From Pseudoscleropodium purum (taxonomy: Eukaryota > Streptophyta > Bryopsida > Hypnales > Brachytheciaceae), in NCBI GenBank assembly GCA_963969395.1, contig OZ017800.1, forward strand, positions 15,284,479 to 15,348,478: a stretch of 64,000 nt of DNA, given 5' to 3'. Both the position numbers and the translations under genes were made by a program. How positions within the stretch are numbered: position 1 is the first letter of the stretch; the number at the start of each line of letters is the position of its first letter. Below, piece by piece: positions 1 through 64,000 of the stretch. The notes beneath the pieces were generated by a model. It saw only the letters and a program-made list of their open reading frames with translations. It had not been told where the DNA came from and ran no database searches.

Positions 1-1479
1 GTACCTCGGGTTGAGTCGGTACTGTCGCTGACGGACCGGAATAGATCCTTCCGTCAAATCAATGTGATGCTCTCCTAAGTGAGGGGGGATTCCCTTCAGA
101 TCAGATGGCTCCCATGCAAAAATATCGAGATATTCCTGAAGAAGTTGAACGTAACCGGATTTCTCCGTGCTTTGCATGAGCTTGCTCAAGTAAAAGCATT
201 TGCCTGGTTCAACCTCTTCCTGCTCATAATCGATGGGCGAGACGATCGGTTTGATCTTCTCTTCGTGAACCTCTTCCGGAACGGAAACTAAGTTTCCCCA
301 TTCCGGTCTCATCGTTTCCTCACTTACACCCGCGGGAAGGTTTCCATCCTGGATTTGTCGAGTGATCTACTCGGCTGTGAGCGGAACGCTTGACTCTCCT
401 AACGATCGATCTTCCACCATGGTACTGCTAGGCTTTTCCGGATCATGCTCCAACACAGCATTAGAGAACCCAAAACTTTTCTCAGTTTTGTGTTCGAATG
501 GATCCACATAATAGCTTGGAATCGACTCTTCCGAATCCGTCCAATCCGATGTGTAACCATCTGAGTCGCTGGTTTCTCCTAAATGCTTTTCCGTGGACCA
601 AGGTATCCGGATGGAAGGTTTCCCGACCACCAGTTCCTTGTTTCCCCAATCCACCAGTACTTGGGCAGAGTATAACCAAGGTCTACCCAGTAACATAGGA
701 AAAGGTCTTCCTTTGTGCACACGGATGATGACATAGTTGAGCAGATAATTCGTTCCTCCAATCCGGGTTGGAACTTGCGAAAGTTTGCCAACCGGATGTA
801 CTCGAGATTGATCCGCCATCCGAAGGACTCGATCCGTCGCTTCGATCGTGGTCAATCCTAACTCAAATGCCGTGTCTTCCAACATCAAGTTGACTCCAGA
901 TCTGCCATCGATGGGAACCTTTGGAATCAGGCATCCTTCGATCTCTACACTGATCTCTGGAGCCCCGGAATCTTCCGGTTGGGAGAAGTTAACTGCCACC
1001 GCTGGGAGTTTCACCCTCTTCTTCCGTTTCCGTGTCCAGCTATCTCGGATCAGCTTCTGGTACATCACGTTGTCGTGCAGAAGCTGTCCAATCGTAACAT
1101 TCGCCCGTTGATCTCGGATGTCCTGGATGATGTCATACTCATGCGTACGGATATCCGGATTGATAACCACTGGGGTGTTACTGAAACGAACCTGCTTCTT
1201 ACTCGTCACCACATCCGGTCCAGAGATTTCCGTGCGAATCTCTGCACTGATGTCGATCGGAATCCGATTCCGATCCACCCCTTTCTCAAAGTGAACTTCT
1301 TCCGGTTCTGGACTCCGCCTCTGAAAAACAGGATCAGAATCACTACTCGATTTTTGTCTCCTCCTCTGCTTTTTCTTCGTTCCCTTTACAGCTCGTTCGG
1401 GTTGATTCCTGGTGGAACTACGGGTCCATACCCGGTTTACCAAGCTCTCCGTCTCCGCCGGCAGTTCCACCTCGCATCG
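1..1479 (-). pseudogene. pol fragment: aspartic protease and start of reverse transcriptase
   Basis: The frame is open from just after the gag stop to 370. The protease active site reads IDGRSGVNLM, a variant of the DGGSGVN form seen in plant gypsy elements, and is followed about 70 residues later by the typical LLGRPWL segment. A TAG at 367-369 interrupts the frame. Beyond it the same frame continues to base 1 with the classic RT entry motifs EYLDIFAW, DLKGIPP and PVRQRQYRLNP. The polyprotein would normally be cleaved into protease, RT, RNase H and integrase; only the first part is visible. The glycine-to-arginine change in the active site (DGG to DGR) is a further sign of decay. Confidence 0.88.
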
Positions 1480-3095
1480 TCACTTGTCCGGATTCTCCGT
1501 TCCGGCTGAGTGGCCATAGTTGAGCGCGGTCTGCTCCCTTGGAAGAATTTGAACTTGTTTGTAAACCGGTCTTGGCTGTATGGGCTTCGGACACTGCTCC
1601 TCCTGATGCCCATACTCTTGGCAATTCTGGCACGGAAGAGTTCGCGGAGCACCCTGCCCTGGTCCCCTGTTAGGACACGAGTTGGCATAATGTCCCGGTT
1701 CTCCACAGCCATAACATAGCACCACTTGTCTATCCGGGTAACCAAGGGCTCGCACGGGCTGCTGCATTACCAACCCCTGACTCGGTCCAGGTAAAAAGTT
1801 CCGGTTCAACATGTTGGACCGGGAAGGAATCGTGATCCCTTTTCCTCTACCATAGGTCGGCTGCACTTGGTAGATCTCCTCTTCTTCCTCGTTTGCTACG
1901 GTGTAGTAGATCTCTTCTTCCGGATACACATAGTGAACTTGCTTCTGGGCAACTCGCTGGCATTCACTTGGATAGTGACCCGGTTCTCCACATCTTCCGC
2001 ACCAGACATTGGATCGAGAAGTCGGAACGATCCGTCTCGGTTTCCGGTTCTCAGCCATGTTGACCTTGATAGCCTCCAAAGACTCTTGGATGTTCTTCAT
2101 CATCTTCTTGGAATCCGTATCCTCCGTCTTCACTTTCACAACCCGTTTCTCTCTCGGACCCTTCGACTTGTGCGAACGTCGGGGAGGTGAAACACTTTGT
2201 TCCTCATCCGAGCTCGATGAATCCGGATCGGAAACTTCCGTTCCAAAACTCTCGGAACTGCTGTCCGAATCGGAAACCTTCTTACGATGCTTCAACTTCT
2301 GGTCGCTCTTCTTGTTCTTCCCCTTTTCTTGCTTCTCGCTCCTTCTCAAGGACTTCCGAAGTGACTGAGCGGAATTCTCGTAATTAGCCGCAGCATCCAT
2401 GGCATCTCTAAGTGTCCTAGGTCACGTCTGACGAATCAGAAATCCCATCGACTCGGGTAATCCGGCAACGTACCACTCCACCTGCAGACTAGGAGCAATC
2501 TCAGTGGTCAGCTTCTGGATCAGCGCCTTCACCCTCTGGCCATACTTCCGCACGGATTCGGATGATTTCATCGTTAGTGTACTGAGCCGTCCCAAGGCTC
2601 TAGCTTCTCCTCCTACCTCCCGGAAAGCTTGCAGGAAATCCGTTCTCAACTGATCCCAGTTATTCCGGATCGGATCGGATCGGAAATATCCTGATACCAT
2701 TTAAGAGCTCCTCCCTTGAGCAATCCTTGGAAGATTCTTCGCTGGGCCGCCTCATTCTCCTGGTTGGCGAGTGTAGTGGATTCAAACTCGCACAGCCAGT
2801 CATCTGCATCTTGGCTTCCGTCACCCTTAAAACGCTTGTATCTCAATCGAGTCATGACGTCTTCGTCTTCTAGGAACGGATCTTTTCGTTCCGGTTCCGG
2901 ATCTAGATCGGAAACTGTAAGCGTACGACCAAATCTCGGATTCTCGCTTTCTCCCGCGGATGCAGACACAAAAATCGGACGGTTAACCGGATCTTGCAGA
3001 TCCGGTTCACTATGATCCGGTTCAGGCGATTCTTCCGATCGTTCTCTTCTTCTCAATCGCTCGGACGTTCTCGTATTCCTTGTTCCGCTTCTCAT
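1480..3095 (-). pseudogene. gag polyprotein, broken
   Basis: Gag starts at an ATG at 3095 with an Arg/Glu-rich leader, then a retrotransposon capsid domain (DDWLCEFE, GGALKWYQDI, further on LRTDFLQAF). A run of three GATCC units near 2680 shifts the frame; the homology continues in another frame. A TGA at 2422-2424 interrupts that frame, after which it resumes as MDAAANYENSAQ. A basic/acidic linker follows, then three CX2CX4HX4C zinc knuckles: CGRCGEPGHYPSEC, CYGCGEPGHYANSC, CQNCQEYGHQEEQC. Gag ends at TGA 1480-1482, in the same frame as pol, so either this stop is natural and suppressed or gag-pol was one frame. Capsid and nucleocapsid would package element RNA. Confidence 0.9.
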
Positions 3096-3212
3096 GAGTT
3101 AGTTTCCAGATTCAGCCGGAAAACAAAACCCAATCTGAAAAATGAAAACGCGGAAAAGACGAACTATTGACTCAGCTTCTTTTGTACCGCAATAAAGCCG
3201 ATAGCTTTAGAA

Positions 3213-3230
3213 TCCCCGGCAACGGCGCCA
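3213..3230 (-). other. Primer-binding site, tRNA-Asp
   Basis: The minus strand reads TGGCGCCGTTGCCGGGGA, fully complementary to the 18-nt 3' end (with CCA) of plant tRNA-Asp as I know it. It lies 11 nt downstream of the LTR terminus CTGCGACA. tRNA-Asp priming is known for plant Athila/Tat-type gypsy elements. Confidence 0.93.
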
Positions 3231-3241
3231 GATTTTTGTCA

Positions 3242-3446
3242 TGTCGCAGGACAAGGTAGGTCAATTCCCCATTATACTCACAAAAATCGCTCTAGAGTAT
3301 AACTAAGTGACTCTAAAGATCGAACCCACGAGATCCTGTGAAGTATCTAGCTCTATTAAGCAGTTAAGCTTAGTCAGTATCCCAATCTTACTTTCCGGTC
3401 CTAGATCTAGAACCAGAAATACCACCACACCGGATAACTATAGACC
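3242..3446 (-). repeat. Truncated 5' LTR (last 205 bp)
   Basis: On the plus strand this begins TGTCGCAGGACAAGGTAGG and runs with high identity alongside the corresponding ends at 24148, 35710, 55611 and 60629, up to about 3446 where similarity stops abruptly. It ties the gag-pol body to the 3.3-kb LTR family. Confidence 0.93.
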
Positions 3447-3659
3447 ATTTCTGAAAATCAGTTTGTGTATAAAAAAAAAAATTTTCCCTCAACTTTGAAT
3501 GCTAATATCTTCTAATCTAGATGGTCAAACTTTGTGAAATTTTTACCACACAATCCCAAACATGTAAAGTCCAAGATCACATGGTTAGATTCAAAAATAA
3601 ATAAAAATTCGGTCGTCTAGGATGAACTCAGCAAAAATGGTAGTTTTGATTGATTTTTA

Positions 3660-5850
3660 GCCAGAAATAGACTTGGCATTTTAGAACTTAAGTTTGGTGA
3701 AGGTCACATTTAGAAACCTTGTCGATTACTTTTTGCATGCTGAAGTGCTTGTTTTTAGAGCTCCTATGGATCATAAATAGTTGTCTATGGCAGAATTCTT
3801 TAGAAATTCATAAGTAATTCAAAAATGGTCCAAAAAATATGAAACCACTTGGGTTAGATTCTGCATCACTTCTACTTCGACTGAAAAATAAGGAAAAATA
3901 TTTTCAGACATCTTAAACCCATTGAAAAGCCCATCAGCTGGTAAACTGACGCTTTTAGAGCCACTTACCCTAGTATTCCAACTTCAGTATGATTTCTTAT
4001 TTCTATATGCTGGTATTTGGTAAGTTGTTAGGGTACAGAAATACCTACATTACTTCCATTTTCAACAATGATATCCATCGTTGCAAGAGGCAAATCAAGC
4101 TAAACCCAACTTCTGTCCCACATACTACACCACCAATCAATGTAAACACACACCACTGTTCAAGCTATATGCCATACTCTAGTGGTGGTGATCGACGTCA
4201 AACGAAATAACTGTACAAGGTGCATTTCATGTGAGTGGGATGCACATGCACTAGCACTTCCCTCACACTTGAAAAAAATCACGTCCAACTCACACACCCT
4301 TGAGGAATGCAGGCGGCAGTTTTCAAATTCCAATTCTCGCACGCTTAGAAAGGCCATTGGCATTGAAGCCACCATATAGGATTTGACAACAAAGAACTAA
4401 GAGGTGTCTGGCTAATGAGAATTGTTTAGAGCGTGAGTCTGAGAAGAACACATCATTACAATTCACATGAGCACCCTAAGATGCTATCATTCCAGTTACA
4501 CTAGGATGATATTATAGTAGAGCTTACAAGGTACAAAGAACAAACAAAAAAGTACCACTTGGCTTGTCATTAGAATGTACAAGAAGACAACTCTCAACTT
4601 CCTTTGCATAAGCAGTTTTGTAAGCATTCCTTAATTTATAGTAGGTAGCTCTAAAACAACCCCTCTTCTTAAAACCGACCTCTAAGAGGCTCTAAAATGG
4701 ATATGTGCTGATGAAGGAATGGACTAATGATTACGTCATAACATAATAAGGTTTGGTTCATAGTTCTTCAATGGATGGTTCATAATTCTTTAATGGTTGA
4801 TTGAAGATACACAAAGGGTCCATTTCTAACTAAGTGAATAGGTGTTCATTAAATTTTTTCAAAATAAGAAATGACGGCCCTACTACCTTCTTAACCCATT
4901 AAAGACTAGTTGACTACTTTGTGGTTGATTTCAAGACTTTTTGTCTCCTACAATTTGTAGAATATTTAATCTCAAAAAACTTAGAGAGGAACGCATTTAA
5001 AGTGTCTTCATATGCTCCTAACAAAATCAATTTCAAGAGAATGTGTGCAAAAATGAGTGAAATGTGCTTGTCCAAACTTGAAATGGCTTGACCTTTCATA
5101 TTGGGATTTTCAATGAGAAATGCAAATTTAATGTAAAGGACAACTATATACATATATATTTGAAGGAATAAGTCAAAAGGTTTTTGGTGAATTTCCGGAC
5201 CATATATTCAAATTTATGCCCAATTACAGCAAACCCTATTTAGCACTAATGTGAAAAGGTGTTTACGACAAATCAATCTTTGAAGAATAATTACAAAGAT
5301 GTGAACCGTTGGATCACTTTTATTTTTTGTGTAGTTGAAAGACCTATCCCATAGGACTTGTTTATTCAATCCGATCTAAGATTACACCTTTGAAATAGCA
5401 CAAAATGTCACTTTTTTAGAATTGTATCCAAAAACTATGTCCGCCCACCAAATCGACCATGGATGTTAATGGGTTAAGTATACTAAAAAATCTGAAATTA
5501 TTAATTGACTTACACTTTCATTTAAGTTTTAGAAAGGGTCACATTTAGGAACCTTCTCTATAATTACTTTAGGCATGCCGCAATGTTTGTTTCTGATAAT
5601 GTCATATCATTTTTCAAGCCACATGTGTGGTATTTGCAAGGGCTACAAGTCACAAATAGGTATTTTCCACATAATTCTTTGAAAATTCATAAATAATTCA
5701 CAAATGTTCCAAAAAATATGAAACCACTTGGATAAGATTCTACATCAATTCTTCTTCAAGTAAAAAATAAGTGAAAAAAATTTTGGACTCCTAAAATCCA
5801 TCAAAAAGGCCTGGCAGCCCTAGAAGTGTCGCTTTTAAAGCCACCTACCT
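3660..5850. repeat. Diverged direct repeat pair (3660-3975, 5515-5850)
   Basis: Both arms share, in order, GGTCACATTTAG, then a gcatgc(t/c)g segment, CACAAATAG or CATAAATAG, CCAAAAAATATGAAACCACT, and a closing GCTTTTAGAGCCACTTACC or GCTTTTAAAGCCACCTACC. Similarity looks around 70-80% by eye, so the duplication is old. Confidence 0.7.
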
Positions 5851-6419
5851 CATTCTTTGTAACTTATTCGTTGAGTTCTTCCCCTCCTTGAAGGTAGGGG
5901 TGAAATAACCCCTTTGCTCAGCTACTCAAAAAAGCCTAAATTTTTTAATTTTCCAAGCATTATCAAATTTGCAAATTTTGAATTCGTATTTGCAATCACA
6001 ACCTCTAAATTAGCAAAGAGAGTTGTAAAGATAATTTTTTTCAAGTCCAAAATAGGATTTGGGTGGGTTGACCCCCTCACTTGTTCCCCCAAGTCAATCC
6101 AGCGGTTGCAAGTAAAAAAAAGACTCCCTCCATTTGTTAAAAAAAAAAAAAAAAAAAGACTCACTATTTTGAGCCTGTAAAATGTATGCTCTACGTGCCT
6201 CCTAGCTAATTTGGGGCCTGTGATTGCAAATATAAATTCAGAATTTGAAAAAAAATCATGTATGGAAAATTAAATTTTTTAGGGTTTAACTTCCAAGACT
6301 AGCGATGTAAAACCATCCATTCAATTAGTAAAATCCAAGTCTTGGCATGCTTCAATGTAATTCACAATTCGTTTTCTCACAATCAAGTGAATCAACTAAC
6401 TATTTCAGAGCCTCCTAAG

Positions 6420-8150
6420 GTAAGGTAGCCCATAGCGGTCAAATCTCCTATTTGAGTCTCTAGATGTCCCCATCATGGTTTTTCAAAATGTAATCAATGT
6501 TGTAGCTAACTAGAATGGGGAAGTTTGATGACCACTATGGGAACCTTGAGATTTTCAGTGTTAATTTAGTACAGGAAGTGACTTTTTCAGGCCTTTCATT
6601 TTAGAAAATATCATGACTGCTTTAGGTAGTAAGATGACCATATTTGATTCAGTTTTTGTTGGTTATGGGGTAACCTACTGACTGTGTTGGACAGATCACT
6701 TCAAAAATTCATAACTAATTCATACTTTGTTAGAAAAATATAATTTCAAGTGTCCTCACTATGTTTTACATTTATCTTCACATGAAATTTTTTTTTAAAA
6801 ATTTTAGTAATGGCATGAGGGCAGACTCAAAATTCTGACCACTATGGGCTCAATTACCTAAGTGGACAGGTGCAAAAACCTGAGCGGTTTATGAGCCCTC
6901 TCCTATATAGCTTTCATTACAACTATAAGATGGATCTCTCCACAATGAGAATCCATTGATATGTACTCGTAATAAAAACCAACAACAGCAATAACTCAAC
7001 ATTCTTTAACCCTGAACTGCCGCCAACGCCATTGGCATTTGGATGACAGTTCAGGGACCTAGAGTGAAGTGAACAGTGTTTTTTTCATCCGTTTTTTCTT
7101 GCAGATCTTTCATGTTGAGTTACAAAGAGTATCCAATTGATTTTGTAGTCGAACAAGTAATTGTTTTCATGTAGTTGAGAAGTAAGTGAAAAAAATGGAT
7201 TACCAAATATGCTCATTTCAGTGTATTTGGGGAAGTTGTTGCTCCTTGCTCTAAATCTGAAATTTCTCTATGATAATGATATTTTTTGAGTTTGAGCCCA
7301 ACTAACAAAATGAAGGTCATCTATTCTAGTTTCTACTCCAGTTCAAATTTTGGAAAAATTCCTAATATTGAATGTCTTATTGCAATTTGAACTTTGAATA
7401 TATTTTCAATATCTATGGAATTCTATTTATAGAATGAAACGGAAATTGAGTTTACACCATGATGTTTTTCACTATAATATACACATATGTTGAAATTTTC
7501 AGATTTTTTGAACTAATTTTCTATTTGATGTGATTTTTCTTCACTTTTTCTTCAAAAAATCTCAAGAAAATCAATTTTTCACAAAAAAATCTAAATTTTT
7601 TTTAAAGTAAAGAAGACATGTAGTTTCATCTCTGAAAAATAAATATAAAATTTTTCATATATATCTAGTTGCAAAATGGCAGCAAACTAAGTGACAGACA
7701 CTAAGGTAGAACAACCCATTACGGGCCAAATGAGGAGTTTGTCCTTAGTTTATTACTGAAATTTTCTAATTTTTTTCTCACATAAAGACAAGCAATAGAA
7801 ATGGCCAGAGCAATTGAAAATAAATTTTTCCAACAAAGTGTGAATTTCTTATGAATTTTTGAAGTGTTCAGCCCATCATGGCCCAAAAGAGTCTGTAGAC
7901 CCCCCCCTAACCAACAAAAATTATACCCATAATACTCGTCTTATTCACCTAATGCAGTCAAAATATTTTCTAACATGGAAGGTCTGAAAAAGTCACTTTT
8001 CACAGTGAATTAAGACTAAAATGCTGGAAGTTCCCATTGCAGTCCCTAATCACCCCATTCCAGTTAGCTAAGACATCGATTGCATTAATTGTGGTCAGAA
8101 TCTGAAAATCTAAAAGAAAACTGTAATGGGCTCATTCCTTAAGGCTTGAA
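6420..8150. repeat. Diverged inverted repeat, arms about 6420-6880 and 7690-8150
   Basis: The left arm has GTGACTTTTTCAGGCCTT, TTTTTGTTGGTTA and CACTTCAAAAATTCA; the reverse complement of the right arm gives GTGACTTTTTCAGACCTT, TTTTTGTTGGTTA and CACTTCAAAAATTCA in the same order. Similarity extends over roughly 400 bp around a spacer of about 800 bp. It could be an old foldback or long-TIR element; no transposase is seen. Confidence 0.7.
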
Positions 8151-8424
8151 ATCAGTGGTCATGGGTCCGTCATTTAGGGGTTAAAAGACGATAATGCACA
8201 ACAGTATGTCGAGGTATCACAAATACATCCATTCGTGGCAAAAGAGGCCAAGGAAAATGAGTGCAAAACAATCAGTGAGATCAAATACTTGGCAAGGTTG
8301 CGAAAGAAGCCTTTACTCATGGAAGCACTGTGAGGTGGTGCTACTACCGGTACTAATAAGCCCACGCAAAATTTTCCTGCACTAACCAATCCAAATATGA
8401 GTTACCTCTGGTACATTTTACCAG

Positions 8425-11085
8425 TTCCTCATTTACCAGAAAACAAATGCTTTGGCTTTTTGTTGTAATGAACATGATCTGCCTCTCCCTTCCTAGCATC
8501 CAAATTCCTTTGCCTCACAGCATTCTTACCTATCTGCATCTCCTTTACCTTCTGGGCACTGTCCTTGAATCCTTCATCTGCACCAAGTCGTGTACAATAT
8601 TGCTTAGGACAGATGGTGGTATTGACCAGAGATTCACCAGCTCTTCGCTACTAATACGAATTGACGCCCAAGTGCCCAAATTGCTTCTGGCAACTACATA
8701 GTTTTAATGAAACTATGATGAGCAAAAACTCCTCCAGAATAATCAGAAATATGGGAGTCCATACAAGGTTCAACATCCTGTGAAAGAAAACTGTACCTAG
8801 AAGTGCTTCTTTATGTGGCCAAGATAATGAACGAGTTTTAGAACAAATTCTCTTCTGAGCTTGCTCATCCACTTCCATGTCATCACCACCTGCCCCTTCA
8901 GATCAATCCCGCTTCCCGCTTCTTGTTGCAGCAGTAGATCTACTCCTTGCTCGATTCACTGCAGCATTCGGGTCCAAGCCCAAGCTTGAAAAATGTCTGC
9001 CCATCCTACTAGTATTGAATTGTCGTTCTACATCATGCCTCCTAGGCATCGTAGGTTTATTATCAGCATTTTTCTTTTTCGCCTCTCCTTCCGTCGAATG
9101 GCAGCGAGAGCCTCTGCTTCCTCAGGTGTTAAGTCCTGTTCAAAGAGAAACCAAAACAGTTTTCAGTATGACACCTTCACCTTCACGCACAAAATCAGAC
9201 TCAAAATAAGGAAATCCTTCGAAAACTGCAAACAAATGGACCTGGTCGCTCATGTCCTCGTCCTCCTCCATTCCCTCTGCTGCTGCGGCACGTTCATCCT
9301 CTACCCTCTCCAATTCATCTAATCTTTGAAGAATGTCGACATCAACAAAGTCAGCAATAATGTGCCCATCCATAATCTCAGGGACGATGTCATCCTTCCA
9401 ATCGGGATCCAACAAGTAATGCTTGTGCATGTTCGCAGAATACACTCCTATCATACCTCACATCCACACAAACGCGCAATCATCAGTCGTTGAAGCCGTA
9501 AGTGAAATCCAAACGCATGCCGTCTCGAAAAAACACCAATGGATGCATTTGGCTTGCAAAAAAATCATGCCAAAATGGAGGTAATCACTATCAAGAAATA
9601 ATTCAGAAACTGACGGACCTGCACCACCACCATTCTCGATCTCAAGATCCTTCTCCAGTTTCCTCTTGTTCTCAGCAGCCTTGGCGTCGAGAACTGCCTG
9701 GGGAATAACAGGAGGACAATCTTTCTGATCCCGGAGTTTTGGCACAGCCACGTGAATTCGATTCAAACAATCGTTGATGTTCTTGGATTTCATCTTCATG
9801 TCCACACGCATCTCCAGCAACTTATCGCATGCAGCATTCTTGACTTCGATAATGCCCTCCTCTGTCATAGTACTCATTGACAACATGCAATTCTCCTCAT
9901 CAGGCGGGGTAACGTCGACGAGACCTGCTCCAATTCTAGCAACTTCTTTCCTTATTTCCTCAATAAGCTTCCTATCCGATTCTGGAAGCGTCTCAAATGG
10001 CTGTAAGTCGGTCTTGTTGCAGGCGATGATCTCTGGTTTGTTGGCGAACAACATTTGGATGGAATGAAATAGCGCTACTTGCTGGGCAATGGTGAAGCCA
10101 CAATTGCCAGACATCAATCATGAAAAGAACTGCAGCTCGGAGATGCGACAGGGCTGTGATGCCCGTCATCTCAATCACGTTAAAGGACGATCCAGAAAAC
10201 CGGGAGTGTCAATCACCTACACAATACGAATGCATTTTTAGCACAAAATGCACTGATGGCATATAAGAAACAATCATTTTGACAACACCCTGAGAAGGAA
10301 ATGCTGGAACTAGAAACGCGTTGTTCAATAAAGTGTGATGAGTTGGCTACCTGCTACCGCATATACTTGTAATCGGTGTGACCTACAAACAGAGACTTCG
10401 TGGTGAACGCATACGGCTGCACATCCACATCAGCACGCGTAATTTTGTTGATGAAACTGCTCTTTCCGACATTGGGAGAGCCACAGATCAAGATAGTTCG
10501 GGTGTTGGATCGATTGACGGTAACCTCGACAAATGCTTGCGGACGTATTCCAGGTACGCCAGACTAGGGCTATTACGTTTCATCACTGTGCACATCCTAC
10601 CCAACGCTGCTTTCTTCAAAATCTTGCACCTGAAAAAGCAAACTCCAATTCAGCCAACCTTGCCCTAAACCCACTAATCGATTGAAAATAACCTCCTCAT
10701 TCTAGAACCGCTGAACATGTCATACAAGAATCTTACTTACAATCCGTAGGTCAAATAACTTGCAAACTATAGGAACAGGAATGCGTACAGACCTAAACCC
10801 TAAAATCGGCAAGAATTGGCAACAGTACCGCTAGATATGTTCCGTGAGTATGTATGATTTACTCAGAGCAAATAGCCCTAAACCCTAAACCCGACAAGCA
10901 CTCGAACTAAATCCCGGAGATATATGCTTCGAGCATCACAGCTACAGAAACTGTAGTGGCACAAGTAGTAACAAACCATTTCCAAACCCTAAAACCGCAA
11001 GAAAAGAATGCAACCCTAACCTCCCCAAATCGTCAGCTGAAAGTCCGAATCTGTAGAGCGAGCCCCCGTACTTAAACAAGCGCAA
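8425..11085 (-). pseudogene. NOG1: NOG1 nucleolar GTP-binding protein, 5'-truncated pseudogene
   Basis: NOG1 is a GTPase of 60S ribosome assembly. Recognisable minus-strand exons are: about 11085-11036 (LFKYGGSLYRF), 10629-10351 ([20 protein letters not shown]-loop [20 protein letters not shown]), 10216-9619 (VIDTPGFLDRP, ITALSHLRAAVLF, CNKTDL, LNRIHVAVPK), 9447-9242 (DWKDDIVPEIMDGH), 9135-about 8830 (RRHDVERQFNTSRMGR), and about 8590-8427 (GFKDSAQKV, DARKGEAD, KPKHLFSGK). Splice sites are GT-AG. It is dead: TAG at 10354-10356 where the family has an aromatic residue, a roughly 10-base loss after DRP near 10178-10190, a one-base loss before SGNCGFT near 10113, a frame break in the 9135 exon, and TGA at 8903-8905. 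The N-terminal ~100 residues are missing. Retained introns rule out a processed copy. Confidence 0.93.
10790..11005. repeat. Scattered telomere-type CCCTAAA motifs in NOG1 intron
   Basis: CCTAAACCCTAAA occurs near 10792-10804, CCCTAAACCCTAAACCC near 10875-10892, and CCCTAAA again near 10986. Telo-box motifs are common in promoters and first introns of plant ribosome-related genes, which fits a NOG1 origin. Confidence 0.6.
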
Positions 11086-11154
11086 ACAACCTAAAATGAG
11101 ATTCAAAACAAGGTGATATTGATTGACTGAGTTACATAAGATGTAGTTAGACTG

Positions 11155-11350
11155 TATACCCCAATCCAACCCGGGTTGCTAGAATATCCGAATGCTAAGT
11201 TCATAGTGTTGTGAGGAATGCCTGAAGTGGTCTCCCATGCAGGCAACAACCAATCTGTTATTTGCTGCGCCTTGTTCAGGTACATTGGTTCGCCAGAGAG
11301 GTCATACGCACTGAACAGCTCTCCCAGAGCTCTGAAGAATATCGTATGCG
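11155..11350 (-). pseudogene. Class I alpha-1,2-mannosidase (GH47) exon fragment
   Basis: A minus-strand open stretch reads ALGELFSAYDLSGE, then YLNKAQQITDWLLPAWET, SGIPHNTMNLAFG and NPGW. This is the GH47 signature LLPAxxTxxGIPxNxxNL of ER/Golgi mannosidases that trim N-glycans, closest in feel to plant MNS1-MNS3. Only one exon is visible, joined directly upstream of the truncated NOG1 copy and on the same strand. The following LADSGT(E)QLEF segment of the family is absent. It is therefore a captured or relic exon, not a gene. Confidence 0.8.
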
Positions 11351-12317
11351 ACGATTAGTAAACAAGCAGCTAATTGCAAGTGCCTCTACCCCAAATAATA
11401 ATGCCCTTCAAGAAAAATTAGATCAATTTTTAGGCAGCCGTAGATCCTACACAATCCAACCAAATCCCATTCCAACGAGAGGGCACTAACTTTTTGTGAA
11501 CGGCGCACCGCTGCATGCATTGCAAGAACTGGCTGAAACCTAACCTAACCGTATAAGAAACTTGAGAAGCTCCAACTTCAGTGTCAAGTCTCTCACTTAA
11601 AAAAATTCTGGGCGATGCATTTTTCTAAACAACCAACCCCTCGACCTCCCTGAGCAACCCTAAATCCTAAACCCTGTATCACAAACAACCATACTTTCTA
11701 GTCAAACACCAATAGATGCCTTGAGCTAAAGTCATAACAATGGTCCCAATAACATCCTTAAAGTTCAAGGCAATCAAGCAATGTCTACAAATGGATAACA
11801 AAAAATGAAAAAGATTGTTAAAAATTATAGATAACCTAACATACTACCTTCCACATGAGATACATTGTGCAGCCCATGGATTACCCAGACGTGCTTGACT
11901 GGCTACACTCGCTTGACCTCGACTAACGTCCAGTACTACGATCGTACCCAAAAGTTTTTCTTTGTGCCTGTCTTCTCCCTGTACAAATTAAACGTTTTGA
12001 TGATCTACAAAACGAGCAGAATGATGTGAGTGCATAGGACGAGAAGAGCAAGAAGATTAGTAAACAATTGACCTTGTGATTGAGGATACTAAGAGCAAAA
12101 AAAAGACGTCTAGTAACAACTAGATGGTGACTGAAGAGAGCTAACAGATGGTTCCAGGAGTATGCAGAAATAAGATTTAAGGTGTGCCAAGTTTTTCCGT
12201 CCAGGTGTATGCCAGATGCGTTAGTTCTAATAGAATCTTTGCTGGCTGGTGGGGAGACTGAAAATTTGATGATGTCCCCTACACTAATCGGTGAAATGAT
12301 AGGCACGTGGAAAGAAC
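11351..12317. other. No supported gene
   Basis: The stretch contains a telomere-type CCCTAAATCCTAAACCCT near 11659-11676 and no frame I can identify. A short minus-strand open segment around 11850-11950 has protein-like composition but I do not recognise it. Confidence 0.5.
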
Positions 12318-12767
12318 CTTCAGGATATCCTCTTCGAGCTTCACGATCAGCGTCTTCTGCTCTGCTACCTTGGCCTCGAGATCATTAACCTTCTGTTCTG
12401 CAGCAAATGCTGTCTGGGTCTTCTCCAACAATTGTACCTGTCCCATTTATGAATGAAACTATTAGAACTGTTCCATGCTTATCAGTAAAGAAAGGTTCCC
12501 AGTAACAAATGACAGACAACCTGTAAAAGATGAATTGAAAAACTGAACAAAAAGAAATGGGCTACACAATGGTGAACCTATAGCTTACTAGGTTTATAGG
12601 CTTCATAGATTAATAAAGATTGGGAATAAATTAAACACCTTGACTTGCGTAAGTTTATGCTCCATCTTGAGACTCTTGTCAAGCAACAGTGTCTCCAGTT
12701 TCCCAAAATCCTCACCACGGGTGGTTATCTCCCAATCTTCTGCCTCAACAGAATTGTAACCTACTGC
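12318..12767 (-). pseudogene. CASP: CASP golgin, two-exon fragment
   Basis: CASP is a coiled-coil tail-anchored Golgi membrane protein. Two minus-strand exons with GT-AG borders are visible. Exon 12767-12639 encodes AVGYNSVEAEDWEITTRGE, LLLDKSLKMEHKLTQVK; exon 12437-12318 encodes VQLLEKTQTAFAAEQKVNDL, LIVKLEEDILK. Plant CASP has the same consecutive blocks (AVGYNSIEAEDW, MEHEVTQLK, LIQKLEDDILKG). The N-terminal coiled coil and the C-terminal transmembrane part were not found nearby. Open exons and good splice sites suggest a fairly recent capture or duplication. Confidence 0.85.
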
Positions 12768-14198
12768 CTGCACCCACATATTCTACTTCAGCATCCAGTA
12801 TCGAACTGAAAAGGATTCTAGGAGAAGACCATTTCGAATACAGTGAAGTGCGTTTAGTGTTTTTCTTTTTAACCCCTCAATGCCCACAGTAAAGCTAAAA
12901 AGTCCACTTTGGAAAGCAGATATTCGATTACAGTAACTTCCAAAACATAATTGTTGTCGTTCAAAAATGTAGGACATGATTTCGCCTTTACACTGATATA
13001 GATGCAACCACTGTAAAAGTGGCCAAGTACAGTGACGAGCATTGAACCAATGCTTATGTGAACCGAATCAACAATTCGAACAAGTAACCTGTATATTTGT
13101 ACGATTACTTATCCTAATAATTATACCTGTACTATACACTTGGAACCGACCAACCAAATGAAAATCAGAAATTGATTTTCCAACACAAATGTGAGCTCTT
13201 AAGAACGTATGAAATTGAAAGTGAACAACTTATTTCACTGCTACCTAAATTCCAGTGCACAGAACTCATTCACTAGACGCAAAACGAAAGACTCGGGGAG
13301 GCAGTCTGAAGAGTCCAATAAATGAAATCCTTGTATGTAATGAGCCCATTCAATACATTTCATAATCGCATTCAAGAACAAGACAAGACAAAACAACCGC
13401 TCATCACACTAGCTATAACACGGAGCCAAAGATTTTAAGAAAACTTCACCCTGTTCGTGTGAAACTTTTGATTTGGAGGAAAGCTATGTCAGAGTCAATT
13501 AGCTGCCAAGACAAACCATGGAAGACCTGAGGCACTAATGCAACTTACACCTCTCACCAAATAGTTCTAGGTTTCTGGTTGTTTCTATCTTGCAGAAGAT
13601 AATGGCAAATTAATAAAACAAAGCGCAGTTTCACTCAAACGATTTCCACTAGCAAGGCATTTTGAAAACCAGTCGAAATAGTTGGAGGATTACTTTCTCA
13701 CTACCTCTACAGATAATAGAACGACTGCAGTGTAGTTTGGTGGTAAACTCTTAGCCAAAGCTTGAAACCTGCATCTCTTTCACCGCATAGCCATTACGCA
13801 CCTGCACATTATTGCCAAAACAAATTTCCATTTAAAACCACACATTTCTGCAGAATGCATAAATGACACTATTTGACAATATCTTGCTCATAGCAAGCAC
13901 TTGTACAGGTGCTGTACAATCGGTAAACGAAATCCCGACAAGTGGCTGAAAATCTTGCCTAGTTGCCCTACAAGTCACTCCCAGATTCAAAGAACCGATC
14001 TCGAGTGACATGGATTCTAGCAACATGTATGGCTTGCATAAACCTCTAATAAGATAATATATCAACAACGATGTCGATACTGACAATGCAAAAGCAACCC
14101 CATGGAGCACTTTCCAAGTTGAAGCTAGATGCATTGAGGAGCTACTACCAGAGCAACAGGCTTATTGACATCATCCTTGAGAGCAAAAGTACCTGTCA
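12768..14198. other. No supported gene
   Basis: Moderately AT-rich spacer between the CASP fragment and the nuclease-kinase gene. Further degenerate CASP exons could hide here, but I could not identify any. Confidence 0.45.
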
Positions 14199-15707
14199 CT
14201 ATAATAAGCAGGAATTGCTGATCAACTGCTCGAATTCGGATTTGAGTTTCTCATAGTCCTCCGCGCGTGCAGCCGTCAAAGCTGAATTCCATGCTGGAAT
14301 GTCATCGGAACACTCGCTCCAGAACATTTGGAGTTTACCGAAGTCAGTCTTTTCCAAGTCTCGCAACATCAAGTGCTTCTCATGAAATCTAAGTGAAAAT
14401 ATAGTGTGGACAAGCGCTTCAAGATCATCCCGCCCCTCGGCCACAACTTCGTAAGCACCAGTCGCCAACAGTTTTAAAATCCTCTCCGACGCATACAACA
14501 CTCCTCCACTGAAGGCAGAAGCTTGATTCTTAGTGACAGCATAGCCCCAATCCAGGATGTAGAGCATATCACTCTTTTTCGACTTCCCTTCGGCAATCAT
14601 TATGTTGTGTGGCCTCACATCGCGATTAATGATCCCGAGCTCATGCGCTTTCTGAAGAACATCAACGAGACCTGGCACCATCCGCGACCAACTGGACAAG
14701 TGCTTACGCGACAACGGTCTCCCAACTGGATGGATTTTCAGGGATTTGCCATCTTCAAACCACCCCAACACCTTGGGCACTCCCTCTACGTCTTTCAAGG
14801 CAGCAAGCATTTGCTGGTCATTCAAAAGAGGGCCTATATGAGAGAAAGGAACTTTAGCCGCATATTCTCTGCCATCCTCGCCTTTCACACAGAAAACAGA
14901 ACTTGTTGCTCCAGCTCCCAGAAAACAAATTAGCTCGTGCTGGACACCGAGCGCAGTTAGTGATGGCGGCAAAAGCCCAAGGTCGATGAAACTGCTCTTC
15001 AGTAGGGCACACAGAGACCCACGCACATCGTTTAACTCAGGGCCAACCCCATATTGAAATTTATTTCTGTCGGTTCTGCTGACCCTAAACCATTGCACCT
15101 TCTCCAGATCCGTAACACCCACTATTACGGAGGATCTAAATCCTCGTAAGGTTTCCAATATCTTCTCCCCGTAATTTATAGCTTTTCCAACTCTTAGATC
15201 GTTATTGTACAAACCATCCTTACCTGACTTGAGCTCAAGTATCGCCCCAGTAGTCAAAGCAACTGGAGCAACCCCCGGTAATTGAGGTCGTTTGTAAATA
15301 ACAGCATCTGGCTTTATAATGCCTCCACAAACAAATGACCAATTTCCTGTAAATACCAGGTTAAATGGACATGGAGCATGGTACTTCAGTTCCTTCACAA
15401 GCTCTTTGAAGTCATCTTCAACAGACTCCCTCGCCCGGCTCATCCAACTTCCTATCGGCCACATTTCCTCTGCCTCTTTGTCAATCAGAGGAGGCGGCAA
15501 GTCGAGCCTCATAGTGCTGGCTTTTACTAGACGACCCTTCTCTGGAAAGCTGGTTGACGCCATCGAAGAGGAACTTGAAGTAAACTGTAAGAGCAGCTCA
15601 CGAACTTCCTGCTTTAACTCTCTCACCAGTTCAACAATGGCCGGTGACGCATCACCTGGTTCAACATAAAACAACGATGAGACGCATTCTTGGCCGTAGT
15701 TTTGCAA
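14199..15707 (-). CDS. Nuclease-fold plus protein kinase fusion (Crinkler/CR-like), main exon
   Basis: One long open stretch of about 500 codons. After a Glu-rich helix and a Ser tract comes a PD-(D/E)XK-type domain: KPDAVIYK, then ILELKSG (D...ExK), then GKAINYGEKIL and VIVGVTDLEKVQ. A eukaryotic-type kinase domain follows: glycine loop FLGAGATSSV, lysine in YAAKVPF, catalytic loop IINRDVRPHN (N replaces H of HRD), and LDWGYAV (DWG for DFG). All catalytic residues are present. The pairing is known from Crinkler-type proteins of oomycetes, fungi and some plants; its role here is unknown. The frame is open up to 15707 without an ATG there; the first internal ATG is at 15563. An acceptor at 15655/15656 could join an upstream exon, but its phase does not fit the exon at 15861-16075. 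The paralog at 31333-33786 supports a multi-exon gene. Confidence 0.8.
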   Translation of the reverse strand: MQNYGQECVSSLFYVEPGDASPAIVELVRELKQEVRELLLQFTSSSSSMASTSFPEKGRLVKASTMRLDLPPPLIDKEAEEMWPIGSWMSRARESVEDDFKELVKELKYHAPCPFNLVFTGNWSFVCGGIIKPDAVIYKRPQLPGVAPVALTTGAILELKSGKDGLYNNDLRVGKAINYGEKILETLRGFRSSVIVGVTDLEKVQWFRVSRTDRNKFQYGVGPELNDVRGSLCALLKSSFIDLGLLPPSLTALGVQHELICFLGAGATSSVFCVKGEDGREYAAKVPFSHIGPLLNDQQMLAALKDVEGVPKVLGWFEDGKSLKIHPVGRPLSRKHLSSWSRMVPGLVDVLQKAHELGIINRDVRPHNIMIAEGKSKKSDMLYILDWGYAVTKNQASAFSGGVLYASERILKLLATGAYEVVAEGRDDLEALVHTIFSLRFHEKHLMLRDLEKTDFGKLQMFWSECSDDIPAWNSALTAARAEDYEKLKSEFEQLISNSCLL

Positions 15708-15860
15708 TCGAGGTACGATTCAAATCTACAAGACGAACGGCACGATTACTGCACCGCCGCAGCACCTATTGCCTCGACAAACAGTGGACCACAGACAATC
15801 AACAACAGGATCTGACGCATCAATATAGGCTTTAAAAAAGGCCGAGTCTCAATTACTCAC

Positions 15861-16075
15861 TTTAACCTTCCAGGTTCGCTCTCTGTTTCTAGGAAAGAAA
15901 TCGTACCAGCAGCAGCGGGTTCAATGAGGGCAAGAAGCGATGCTTGCACGGCAGCATCCTTATCATCAAATAGCATCCGCCGAGATTCTGCGTCTATACC
16001 TATCAACTTCAGCCTGATCCTCCCCCGCTGGTTGTCGTCTTCTACAAGTGACTTCAATCTTTGCGTCCAGTCCAT
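15861..16075 (-). CDS. Probable first exon of the nuclease-kinase gene
   Basis: An ATG at 16075 opens a 71-codon segment beginning MDWTQRLKSLVEDD and rich in charged residues, ending at a good donor (GTGAGT at 15855-15860). A pyrimidine-rich acceptor follows at about 15727. Splicing there gives the wrong frame for the kinase exon after about 15 codons; a one-base loss in the AAAA run near 15702 would explain it. Either the gene is frameshifted, another splice site is used, or this is a separate small exon. I do not recognise the domain. Confidence 0.5.
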
Positions 16076-16274
16076 ACTTTCTGATCGAATTTCAAACCTG
16101 CAACGTTTTGATAATGAACTGTAAGGTTTTGACAACGATCTGGATTACGAACAAATGGGTACAAGAACCTCCAATGCACAAGAAGGCCACAACGCAAGTG
16201 AAACCCTAGCGAGGCAGCGCACATGCTGAAAACCCTCCCGCCACTCGTCACCCGCCACCCCTCGGCTCTAATAA

Positions 16275-16304
16275 GTCCCGGCGTTTTTCTGAAAACGCCG
16301 GGAC
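16275..16304. repeat. Perfect 13-bp stem hairpin
   Basis: GTCCCGGCGTTTT, loop TCTG, then AAAACGCCGGGAC. The stem is perfect, GC-rich at the base, and lies between the nuclease-kinase first exon and the inverted-repeat element. No poly-T follows it, so it is not a typical terminator; it may be a transposon end or an imperfectly erased insertion. Confidence 0.75.
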
Positions 16305-16384
16305 CCACCTGCTGCCCCGCACCCAAGCTGCCCGAGCTAGAGGCCCGGCCCCTGCCCGGTTCTCTACCGACCGAGGCGACTCCG

Positions 16385-18040
16385 CCGCTGCTCCCCTGCG
16401 ACTTGCGCCTCCCACCTGCTCCTCCGCTCAGAAGTCGATCGAGAAATGAAAATCTAAGGTTTGAAGTTTGACGGTGGTCCAGTGCTTTTTTCGGTAATGG
16501 AATGGCAATTGTGGATGTCGCTTGTGCAGTTTTGTTCTTTTCATACATTGTTCGAATTTGCACCTTGAGAAATTTGTACACACCAAGTCTTGTAGAAACT
16601 TTGAAGGGGGAGTTAAAAAATTTGTCAATCCATTGAATAAATGTCTATAACTCACCAAGGAGAATATATCATGAAGAACGCATATCAAGTGTTGGACCTA
16701 AGGAGTGTTATATAGTTGTAGGGATTAGGGTTTATGATCAATCAAAACCTCTTTGAATGTGATAGGCTATGCCTACATAATCAGTACAGCCAGCTTGCAA
16801 AACGCATGACCAACATCAAATGAAATTAATTTAATTTACGCTTGAATGTGAGATTTTTGAGATGTTTTGAAATCTTCCTAATTAATTATTCTTGATACTT
16901 GTTTTCAAATTATTCCCTAGTTTATTCTTGCAGTATTTTAGAAAATAATACTCTAAGGTTAGAGTGGGAATTCTAGCTCTGAAGCTACTCTTGATTATTT
17001 GCACACTCTAGACCTAATCAACAATTCTATCAACATAAGAAGTTGCTTGGGAATTGGAACTCTAAAGGCTAGCAATCAAGTTTCAATTTGCAGTTGCAGG
17101 TTTGCACTCTTGTAGGGCTAAACTCAATGTTGAACATTGAAGTTTGTGCACTCAAACTTATCATGCAATTTTCTATAGACTATGACGCTCACTTTGTCAT
17201 GAGAAGTTGCAAGAAAATAAGACAAAATTGTTTTCAAACTATGTTCAACATCAATCGAATTTAACTTGGAATGGATTGTGCATTTGGAATTTCAGCCATG
17301 CTTTGCATATGACATTAATTTAACCCTGATTGAACCTATTGGGGAAATTACAGCTTAGGAATTAAAGCTTCAATTATGAATAAGAAGAGAAGAGAAGTGG
17401 TAGAGCTACTTAACAAAAACTCATACTTAAAATATCCAAAGAGCATTGCAAAGCCCTAGTGCGATATAAATAAAACCCATGTCATTCAAAGAACACCATA
17501 TATTACATCAATCCAGTGACAATGATCTCTCTCATATGTTTTTAACAAATTCATACATGTACTTTGCCATTAGCCATCTGGATCCATCACTCCAGTAAAT
17601 GCTTTGGAGATTGGGCCCTTCAAGATACTTCTACACATGCACCCAAGCTTAAGCATTGGACAACCATCATGCAAGATTTGGAAAACATTGGCAAGCTATA
17701 GACATTTATTCAACAGCTTGGCAAATTTTTTAACTCCCCCTTCAAAATTTCTACAAGACTTGGTGCGTACAAATTTCTCAAGGTGCAAATTCGAACAATG
17801 TATCAAAAGAACAAAATTGTACAAGCGATATTCACAATTGCCATTCCATTACCGAAAAAAGCACAGGACCACTGTCAAACTTCAAACCTTAGATTTCATT
17901 TCTCAGTTGACTTCAAATGCGGAAGAAGGGAGGAGCAGGTGGGAGGGGCAAGTCGCAGGGGACTGAGGGGAGCAGGTGGGAGGGGCAAGTCGCAGGGGAC
18001 TGAGGGGGGCAGGGCGGAGGGGACTGAGGGGATCTCGTTA
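16385..18040. mobile_element. Long-terminal-inverted-repeat element, about 1.6 kb
   Basis: The left arm (about 16385-16653) and the right arm (about 17697-17970) are reverse complements over roughly 270 bp: CTTTGAAGGGGGAGTTAAAA on the left answers TTTTAACTCCCCCTTCAAAA on the right, and GGAATGGCAATTGTG answers CACAATTGCCATTCC. The roughly 1-kb centre has no coding capacity I can see. The outer end of the right arm has a 37-bp direct duplication (starting 17934 and 17971). Long TIRs without a gene fit a non-autonomous MULE or foldback element; target duplications were not established. Confidence 0.72.
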
Positions 18041-18563
18041 TTTCAGTGTTACAAGTAATTAGCGGAGTTCCTCCACAGGCCACTCCTCTGCCCAACGCCC
18101 AACTGCGGGCAACCAGGCCAAATCCGCCTCACCCTGCTGAAGACACTATCTTCCCGCCTTCTTGACCTCCCACACCACCTCACTCATCTTTGTGCTCTTC
18201 GTCTGTGCAACCACCTCCAAGATCCGTTGTAAAGCCCTACAGCAACCCAGCAGAATAGAACAGTATCACAAAACAGCTAGCATTGGGTTGTGTCGCAGCT
18301 TAGAATTTTGATTTTCTTAGTATACACCAAAATAGGAACGGAAACTAGTCATTAGCTAACCGGATCCGATTAGGTGGGGAAGGAAAACTCAGAATTAGCA
18401 CGGAACATGAAGTAGTGGGCTTCTTGGATCTAATCCGGTCAGGAGTAACTAACGACGGAAACGAAATGTAACACGGATTAGGTCTAGGACCGGATGATGA
18501 TGATGAACCGGATTATGATGGTAAACCGGATTCATGATGACAAACCGGAAAGGGTCCAGGGAC

Positions 18564-18570
18564 TATATAA
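18564..18570 (+). promoter_or_regulatory. TATA box, promoter 1 of LTR 1
   Basis: TATATAA in the context GGGACTATATAAGGAGG, about 270 bp into the LTR and about 180 bp upstream of the LTR-ORF ATG. It is conserved in LTR 4 at 47653-47659 and, as TATAAAAG, in LTR 5. It is placed to drive the LTR-encoded protein. Confidence 0.7.
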
Positions 18571-18745
18571 GGAGGAGCTTTCACTGTTGCACCCCCTTTT
18601 AGAAACTTGACCTTGAGCGCGCGGTTGAGTTTTTGTCGTTTGTGCGTCTGTGCGTTTGTATTTTGTCTGTTTTGCTTCCGGTTGAGATCGGAGAGAGGAA
18701 GTGAGGAACGGGACGTGCGGCTAGGAGAGAGTGAGGTAATTTCGA

Positions 18746-20410
18746 GTGGGAATGCCTCCGCTACGTAGGTCTAGACCAGCAAGTCCCTCTGCAAGTGAGG
18801 TGAAGCTCCGGAAAGTTATTCCGGTTATTCCCTCCACAGAGCCGGAAAAGTTTGAACTCATGGATGATCTCAAATCCATGGATTGCGTAGGGTTTGCCGA
18901 GAAACCCTGGGGATTTAGGGAGGAGAGAATGGTCAAGGAGCTCCTCGGAAAGTTGTCCAACCAGTTTGACAACACCGTGAGAGGAACTCCCGTCAGCTGG
19001 AACGAGGGGATGTGGAGAACGGTTTACGGTTTCCGGGCAGGAGGTTTGGGGATGGCGAGCCGGAAGGATGAGTTTGTCCGAGGGAAGTTCAAGGGAGCCG
19101 TCAACCCGAAGGACGGATACGCGGTCGAGGATTGCTTGGATGACCGACACCGTCGGCTCCTGCAATTCCTGGTTCCGGTTCTTCACCCGGAGAAGCCGAC
19201 CAGGGTGACGATCACCCTCGGCAACACCATTTTCGGTGCCCTCAGTGGTACCCGGAAAGTGGACTGGGCACGGATCATTTCCGATCTCGTGGCCCAGCTG
19301 GTTAGTAGGGTTGGGAAGAAAAGGGCCACTCGAGTGTGCCCTTATCTCTTCCACCTCTATCGGGAGAACCAAGTCCTCACCGACATGGAGGAGAGGGCGT
19401 GGAAGACGCAGGAAGTGTTCCTAAAGTATGGGGAGTCGGAGACGGATGACGAGGCCGAATCCGATTCCGGGTCAGACCGGGAGTCCAGCGAGGAAGAGGA
19501 GGAGCCGATGCCGCCGATCAAGCGACAGAAGCTGACGCCTCCATACAAGCATGGGACGCCTCCCGGTCAAGACAAACCGGCCCCGGAGGAGAAACTGGAA
19601 GCCGAGAAGACCAATTCCGGGGGAGATCCGAATATGCAAGATCCGTTCAACGGTCTGATCAACGTCCTCTGCAACATCAGGGCGGATTGGGAGGTCAAGC
19701 ATAGGACGCTTGCGGCAATCGGCAAGTTGGTGGGTGCGGCACCGGACAGCAAATTGGCGGAACAAGTGGCGGAGTGCATCACGAATCTAGAAGAGACCCG
19801 GAAGCAAGAAGCAGAGATCCGCCGGTTGCAGGAGGAGGTGGATAAACTGAAGGCAACTCTTTTTGCCTATCAGGAAGACGTGACGGCCGCTCGGGAGATG
19901 GCGGAAGAGACTCGGAAGATAGCCGAGCAGATCAAGGCGGTCCTGGGAGAGACCGGAACGGCCGCTGCCAAAGCGAAGCTCTTCGACGAGAAGATCCACG
20001 AAGAGAAGAAACTATCCGGTTCCCGGATGGTCCGGATTCTCGCCGACTTCGCTGAGCAGGTGGAGACGGCAATGGTGGAGGGGCGGAAGGCTGCGGACCG
20101 GATCGAGGAGAGCAGCCGGAAGCTGACGGGAGCGACGTGCGACAAAGGTATTCATCTTTCTGACATCTCACTACCGGATCTCTTTCCGGACGCGACCATT
20201 CAGAAGGATAGGAAGGATTGGACTCCTGAGTCCAAGAAGTCTGCACGGACTGGGACTTCGGGCACGAGACCGGATATCACCATCGACCTGGAGTCTCCAC
20301 CCGGACCGAATCCTACGGAGGGGGAACGGGTCCGGAATTTGAGTGAAGTCTTTGAGGAGCTAGTCCCGGAGGTCGGAAGCCCGACGATAGGATCTCGAGT
20401 TGTAGGGTAG
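18746..20410 (+). CDS. LTR-encoded 554-residue protein (copy 1, intact)
   Basis: I do not recognise the family with confidence. The N-terminal ~228 residues form a compact domain with DEFVRGKFKGAVNPKDGYAV, VTITLGNTIFGAL and VDWARIISDLVAQLV; this order loosely recalls the 'putative plant transposon protein' domain of some plant gypsy elements. Then come an acidic stretch (about 229-255, EEEEE), a basic NLS-like PPIKRQK (about 257-263), a Pro-rich linker, a long coiled coil (about 337-421, EIRRLQEEVDKLKATL), and a tail with DITIDLESPP (about 510-518) resembling a SUMO-interaction motif. There is no zinc knuckle, protease or polymerase. The start is the first ATG after promoter 1. It lies wholly within a single LTR, upstream of the second TATA box. 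Confidence 0.85.
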   Translation: MGMPPLRRSRPASPSASEVKLRKVIPVIPSTEPEKFELMDDLKSMDCVGFAEKPWGFREERMVKELLGKLSNQFDNTVRGTPVSWNEGMWRTVYGFRAGGLGMASRKDEFVRGKFKGAVNPKDGYAVEDCLDDRHRRLLQFLVPVLHPEKPTRVTITLGNTIFGALSGTRKVDWARIISDLVAQLVSRVGKKRATRVCPYLFHLYRENQVLTDMEERAWKTQEVFLKYGESETDDEAESDSGSDRESSEEEEEPMPPIKRQKLTPPYKHGTPPGQDKPAPEEKLEAEKTNSGGDPNMQDPFNGLINVLCNIRADWEVKHRTLAAIGKLVGAAPDSKLAEQVAECITNLEETRKQEAEIRRLQEEVDKLKATLFAYQEDVTAAREMAEETRKIAEQIKAVLGETGTAAAKAKLFDEKIHEEKKLSGSRMVRILADFAEQVETAMVEGRKAADRIEESSRKLTGATCDKGIHLSDISLPDLFPDATIQKDRKDWTPESKKSARTGTSGTRPDITIDLESPPGPNPTEGERVRNLSEVFEELVPEVGSPTIGSRVVG

Positions 20411-20556
20411 ATAGAATTTTGGATTTCAGTTAGGAGTAGGAGCGGATCCGGATCCGGCTCAATAGTATTAGGTTAGACCGGAAGTTAGATTAGGGTGGCG
20501 GCGGACCTCTACGGGTTTTCCGCTCCTTTTTGTGGTTTTAGGGTTTTTACCCTTTG

Positions 20557-20565
20557 TATATAAAT
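20557..20565 (+). promoter_or_regulatory. TATA box, putative promoter 2 of LTR 1
   Basis: TATATAAAT lies about 145 bp after the LTR-ORF stop, just after a TTTTAGGGTTTTTACCC motif, and is conserved at 49651-49659 in LTR 4 and in the minus-strand copies. It would start an RNA with about 1 kb of R-U5 leader leading to the PBS in a full element, making it the likely genomic-RNA promoter. This is inferred from position only. Confidence 0.55.
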
Positions 20566-21592
20566 CGGTTCCTGAGATGGGAACTGAGAGTTGTTCATTT
20601 TGCAAACTTCTTGTACTTTTCTATTCTCTTCATTGTGTGTCTCTCTCCAGCGCGACAGGATTGTATGATGTGGAGTTAGGATAGTACGAGTTGGTTTGCA
20701 AGTGATTTCTCCCCTTGGTGTTTCTTTTCCGATCCTAGGTGCATGTGAGTAGGTATCGAAGAGTTGGGAGTGAACTTAGTTCCTCAGCACGTCTAGAGTT
20801 TGAGATTCCGGGTGAGAAAGCCGTTGTTAGGCTAGGCGGGTAGGGAGGGATTCCTTAGCTGCGCTAGAACTCCCGGGTGGGAAATCCGGTTGAGTGTCCG
20901 ATCTCCTATGAGGTCTCACCACCCGTATGGGTAACGGAAGAACTTTAGTTGATGTTGGAACGAACGGGTGCACTTGTAACCACCTGTCTTCGCACGGATC
21001 GGAAGTAGCATCAAGGTCGTTGTAGTACGAGAAGGTCGAGTGTGGGGTCTTTGTGTGACCTACGACCCGGATTGTTATCTGGGTTGTTGTGAAGGACCAA
21101 ACCGGATCCGGATTAGCTTAGGAGTTTAGAAGGTAGGACAGTGGGTCTTCAGCCACTATAAGTCACGGAAGGAGTGGTGGGCCTACCACTCTCAAAATTA
21201 AGCGGCGACCCCTCTGATGGTGAAACAGAGGCAAAACTAAACCGGATAGGATTACGGGTACAGGATGACCATCCGGACCGGATTGGTCAGGACGGATTTC
21301 CAGGATCGGAAGTTGTGAGATCCTGGGATTTGGGTATTTGTACGGACTGGATAGTTAGTAGGACCGGAAGAAGGAATAATCCGGTCTGTAGTTATCCGGT
21401 GTGGTGGTATTTCTGGTTGTAGATCTAGGCTCGGAAAGTAAGATTTGGATACTGACTGAGCTTAACTGCTTAATAGAGCTAGATACTTCACAGGATCTCG
21501 TGGGTTCGATCTTTAGAGTCACTTAGTTATACTCTAGAGCGATTTTTGTGAGTATAATGGGGAATTGACTTGCCTTGTGCTGCGACAGGTTG

Positions 21593-24147
21593 CCAATTGG
21601 AAAAATCGCTAGATTGCACAATGATGTGACTTCACCGTTCATTTGAGATCAGGCATGGTGCATAATCTATATTCCGCAATCGTCAGAAGATCCTATTGTA
21701 AACTTTGAGGCTCTTGCATAACATAACATAGGCATTGCAATTTTTGAAGACTCTTCCTAGTAGAAACTCAGACATGTGTTCATGTGAAAATTCACACCTG
21801 TGCACTTCACCACCTTGAATAGATACGGAGTGCTTGTCAAGGAGGTTCTGAATTGTAGATGGCCAAGAGCTCTGTACCAACTTGTTTTCATTTGAGAATA
21901 GAAACTTGTTTCCATTTGGAAAGACAGTGAACATGATGAATAAACCAACTAAGTCAGCGCGCATGCATGAAGCCACGATAGGCTCAATATTGATTTCTTT
22001 CGTTTGAAAAATCAAACCCACACATGTGCAATCTGATGCTTGCTTGCAACCTAGCCGGATCATGAAACTCGTAACACTGTTCACTTGAGGAATTCTCTCC
22101 TCCTCAGAATAAGAAGAACAGACTATCCGATACTCCGAGAATTAAGTTCATACTCCGTAACTTTTGAGAAAGTCCTGCAAGTTGATCTCCATTCCATGGG
22201 AAGCAAACTCAATAGAATGGAAGTGATCGTGGAGGTTTAGGTTATAGCGATGGCTTTGAATTCGTTTGGCTTCTTGGGTTCTTGTCACTATGTTGGACTT
22301 GCAAACTTGAGATGATGGAGTACTAGGAAGAGACAAAGCAACAGCTCACAATTGTGTGGGAAAAATGAGCGCTGAACATGGAACCCAAGAGCGTCAAGAA
22401 GGCGCACAAGATTGAAGACTTTCCACTGACTAATGTCGATTCGATGCTTGATGGTGAGTTCTCAAGCCAATTTTTGGTTATGGTTTGGGGATCTTCATAG
22501 GTGCTTTTGAGTCGTGGCGTTGAATTCGTTGTTGGCGTGTTGTAGTTCCAATCCGACTTGGTTACCTTGCGTTAGGTTGGCTTCTTCTCTTCTATTGTTG
22601 TCCCGCCTCTTCGGCCTTCCAATTCCTTGATTGTGAATTTTTTTTTGGGGGGGGGGGGTTATACTCCCGCATTTCCCGCCTCTCATGGGTGGTTTGAATC
22701 TCCCGCTTCTTCCCGCTCTCGCTTGCTCCACTGGCCCTTTTTCCAGCAGTTTCAACTTCATCTAGGTTTATGTTTTCCCATTTTTTTTGGGCTGATTTTT
22801 TACTTCCCATTTCAGGAATTCGCCATGGCTAACGCCCCACCAAACAATTCCACACCCCGACGCTTACAACAAGTTTCTACGATTGTTATTCGCAAACGCA
22901 TCATCACTTGGATGGTTCAAGATGAACTTGTGCACGGCTTTCGGGGGCTCTACATTTGCACCATCAATACATTTCCAGAGCATTTTCGAGCTTAAAGGAG
23001 TGCCAACCTTGTTTGGGCTTCCCGTTGGTGGGCTCAACGTCAACAATTTTGCAATGAAGGAGAGGCAAACAACACATCTCCACCACTTTCATGCAGTAGG
23101 GGCCGGGATGGTAGGCGAAAACAACTCCGCACAAAGGCAGCTCTCGGTCATGGGCCCAAGCGAGCAAAATGGGTACTTTGGATCTATCCTATAGATCGCA
23201 GTCCCTAGAATGCAGCGCATTCTGGGGTACACCGGTACACCTTTTAACACTAAGGGTACACCGGTGTACCTTTCCCTTTGGGAATGCACGTCAATTTCGG
23301 GGAATGCACGTCGGACTTTGTGAAATGCAACGCGGTCGGGCGCGTGCGAACTGCCGCAGACCTGTCTTGCTGCAGGTGGAAGGTACGTCCGACTCTTAGA
23401 TACACACTGACTCGGCGCGGGGGAACTGTTGCAGATTTGGCTCCTTCGGGCATTGGCAAGTTAGGGTCATTCCATACATTTCCGAGGGAATACACCACAT
23501 AGGGGCCCTATAGATCACAAGGCCATGGATTTTGAAAATTTAGCAAGATTGGTGCTATAACCCATGAAGACTGTGACCTGCAACCGGCCTTAACTTTTGA
23601 TTGAATTCGAATTGGAAGGCGTATTTTATACCGTTGGAAAGAAGAGGAAGAAATAGTTGAGATAGGCACAAAATTTTTGGGAATCGGGCAAAAAATGCCC
23701 CTCAAATCCATCGCCGAAGTTGCTGAAATCCTCAAAAATTGCGACCTCCAACTGGCCCTAACTTTTGATTGGATTCGAATTGGAAAGCATATTTTATACC
23801 GTTGGAAAGAGGAAGAAAAAACAGTCAACGTAGGCACAAAAATTTCTAGAATCGGGCAAAAATTAAGACATTGAGATAGACAAGGTTTAAAGCCTAATAG
23901 ACCGGACATATCCCATACCATTTGTCCTTCCTCCTACTACCCCACTTGTATTAATACCACATTGCCTCTCCTTCAAAAATACTTCAATTTACTTGGTTGT
24001 CAAGGTCCCTACGAGCATGGACTAAGGTGTGAAAGACCGGACAAAACTATATATGGTTCCTCCGGGCATAGTAACACTAAATTGGACCGGACCTGTGGAT
24101 GAGGAAAGGTGGAAAAGACCAAGTGGAACCATGGTTCTCTTGGGCGT
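21593..24147. other. Spacer, no confidently supported gene
   Basis: A 133-codon minus-strand frame (21683-22084) and other short frames near 22.8-23.2 kb have no motif I know. The stretch contains an 11-base or longer G run near 22650, a 16-bp palindrome GGTACACCGGTGTACC near 23255, and a ~168-bp tandem repeat at 23565-23875. Confidence 0.5.
23565..23875. repeat. Tandem duplication, period about 168 bp, two units
   Basis: TAACTTTTGATTG near 23591 recurs as TAACTTTTGATTG near 23759. In both units it is followed by ATTCGAATTGGAA, TATTTTATACCGTTGGAAAG, and later AATCGGGCAAAAA. The units differ at scattered positions. Confidence 0.8.
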
Positions 24148-27100
24148 TGTCGCAGCACAGGGCAGGTCAATTCCCCATGATACTCACAAAAATCGCTCTA
24201 GAGTATAACTAAGTGACTCTAAAGATCGAACCCACGAGATCCTGTGAAGTATCTAGCTCTATTAAGCAGTTAAGCTCAGTCAGTATCCAAATCTTACTTT
24301 CCGAGCCTAGATCTACAACCAGAAATACCACCACACCGGATAACTACAGACCGGATTACTCCTTCTTCCGGTCCTACATACTATCCGGTCCGTACAAATA
24401 CCCAAATCCCAGGATCTCACAACTTCCGATCCTGGAAATCCGTCCTGACCAATCCGGTCCGGATGGTCATCCTGTACCCGTAATCCTATCCGGTTTAGTT
24501 TTGCCTCTGTTTCACCATCAGAGGGGTCGCCGCTTAATTTTGAGAGTGGTAGGCCCACCACTCCTTCCGTGACTTATAGTGGCTGAAGACCCACTGTCCT
24601 ACCTTCTAAACTCCTAAGCTAATCCGGATCCGGTTTGGTCCTTCACAACAACCCAGATAACAATCCGGGTCGTAGGTCACACAAAGACCCCACACTCGAC
24701 CTTCTCGTACTACAACGACCTTGATGCTACTTCCGATCCGTGCGAAGACAGGTGGTTACAAGTGCACCCGTTCGTTCCAACATCAACTAAAGTTCTTCCG
24801 TTACCCATACGGGTGGTGAGACCTCATAGGAGATCGGACACTCAACCGGATTTCCCACCCGGGAGTTCTAGCGCAGCTAAGGAATCCCTCCCTACCCGCC
24901 TAGCCTAACAACGGCTTTCTCACCCGGAATCTCAAACTCTAGACGTGCTGAGGAACTAAGTTCACTCCCAACTCTTTGGTACCTACTCACATGCACCTAG
25001 GATCGGAAAATAAACACCAAGGGGAGAAATCACTTGCAAACCAACTCGTACTATCCTAACTCCACATCATACAATCCTGTCGCGCTGGAGAGAGATACAC
25101 AATGAAGAGAATAGAAAAGTACAAGAAGTTTGCAAAATGAACAACTCCCAATTCCCATCTCAGGAACCGATTTATATACAAAGGGTAAAAACCCTAAAAC
25201 CACAAAAAGGAGCGGAAAACCCGTAGGGGTCCGCCGCCACCCTAATCTAATTTTCCGGTCTAACCTAATACTGTTGAGCCGGATCCGGATCCGGATCCGC
25301 TCCTACTCCTAACTGAAATCCAAAATCCTATCTACCCTACAACTCTAGATCCTATTGTCGGGCTTCTGATCTTGGGAACTAGCTCCTCGAAGACTTCACT
25401 CAAATTTCGGACCCGTTCCCCCTCCGTAGGATTCGGTCCAGGTGGAGACTCCAGGTCGATGGTGATATCCGGTCTCGTGCCCGGAGTCCCAGTCCGTGCA
25501 GACTTCTTGGACTCAGGGGTCCAATCCTTCCTATCCTTCGCAATGGTCGCGTCCGGAAAGAGGTCCGGTAGCGAGATGTCCGAAAGATGAATACCTTTGT
25601 CGCACGTTGCTCTAGTCATCTTCCGGCTGCTTTGCTCAATCCGGTCCGCAGCCTTCCGCCCCTCCACCATTGCCGTCTCCACCTGCTCAGCGAAGTCGGC
25701 GAGAATCCGGACCATCCGGGAACCGGATAGTTTCTTCTCTTCGTGGATCTTCTCTTCGAAGAGCTTCGCTTTGGCGGCGGCCGTTCCGGTCTCTCCCAGG
25801 ACCGCCTTGATCTGCTTGGCTATCTTCCGAGTCTCCTTCGCCATCTCCCGGGCGGCCGTCACGTCTTCCTGATAGGCAAAAAGAATGGCCTTCAGTTTAT
25901 CCACCTCCTCCTGCAACCGGCGGATCTCTGCTTCCTGCTTCCGGGTCTCTTCCGGATTGGTGATGCACTCCGCCACCTGTTCCGCCAATTTGCTATCCGG
26001 TGCCGCACCCACCAACTTGCCGATTGCCGCAAGCGTCCTGTGCTTGACCTCCCAATCCGCCCTGATGTTGCAGAGGACGTTGATAAGACCGTTGAATGGG
26101 TCTTGCATTTCCGGGTCTCCCCCGGAAACGGTCTTCTCGGCTTCCGGTTTCTCTTCCGGGGCCGGTCTGTCTTGACCGGGAGGCGTCCCGCGCTTGTATG
26201 GAGGCGTCAACTTCTGTCGCTTGATCGGCGGCATCGGCTCCTCCTCTTCCTCGCTGGACTCCCGGTCTGACCCGGAATCGGATTCCGCCTCGTCATCCGT
26301 CTCCGACTCCCCATACTTCAGGAGCACTTCCTACGTCTTCCACACCCTCTCCTCCATGTCGGTGAGGACTTGGTTCTCCCGATAGAGGTGGAAGAAATAA
26401 GGGCACACTCGAGTGGCCCTTTTCTTCCCAACCCTACTAACCAGCTGGGCCACGAGATCGGAAATGATCCGTGCCCAGTCCACTTTCCGGGTACCACTGA
26501 GGGCACCGAAAATGGTGTTGCCGAGGGTGATTGTCACCCTGGTCGGCTTCTCCGGGTGAAGGACCGGAACCAGGAATTGCAGGAGCCGACGGTGTCGGTC
26601 ATCCAAGCAATCCTCAACCGCGTATCCGTCCTTCGGGTTGACGGCTCCCTTGAACTTCCCTCGGACAAACTCATCCTTCCGGCTCGCCATCCCCAAACCT
26701 CCTGCCCGTAAACCGTAAACCGCTCTCCACATTCCCTCGTTCCAGCTGACGGGAGTTCCTCTCACGGTGTTGTCAAACTGGTTGGCCAGCTTTCCGAGGA
26801 GCTCCTTGACCATTCTCTCCTCCCTAAAACCCCAAGGTTTCTCGGCAAATCCTACGCAATCCATGGATTTGAGATCATCCATGAGTTCAGACTTTTCCGG
26901 CTCTGTGGAGGGAATAACCGGAATAACTTTCCGGAGCTTCACCTCACCTGCAGAGGGACTCGCTGGTCTAGACCTACGTAGCGGAGGCATTCCCACTCCA
27001 ATCTACCTCACTCTCTCCTAGCCGCACGTTCTGTTCCTCACGTCCTCTCTCCGATCTCAACCGGAATCAAAACAAACAAAACACAAACGTACAAACGCCA

Positions 27101-27444
27101 AAAACTCAACTGCGCGTGCTCAAGGTCGAGTTTCTAAAAGGGGTGCAACAGTGAAAGCTCCTCCTTATATAGTCCTTGGACCCTTTCCGGTTTGTCATCA
27201 TGAATCCGGTTTACCATCATTATCCGGTTCATCATCATAATCCGGTCCTAGACCTAATCCGTGTTGCATTCCGTTTCCGTCGTTAGTTACTCCTGACCGG
27301 ATTAGATCCAAGAGGCCCACTACTTCACGTTCCGTGCTAATTTTGAGTTTTCCTTCCCCACCTAATCGGATCCGGTTCCCTAATGGCTAGTTTCCGTTCC
27401 TATTTTGGTGTATACTAAGAAAATCAAAATTTTAAGCTGCGACA
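24148..27444 (-). mobile_element. LTR 2, no matching target duplication
   Basis: A complete 3297-bp unit on the minus strand with intact TGTCGCAG/CTGCGACA ends. The flanks are GGCGT and GGAGG, not a target duplication. No PBS is seen at the 24147 side and no PPT at the 27445 side, so it is not an element end; it is more likely a solo LTR formed by recombination between different elements or with a rearranged flank. Confidence 0.9.
25332..26996 (-). pseudogene. LTR-encoded protein (copy 2), single internal TAG
   Basis: The full 554-codon frame is present without indels from the ATG at 26996 to the stop at 25332. One TAG at 26331-26333 lies right after ERVWKT, exactly between the N-terminal domain and the acidic/coiled-coil half. 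The same codon is TAG in LTR 6 and CAG (Gln) in LTRs 1, 4 and 5. The rest of the frame, including NLS-like, coiled-coil and DITIDLESPP motifs, is preserved. Confidence 0.85.
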
Positions 27445-27790
27445 GGAGGCGACGTTGAAATTCTTCCGTTTCACATGCCCGAATGTGGTTGCAAAGTACA
27501 AGTCATGGACAATTTGATAGGAATAAGCCTCGAGGGGCTTGGCTTCAAAGTTTCTAAATAAATGAAGAGCGTACTTTGCTATGCCCATTTCAAGTGCATG
27601 GCCTTGTAGATACTTTGAAATGCTAATAGTATGGTGTGGAGGCGACGTTGAAATTCTTCTGTTTGCCATGCCCAAATGTGGTTGCAAAGTACAAGTCATG
27701 GACAATTTGATAGGAATAAGCCTCGAGGGGTTTGGCTTCAAAGTTTCTAAATAAATGAAGAGCGTACTTTGCTATGCCCATTTCAAGTCC
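27445..27790. repeat. Tandem direct duplication, period 193 bp
   Basis: GGAGGCGACGTTGAAATTCT at 27445 recurs at 27638. Both units contain GGTTGCAAAGTACAAGTCAT, CTTCAAAGTTTCTAAATAAA and CTATGCCCATTTCAAGT. The first unit abuts the end of LTR 2; the second runs into the MULE-like gene. On the minus strand both read EAKPLEAYSYQIVHDLYFAT. Confidence 0.9.
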
Positions 27791-29735
27791 CGTTTTTTGG
27801 TAAAAAAAACACTGCCTCGGTTTTGCTCCACCCACATCTGTACACTTTTTGCATCAAAAGTGTGCAGCATATACCTCTCCCGTGCCACCTTCGTAGCCAA
27901 ATTCCTGACATCTCGCTCATGTAGGAACATGTCCCTCGAAATGCCACTGCCCGCGTTGAGGGAGTCCTTCACAATTTGAATGTGTTTCGACATGATCTGT
28001 GGAACACTGTGTCCATCCCGGAGAAGTTTCAAGACGAATTCTTTAATTTCTTCTGACAAGTGCCATGTGAATGCACTTCGGTCTCTTGCATTGCTCAATC
28101 CATGGCATTGAATACCGGCTTCATTCACATGGTCACTTTGGTAGAGTGTTATCTCCGTGACATGTGGAAGCAAATATAGTGTTTTCACACTGAATGACGC
28201 TAAGCAACCCCGCTTCAAACCACCTCCCCATTGTTTCAACGAATCTCTTGGCTTACGAAGGGCAGCAGGTCTTTGTGGACTCTTCTTGGTCCCACTTGGC
28301 TTTGTTGTCTGTAAATCATTGTTTTCCTGTTCATTCACGGTGATCAACACAGGGACATTGTTACTTGTGCTAAACTCAATAGCCTGCTTAGAGGCATCTC
28401 GTTCAGTCCTACTGCTTTCCAGTGTAGTTGCACATTGTGCAAGAGGCAGCCGTGCTTCCCCAACATTGTTGGTCAATAATGCCACGTCCAAGTTGTCGTA
28501 GTGGGGAGGGGGCGGGCCATTCAAGTCAAGTTCCAAGAAGGCAGTCGGTAGTGTTATGGGGGTCTTTTTTGACGCCTTAGGACGCCTGCACACAACCTTT
28601 TTTGTTTTCTTTTGGAGCTTGATGGCACTTGAAGCCTGCCATCGCAATACTCTGGATTCAACTTCGGTAAGTGGGAGCTGAGATGATTGAGCATTGTTAG
28701 CTGGTAAATTCAAGTCTGTACTCAATCCTCGAGGTGTCTTGGGCTTGTCACTTAAAGGAATAGCGGCCGGATCCATGGATAGTAATGTAGTTTTAGGGGC
28801 ACTTGGAATTGCAGCATTCCGGCGCTAGCGTAACTGATTCCGGTGCTTAGCCAGCAGTGCAGTGTTTTCTCCTGCAGCAGATGCCCCAACCATGACAGTG
28901 TTTCGAGATGTCCTGCAACCGCTTTCCATGCTGAGGCGACGAACACTGTCTGCAATTTCTCCCACGCCAAGTTCAATGTCACCCGACGGCATTGGAAGCT
29001 TCTTTGTTGGAAGCTTCTTTGTGGCACGCGTCCGCTTGGGCTTGGAAGCACCCTCTGCCTCGTTCCCTTTTCTTGACGTCTTCTTAGATCTTGTTTTTTT
29101 CTGTTTTGGTGGCTCCACTTCCCCTTCCGTAAGAGGAATCTTCTGTTTTGCTTTGCCTTTTGTCTTCATAGCTCCAACAACAATAGCCTTTGGTCTTTTC
29201 TTCCTAAGCAACATTGAGCTTATTGTCTTTACATTTGTAGAGTGGTCCTGTGGACCAAATTGACAATGGTAGCTGCAAAACCCAAGGTACAGGTGTATAG
29301 TATTTCGAAACACTTGGTAAGTAGGAGAGCAAATGGAGTAAGAGGTGATCGTGGCCCCTAAATGATGTGAACAGAAGATATGCCAGAGTAGAGACTGAAT
29401 GTCCATTGGAAAGTATGAATTTCAACTACAAAGGAGGTAAAAAAAGGAAGAGTTGTGTACCGTGTAACCTCATTTGCAGTAGTTTTAGTTGCAAAGTATT
29501 TTTCTCCATCTTTCATTGGCTTTGTTCGTATTTTCACAAACTTGCTGGTTATATCGCCTTTTGTATTTTCCATGCCCATGATGAAGTCTTGGACCCTATT
29601 GGTGGGGATGAAACATTGTTGTACAACCGCTACCTTCTTAGTGTCCTTCCCTTGTCTTTTGCGTACTTGTCGTGTTTCACGAAGGCACCATAACAAGGAC
29701 TGCACGAAGATGGGCCCATTAGGAGGAAATTGCAC
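27772..29735 (-). pseudogene. MULE/FAR1-like transposase-derived gene, N-terminal part, broken
   Basis: A first exon (frame from 29735, ending near 29464) encodes PIFVQSLLWCLRETRQVRKR and VVQQCFIPTNRVQDF. A second, about 29230-27772, is one frame interrupted by TAG at 28825-28827: first a Lys-rich basic segment, then a linker, then LKRGCLASFSVKTLYLLPHV, SDHVNEAGIQCHG, FTWHLSEEIKEFVLKLL and DAKSVQMWVEQNRGSVFF. The Cys/His spacing recalls FLYWCH/WRKY-GCM1-type DNA-binding domains at the front of MULE transposases. At the 8-T run near 27802-27809 the frame slips one base and the DDE catalytic part is missing, replaced by the 193-bp duplication. Family assignment is tentative; brokenness is clear. 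Confidence 0.5.
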
Positions 29736-29839
29736 ATTAGCCTGGACAAGTTCGAGTTACACTGCCAATTGACCTGACCTTGTCGCGTACTGGATTCCTC
29801 CTGAAGCAAGAGCGGGCTTTGTATCTCCACCAAGACCAT

Positions 29840-31332
29840 TCATTGCGAAGGATGATTTTGTTTCAGCTATGGAAGGACTGAAACAAGGCACTACTAAGTA
29901 AAAGCACACTTCCCAAACCCTGCAAGCAAAACACCTAGAAAAGGGCTATTTGCAGTGTAAGCGTAGACCCTCTCCCCCGTAAACCCTAAACCATGTCAAA
30001 ATCGTGGTAGTACAACGTAAACCTAAGCTCCCTTCCCAACTCATGTAGGTTTCAAAAGGATCCTCTTTAAATGCTCCTGCTATACGAGGACGTACTACTG
30101 CGCATTACATGGTATGTGGGAAAATGCCCTCTAAACACTGATTCCATTGAAGATTGGCCCAATAGAAGATCGATGGATATGCACCCAAGAAGCACAACGG
30201 ATTTGCAGAAAAGAAGAAAATGCACCCTAATCCCTGAACTGCTATCACGCATGCATCAATTCACAGAATGGGCCTTGCTGCAATGACTTCGCTACTAAAC
30301 CTTGCAATTCCCACTGGAATTCCTAGCCTAAAGCCATTAAAAGCCTATCCGCAATCACGCCTAAACCTCCCTACGTGCTAAGCCCTTCGATTGTTGCCTC
30401 CTTTCGTCGCAAAACAAGAAGTGTAGTCCACCGAAGCGGTAATCTGTCGCCAAAAATTCAATTTCAGGCAAAACCGTGGGCACGGTCGACCAAAGGCGCC
30501 GGACAAGCACCCCAAACCCTAACCAGATGAAACCCTCGCCCCAAAAAACAGAGGTGGTCCACCCTAAACCGCTAAACCAAGCCGAAACACTAACTCGGGA
30601 CACTGAACAAATATCAATGACCCTAAACCCTAGCCGCCTGAAACCCTCAGTCTAGAAACACAACCGCTTCATCCGAAACCCTAAAACAACCAAAACATTG
30701 AAACACTGACTGGGGACACTGAGTCATTTCCAAAACAAGTATTGTGTGGCGATGGACGCGAAACACATTCCTGTAGAGATTGTGATTTACCGTGGGAAGT
30801 GTCTGCCAGGTAAAAACCGTAAGGTAAAATGGACATCAATGTTGTCAGCTACTACGGTTCATGCATCGAGGCCCGCGAAGGGCTGGCATGGAGGAGAGGG
30901 CCAGAAGGTGGCAGAGTCATAAAAGAAGGGGTGAGAAATAGTGAAACGCGTTAACCTCAGTTTTCTAAGTTATCCTCCTTAGTTAACCTCAGTTTTAAGT
31001 CGAACAGCTTGTGCGGTTTATATTCTTAAGCATATGTCTTTAGACAAGGTTTGCTTTAGGGTTTGATTGTGCGTATCAACATGCTTTTTTGTTCATTTCT
31101 TCCTGGGTTGTTGCTCCTGACTGAGTTGCCCAAGCTTTCTCTAGAATTTTTTCTTTGAGATGGAGCCTTTTCTTTTGAATCTTCAATGGGATTGTTGGCT
31201 TGGCCTTGTGGAACCCTCTTGGTTTTTGCTGGGTTTGGTCCAGAGTATTGTGACTTGTACCTGACGATTGTCCCAAATTCTGGTGCAGTAGTTTCGATCT
31301 ATCCAGCCTTTGATCCGTGCGCGTCTTCCACG
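29840..31332. other. Spacer with telomere-type motifs, no supported gene
   Basis: CCCTAAACC-type motifs recur near 29980, 30510, 30560, 30622 and 30680. No convincing frame. It probably includes the upstream region of the plus-strand nuclease-kinase gene. Confidence 0.5.
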
Positions 31333-33786
31333 ATGGACACCGATGGCCAAAGAATGCAAGGGGAGGTCGAGCGAGTACAAGGGGAGGTCGAGCGAGTACA
31401 AGGGCAAATCGAGCGAGTGGAAGGGCAAATCGAGCGAGTGGAAGGGCAAATCGAGTCTGTAAGAGTAAAAGCAGAGAAAGTGGAAGCAGAGATTGGTGAA
31501 GCTTTGAAGGAGAAAGATCTTGCATCCCAAGACGATCTAGCTCGAGTAGGGAAACTGGAAGAGAATCTCTTGGTTCTACGGGATCAGGAAGAGAAATTAT
31601 GGGGACGGGAAAAGCAACTACGGGATCGGGTAAAGCAACTAGGGGATGAGAAAGCGCAGCTACGGATTCAGGTGGCGGAATTGCAAAAGCGAGGTAAGTG
31701 CCAGAGGATCTTGCCGTCTCAAATTAGGGTTTGAAGCTTTTCGTGAGGCGCGAGATCTTTTCGTTGAGGTCCAGAATTGCTATTTGCACTTCCGTAGTTA
31801 ACTGTGTCTCATAGTCCTCTCTGGATATACTCGCCCAATCCATTTTTGCCAACGCCTGCTCTCTGTTTTATTAGGAGAGTTTCGGATATTTGGAAGTCTC
31901 GGTCATGAACTGGACCCCCTTTTACGTAGTGCGGTCTCTTTTCCAAGTATCATTCATATTCTGAACTTTGGTCTTTTGCGAGAGCTAAATACCATCATGA
32001 GTTTCTGGGTTTTCTATCCAGAAACTTATTCTCCCAGCTGTCCCAGCCAAGAAGACATGAGGGAAGATTTTCATTCTTTCGGTCGATGGGAATTTGCAGT
32101 CCTACGTGGATATGCTTGCTCAATCCATCCGTTCGTTGCTCAATTAGTGGATTCTTCAATTTTAGAGTTGTCTGCCATGATTGGGCTTTTTTTCTTCTGC
32201 GTAGAACGTCCTTTTTACCAAGTAGCATTCCATTTAAAACTCGTTAGTCTTGACGGTCTTTTCCAGATGTCATCATGTGGTCTGTAGGTTTTCTATCTAT
32301 ACAGTAACCTTGCCAGCTACCTCAGCCATTTTTCTGTTGCCTTCTCCTGGATTTATACGTACACCATTTCGGACACGGATATGCTGAAATGGTGGTCTTT
32401 CTCAGCTGTGCGCAGCCGCAGATGACTATCTAATGTGTTCGATCATATGGGTCCATTGCAGCAAATCTGAAGGAGCAACCCGAAATGAATGACACTATGC
32501 TACGACGCATGGAACAACTGAGTTTGGAGATGAAAGACCTGAAGTTAAGAATGCACGTACCATCTTCAAGCACCTTTCAAGATAGAGGTAGAATTATAGA
32601 AAATAGCACTGACGATAACTTTTATTTGCGTACTTCTTTGGCATGTGAGGAGGTGGAGGCATTGTGGCCGACGGTTGAGTGGGATAAGACCATGAAGATG
32701 ACGCCAGAGAAGAGGTTCAAAGAACTGGTGAAACATTTGATCGATAGTGATTCACTACCCTGGAAGATAAAATTTACAGGAAATATTAGATCTGTTTGTG
32801 GCCCTGATTTCAAGCCGGATGTTCTCATCTACAAAAAAGCTGCACCAAACCACCATGGGAGACCAGTCCCCATATCGACTGCGGTGATACTTGAGCTTCA
32901 CTCAGGCTCTGAAAATTACAATAATGTGTATAATCTTGGGAAAGCTGCACATTATGGAGAAAAGATGCTGGAGACCTTAGGAGACTTCAGGTCCTGCGTA
33001 CTGGTAGGCGTCACAGATTTGGAGAAGGTGCAATTCTTCAAGGTCATCAGAGAGCAAAAGGGTCAGTTTAGGTATGCAATTCATCATGAGTTGACCAACG
33101 TTCGTGAGGTCTTGTGTGCCCTATTGAAGAGCAGTCCGTGCGACCTTTTCCTAGAGCTCCCTTTGCTAGAAATGTCCGGGGTCCGGTATGAAACAGTAGA
33201 TTATCTTGGGTGTGGAGCTACAAGTAACGTTGTGTTGGTCAAAGATGTTGGTGGCAGATCCTATGCCGCCAAAATTCCTCACTCTACAAAGAGCTTGCAA
33301 ACTGATCATAGTGTGCTGAGTAAGTTGCAAGGTGTTAATGGGGTGCCGCAGATGTTCGGATGGTTTGATGATGGCAAGTCCCTGAAAATCTCTCTAGTAG
33401 GACGGAAGTTGAATTTCAAGAGTATCTCTAGTTGGTCGGATATGGTGCCCGGACTAGTGGATGTCCTTCGAGAAGCGCATGACCTTGCGGTCATCAATCG
33501 TGACGTGCGACCTGAGAACATTATGAGTGCCGAAGGCAGGCTGTACATCCTAGATTGGGGTTATGCTGTTGCAAAAGGTGAACCTTGTGCATTCAGTGGA
33601 GGAGTCACGTACGCCTCGGACAGGATTTTAGGTCTGTTAGAGAGTGGTTCTTATGAAGTCCTGGCCGAGGAGAAAGATGATCTTGAAGCCCTCGTTCATA
33701 GTATATTTGCGTTGAGATACAAGTCATACTCCAATGAATTACATGGTATTGATCGAATGCGCTTTGGCGACCTTCGAGTGTTTTGA
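31333..33786 (+). CDS. Nuclease-fold plus kinase fusion, two exons, C-terminally truncated
   Basis: Exons 31333-31693 and 32462-33786, donor GAG|GTAAGT, acceptor TTGCAG, phase kept; 561 residues. ATG 31333 (MDTDGQRMQ) is chosen because the coiled coil begins there. Exon 1 is an almost pure coiled coil with five 7-residue repeats. Exon 2 holds the PD-(D/E)XK-like domain (PDVLIYK, Asp ~240; ILELHSG, Glu ~265, His ~267 where the paralog has Lys) and the kinase domain (YLGCGATSNV; YAAKIPH, Lys ~391; INRDVRPEN, Asp ~468; LDWGYAV, Asp ~485). The kinase looks active; the nuclease probably not. The stop TGA 33784-33786 replaces the Trp that the 14199-15707 paralog has in MFW, and homology continues in frame past it. 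The intron is 768 nt. Crinkler-type proteins share this architecture; the function here is unknown. Confidence 0.85.
31356..31460 (+). repeat. 21-bp coding minisatellite, five units
   Basis: Five consecutive units of the type CAAGGGGAGGTCGAGCGAGTA encode the heptads QGEVERV and EGQIERV. The array is in register with the coiled-coil heptad, so length changes would not break the frame. Confidence 0.9.
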
Positions 33787-33909
33787 AAGAAGAGTTTCGC
33801 AAGGATTTAGTATTGGCGCCCGATTTTGGAGGCAGCGCGGAATACAAACTATATAAAAGTCAAATCTGAATTCGAGCGGATGGTCCGCGAAGGCACCTTA
33901 TACAAGTGA
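33787..33909 (+). pseudogene. Former C-terminus of the nuclease-kinase gene, past the premature stop
   Basis: In the same frame after the TGA, one further TAG (33814-33816) is met. The frame then reads ILEAARNTNY, VKSEFERMV and a final TGA, matching ALTAARAEDYEKLKSEFEQL at the end of the minus-strand paralog. About 40 residues have been lost. Confidence 0.85.
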
Positions 33910-35709
33910 CAGGAGCATTCACCGGCAAAGGTGATGTCTAGTAAGTTAGCAACAGTCCTCTTATTACTTTTTTGGAGAGTTAGGTTATGTTTGAGATAAC
34001 TTCTTCTTCTTCACTTGTGCAACCAATTGATCTCGTTGTGAACAGTTTGCGGTGGTGTCTTGATTATCAGTAAATTGAACGACCCAAGTAAAGGATGGAT
34101 ATGAAACATCACCCCGCCAAGATGCGTTCGGAAGATATGCTGAATTGGCATAAAGCATTAAGGGTTTTAACTGGGATGACCACGCTAGCGTTTCCGGATC
34201 TAGTCAGACGACGATGAGGATTGCAGGTCTCGTGGTGGATGATTGATAGGCATGCTCACGATTGGGGAAGAGCAGACTAGAGATTTTTGGAGGCTTTACT
34301 AAAAAAAGGTTAGTGTCGAAGGATGTCACCGCCTCCAAAACTAGGTCACTGTGCACCACCTGGATTGTTGTAAGCTGGATGAGTTGAGGGAAAGGTTTTG
34401 GACACGATGCAGAGGAGCTGGATGGGAAAGAGATGGCTCTAATTACATGCGGATGGGCGAGGAATGCCGCCACCACCGATAGCGCCATCGATAGAGGGCA
34501 TGGAAGAAGAGGATGAGGATGTGTTTTTGAGGAGACTCCTTGTGTGATGAAAAGTTGCAGGAGTCCCGAGCTGGGGTAGCTGCTCATTTTACCCAATAGA
34601 GACGCCCTGCCATAGCTAGCTTCGGTGCTGAGAAGAGCAGTTTAGGTGTGCTCTTCCTTCGCGCTGCTCATTATTAGCTTGCCCTGTTTGAGTTAACTGA
34701 TGCATTTTAGCTACATGTGCGAGTGAAGTTTGAGAGAGTAGGCAGTAGACTGAGCAGAATGAGTAGAATTCTGTCTGAGGTCTTATTCGTTGGGTGAAAT
34801 GACTGCGGAGAAGGATTTCCTTGAAGTAGTTGAAAGAGTTTTGGCTTCTTTGCACGAAACGGAGTTGGTAGAGCTTCTTGTCAATATTTCAGCAGCTTGA
34901 GATTGACTACATCGTTGGGAGAGCCACAAGGAACTCTGTCCTTACAGAAATGGACTAGCTGCATTGCTTCGCATATTTGGAGTGACACAAGAAGATGAAA
35001 ATCGCCTTCCTCTAATGAATTAGTTTTAGGTTTTGTCGACTTTTGATTTCCTGAAGTGTACCCATCAATAAAATAATAGATGCAACATGATTTTGATTGA
35101 GAATGTGCAAGAGAAAGGTCAAATAGGTCAACCTTAAGAGGTTTGTGGCCAAATTCTAGTGATGCCATTAATCACATCCTCTTACTCTTTGCTTGGTTTT
35201 AAGTCCCGTATACCAACAATTTTCACTTGAATGTTTTTGTGTGGGATATCACAATTAGAAGTTATTGGACATCTCTTGACACCTTGATAGTGAAAATTCG
35301 TGATCCTACGTATTATTTGGAATTAATTGGAGGGACTTGAGGGAAATGCAAACTTTCAAAACTTTTGTTACTAACCTTATATGCAATTTTGCTTATTGAG
35401 TTTGGGCATACCCAACACTTTATTGTGATGCTACCATGCTATCTAATGTTACCATCCTATCAGTATAACTTCATTTTGTGGTGGGTGATGTTTGAGGTGT
35501 TCCACAATCCCTCCCTCCCCCGAAGTTGAAGAGTTTTTTAATTCAAATTCTTTGAAAAAATTTAGAATCTTATTGGAGAATTGAAAACATTAAACATTAA
35601 ATTGTTGATGAGATTCTCTTCATTTGCTACTGCACTGGTCTAATTTTTTCCAAAATCCTCAAACAAATGGTGGAATCATAGAAAGTATCACTTTTAAAAT
35701 AGGTTATGT
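33910..35709. other. No supported gene
   Basis: AT-rich towards the LTR. Short frames (for example 34204-34596 minus) show no recognised domain. Confidence 0.5.
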
Positions 35710-38009
35710 TGTCGCAGCACAGGGTAGGTCAATTCCCCATTATACTCACAAAAATCGCTCTAGAGTATAACTAAGTGACTCTAAAGATCGAACCCACGAG
35801 ATCCTGTGAAGTATCTAGCTCTATTAAGCAGTTAAGCTCAGTCAGTATCCAAATCTTACTTTCCGGTCCTAGATCTAGAACCAGAAATACCACCACACCG
35901 GATAACTACAGACCGGATTACTCCTTCTTCCAGTCCTACTTACTATCCGGTCCAAACAAATACCCAAATCCCAGGATCTCACAACTTCCGATCCTCGAAA
36001 TCCGTCCTGACCAATCCGGTCCGGATGGTCATCCTGTACCCGTAATCCTATCCGGTTTGGTTTTGCCTCTGTTTCACCATCAGAGGGGTCGCCGCTTAAT
36101 TTTGAGAGTGGTAGGCCCACCACTCCTTCCGTGACTTATAGTGGCTGAAGACCCACTGTCCTACCTTCTAAACTCCTAAGCTAATCCGGATCCGGTTTGG
36201 TCCTTCACAACAACCCAGATAACAATCCGGGTCGTAGGTCACACAAAGACCCCACACTTGACCCTCTCGTACTACAACGACCTTGATGCTACTTCCGATC
36301 CGTGCGAAGACAGGTGGTTACAAGTGCACCCGTCCATTCCAACATCAACTAAAGTTCTTCCGTTACCCATACGGGTGGTGAGACCTCACAGGAGATCGGA
36401 CACTCAACCGGATTTCCCACCCGGGAGTTCTAGCGCAGCTAAGGAATCCCTCCCTACCCGCCTAGCCTAACAACGACTTTCTCACCCGGAATCTCAAACT
36501 CTAGACGTGCTGAGAAACTAAGTTCACTCCCAACTCTTTGGTACCTACTCACATGCACCTAGGATCGGAAAAGAAACACCAAGGGGAGAAATCACTTGCA
36601 AACCAACTCGTACTATCCTAACTCCACATCATACAATCCTGTCGCGCTGGAGAGAGATACACAATGAAGAGAATAGAAAAGTACAAGAAGTTTGCAAAAT
36701 GAACAACTCCCAATTCCCATCTCAGGAACCGATTTATATACAAAGGGTAAAAACCCTAAAACCACAAAAAGGAGCGGAAAACCCGTGGGGGTCCGCCGCC
36801 ACCCTAATCTAATTTCCGGTCTAACCTAATACTATTGAGCCGGATCCGGATCCGGATCCGCTCCTACTCCTAACTGAAATCCAAAATCCTATCTACCCTA
36901 CAACTCTAGATCCTATCGTCGGGCTTCCGGCCTCCGAGACTAGCTCCTCGAAGACTTCGCTCAAATTCCGGACCCGTTCCCCCTCAGCAGGATTCGGTCC
37001 GGGTGGAGACTCCAGGTCGATGGTGATATCCGGTCTCGTGCCCGGAGTCCCAGTCCGTGCAGACTTCTTGGACTCAGGAGTCCAATCCTTCCTATCCTTC
37101 GCCATCGTTGCATCCGGAAAGAGGTCCGGTAGAGAGATGTCCGAAAGGTGAATACCTTTGTCGCACGTCGCTCCAGTCAGCTTCCGGCTGCTCTCCTCGA
37201 TCCGGTCCGCAGCCTTCCGCCCCTCCACCATTGCCGTCTCCACCTGCTCAGCGAAGTCGGCGAGAATCCGGACCATCCGGGAACCGGATAGTTTCTTCTC
37301 TTCGTGGATCTTCTCGTCGAAGAGCTTCGCTTTGGCAGCGGCCGTTCCGGTCTCTCCCAGGACCGCCTTGATCTGCTCGGCTATCTTCCGAGTCTCTTCC
37401 GCCATCTCCCGGGCGGCCGTCACGTCTTCCTGATAGGCAAAAAGAGTTGACTTCAGTTTATCCACCTCCTCCTGCAACCGGCGGATCTCTGCTTCCTGCT
37501 TCCGGGTCTCTTCCGGATTCGTGATGCACTCCGCCACTTGTTCCGCCAATTTGCTGTCCGGTGCCGCACCCACCAACTTGCCGATTGCCGCAAGCGTCCT
37601 GTGCTTGACCTCCCTCTCTCCGATCTCAACCGGAAGCAAAACAGACAAAACACAAACGTCCAGACGCACAAACTCCAAAAACTCAACCGCGCGCTCTCAA
37701 GGTCGAGTTTCTAAAAGGGGGTGCAACAGTGAAAGCTCCTCCTTATATAGTCCCTGGACCCTTTCCGGTTTGTCATCATGAATCCGGTTCATCATCATCA
37801 TCCGGTCCTAGACCTAATCCGTGTTGCATTCCGTTTCCGTCGTTAGTTACTCCTGACCGGATTAGATCCAAGAAGCCCACTACTTCACGTTCCGTGCTAA
37901 TTCTGAGTTTTCCTTCCCCACCTAATCGGATCCGGTTAGCTAATGACTAGTTTCCGTTCCTATTTGGGTGTATACTAAGAAAATCAAAATTCTAAGCTGC
38001 GACATATGT
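35705..38009 (-). mobile_element. Solo LTR 3, internally deleted, target duplication TATGT
   Basis: The unit 35710-38004 is 2295 bp, flanked by TATGT at 35705-35709 and 38005-38009. Relative to the full LTR about 1.0 kb is missing at a clean junction near 37612, fusing the 5' leader of the LTR-ORF to the middle of the frame. Both termini, promoter 1 and the promoter 2 region are retained. The target duplication means it inserted as part of an element; the deletion may have come before or after. Confidence 0.93.
36893..37678 (-). pseudogene. LTR-encoded protein (copy 3), N-terminal domain deleted
   Basis: The remaining frame begins with about 26 residues of translated leader (MEFVRLDVCVLSVLLPVEIG) fused to VKHRTLAAIGKLVG and continues through the intact coiled coil, DITIDLESPP and the normal C-terminus. 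The whole N-terminal domain, acidic run and basic patch are absent. It might still be translated as a coiled-coil-only protein. Confidence 0.85.
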
Positions 38010-38749
38010 TCATTGCTACTTTGCAATCAAGTCCCAAGTGCAAAAGGAATCATACCAAATGTTATAAGGAGGTGAACTGTGCAGGGTTGTGCATAGAGTG
38101 AGGGTGAAAGACGAGCGTATTAGAGGCTAGAGAGTAACCAAGGCACAAAAGTTGTGTATGGTGATGGTGTTGCCGTAACAGGCATCGTTGGGATTTCCCA
38201 GCAACCCTACTCACCCATACGATTCACACTTGTTACTCTTGCCATTACCCTTTATCTTTTCCTTCCAATGCACATATTTAAATCGATTGCTAACTGACCA
38301 ATACACCAATTTCTCAAGAAGTGTATCATAGGACAAAAAAGCAAGAAAAATAAATTACTTTTTTTCTTTTAACAACACCTACTTGCATAAGCGCCATTTC
38401 CCACAGCCCTTAACCAATAATCCTTAGGAAATTTTTGTTCCAATCTGTACAACCACATCCAGGATAAATCAATTCTCCCTAGATTAGCACACTAGACCAT
38501 TGGTGAGTCCAATTGCGTTTACAAAACTCAACCTTTGTGATTGACTCAAGACCAATTCCCACATTGTCTTTCATTTAGATACATTGATATGTTAAATGTG
38601 CTATAAACACCCACCTGTATATACAATTGATATGTTGTGAGATTGGCATCTTCGGTTGAGAGAGAAGATGAGCAAACACAATAGACCACAACATTTGTGA
38701 TATTATTCAGTAAAACTGTAAGACAGAAGAGATCCAGCACAACAGACAA
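38010..38749. other. No supported gene
   Basis: AT-rich spacer without recognisable coding or repeat content apart from isolated T runs. Confidence 0.45.
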
Positions 38750-40445
38750 AGTGAATGACTAGGACCATTGTGAGTGAATTTCACCCTAAGGTAAAACTCT
38801 TCCACACAATTGGGCCGAAAGAGGAGTGTATGGGACTCTCTAACCTAAACGCCTCCAAGCAATGGACTCTATCAAGTTTTTTATCCAATTTTCATGTGTA
38901 TGAGGTTAGGTGGGAAAAGGGTAGCTTGACCAACTCCCTCAAAGTTCCAAAGACACTCTCTAACTATCCTAAAACATCACCTAAGAAGTTGTAGCATCCT
39001 CCTAGATCAAAATGGCACTTAAAAACCTCCACTTAGGGCTCAAAATGGATAAAATTGGCATCTCAAATTTATTCTAGCACATCTTCTTCTACCCAATTGC
39101 CTTAAAACCTCCTTAGATTCTTTCCCTAACCAACCTTGTGAATTAGGGTATGTTCCTAGGTGAAAGTTGAGCTCAAAAGTGCAATTGAGAGCTCCAAGGG
39201 CTAGATTTGAGCCCTAATTGAGAAATTTCAGCATACATTAATCTCATCCAAAACCTTCAACCCCACTCTCTTTCCACCTTCTCTTCTTTTACATGTCTCT
39301 TAAATCTTAAGTGAGTGCTTCTACATTCACCCCAATTTGTCCATAAAGCTCACCATCCACATAATCCAAAAACAATCAACAATTCCATAAAATTTGCAAT
39401 CAAAATTGCACTTCAACCAAGTACAAACATTGAGTGAGCATCACCTCAGTCCCATAGCAGACCAGCGGCCACTAAAATGGCCATTTCCATCTCTATACTT
39501 GTCCAATTTGATTGAAAATAGTCTCCCTGGAAAGCTACCTTGACCCTTCACTTCCCCTCTAAAATTCAGCTTCAAATTCGTTGTAGAACTCCCGCTGGAT
39601 TCCCGCAAAGTTGGCGCTCTTCCCTAGCCGAGGCAGCAGACCTCTTTGCACTAAATCGGTTGCCGTGATCTCGTCCAAGCTCCGTTGAGGACGAGCTATA
39701 GCTTGTTGGAAAGCTAACTTCCACGCGCTTCATCCCTCCAAATTTCAGCCTCAAATTCATTGTATAACTCCCGCTGGATAACCGCAAAGTTGGCGCTCTT
39801 CCCTAGCCGCGGCAACATACTTCTTCTCCCCCATTTCTTCTCAATCTTCACTTTTCCACCCCCAAGGTGGAAACCTACTCGACAAATTGGCTCTAATCTT
39901 ATCCTAACTCCTTGCCATCACTTCCTAACATCCTTCTTCTCAAATCCTCACACATACACAAGAGCACAAGAGAGAGAGAGAGAGGGAAGAAAGAGCTCCC
40001 AACCCTAATTCGACCCTCATCCTCTCCTAACTAACTAACTACATTCCTAATCACTTTCATCCATCTCTAATTTATAACCAAAATGCTCTTAGTTGCTATT
40101 TTTATTCTAAATTAGTGGTTTTCTTCCTACATAGGTGTCTAAATATTGATTTTAAGCTTACTAATTCCCTATAAACCCATTATGTTTATGCCATTTTGTA
40201 ATTTTCATCTTGTTTTTTGTTTGTTTTTAGTTCTAAGTCTTGTTTTTAGTTCACTTTTTTGTTAATTTATAATTAGGATGTAGTTTTAGTTTTAAATTCA
40301 ACATTTATATTAAAAAGCCTATTAACTAATATTAATAGTATACTTTAGACTTTTAGCACTTCTTAATTCAAAACTTTTACCTATTGTCCCTATTTTTTAT
40401 ATTTTCAAAATGTGAACCATTTCAATGGTTCACAACCATACATGA
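38750..40445 (+). repeat. Dispersed repeat family X, copy A (about 1.7 kb)
   Basis: This segment is matched in reverse orientation by 60070-58916 plus 55605-55160. Shared landmarks include GTGAATTTCACCCTA (38772 versus GGGTGAAATTCACTC near 60045), two ~180-bp internal units (landmarks near 39563 and 39743) with AAAGTTGGCGCTCTTCCCTA, a GA microsatellite (39970-39985), and TTTTTATATTTTCAAAATGTG. The right end is a palindrome GTGAACCATTTCAATGGTTC. No coding frame; family unknown. Confidence 0.8.
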
Positions 40446-42349
40446 CCAAAAGTGCGCATTGATTAATTAAAATTCGAGGGAGTCAAGCAAGAGTAGATTG
40501 CGATGGAGAGCAATGTGATTTGAGAACTATGCACAATAGAGAAGGGATGCAAGAAGACCCTCCAATTCACATCCAAAACACAAATAAGATTGATACTAGA
40601 AGAAGAAATTCAACAATCCTTTTATTTATTTATAAATAAACATACCAACTAGCCAAAGGTAAATAAGGTTTGTCTCTAAGATACTATTAAGATTTAGAAG
40701 AAAGTTGATGACATCTAGATCTATTCATTGGTCCTTGTTCATTGCAGTAATCATCTAATTATATAGAATATCATAGGCCCTCCTCCTAGCCTGTTCTTTT
40801 AATTTAAATGCTTTGCTTCTGTTCACTTTCTCTTTATTTGCTTGGCTTTTACCTTGGCGGTTGTTTTTCTGTAAGTTTTCTTTTTAATGTAAAAGTTCTT
40901 CCATTTGTCCAAAAAAAAAAAAAAAGGAGAATAAGCCTTATAATACATAATCCTAAAAAAAGCCATTTACTTAGATACCTCCTCAATTCAAATCATTTTA
41001 TATTATCTATTTATATTAATACATTCCATAATATTCAACACTTTAAATTCATTTGGTGTTGCAATTTAAATAATTTACAAAATGTGTAAATGATGATGTA
41101 ACATTTTTGTTAGACATGACAGATTCAAGGGATGCCACATATACATTGAATTCTAAATGCTAAACCTCTCAATCACCCCAAAAATTACCCCCAAAATCTA
41201 ATCCTATATGTCGCATTTCTAACATTTGAATATCAGGGTTGCTAACATGTGAGCCGGTGAACGTGAGCATATGAGCCTGTGAGCATGAGAGCAGGAACTT
41301 TTTTGCTGGAAATTCAGATGAAGGACCTATGACCGTGGATCTTATGATTGTTCATTGTGGTATGTTGGTATATCTTATTAACATGAGCAACTTTGTTTTC
41401 AAATTTGTAGGCGGATTTAGCTGGGATAAAATAAGAAACTATAGTAGGCCTAAACTTAAAGTAATGGCTTTACCATTCTAACTACTTCTATGTTGAGTAT
41501 TTTAATACGAAAGTTGTTTTGATTCGTTTCTATTAACAAATTTGACATGGTTTTTTGGTACCGGTTCAATGACCCTATGGCATATTTCAAAACTGTCCTT
41601 GACTTATTGCCTAGGACCTTAAGAGTTGTTATTGTAGAATTTCATGATTCTTTCAAAAGATATTCAAAATAAATAATGTCATGTAAAAGTGATAGAGATA
41701 GCATGCATTTAGTATGCTGCTCTAATCTTCCATAAGTTCATCCTTTAGGATTCAAGATTTGTCATACTCTCAAATTTCTATTGACAATTGTGGATCATTA
41801 TTGTAGGCTTTTTTTGCCAAACACATTGTTGTTAAATAACACTCTAAACAACAATGGGTATTGGACTACCATCAACTACAACAATAGCTATACTTCAACC
41901 TAACAAGAAATTGTTATATGAAGTTGTGACAATAGCTTTATGATGAATTCACAAGTAAGTGGGATTGGGTCGTAGCCTATTTTTTTTAATTTTTTCTTTT
42001 GGCTAAAATGGCTCCAAAGTAAATTTGAGTCACAAAAATTACTCAAGGGGGATTGTAGCTTTATATTTGCCAAGGATGGAAGAACAATTTCACTTTTCAA
42101 CTTCTTTTTTAAATGATGTACCTTCTTCATTATAGAAGTGAATTAATGTTTTTTATTTCATCAACCATCAACCAATTCTATTTATTTTTTCAACAACAAA
42201 AATGAATGAATTTGTTATGTAATCTTTTAATGAATGAATTATATATGTAGCATAAATGATCTATTTAATTAATACATATGTACCAAAAAATAATTTATGT
42301 ATTATATAAAATAAATAAATAATTAGGTATCAAGCTAAAGTCCTAGTGA
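40446..42349. other. AT-rich spacer, no gene
   Basis: Low complexity with poly-A and TA-rich stretches. No supported frame or RNA gene. Confidence 0.5.
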
Positions 42350-42525
42350 TACTAGTAGAAAAAGGGGCTATAAATTACTTGTCTTTTATGACTACACTAA
42401 CAACAATGACTACAAAATAGTCATTTTGAAGTCATTTGAAGTCATTTTGAAGTAACTCTGCAGTCATTGTTGTTGATGCAGTCATAAAAGACAAGTAATT
42501 TATGACCCCTTTTCTACTAGTGTGA
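42347..42525. mobile_element. CACTA-type MITE, 173 bp, TSD TGA
   Basis: Element 42350-42522. The left end TACTAGTAGAAAAAGGGG and the right end CCCCTTTTCTACTAGTG are inverted repeats that continue for about 60 bp (ATAAATTACTTGTCTTTTAT against ATAAAAGACAAGTAATTTAT). Flanking TGA (42347-42349 and 42523-42525) gives the 3-bp duplication expected for CACTA/EnSpm elements. It has no coding capacity, and the whole can fold into a long hairpin. Confidence 0.9.
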
Positions 42526-44110
42526 ACACCACTACCAATCTTAGTGTTTAAGGTTCAAACGTTGGTAAAATTACCTAATGGAAAGTCCCTGTCCTACCCA
42601 AACCTTCCATCTTCATCTACTGTAGTTGTTGTACCTTTAGGCCACCAATGGAACCTCATTCTAAGTACCCTATATCCTTATATAGGTAAGGCCAACCTTT
42701 CTACTAATCCCCTAGAATGTTCTTGGATCATGTCATTAGTACCTATAAGGCAAACTCATTCAATAGTTAAAATTAATAAACAAAGTTATTTCGTGGATCA
42801 AATATTATACCTCATTTAATGGTTTTTAGTGGGACAAAGGTAGCACTTTGTAGTAAATACTAAATATTTCATTTTTATTATTATTCTATATGATATAAGA
42901 TCTTCATTTCTAAATTTTTTGTCCAATCTAATATATAGAGAAGTATAATTGTAAAGAATGTTCTCAAGAATTAGTAATGTTTGACTCTTAGACGTCCTTT
43001 AATGTTTACAAGTCCAAAATGACTTCAAACTATTCATCCCTACCACAAAACTACAATCTTCAACAACATTTATATAGTATTTTTCTAAACATTCAATCTT
43101 CAAATGTTTATGGTAATTTGTAGAAATAAATATTTTCTAAATTCCAAAGTAAAATCTCCTACAATTACAAGTTTAATTTTCTAAAACTTCAGAATGCAAA
43201 CTTTTACAACCCTTCTAGAAGGTGAAGTTTGATCTTAGAACAATTTTAAGATAAAAATTTACATATCCTACAAAAAAGAATTTAATAATATGTTGGAAAC
43301 TAGTGAAAAACATACATTTATAGATTAAACCCAATACTAAACTCTAGTTATGGCTATAGTAAGTTATCCTTAAGTATGGCTCCTTTGCTTCCTTTAATCT
43401 CACCTATAGTTACTGTGTTTTTTTGTTTCATTAGATTATTGATATTATGATTATTAATGTGGTATAATTTAATAAAATTATAGAATTTTATTTTTTAATT
43501 TTGAATAATCTTTAATTACAATCATCACTTTTTTGGAAAGGAAAGAAGTAAGAAATGCAATAAAGTTCAACTAAGGTGCATTTTTGTAGTGACATTGATT
43601 TAACTCTGATTTCATTACTTTGATATACTACAACTTCAATTGTGGAATCCTTTGGTTGATTTACTCATTATATGAAAGATAATATTATTATACTAATATG
43701 CTTTGGAAAAATTTAAAATTTTTTCATTTCAATGATGAAAACATCATGAGATTAGTATCTATAGTTTTCACTTTTTGGGAATCCCGTGCTTGGAAGGTGA
43801 TGTTTGCATATAAACCTTTTGCGAGTATGTCTAGGAGAAAAAAATCGAAGCATTTTTTCTCAATTGCTTCCATCGAGGAGTCGGACTTGTTTGTCAAGAA
43901 CTTTCAGATGTCAATATTTGAGTAAGCCATGCCTGACTACCTCCTGCAACACCAAGAACGTACTGAAGACATCAGTTTCCAACATCTGGAGAAGTTGCAA
44001 AGAGCAGTTGTCTTGACTAAATTAAGAAATGACTTTCTAGATCTGTACAGTGGAAAACATAAAACACGGACACAAAATTAACCCTTTTTCCTGTATGAGA
44101 AATTTATCTA
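42526..44110. other. AT-rich spacer, no gene
   Basis: No supported coding frame; short frames (for example 43698-43925) are unremarkable. Confidence 0.5.
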
Positions 44111-44114
44111 TTCA

Positions 44115-44360
44115 TAACAGGGTTTCCCGGACGTCCAACGTCCACGTCCGGTAGTGGGCGGACGTCCCGCATCCATGTTCAGTGGTCGGCGACTCGGCGG
44201 ACGGGTCTTCGGAATGGCGGACGGCCGACAGACACGTCATCGAAATGGCGGACGGCGGACAAACGAATGGCGTCCACCGGTCGCCGAGGATTGCGTTCGC
44301 TGCGTGCGCTCCGTCCGGACATTCAGATTTCGGACGCAATTTGGGCCAGGACGTTAAATT
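44115..44360. repeat. GC-rich cggacg island 1
   Basis: A sharply bounded GC-rich block in AT-rich DNA, built on degenerate GGCGGACGG words. It shares GGGCGGACGTCCCG, TCGGCGACTC and GGAATGGCGGACGG with island 2 at 45365-45720. Confidence 0.8.
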
Positions 44361-45364
44361 AAGGCAACCTTCATTCATAAACTTTGTTGGCTCATAATTA
44401 ACAAGTTGCGTCAATGTGACTTCTTTGAACGTTCATGGTCATTGATCCTTCAAATGAACTTGTATACTATCTCTTACAATGATCAACACAACCTCCCACT
44501 TTCAATGATTGCACATGAAACTTTTTCATTGTAATGAAAATTTCACTAGTACTCCTAAACCGCTGACTAAAATAGATTTTTGTGCTCAAAGACCCTCCAT
44601 TCCACTTCACTGATCACCTAAAAATCACACTCCATGCATGTTGAAATGCTTAAAGTGGCACAACTAGTATTCTCTTCCTTACTTCCCTCATGTTCATGTA
44701 ATAGCCTATCAGCTTGAATTTAAAGCATGCTTAATCGGTGAATAGAGTTGCAAACTTACTTGAAGAAAGTTGCAAACGGAATAGGAACCAGAACTGAAAG
44801 GGTGCCGACTTCAATGCACAATGGGAACTGGTATACTTTCAAGAGGAGAAAACCTTACTTCGTGTAATCATGCTCAACTTTCCTGCGAATGCAGTACCCC
44901 TTCTTCTCACTTTAGCTTTGACTTGGAAGAACTTGTGAAGGAGTACATTACATCAAACAACCTCTTTTCAAATTGAAAATGATGAGTCACACTTAGTATC
45001 ACAAGCATACTAGTGTTTTACTTTCACACTTTAATTCCAAATAGAACTTCATTCTCCGAACAAAAATAAATGATAGTCTCTTGTATGTGTTTGGAGATTC
45101 CAAATCTTATCTTACTGCAAACGTTAACATACAACAATTCCCCACTCAAGCAATGCAAAATTGGAAATTACAAAATAATAGGTTCTATGCAGAGAACCAT
45201 GACAGGGAGCACCATTGGAGAAATTTATACTAAACCACAGGGAGATCAAGAGGCCCTTACACACACACATACGGTATGTTTTTTGACATGTAACAGCATA
45301 CCCCCCTTTTGTTTTTAGAAAGTTTCGGGGATTGGGGGTCAAGTTACATGTTGAGAAGTATACC
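44361..45364. other. Spacer between GC-rich islands, no gene
   Basis: AT-rich sequence with no recognisable gene or repeat besides a short CA run near 45261. Confidence 0.45.
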
Positions 45365-45720
45365 TCGCAGGGTTGCCCGGATGTCTAGCGGACGCGTCCA
45401 ACAATGGGCGGACGTCCCGAATCCACGACCAGCGGTCGGCGACTCCGCGGATGGGTCGTCGGAATGGCGGACGGGTCCTTGAATGGTGGACGGGTGGGCG
45501 GACGGGTCCTTGAAATGGCGGACGGCAGACGGACGAGTCGTCTAAATGGCGAACGGGTGGGCGGACGCCATTCGTTGGACGGTCGGTCGGACGGGTCGGG
45601 TGGCGGATGGCCAGATTGTGTGGTTGAAAATCAAAGTCCACCCGATCGTGCGGCCAAGTTTGAAAGGCGGACTGAGTGCGAACGGGCGGACGGGTCCGTA
45701 GCGAACAACAACTGCAAGAA
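45365..45720. repeat. GC-rich cggacg island 2
   Basis: Same order of landmarks as island 1, with more copies of the GGCGGACGGGT word (at least six variants between 45467 and 45700). This suggests expansion of a short tandem motif in one of two related blocks. Confidence 0.8.
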
Positions 45721-45771
45721 ATGTGAAGTTCCTTCAGCATTTTGCAAAGTGAGAGCCCGTTGGACCCATAC

Positions 45772-47379
45772 ATATTTATATTTACTTTATGAAAATATAA
45801 TTTAAATATATATACTTATATTTTTTGGACTTATATATATTTCGTTACATTTATCATCCTATTTTTCTTATTTAAATTGTATTTAATAATCAATTATAAA
45901 ATTTCAAATACACCATTAAATAAGCATAAAAAATAAGTCAAAATAGACCCTTCAAACATCCAATTTGACCCTTGTATGCAAAAGTCAACTCTGAAGTCAA
46001 ACCTTCCATATCTCGCAAATGAAGGGTTTCATGGGCTTTGTAACACCACCATTGGATTCCTAGACCTCAAAAATGCGGGGGTAAGTTTATTCAAAAGTCT
46101 AAAATAAAAAGTCAAAAAGTCCAAGGACGCCCATGTAACCTTAAAACCCTAAACTCTAAAAATCAATCAAGATAGGCCCAAAAAAACACAAATTCTCACA
46201 ACTTCTTCAAATTTTGGTCGCAAAAGTTACACCGCTGTAACGCCTTTATTAGAGGGTGTATACAAATTACATGGAATACGTTGCAATCCTGTGACTCATT
46301 ACTATAGGTTGGGAAGGAGGTGTTTATAGGGCAAGGCAATGTAAAAGGAGTTGAGAATGAGAATGCAGTGGAAGTTTTACTTGGGAAAGTAATTTTGTTG
46401 TACACTACTAAGTGTCGAGATAATCCCATGCCGTTGGAGCTGCATGTGGACAATGTTGATCATATTTTTAATCGGATATACAATGTTTACAACAAGAAAC
46501 TTCTGAAAATGGAAAAAATCAACAAGTCTCTGAATGAGTCACGAACTTCAGCCCTGTTGATATATCCATGCGGGACACTCAGTTGAGTAATTAGGATGTC
46601 TTCAGGGGAATGCTTTGCTTCTAGATTGCTGCTTATGGAGATTTTAATTATTTTGCAGTACAAAAGTTCTTCAACAAACTGGAGTGGCTTAAAGCGGCAT
46701 AGATTATTAAATTATATTTAATAATCAATTATAAAATTTCAAATACTGCATTAGAATAAGCATAAAAAATAAGTCAAAACAGACCCTTGAAACATCTAAT
46801 TTGACCCTTGTATGCAAAAGTCAACTTTAAAGTCAAACCTTTCATATCTCGCAAATGAAGGGTTTCATGGGCTTTGTAACACTACCATTGGATTCCTATA
46901 CCTCGAAAATAGGGGGGCAGGGGTAGGTCTATTCAAAAGTCTAAAATCAAAAGTCAAAAAGCCGAAGGACGCCCATGAAACCCTAAACCCTAAACCCTAA
47001 ACCCTTCCTATTTTCCTTATTTAATATACTTGTAATCTTTTAATTACATATTTTTTTGAGTATACATATTTATATTTACTTTATGAAAATATAATTTAAA
47101 TATATATACTTATATTTTTTGGACTTATATATATTTCGTTACATTTATCATCCTATTTTTCTTATTTAAATTGTATTTAATAATCAATTATAAAATTTCA
47201 AATACACCATTAAATAAGCATAAAAAATAAGTCAAAATAGACCCTTCAAACATCCAATTTGACCTTTGTATGCAAAAGTCAACTCTAAAGTCAAACCTTC
47301 CATATCTCGCAAATGAAGGCTTTCATGGGCTTTGTAACACCACCATTGGATTCCTAGACCTTGAAAATGGGGGGGTAGG
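45772..47379. repeat. Telomere-motif repeat family Y, three copies left of LTR 4
   Basis: Copies at about 45772-46165, 46705-47005 and 47065-47379 share TAATAATCAATTATAAAATT, TAAGCATAAAAAATAAGTCA, CATATCTCGCAAATGAAGG, ACCATTGGATTCCTA, a G run, TTCAAAAGTCTAAAAT and AAGGACGCCCATG, ending in CCCTAAA motifs. Copies 1 and 3 share about 300 bp almost exactly. The third copy is interrupted by LTR 4 and resumes at 50683. Confidence 0.88.
46978..47004. repeat. Short telomere-type array (CCCTAAA)
   Basis: Three full CCCTAAA units plus a partial one terminate the second family Y copy. It is too short to be a telomere; it is part of the repeat. Confidence 0.85.
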
Positions 47380-47652
47380 TGTCGCAGCTTAGAATTTTGA
47401 TTTTCTTAGTATACACCAAAATAGGAACGGAAACTAGTCATTAGCTAACCGGATCCGATTAGGTGGGGAAGGAAAACTCAGAATTAGCACGGAACATGAA
47501 GTAGTGGGCTTCTTGGATCTAATCCGGTCAGGAGTAACTAACGACGGAAACGAAATGTAACACGGATTAGGTCTAGGACCGGATGATGATGATGAACCGG
47601 ATTATGATGGTAAACCGGATTCATGATGACAAACCGGAAAGGGTCCAGGGAC

Positions 47653-47659
47653 TATATAA
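47653..47659 (+). promoter_or_regulatory. TATA box, promoter 1 of LTR 4
   Basis: TATATAA in the same context as in LTR 1, about 176 bp before the LTR-ORF ATG. Confidence 0.65.
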
Positions 47660-47834
47660 GGAGGAGCTTTCACTGTTGCACCCCCTTTTAGAAACTTGAC
47701 CTTGAGCGCGCGGTTGAGTTTTTGTCGTTTGTGCGTCTGTGCGTTTGTGTTTTGTCTGTTTTGCTTCCGGTTGAGATCGGAGAGAGGAAGTGAGGAACGG
47801 GACGTGCGGCTAGGAGAGAGTGAGGTAGTTTCGA

Positions 47835-49499
47835 GTGGGAATGCCTCCGCTACGTAGGTCTAGACCAGCAAGTCCCTCTACAGGTGAGGTGAAGCTCCGG
47901 AAAGTTATTCCGGTTATTCCCTCCACAGAGCCGGAAAAGTTTGAACTCATGGATGATCTCAAATCCATGGATTGCGTAGGGTTTGCCGAGAAACCCTGGG
48001 GATTTAGGGAGGAGAGAATGGTCAAGGAGCTCCTCGGAAAGTTGTCCAACCAGTTTGACAACACCGTGAGAGGAACTCCCGTCAGCTGGAACGAGGGGAT
48101 GTGGAGAACGGTTTACGGTTTCCGGGCAGGAGGTTTGGGGATGGCGAGCCGGAAGGATGAGTTTGTCCGAGGGAAGTTCAAGGGAGCCGTCAACCCGAAG
48201 GACGGATACGCGGTCGAGGATTGCTTGGATGACCGACACCGTCGGCTCCTGCAATTCCTGGTTCCGGTCCTTCACCCGGAGAAGCCGACCAGGGTGACGA
48301 TCACCCTCGGCAACACCATTTTCGGTGCCCTCAGTGGTACCCGGAAAGTGGACTGGGCACGGATCATTTCCGATCTCGTGGCCCAGCTGGTTAGTAGGGT
48401 TGGGAAGAAAAGGGCCACTCGAGTGTGCCCTTATCTCTTCCACCTCTATCGGGAGAACCAAGTCCTCACCGACATGGAGGAGAGGGCGTGGAAGACGCAG
48501 GAAGTGTTCCTAAAGTATGGGGAGTCGGAGACGGATGACGAGGCCGAATCCGATTCCGGGTCAGACCGGGAGTCCAGCGAGGAAGAGGAGGAGCCGATGC
48601 CGCCGATCAAGCGACAGAAGCTGACGCCTCCATACAAGCATGGGACGCCTCCCGGTCAAGACAAATCGGCCCCGGAGGAGAAACCGGAAGCCGAGAAGAC
48701 CAATTCCGGGGGAGATCCGGATATGCAAGATTCGTTCAACGGACTGATCAACGTCCTCTGCAACATCAGGGCGGATTGGGAGGTCAAGCATAGGACGCTT
48801 GAGGCGATCGGCCAGTTGGTGGGTGCGCCACCGGACAGCAAATTGGCGGAACAGGTGGCGGAGTGCATCACGAATCCGGAAGAGACCCGGAAGCAGGAAG
48901 CCGAGATCCGCCGGTTACAAGAGGAGGTAGATAAACTGAAGGCAACACTTTTTGCCTATCAGGAAGACGTGACGGCCGCTCGGGAGATGGCGGAGGAGAC
49001 TCGGAAGGTGGCCGAGCAGATCAAGGCGGTCCTGGGAGAGACCGGAACGGCCGCTGCCAAGGCGAAGCTCTTCGACGAGAAGATCCACGAAGAGAAGAAA
49101 CTATCCGGTTCCCGGATGGTTCGGATTCTCGCGGACTTCGCCGAGCAGGTGGAGACGGCAATGGTGGAGGGGCGGAAGGCTGTGGACCGGATTGAGGAGA
49201 GCAGCCGGAAGCTGACCAGGGCAACGTGCGACAAAGGTATTCACCTTTCGGACATCTCGCTACCGGACCTCTTTCCGGACGCGACTATGGCGAAGGATAG
49301 GAAGGATTGGACTCCTGAGTCCAAGAAGTCTGCACGGACTGGGACTCCGGGCACGAGACCGGATATCACCATCGACCTGGAGTCTCCACCCGGACCGAAT
49401 CCTACGGAGGGGGAACGGGTCCGGAATTTAAGCGAAGTCTTCGAGGAGCTAGTCCCGGAGGTTGGAAGCCCGACGATAGGATCTAGAGTTGTAGGGTAG
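47835..49499 (+). CDS. LTR-encoded 554-residue protein (copy 4, intact)
   Basis: Same length and domain order as copy 1. The first half is nearly identical to copy 1 (RTVYGFRAG, AWKTQEVFLKYG). From about residue 310 it instead carries variants shared with LTR 6: DMQDSFNGLINV, LEAIGQLVGAPPDS. The coiled coil, NLS-like patch and DITIDLESPP are intact. The mosaic pattern points to recombination between LTR lineages. Confidence 0.85.
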   Translation: MGMPPLRRSRPASPSTGEVKLRKVIPVIPSTEPEKFELMDDLKSMDCVGFAEKPWGFREERMVKELLGKLSNQFDNTVRGTPVSWNEGMWRTVYGFRAGGLGMASRKDEFVRGKFKGAVNPKDGYAVEDCLDDRHRRLLQFLVPVLHPEKPTRVTITLGNTIFGALSGTRKVDWARIISDLVAQLVSRVGKKRATRVCPYLFHLYRENQVLTDMEERAWKTQEVFLKYGESETDDEAESDSGSDRESSEEEEEPMPPIKRQKLTPPYKHGTPPGQDKSAPEEKPEAEKTNSGGDPDMQDSFNGLINVLCNIRADWEVKHRTLEAIGQLVGAPPDSKLAEQVAECITNPEETRKQEAEIRRLQEEVDKLKATLFAYQEDVTAAREMAEETRKVAEQIKAVLGETGTAAAKAKLFDEKIHEEKKLSGSRMVRILADFAEQVETAMVEGRKAVDRIEESSRKLTRATCDKGIHLSDISLPDLFPDATMAKDRKDWTPESKKSARTGTPGTRPDITIDLESPPGPNPTEGERVRNLSEVFEELVPEVGSPTIGSRVVG

Positions 49500-49650
49500 A
49501 TAGGATTTTAATTTCAGTTAGGGGTAGGAGCGGATCCGGATCCGGATCCGGCTCAACAGTATTAGGTTAGACCGGAAGTTAGATTAGGGTGGCGGCGGAC
49601 CTCTACGGGTTTTCCGCTCCTTTTTGTGCTTTTAGGGTTTTTACCCTTTG

Positions 49651-49659
49651 TATATAAAT
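49651..49659 (+). promoter_or_regulatory. TATA box, putative promoter 2 of LTR 4
   Basis: TATATAAAT after TTTTAGGGTTTTTACCC, the same position relative to the ORF stop as in LTR 1. Confidence 0.55.
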
Positions 49660-50687
49660 TGGTTCCCGCGATGGGAATTGGGAGTTTTTCCATTCTGCAA
49701 ACTTCTTGTACTTTTCTATTCTCTTCGTTGTGTATCTCTCTCCAGCGCGACAGGATTGTATGATGTGGAGCTAGGATAGTACGAGTTGGTTTGCGAGTGA
49801 TTTCTCCCCTTGGTGTTTATTTTCCGATCCTAGGTGCATGTGAGTAGGTACCAAAGAGTTGGGAGTGAACTTAGTTCCTCAGCACCTCTAGAGTTTGAGA
49901 TTCCGGGTGAGAAAGCCGTTGTTAGGCTAGGCGGGTAGGGAGGGATTCCTTAGCTGCGCTAGAACTCCCGGGTGGGAAATCCGGTTGAGTATCCGATCTC
50001 CTGTGAGGTCTCACCACCCGTATGGGTAACGGAAGAACTTTAGTTGATGTTGGAACGGACGGGTGCACTTGTAACCACCTGTCTTCGCACGGATCGGAAG
50101 TAGCATCAAGGTCGTTGTAGTATGAGAGGGTCGAGTGTGGGGTCTTTGTGTGACCTACAATCCGGATTACTATCTGGGTTGTTGTGAAGGGCCAAACCGG
50201 ATCCGAATTAGCTTAGGAGTTTAGGAAGTAGGACAGTGGGTCTTCAGCCACTATAAGTCACAGAAGGAGTGGTGGGCCTACCACTCTCAAAATTAAGCGG
50301 CGACCCCTCTGATGGTGAAACAGAGGCAAAACTAAACCGGATAGGATTACGGGTACAGGATGACCATCCGGACCGGATTGGTCAGGACGGATTTCCAGGA
50401 TCGGAAGTTGTGAGATCCTGGGATTTGGGTATTGTTACGGACCGGATAGTTAGTAGGACCGGAAGAAGGAGAAATCCGGTCTATAGTTATCCAGTATGGT
50501 GGTGTTTCTGGTTCTAGATCTAGGACCGGAAAGTAAGATTGGGATACTGACTCAGCTTAACCGCTTAATAGAGCTAGATACTTTACAGGATCTCGTGGGT
50601 TCGATCTTTAGAGTCACTTAGTTATACTCTAGAGCGATTTTTGTGAGTATAATGGGGAATTGACTTGCCCTGTGCTGCGACAGTAGG

Positions 50688-53200
50688 TCTATTCAAAAGT
50701 CTAAAATAAAAAGTCAAAAAGCTCAAGGACGCTCATGTAACCCTAAAACCCTAAACTCTAAAACCCTAAACACCTCTCTCGAAGTCAGATTCTTTACCAG
50801 TCAAAAGTTATGTGCGATTTTCAGTGTCGGCAGCATTTCGGCAAATTGAGTATGAAACGGCGGATGCAAATAGAATGGATGGATGAAAATGAAATGGACG
50901 ATGAAAATGGAATGCACCACTTAAAAATAAATGGGTGCATGAAAATGAATGAAGGGTAGGATTTCTAAGAATTAGGATTATAGAAGATGAAGAGTAAATC
51001 CGATGTTAGGGTTTAGGGTTTAGGGCTACATAAGTGTTTGATGGTTTTAGAAAATTGGGGTTCTTCAAGGGTTTAGGGTTTTTATTACATTTACTCCCCT
51101 ATTTTTCATCCACTGCAATCGAATTCCATAGAAGGGTCACCATTTTATGGAGAGATATAACGATTTAGAAAAAGAATCAAAGGGTTTTGATGAAAAATCT
51201 TGGAGGTGAAAGTGGATGAAGTACACAAATTAGGGCTTAGTATAAAATGGATATAAAATGAAATGAAAAAAAAAATGACTATTAGGAACATAAAAGCCTA
51301 TTTTCACATAATTAATAAAAAAATGACATTGAAAAATAATATATTTTTTATTTTTTATAGTCAAATCATATTACTTAAGAATAAGAAAAGAATATTATTA
51401 ATAAAAAATTTCAATTACTTTCTTATAATTTATGTAATATAGTTTTTTCTTCACTAGATTTCATTTTACAACATCACAAGACCTAATCTAGTGATTGTTA
51501 TGGATTTTTGAACTTATTTAGATATGTGCATAGTATATAATGAAGAAATAAATCTCTACATATAATTTTTTTAGGGTTTTAGGATTTAGGATTTAGGGTT
51601 ACAAGAGCGTTCTTTAGGCTTTTGATTTTTTAGGCATGGTTTTTATTGCACCTACCCCCCCATCTGTGAACGTTGTGAATGTTCACAAAAATGTTGGTTT
51701 GAGCCTAAATTTTTTCTTCGTTTGTGAGATATAGCGACTTTGACTTTAGGGTTTGGAAGTTTGACTTTGCAATTGTGGCTTTGTTTTGAAGACCCCAAAA
51801 GTGAAAGATATCTTTTTGGATTGGGCTTGATGATAGCTTCTCAAAAAGTTATTGTCGGGCTAAAAATAACAACTTCTATTTTGGACCCCAATCGTTGTGC
51901 AAGGGTACACGGACTTTTGGATAGGGTCTCGAATGGAAATTTAGACTCGAGGACCTTATAGGCCTTGGTCGTGGGCCTCCCCAATGACGTGGCACTTTAC
52001 GATTGGACGTTCCATGCATGAGATACGTGCGGATGAAGTTCGGTTGGAGCAAACTTCATCCGTCGGTTGCTAGGAATTAGAAGGCCGGATGATAAAGGTA
52101 AAGCTTGTTTTGGAAAGCTAGAACAAGCATCTATGACGTGGGGCCTAGGGTTTAGGGTTTAGGGATTAGGTTACAAGGGTGTCCCCGAATTTTTGACCCC
52201 TTTATTTTGAGTCAAAATTTTGTCTCCCCCCCCCATTTTCATACATTGTACGTCCAATGGAAAAAAAAACGCCTAAAAAGTTTCACCATTTGCGAGATAT
52301 AGCAAATTTAACTTTCGGAGGGTGAGTTGACTTTGCTCATGGTTAGGTTTTTGGAGATTCGAATTGGACCTACCGCCCTATTTGTGGATGTTGTGATTGT
52401 ATTGGTGCCATTTATTTTTAGTTTAGGGTTTAAGGTTAGAAGTTATGAGGGTTTGAAAATGGTCAATTAGGGTTGGCTATCTTTATAACAGTGAAGAGTT
52501 TGGAAGATTGGAAGATACTCGGAGTGTTCTACAAGTCAAACTGTCCATATCTCCTCCAAAAAGCCATATGTTAAGGCTTTTTTTACTCCATTGTGTTCAC
52601 AACCCTTGCAAATGGGGGGGGGGGGGGGGGGTAGGTATCTTTGAATTTTTCAAACTCATGAAATTGAAGAAGATAACAACCCTCAAACTCACTTTTCAAA
52701 TGCTTGCAGCACTCAATCCAAAACTTTTTTTGAAACACCAACACTACCATTGGTTTAAGAATGCCCACGAATAAGGGGGTATGTCATTTCAAAATTTGAA
52801 AATAGATGCGTATGATGAAAGTCAACACACTCCAAAAAAGTCAAACTTGTTATATCTCGCAAACAGTGATACATTTAAGGCGGATTTTTTCACCATTGGA
52901 TGCACAATACTTGATAATGGGGGGGTAAACAAAATCTCAACCTAAACTAAGGATGTCAAAATTTTGGGAATACCCTTGTAACCCTAAAACTGCAATACCA
53001 AAGTCAAACCTACAGACCCGAAAGTCAAAGTTGCTATATCTCGCAAACGGAGAAAAAATTAGAGTCTAACTTTTCATCTTTGGAATCGCAAGGCTTGCTA
53101 ATGGGGGGTATGTGCAATAAAAACCACCCCCAAAAAAAAAAAAACCCTAGGAACGCTCTTATAACCCTAAACCATATTCTCACAGTTTTGATGAGAACTA
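50688..53200. repeat. Telomere-motif repeat family Y, degenerate copies right of LTR 4
   Basis: Continuation of the interrupted copy (50683-50775) is followed by several degenerate units in both orientations. Each has a TATATCTCGCAAA or TTTGCGAGATATA core near 51725, 52290, 52852 and 53035, a nearby G or C run of 6-18 bases, and CCCTAAA or TTTAGGG motifs (51006-51024, 51590, 52144-52165). No gene is supported; the 73-codon frame at 51740-51961 is unrecognised. Confidence 0.75.
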
Positions 53201-55159
53201 GGCTAACTGGCTGAGGCTCCGAGAATGTGATGACATTTTGATAATTCTCTTTACTTGCAACTTTTGTTTTTCGGGTAATTTTCCATGTTAATGTATGATT
53301 GTGAAGATATTAGTTGCATGGTGGTGAGGACGTGAAATGTTCTTGTTTTTTTGACCCTAAACCCTAAAAACCGAATCAATTTTGTTCGATTGTTAATTGT
53401 GCCAGTTCTACCAGTAGTGAAAGAGCTCATCGCCACATAATTAGTTCTTGTGGAGTTTGAAGTATGAATCACTAATTTGGATTGTGTAATTTCATTTGTG
53501 AAGTAACAATTATTGTCTCTTTCTAGCTCATTTTTGGTTATGTGAGCAGGCCATTTCCTCATCCAGGATTTATTTAATTATTCCTGAGTACAGATTTATC
53601 CTAGGACTTTTTGCAAATTAGCGTCCCCTCAGAATGGAAGAATCTAGAGTCAAAACATTCCTTCAAAAATAGTTTTTGAGCGACCTATCATTCAAAATTG
53701 AATCCTTGTTTAGTTTTAAAATTACACGACATCAACTCCAAAACTTATTCTTCTTTCACCCTTTTAATTCAAATAAGCTAAATTAATAAGTAAGCAATGC
53801 CCAATTTTTACAGTGAAAAATTGCTCATTAATCTAGCTTTTCCATTCTTACAACTTTACAAAGAGGTGCAATGCCAAAATTAAAATTCAACATGTATTTT
53901 CATAGAGTATAAACTAATGTGAATTTGATACATATGTATTTCAAGAAAAAATATCATTATTAAATAGAAATTTAGATTTTGTCAAGACAATTTCATCTTA
54001 TAAATCATTTATTACTAGAATGGCCAATATTATTTTTAGCTATTCAACTCCAAATTCAATACTCCAAGTTTTCTAACTTACTCAACTTCATCTTTTTCTA
54101 TTGACCCTTTAACCCCTAAACATCTTGGAAGGCCTTTTGTGCCTATATGTGAAATGTGTACAATGAATTCATGAAGAGTCTTGGGAAAATTTACTAGTGA
54201 CTTCAAGCATACCTGTCTTCAATCGGAATGGTTCAAAGTCTAAACTCTTATAAATTGCACCTAAAGAAAATTTGGAATTCAACCATATATGAAGGATACG
54301 GTGGTGTACTAAAAGAGCCCAAGGCTGTTGAGGGTTTAAAGAGAAAATAACCATTTTCTTGCTCTCATATTTATTTAATTACTAGATTGCAAATTTCATA
54401 TAGAAACATTAGTTCTTTTGTGCAAAAACTATTTTTTTTAGACCTACACATGCAACTTTGTTGATTAAATCTAGAGGTAATACATTCTTGCTACTTTTGA
54501 ATTTCAATATGATGAATTGGAATAGTCATTCTAAACCGTTGAATACATGTTCTTTACAATGTTAGCTCAAATCAACAATATAGACCGAATTTGGGACTCT
54601 TTGGATGTTAGCAAGTTGTGATGCCATAGCCAAGGCATCCAAAACGCATTAAAAAAAATGGAATTATTTTGTAGTAGAATGAAAAAATTGTGCTCTATGT
54701 GAGTGTGATAATATCAAACTCTAATTTACTAAAGTATGCTAGTCTACAATATTGGATGTCAAATTTTTTAATAATTACATTTGTATAGGGCTTCTTGTTA
54801 TACCATATAGTATATTAGTTTAAAAAAAAAGGCAAGTTGATATTTAGGAGAAGTAACAAGGAAAAATAAAAGTATCTAATGAGAATCTTAATCTAATTGT
54901 AGGCTTGTAGGACCAATATGTAGAATCAAAATGAACAAGGCTACATTTTACAATTGGGATGACAAAACAAATGATTGCAAGAAATAGTACTATATAGTAC
55001 TACAAGTACTATGTGTCAGCAACGGCCTACAAATGTATACTATTGATTCAAGGCACTTACAAATTTAAACCATTGATTCAATAATATCCAATACTATGCA
55101 ATACTATATATTGCTACAAAGTACTACAAAAGCCATTGGAGACAAAAAAAAATAGTAGA
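53201..55159. other. AT-rich spacer, no gene
   Basis: No supported coding frame, RNA gene or clear repeat boundary. Confidence 0.5.
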
Positions 55160-55610
55160 GTGTGAACCATTGAGATGGTTCACATTTTGAAAATATAAAA
55201 AATAGGGACAATAGGTAAAATTTTTGAATTAGGAAGTGCTAAAATTCTAAACTACACTATTAATATTAGTTAATAGGCTTTTTAATATAAATGTTGAACT
55301 TAAACCTAAAACTACATCCAAATTATAAATTAACAAAAAAGTGAACTAAAAACAAGACTTAGAACTAAAAACAAACAAAAAACAAGATAAAAAGCACAAA
55401 ATGGGATAAACATAATGGGTTCATGAGGAATTAGTAAGCTTAAAATCAATGTTTAGACACCTATATGGGAGAAAAACCACTAATTTAGAGTAAAAACAGC
55501 AACTAAGAGCATTTTGATTATGAATTAGAGATGGATGAAAGTGATTAGGAATGTAGTTAGGAGAGGATGAGGGTCGAATTAGGGTTGGGAGCTTTTTCTT
55601 CCTCTCTCTC
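55160..55610 (-). repeat. Repeat family X, copy B, first part
   Basis: Reverse complement of about 39985-40445: it starts with the terminal palindrome GTGAACCATTGAGATGGTTC, then TTTTGAAAATATAAAAAATA and GGGACAATAGGTAAA, and ends in GGGTCGAATTAGGGTTGGGA and a CT microsatellite. LTR 5 sits in that microsatellite. Confidence 0.85.
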
Positions 55611-58600
55611 TGTCGCAGCACAGGGCAGGTCAATTCCCCATTATACTCACAAAAATCGCTCTAGAGTATAACTAAGTGACTCTAAAGATCGAACCCACGA
55701 GATCCTGTGAAGTATCTAGCTCTATTAAGCAGTTAAGCTCAGTCAGTATGCCAATCTTACTTTCCGGTCCTAGATCTAGAACCAGAAATACTACCACACC
55801 GGATAACTACAGACCGGATTACTCCTTCTTCCGGTCCTACTAACTATCCGGTCCGTACAAACACCCAAATCCCAGGATCTCACAACTTCCGATCTTGGAA
55901 ATCCGTCCTGACCAATCCGGTCGGGATGGTCATCCTGTACTCGTAATCCTATCCGGTTTGGTTTTGCCTCTGTTTCACCATCAGAGGGGTCGCCGCTTAA
56001 TTTTGAGAGTGGTAGGCCCACCACTCCTTCCGTGACTTATAGTGGCTGAAGACCCACTGTCCTACCTTCTAGACTCCTAAGCTAATCCGGATCCGGTTTG
56101 GTCCTTCACAACAACCCAGATAGCAATCCGGGTCGTAGGTCACACAAAGACCCCACACTCGACCCTCTCGTACTACAACGACCTTGATGCTACTTCCGAT
56201 CCGTGCGAAGACAGGTGGTTACAAGTGCACCCGTCCATTCCAACATCAACTAAAGTTCTTCCGTTACCCCTACGGGTGGTGAGACCTCACAGGAGATCGG
56301 ACACTCGACCGGATTTCCCACCCGGGAGTTCTAGCGCAGCTAAGGAATCCCTCCCTACCCGCCTAGCCTAACAACGGCTTTCTCACCCGGAATCTCAAAC
56401 TCTAGACGTGCTGAGGAACTAAGTTCACTCCCAACTCTTCGGTACCTACTCACATGCACCTTGGATCGGAAAATAAACACCAAGGGGAGAAATCACTTAC
56501 AAACCAACTCGTACTATCCTAGCTCCACATCATACAATCCTGTCGCGCTGGAGAGAGACACACAATGAGGAGAAGAGAAAGGTACAAGAAGTTTGCAAAA
56601 TGAAAAAACTCCCAATTCCCTTCGCAGGAACCGATTTATATACAAAGGGTCAAAACCCTAAAAGCACAAAAAGGAGCGGAAAACCCGTGGGGGTCCGCCG
56701 CCACCTAAATCTAACTTCCGGTCTAACCTAATACTATTGAGCCGGATCCGGATCCGGATCCGCTCCTACTCCTAACTGAAATTAAAATCCTATCTACCCT
56801 ACAACTCTAGATCCTATCGTCGGGCTTCCGACCTCCGGGGTTAGCTCCTCGAAGACTTCGCTCAAATTTCGGACCCGTTCCCCCTCCTCAGGATTCGGTC
56901 CGGGTGGAGACTCCAAGTCGATGGTAATATCCGGTCTCGAGCCCGGAGTCCCAGTCCGTGCAGACTTCTTGGACTCAGGAGTCCAATCCTTCCTGTCCTT
57001 TGCCATAGTTGCATCCGGAAAGAGGTCCGGTAGAGAGATGTCCGAAAGGTGAATACCTTTGTCGCACGTCGCTCCCGTCAGCTTCCAGCTGCTCTCCTCG
57101 ATCCGGTCCGCAGCCTTCCGCCCCTCCACCATTGCCGTCTCCACCTGCTCGGCGAAGTCCGCGAGAATCCGGACCATCCGGGAACCGGATAGTTTCTTCT
57201 CTTCGTGGATCTTCTCGTCGAAGAGCTTCGCCTTGGCCGCTGCCGTTCCGGTCTCTCCCAGGACCGTCTTGATCTGCTCGGCCACCTTCCGAGTCTCCTC
57301 CGCCATCTCCCGAGCGGCCGTCACGTCTTCCTGATAGGCGAAAAGTGTTGCCTTCAGTTTATCTACCTCCTCCTGCAACCGGCGGATCTCGGCTTCCTGC
57401 TTCCGGGTCTCTTCCGGATTCGTGATGCATTGCGCCACTTGTTCCGCCAAGTTGCTGTCCGCTGCAGCACCCACCAACTTGCCGATTGCCGCAAGCGTCC
57501 TGTGCTTCACCTCCCAATCCGCCCTGATGTTGCAGAGGACGTTGATCAGACCGTTGAACGGATCTTGCATATCCGGATCTCCCCCGGAATTGGTCTTCTC
57601 GGCTTCCGGTTTCTCCTCCGGGGCCGGTTTGTCTTGACCGGGAGGCGTCCCGCGCTTGTGTGGAGGCGTCAGCTTCTGTCGCTTGATCGGCGGCATCAAC
57701 TCCTCCTCTTCCTCGCTGGACTCCCGGTCTGACTCGGAATCGGATTCCGCTTCGTCATCCGTCTCCGACTCCCCATACTTCAGCAGCACTTCCTGCGTCT
57801 TCCACGCCTTCTCCTCTATGTTGGTGAGGACTTGGTTCTCCCGATAGAGGTGGAAGAGGTAAGGGCACACTGGAGTGGCCCTTTTCTTCCCAACCCTACT
57901 AACAAGCTGGGCCACGAGATCGGAAATGATCCGTGCCCAGTCCACTTTCCGGGTACCACTGAGGGCACCGAAAATGGTGTTGCCGAGGGTGATCGTCACC
58001 CTGGTCGGCTTCTCCGGGTGAAGAACCGGAACCAGGAATTGCAGGAGCCGACGGTGTCGGTCATCCAAGCAATCCTCGACCGCGTATCCGTCCTTCGGGT
58101 TGACGGCTCCCTTGAACTTCCCTCGGACAAACTCATCCTTCCGGCTCGCCATCCCCAAACCTCCTGCCCGTAAACCGTAAACCGCTCTCCACATCCCCTC
58201 GTTCCAGCTGACGGGAGCTCCCCTCACGGTGTTGTCAAATTGGTTGGACAACTTTCCGAGGAGCTCCTTGACCATTCTCTCCTCCCTAAAACCCCAAGGT
58301 TTCTCGGCAAACCCTACGCAACCCATGGATCTGAGATCATCCATGAGTTCAGCCTTTTCCGGCTCTGTGGAGGGAATAACCGGAATGACTTTCCGGAGCT
58401 TCACCTCGCCTCCAGAGGGACTCGCTTGCCTCGACCTACGTAGCTGAGGCATTCCCACTCACATCTACCTCACTCTCTCCTAGCCGCACGTCCCGTTCCT
58501 CACTTCCTCTCTCCGATCTCAACCGGAAGCAGAACAGACAAAACACAAACGCTCAGACGCACAAACGACAAAAACTCAACCGCGCACGCTCAAGGTCGAG

Positions 58601-58920
58601 TTTCTAAAAGGGGGTGCAACAGTGAAAGCTCCTCCTTTTATAGTCCCTGGACCCTTTCCGGTTTGTCATCATGAATCCGGTTTACCATCATAATCCGGTT
58701 CATCATCATCATCCGGTCCTAGACCTAATCCGTGTTACATTTCGTTTCCGTCGTTAGTTACTCCTGACCGGATTGGATCTAAGAAGCCCACTACTTCACG
58801 TTCCGTGCTAATTCTGAGTTTTCCTTTCCCACCTAATCGGATCCGGTTAGCTAATGACTAGTTTCCGTTCCTATTTTGGTGTATACTAAGAAAATCAAAA
58901 TTCTAAGCTGCGACACTCTC
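55606..58920 (-). mobile_element. Solo LTR 5 with target duplication CTCTC
   Basis: The unit is 55611-58915 (3305 bp), flanked by CTCTC. It is inserted into repeat family X copy B, whose two halves lie on either side. No PBS or PPT is present beside it. It carries an intact frame. Confidence 0.94.
56794..58458 (-). CDS. LTR-encoded 554-residue protein (copy 5, intact)
   Basis: Full-length frame on the minus strand from ATG 58458. It is the most diverged of the intact copies (MPQLRRSRQAS, ELMDDLRSMGCVG, NIEEKAWKTQEVLLKYG), but has the same length with no indels. Acidic run, IKRQK basic patch, coiled coil and DITIDLESPP are all kept. An uninterrupted frame in a diverged copy is compatible with past selection on the protein. 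Confidence 0.85.
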   Translation of the reverse strand: MGMPQLRRSRQASPSGGEVKLRKVIPVIPSTEPEKAELMDDLRSMGCVGFAEKPWGFREERMVKELLGKLSNQFDNTVRGAPVSWNEGMWRAVYGLRAGGLGMASRKDEFVRGKFKGAVNPKDGYAVEDCLDDRHRRLLQFLVPVLHPEKPTRVTITLGNTIFGALSGTRKVDWARIISDLVAQLVSRVGKKRATPVCPYLFHLYRENQVLTNIEEKAWKTQEVLLKYGESETDDEAESDSESDRESSEEEEELMPPIKRQKLTPPHKRGTPPGQDKPAPEEKPEAEKTNSGGDPDMQDPFNGLINVLCNIRADWEVKHRTLAAIGKLVGAAADSNLAEQVAQCITNPEETRKQEAEIRRLQEEVDKLKATLFAYQEDVTAAREMAEETRKVAEQIKTVLGETGTAAAKAKLFDEKIHEEKKLSGSRMVRILADFAEQVETAMVEGRKAADRIEESSWKLTGATCDKGIHLSDISLPDLFPDATMAKDRKDWTPESKKSARTGTPGSRPDITIDLESPPGPNPEEGERVRNLSEVFEELTPEVGSPTIGSRVVG

Positions 58921-60070
58921 TCTCTCCTCTTGCTCTCTCCTTGTGTTTTGGGGGGGAAGGTGTGTTTTGGGAGGTATGTGTGAGGGAAGTCTGCCACCTT
59001 TGGAGAGCAATTTCCAACGGGACTCAAAGCGGATGGGGTTGAATTTTGGAGAGATGCTGCGCCCTTAAGTCAGCTTTCCAAAGACATATGGCTCGCTCAA
59101 TTTGAAGTCAAGATGAAGATGGGACGGCCGGATAAGTGGAAGAAGGTTAGCTGCTGCCCCAAGGGGAGTCTGTCAACTTTGGAGAGCGATTGTGGACGGG
59201 CTTCAAGGCGTATGGGGCTAGATTTTGGAGAAATGCTGCATCCTTAAGTCAGCTTTCCAAAGACGTATAGCTTGCTCAATTTGAAGCCAAGATGAAGATG
59301 GGGCGGCCGGATGAGTGGAAGAAAGTTAGCTGTTGCCCCAAGGGAAGTCTGCCAACTTTGGAGAGCGATTGTGGATGGGTCTCATGGCGGATGGGCCTGA
59401 ATTTTGGAGAGATGATGCGCCTTTAAGTTAGCTTCCCAACGAGCTATAGCTTGCCCAATTTGAAGCCAAAATGAAGATGGGGCGGCCGGATAAGTGAAAA
59501 GAGGACAGCTGCCTTGTTAGTGGTGAACGGTTATTTCTCATTTGCATCTTGTGCTTGTATTTCACCATATGGAAATGTAATGTTGATTACAATATGCCTT
59601 GGTAATATGCCATGTGAGTGGATGTGTGATTGAGTTGCACAATTTTGTTTTGATTGACTGCAATTCAAGGACTTCATTGGGATGCAAAATGAAGGTCAAT
59701 GCATGGGGAAGTTCTAGTGTTGTGGATAGGGTGGATGTGCTATAATTACCTTTTAGGGTCCAATTTGGCCCATTTTGGGTCCAAATTAGGAAATTGTGGT
59801 GAAGAATTTGGATAGGAAGTTGCCTTGACTTTCAAGAATAGGTATTAGAGTAATTTAGGATGTTTAGGCACACATTTGGATGATCTAATGGTGTTGCCCC
59901 TATTTCAAATAAGTTGATTTAGGTAAAACAAAAATGTCAAAATGAACAACCATTTAGGAGTCCATTGCTTGGAGGCATTTAGGTTAGAGAGTTCCTTCCA
60001 CTCCTCTTCCGGCCCAACTTTGTGAAGGAGTTTTACCCTAGGGTGAAATTCACTCACATAGTGTTGAGGT
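58916..60070 (-). repeat. Repeat family X, copy B, second part
   Basis: Continues from the CT microsatellite through three ~179-bp tandem units and on to GGGTGAAATTCACTC near 60045, matching 38772-39960 in reverse. Confidence 0.8.
58988..59520. repeat. Tandem repeat, period about 179 bp, three units
   Basis: The AGTCTG word recurs at 58988, 59167 and 59346, each followed by TTTGGAGAGC, TTTTGGAGA, TAAGT(C/T)AGCTT and AAGATGAAGATGGG-type blocks. Copy A of the same family has two units with a ~180-bp period (landmarks near 39563 and 39743). Confidence 0.9.
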
Positions 60071-60628
60071 CTATGGACCTTTTCATTTTTTATAGTTCAA
60101 AATAAAATTCAAAAAATTCAAATAAAAAAGTCCATTCTACTAGAAAAGATTGAACTTGGATTGTAACAAAGAATTCCTATAGGAAATTTTTTTCCCTCTT
60201 TGTAGCCTTTGCTCAAAGGAAGGTCACTTTGACCCCATGTGCACAATCAACATATTTACTATTTTCATAAAAACTCATCATCAATTCTTGTAATGTTAGT
60301 AGACCTCCACCATGTTCAATTTGTGAATTTAAATTTAAATTTTTGATTCAAAAATAGGACCCAAAACCTCGAAAATGGCCAAAATATATATCCAATTGCA
60401 GACCAATAAAAAATAGTAAACTAATTTGAAAAAATTTGGAAAAAAACACTCAATGTTTGAAACTTTTTCATATACCTTCATTCTAGATTTCACGCCAAAT
60501 GGACCAAAGATGAACAAATTATGAGCAAAAAAACACATGTCCAAGGTGAAGGGAACAATAAATAGGATAAGTGTTTTTTGCAATAACCCAAACCTCTAAG
60601 AATCTAAGTGTTTAATAGTCTGTAACAT
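60071..60628. other. AT-rich spacer, no gene
   Basis: No supported feature. Confidence 0.45.
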
Positions 60629-63600
60629 TGTCGCAGTACAGGGCAGGTCAATTCCCCATTATACTCACAAAAATCGCTCTAGAGTATAACTAAGTGACTC
60701 TAAAGATCGAACCCACGAGATCCTGTGAAGTATCTAGCTCTATTAAGCAGTTAAGCTCAGTCAGTATCCAAATCTTACTTTCCGGTCCTAGATCTAGAAC
60801 CAGAAATACCACCACACCGGATAACTATAGACTGGATTTCTCCTTCTTCCGGTCCTACTAACTATCCGGTCCATACAAATACCCAAATCCCAGGATCTTA
60901 ACAACTTCCGATCCTCGAAATCCGTCCTGACCAATAACGTCCGGATGGTCATCCTGTACCCGTAATCCTATCCGGTTTAGTTTTGCCTCTGTTTCACCAT
61001 CAGAGGGGTCGCCGCTTAATTTTGAGAGTGGTAGGCCCACCACTCCTTTCGTGACTTATAGTGGCTGAAGACCCACTATCCTACTTCCTAAACTCCTAAG
61101 CTAATCCGGATCCGGTTTGGTCCTTCACAACAACCCAGATAGCAATCCGGGTTGTAGGTCACACAAAGACCCCACACTCGACCCTCTCGTACTACAACGA
61201 CCTTGATGCTACTTCCGATCCGTGCGAAGACAGGTGATTACAAGTGCACCCGTCCATTCCAACATCAACTAAAGTTCTTCCGTTACCTATACGGGTGGTG
61301 AGACCTCACAGGAGATCGGACACTCAACCGGATTTCCCACCCGGGAGTTCTAGCGCAGCTAAGGAATCCCTCCCTACCCGCCTAGCCTAACAACGACTTT
61401 CTCATCCGGAATCTCAAACTCTAGACGTGCTGAGGAACTAAGTTCACTCCCAACTCTTCGATACCTGCTCACATGCACCTAGGATCGGAAAATAAACACC
61501 AAGGGGAGAAATCACTCGCAAACCAACTCGTACTATCCTAGCTCCACATCATACAATCCTATCGCGCTGGAGAGAGACACACAATGAGGAGAAAAGAAAG
61601 GTACAACAAAATTTGCAAAATGAAAAACTCCCAATTCCCATCGCGGGAACCGATTTATATACAAAGGGTAAAAACCCTAAAAGTACAAAAAGGAGCGGAA
61701 AACCCGTAGGGGTCCGCCGCCACCCTAATCTAACTTCCGGTCTAACCTAATACTGTTGAACCGGATCCGGATCCGGATCCGCTCCTACCCCTAACTGAAA
61801 TTAAAATCCTATCTACCCTACAACTCTAGATCCTATTGTCGGGCTTCCGACCTCCGGGACTAGCTCCTCGAAGACTTCACTCAAATTTCGGACCCGTTCC
61901 CCCTCCACAGGATTAGATCCGGGTGGAGACTCCAGGTCGATGGTGATATCCGGTCTCGTGCCCGGAGTCCCAGTCCGTGCAGACTTCTTGGACTCGGGAG
62001 TCCAATCCTTCCTATCCTTCGCCATAGTCGCGTCCGGAAAGAGGTCCGGTAGCGAGATGTCCGAAAAATGAATACCTTTGTCGCACGTCGCTCCAGTCAG
62101 CTTCCGGCTGCTTTCCTCGATCCGGTCCGCAGCCTTCCGCCCCTCCACCATTGCCGTCTCCACCTGCTCAGCAAAGTCGGCGAGAATCCGAACCATCCGA
62201 GACCGGATAGTTTCTTCTCTTCGTGGATCTTCTCATCGAAGAGCTTCGCTTTGGCGGCGGCCGTTCCGGTCTCTCCCAGGACCGCCTTGATCTACTCGAC
62301 TATCTTCCGAGTCTCCTCCGCCATCTCCCGAGCGGCCGTCACGTCTTCCCGATAGGCAAAAAGTGTTGCCTTCAGTTTATCTACCTCCTCCTGTAACCGG
62401 CAGATCTCGGCTTCCTGCTTCCAGGTCTCTTCCGGATTGGTGATGCACTCTGCCACTTGTTCCGCCAATTTGCTGTCCGGTGGCGCACCCACCAACTGGC
62501 CGATCGCCTCAAGCGTCCTATGCTTGACCTCCCAATCCGCCCTGATGTTGCAGAGGACGTTGATCAGACCATTGAACGAATCTTGCATATCCGGATCTCT
62601 CCCGGAATTGGTCTTCTCGGCTTCCGGTTTCTCCTCCGGGGCCGGTTTGTCTTGACCGGGAGGCGTTCCGTGCTTGTATGGAGGCGTCAGCTTCTGTCGC
62701 TTGATCGGCGGCATCGGCTCCTCCTCTTCCTCGCTGGACTCCCGGTCTGACCCGGAATCGGATTCGGCCTCGTCATCCGTCTCCGACTCCCCATACTTCA
62801 GGAGCACTTCCTACGTCTTCCACACCCTCTCCTCCATGTCGGTGAGGACTTGGTTCTCCCGATAGAGGTGGAAGAGATAAGGGCACACTCGAGTGGCCCT
62901 TTTCTTCCCAACCCTACTAACCAGCTGGGCCACGAGATCGGAAATGATCCGTGCCCAGTCCACTTTCCGGGTACCACTGAGGGCACCGAAAATGGTGTTG
63001 CCGAGGGTGATCGTCACCCTGGTCGGCTTCTCCGGGTGAAGAACCGGAACCAGGAATTGCAGGAGCCGACGGTGTCGGTCATCCACGCAATCCTCGACCG
63101 CGTATCCGTCCTTCGGGTTGACGGCTCCCTTGAACTTCCCTCGGACAAACTCATCCTTCCGGCTCGCCATCCCCAAACCTCCTGCCCGTAAACCGTAAAC
63201 CGCTCTCCACATTCCCTCGTTCCAGCTGACGGGAGTTCCTCTCACTGTGTTGTCAAACTGGTTGGACAGCTTTCCGAGGAGCTCCTTGACCATTCTCTCC
63301 TCCCTAAGACCCCAAGGTTTCTCGGCAAATCCTACGCAACCCATGGATTTGAGATCATCCATGAGTTCAGACTTTTCCGGCTCTGTGGAGGGAATAACCG
63401 GAATAACTTTCCGGAGCTTCACCTCACCTCCAGAGAGACTCGCTGGTCTAGACCTACGTAGCGGAGGCATTCCCACTCCAATCTACCTCACTCTCTCCTC
63501 GCCGCACGTCCCGTTCCTCACTTCCTCTCTCCGATCTCAACCGGAAGCAAAACAAACAAAACACAAACGTACAAACGCACAAACGCACAAACGCCAAAAA

Positions 63601-63941
63601 CTCAACCGCGCGCGCTCAAGGTTGAGTTTCTAAAAGGGGGTGCAACAGTGAAAGCTCCTCCTTATATAGTCTCTGGACCCTTTCCGATTTGTCATCATGA
63701 ATCCGGTTTACCATCATTATCCGGTTCATCATCATAATCCGGTCCTAGACCTAATCCGTGTTGCATTCCATTTCCGTCGTTAGTTACTCCTGACCGGATT
63801 AGATCCAAGAGGCCCACTACTTCACGTTGTGTGCTAATTCTGAGTTTTCCTTCCCCACCTAATCGGATCCGGTTAGCTAATGACTAGATTCCGTTCCTAT
63901 TTTGGTGTATACTAAAAAAATCAAAATTCTAAGCTGCGACA
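60629..63941 (-). mobile_element. LTR 6, probably the 3' LTR of an element extending right
   Basis: A 3313-bp unit with intact termini. The flanks AACAT and TTACC do not match. On the minus strand the bases just upstream of the LTR start read GATGAGGAAGGGGTAA, a polypurine tract in the correct place, so the internal region of a full element probably lies beyond 64000. Confidence 0.85.
61813..63476 (-). pseudogene. LTR-encoded protein (copy 6), two stops and a frameshift
   Basis: Starts at ATG 63476. TAG at 62811-62813 occupies the same codon as in copy 2. A second TAG at 62292-62294 interrupts the coiled coil (RKIVE then stop), and a one-base loss near 62200 shifts the frame at SGSR. The C-terminal part still encodes DITIDLESPP. 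The middle shares the LEAIGQLVGAPPDS variants with copy 4. Confidence 0.85.
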
Positions 63942-63957
63942 TTACCCCTTCCTCATC
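63942..63957 (-). other. Polypurine tract (plus-strand primer site)
   Basis: The minus strand reads GATGAGGAAGGGGTAA directly before TGTCGCAG. The position and purine bias fit the PPT that precedes the 3' LTR. Confidence 0.7.
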
Positions 63958-64000
63958 TGTGAGCATCCCCGCGAACATCATTGGCCTTCAGTCGAAGAAG
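63958..64000 (-). mobile_element. Internal region of the element belonging to LTR 6 (edge)
   Basis: Only 43 bp are visible between the PPT and the window end; no coding assignment is possible. Confidence 0.5.

Follow-up and report, generated by a model that had tools for sequence, protein, structure and literature searches.

How does a long terminal repeat (LTR) come to hold a long protein frame of its own, and what could that protein do for the element? The question is raised by a 3.3-kb unit at positions 18291–21587 (plus strand) of the window, the 64,000-nucleotide stretch of Pseudoscleropodium purum DNA that was analysed here. The unit starts with TGTCGCAG and ends with CTGCGACA, and the sequence GGTTG stands on both of its flanks. 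An earlier note had ascribed TG/CA ends and 8-bp inverted termini to it, and these are indeed seen, together with the 5-bp target duplications of an LTR. The same note had spoken of a 554-residue protein. The long frame stands; the figure of 554, however, counts from a GTG at 18746, whereas the ATG at 18752 gives a frame of 552 codons (18752–20410, plus strand), which is used throughout.

The unit is a true LTR of a Ty3/gypsy-type element. At the left of the window, on the minus strand, a 5' LTR from this family is represented by its final 205 bp, truncated by unrelated sequence (3242–3446; 95.6% identity to LTR positions 3093–3297). From 3242 the element continues past the LTR end with a primer-binding site, then gag, a protease-like stretch and the first part of the reverse transcriptase (RT). 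The primer-binding site, TGGCGCCGTTGCCGGGGAT (3212–3230, minus strand), begins 11 nt past the LTR end and is presumably of the tRNA-Asp type. It is followed at 367–2400 (minus strand) by a gag part with CCHC knuckles (2400–1480) and a part that we take to be the protease from its position and motif (1470–367; no Pfam match). LTR end, primer-binding site and gag are joined in this way at all 40 genome places scored among 1,097 first-look candidates. The domain order is gag, protease, RT, RNase H and integrase, as marked by the profiles CCHC, RVT_1, RNase H, H2C2 and rve; the primer-binding site follows the 5' LTR, and a purine tract precedes the 3' LTR. Only 36 bp separate the end of pol from the 3' LTR, so that there is no gene between the two; the additional frame sits inside the LTR and not in that interval. 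In the one element whose pol end was scanned (L040) no chromodomain, the mark of chromoviruses, was found up to E 1, nor was a second, archaeal-type RNase H, the mark of the Tat clade, found up to E 1 in the 829-residue pol piece and adjoining pol end of one element.

Counting the unit itself, the window holds five full-length copies of the LTR, with 95–97% identity to 18291–21587, besides one internally deleted copy and the 205-bp LTR end at 3242–3446. Three of the copies are solo LTRs with intact frames: the unit at 18291–21587 (duplication GGTTG), a copy at 47380–50682 (plus strand; frame at 47841–49499; GTAGG) and one at 55611–58915 (minus strand; CTCTC). The copy at 24148–27444 (minus strand) has an interrupted frame and no matching duplication, and that at 35710–38004 (minus strand; TATGT) has lost LTR positions of about 432–1398. 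The remaining copy, at 60629–63941 (minus strand), also has an interrupted frame and belongs to an element that runs off the right end of the window. The purine tract GATGAGGAAGGGGTAA (63942–63957, minus strand) directly precedes it on its own strand, so this copy is a 3' LTR and not a solo one; the start of its partner 5' LTR was not found at locus L077. The four perfect 5-bp duplications of the earlier note were all recovered, and its statement that each copy holds or held a long frame agrees with the count of three kept (18752, 47841 and 56794), two interrupted and one partly deleted. Its description of four copies as single LTRs free of primer-binding site and purine tract does not extend to 60629–63941.

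Full elements have the frame within their true LTRs. Five elements with both LTRs were compared, flanked by the duplications GACGT, CCGGG, GTTGC, GGGTC and ACTGT, and in four of them the 552-codon frame is intact in both LTRs, as had been proposed for true LTRs of this family. In the fifth it is broken in the 3' LTR copy. Between the LTRs of a pair there are as few as 3 differences in 3305 bases.

The protein appears to be composed of a helical N-domain (about residues 20–225), an acidic stretch, a KRQK cluster that stands after it, a coiled coil and a disordered tail. The acidic stretch and the cluster together predict a nuclear protein; only near relatives retain KRQK, which is absent from the P0020 and P0033 groups. 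Since no transmembrane stretch is present (top 19-residue hydropathy mean 0.77), the protein is not envelope-like. No protein family or fold was recognised for it, no known DNA-binding domain was found in it, and a search for known structural or enzymatic retrotransposon domains was likewise empty, in line with what had been said of it from the letters. Full-length relatives have 33–72% identity; none were found in the viral contig and genome contig collections. No diverged second LTR family was seen among the scored matches of the queries P0020, P0033 and P0012 in the genome, and the genome frames that these matched all had about equal identity to the query. One candidate for such a family, a 582-residue frame (L072), turned out to be a member of this family that is cut at LTR position 2110.

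Purifying selection acts on the frame. Among 31 intact frames the median pairwise dN/dS is 0.22, and not the value near 1 that had been named as speaking against a gene in the LTR. An omega-like ratio falls from 0.69 for singleton variants through 0.52 to a spectrum-corrected 0.31 for variants in at least 4 of 41 copies, and the number of stops in these classes, from singletons to widely shared, is 5, 2 and 0. The pooled omega rises to 0.47–0.53 after spectrum correction.

Each of the 41 aligned full LTR copies has one TATA box before the frame and one after it. The first (LTR position 274; 18563–18569, plus strand) reads TATAAA or TATATA in every one of them and is a candidate promoter for the frame; the second (LTR position 2267; 20557–20564, plus strand) reads TATATAAA in 41 of 41 and is a candidate promoter for the genomic RNA. 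In a frame-less element (L037/L070), whose two LTRs both lack TATA box 1 and the frame, TATA box 2 is the sole TATATAA[AG] that these LTRs were found to contain. The two LTRs of this element have 2 differences in 1508 aligned bases, its internal part is 5912 bp by coordinates, and its flanks agree at four of five bases, not five. This young element transposed without the frame and TATA box 1; both are therefore dispensable in cis and could be supplied in trans. Frame-less LTRs account for 3 of 30 loci in one scored set, and one deletion junction was found at 21 places; we read such LTRs as deletion derivatives. A second frame-less element (C49:10243907-10253193) has a primer-binding site and a purine tract, and its unmatched flanks, GAACT and TACGG, argue against a simple insertion. 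For a third, L019, the expected 3' LTR was not found at L069.

A short motif recurs through the element. When 2,080 6-mers were compared, ACCGGA and ATCCGG ranked 1 and 3 in LTR positions 1–461, 2 and 1 in positions 2121–3297 and, under codon-preserving shuffles, 2 and 3 in pol. Both are thus strongly enriched in LTR and pol. In the coding parts of gag and protease the motif is weaker, with ranks of 42 and 13 and shuffle counts from 17 to 83 in 1000, and in the frame ATCCGG has rank 87 only. Just 5' of TATA box 1, Tandem Repeats Finder identified an 18-bp tandem array with an ACCGGAT-type motif (18489–18549, plus strand; 3.3 copies), and between LTR position 151 and TATA box 1 the number of motif sites varies from 2 to 6 among the 41 copies. 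Frame-less LTRs retain the motif density, at 15.5–20.7 CCGGA per kb. Conservation of the motif 6-mers is only slightly above that of other CG-containing ones (0.919 versus 0.880). The motif may serve something other than the U3 protein.

We favour, with a probability of roughly 0.5, a Ty3/gypsy-type LTR with a 552-codon frame that likely has its own promoter in TATA box 1 and encodes a predicted nuclear, trans-acting activator or anti-silencing protein. TATA box 1 would drive expression of the frame and TATA box 2 would start the genomic RNA, and in that case the frame would lie in U3, every round of reverse transcription would place it in both LTRs, and it would outlast recombination to a solo LTR. 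The protein is predicted to enter the nucleus, to act in trans on DNA of its own family by recognising ACCGGAT-type DNA such as AACCGGAT, and to keep the family switched on as an activator or anti-silencing factor. More tentatively, the LTR might be a self-propagating gene for a DNA-binding anti-silencing or activator protein, brought into U3 by the retrotransposon along with a promoter of its own, the body of the element, pol included, being filled with the target motif ACCGGAT; insertion would double the gene, each intact solo LTR would persist as a regulatory unit of one gene that acts in trans to keep its relatives awake, and copies that lack the frame would ride along.

It is unlikely that the frame specifies a particle or nuclear-import accessory protein to which the motif is unrelated. 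The coiled coil and acidic stretch would suit such a protein, and additional ORFs in plant elements have been suggested to aid nuclear steps (excerpt of PMC7264820), but the lack of a membrane stretch makes it unlike an envelope and the motif enrichment would be left unexplained. We consider it quite unlikely that the protein holds down the copy number of its own family as a negative regulator, through the same motif, since a gene that purely lowered transposition should escape purifying selection in the lineages that transpose, unless selection acted at the level of the host. Nevertheless, frame-less elements retaining the motif have spread, and the U3 frame of mouse mammary tumour virus (MMTV) also encodes a negative transcription regulator, Naf (excerpt of PMC9412291). 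A start of the genomic RNA at TATA box 1, with a long leader in which the frame simply comes first, would fit the position of this box upstream of everything; it is rendered very improbable by the movement of L037/L070 without the box and by the identity of TATA box 2 in all 41 copies. Finally, although LTR pairs as near as 3 in 3305 are recent enough to be open anyway and protein searches rank the best frames first, the dN/dS of 0.22, the widely shared variants without stops and the full-length relatives make it hardly likely at all that the frame is just open in young copies without selection.

Solo LTRs are commonly regarded as regulatory remnants. A gene placed within the LTR is duplicated with every insertion and is still there once recombination has left a solo LTR, and it could act as a supply in trans well after gag-pol has been lost. 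Many lone LTRs of this family still hold the frame, and would be a reservoir of intact genes. The motif, present throughout LTR and pol, gives a cheap handle on how a retroelement might recognise itself in the face of silencing by the host; for plant DNA transposons, VANC has provided the answer (excerpt of PMC5735166).

Among the listed titles and abstract starts of open-licence PubMed Central literature, none was found to describe a plant LTR with a protein gene in it. The extra genes of plant LTR elements sit in the internal region, and Grande gene23, which has a promoter of its own and encodes a nuclear protein, lies, like other plant additional ORFs, between pol and the 3' LTR, in antisense (excerpt of PMC7264820). 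The present frame resembles gene23 as an additional gene with a candidate promoter and a predicted nuclear product; unlike gene23, it is in sense orientation, inside the LTR and after the purine tract. The gag-pol order and lack of a chromodomain recall OTA, Phygy and Selgy, a likeness in layout. In Phygy and Selgy, as here, the polyprotein spans nearly all of the internal part, and LTRs of non-chromovirus plant gypsy elements reach about 5 kb; the excerpted text mentions no in-LTR gene for these lineages (PMC6317226). In the betaretrovirus MMTV the U3 gene sag/naf is present in both LTRs, which have two promoters (excerpt of PMC9412291). The element described here has a protein frame in both LTRs, in what is probably U3, and two TATA boxes as candidate promoters, but it belongs to an unrelated host group and element type, its second TATA box follows the frame, and the likeness is one of layout. 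VANC of VANDAL DNA transposons binds a short motif that has accumulated in the element, in tandem repeats of varying number (excerpt of PMC5735166). A short accumulated motif and variable-number tandem repeats are also seen here, weakly in the gag and protease coding parts; in contrast to VANC, which comes from a DNA transposon and has demonstrated binding, binding here is predicted, and coding DNA too has the motif at high frequency. By analogy with both systems, the frame possibly encodes a U3 regulator laid out like the MMTV gene and acting in the manner of VANC.

The LTR unit at window positions 18291-21587 begins with TGTCGCAG, ends with CTGCGACA and is flanked on both sides by GGTTG. It encloses a frame of 552 codons, running from an ATG at 18752 to a stop codon ending at 20410. 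Five full-length LTR copies lie in the window, the other four being 95-97% identical to this one, together with a copy carrying an internal deletion (35710-38004) and a 205-bp LTR end (3242-3446). The perfect 5-bp duplications claimed for four copies in the earlier note were recovered (GGTTG, GTAGG, CTCTC and TATGT); the flanks of the copy at 24148-27444 show no matching duplication. The copy at 60629-63941 is directly preceded, on its own strand, by the purine tract GATGAGGAAGGGGTAA and is therefore a 3' LTR rather than a solo LTR. Each copy was also said to hold, or to have held, the long frame, which is still open in three of the six LTR copies in the window.

Several other features were recorded in the window. 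A 179-bp tandem repeat (2.9 copies, 58983-59496) lies just past the end of the LTR copy at 55611-58915, and two direct repeats (45768-46067 and 47062-47361; 99% identity over at least 300 bp), with a 65% copy between them, stand immediately ahead of the solo LTR that starts at 47380. Repeats of AAACCCT, the plant telomere type, are present. Frames of 502 and 433 residues (14199-15707, minus strand, and 32485-33786, plus strand) are alike by eye and similar in their N-terminal region, each with a protein-kinase match just under the Pfam cut-off. A minus-strand frame at 9458-10117 matches the nucleolar GTP-binding protein NOG1 above the cut-off and is likely an exon or gene fragment. Adjacent minus-strand frames of 334 and 193 residues (27772-28776 and 28825-29406) gave no Pfam match up to E 0.1.

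At position 3242 the LTR end is followed, on the minus strand, by an 11-nt spacer and the primer-binding site TGGCGCCGTTGCCGGGGAT, probably of the tRNA-Asp type that plant Athila/Tat elements use; together with the AAACCCT repeats, this type suggests a plant host. Downstream lie a gag region bearing CCHC knuckles, a protease-like stretch for which Pfam returned no match, and the start of RT. A search of the genome (313,191,705 bases, 52 contigs) found LTR end, primer-binding site and gag joined at all 40 places scored out of 1,097 first-look candidates. In 23 of 30 excised loci the LTR is unbroken from about position 1600 to 3297 as far as the locus edge; three (L019, L031 and L037) are frame-less deletion variants, and four (L009, L011, L014 and L028) are truncated or rearranged. 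Within L011 (1-1705) the last 455 bp of the 5' LTR are present three times in tandem before the primer-binding site, and in L014 (1-1705) the LTR end abuts, on its upstream side, LTR positions 1268-1 in inverted orientation. Junctions of LTR end, primer-binding site and gag stand 9216 bp apart at L024/L025 (contig C46) and at C1:327296/336512; this distance equals one LTR plus one internal part, indicating tandem elements that share an LTR.

Both LTRs of three elements were retrieved as separate stretches: L039/L040 (flanks GACGT/GACGT), L041/L042 (CCGGG/CCGGG) and L043/L044 (GTTGC/GTTGC). In each, the 5' LTR is followed by a primer-binding site and the 3' LTR is preceded by a purine tract. 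Two of them have the frame intact in both LTRs; in the remaining one the 3' LTR frame is broken. Two further elements, met through frame searches, are intact in both LTRs (L064/L063, flanks GGGTC; L066/L065, flanks ACTGT). The expectation that full elements carry the frame in both LTRs is thus borne out in four of the five pairs compared, whose LTRs differ at 3/3305, 26/3304, 55/3281, 3/3304 and 7/3304 aligned bases. The internal part of L039/L040 is 5912 bp by coordinates, and its pol piece contains RVT_1, RNase H, H2C2 and integrase core domains. Scanned up to E 1, this one element yielded no chromodomain at the pol end and no second RNase H in the pol piece or pol end. Only 36 bp separate the end of pol from the 3' LTR, so the gap from pol to the purine tract holds no gene, and the extra gene sits in the LTR.

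Among 38 distinct full-length LTRs, a set that is not a census because many members were found by protein search, 22 are single LTRs with perfect duplications, seven are preceded by a purine tract, four stand before a primer-binding site, two show only the first spacer bases and three have no matching flank. The frame is intact in 12 of 17 LTR copies selected by DNA alone, and internal stops are absent from 85 of the best-scoring 90 of 2,341 first-look protein-search candidates and from 71 of the best-scoring 78 of 2,550. Comparison of genome copies points to purifying selection, the median pairwise dN/dS (Nei-Gojobori) being 0.22 for the 31 intact among 38 distinct in-register frames and 0.23 for all 38. 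Since CpG decay could mimic a low dN/dS, frame variants in 41 full LTRs were weighed against the mutation spectrum of the same LTRs' non-coding parts. The resulting omega-like value is 0.47-0.53 when pooled across frequencies, clearly above the simple 0.22, and falls as a variant is shared by more copies, from 0.69 (singletons) through 0.52 (2-3 copies) to 0.31 (at least 4); stop variants number five, two and zero, respectively. Widely inherited variants are therefore the most constrained, as expected if the lineage that moves requires the gene.

All 2,080 6-mers, with reverse complements merged, were ranked against shuffles (codon-preserving for the pol piece). For ACCGGA and ATCCGG the respective ranks are 2 and 1 (LTR positions 2121-3297), 1 and 3 (positions 1-461), 2 and 3 (pol piece), 8 and 87 (frame) and 42 and 13 (gag plus protease); in three window stretches used as controls they range from 594 to 1795. 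For CCGGA, the pol piece has 42 sites (13.7 expected) and the frame 29 (15.0 expected), with none of 1000 shuffles as high in either; the excess is weak in the gag and protease parts (23/1000 and 72/1000 shuffles as high). Background levels of ACCGGA, measured away from the family, are 0.14 per kb (41,690 window bases) and 0.16 per kb (49,399 flank bases). The longer ACCGGAT is present 21 times in one LTR together with 3,241 internal bases, versus zero and three times in those backgrounds. CCGG is found 22 times in the non-coding LTR, and these sites, once oriented, read AACCGGAT. An 18-bp tandem array of the motif lies just upstream of a TATA box that precedes the frame, with 2 to 6 CCGGA sites there per copy (41 copies), and CCGGA density is maintained in four frame-less LTRs (15.5-20.7 per kb). 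The motif is not to be over-read, because its 6-mers are conserved between copies only slightly better than other CG-containing 6-mers (0.919 versus 0.880).

That TATA box (box 1, TATAAA or TATATA at LTR position 274) and a second downstream of the frame (box 2, TATATAAA at 2267) are present in 41 of 41 full LTRs. In element L037/L070 both LTRs lack positions ~260-2032, comprising box 1 and most of the frame. Its LTRs differ at 2/1508 aligned bases, with a further 36 gap columns that correspond to two 18-bp units, its internal part is the usual 5912 bp by coordinates, and its flanks, CATAG/CACAG, match at 4 of 5 bases. This element transposed with box 2 as its sole TATA box, which suggests a genomic RNA initiated at box 2 and, in box 1 plus the frame, a separate U3 cassette with an effect in trans. 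Another deletion junction (421|2033) leaves both boxes in place in the two loci read and was found at 21 genome places with at most 2 mismatches (15 exact); this frame-less variant has multiplied (contigs C41, C42, C43, C44 and others) and reads as a non-autonomous subfamily.

Intact LTRs, solo ones among them, would use box 1 to transcribe an mRNA that encodes the U3 protein. This protein is predicted to be nuclear and, as an activator or anti-silencing factor, to work on the members of the family, for which the dispersed motif would be the mark. A particle or import factor and a self-repressor of the family are alternative roles for it, both unlikely. It is improbable that the genomic RNA begins at box 1, which L037/L070 lacks, with the frame as a gene in its leader.

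The proposed activating U3 cassette has partial counterparts in known systems. MMTV is described as having a U3 gene with two promoters (PMC9412291), a layout like the gene and two TATA boxes seen here, where the promoter role is predicted. For VANC, the target motif is described as accumulating through tandem repeats in VANC's own transposon (PMC5735166); the strategy proposed here is similar, with a motif built up in the element itself and binding predicted. These are likenesses of working, not of descent. No protein gene within a plant LTR appeared among the literature matches listed. A lineage survey reports additional ORFs in OTA elements, LTR lengths reaching ~5 kb, and an internal part filled by the polyprotein in Phygy and Selgy (PMC6317226). 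We rate the element as an ordinary gypsy-type body whose gene placement is the unusual part: additional genes of plant LTR elements are placed in the internal region by a review (PMC7264820), whereas here the extra gene lies inside the LTR.
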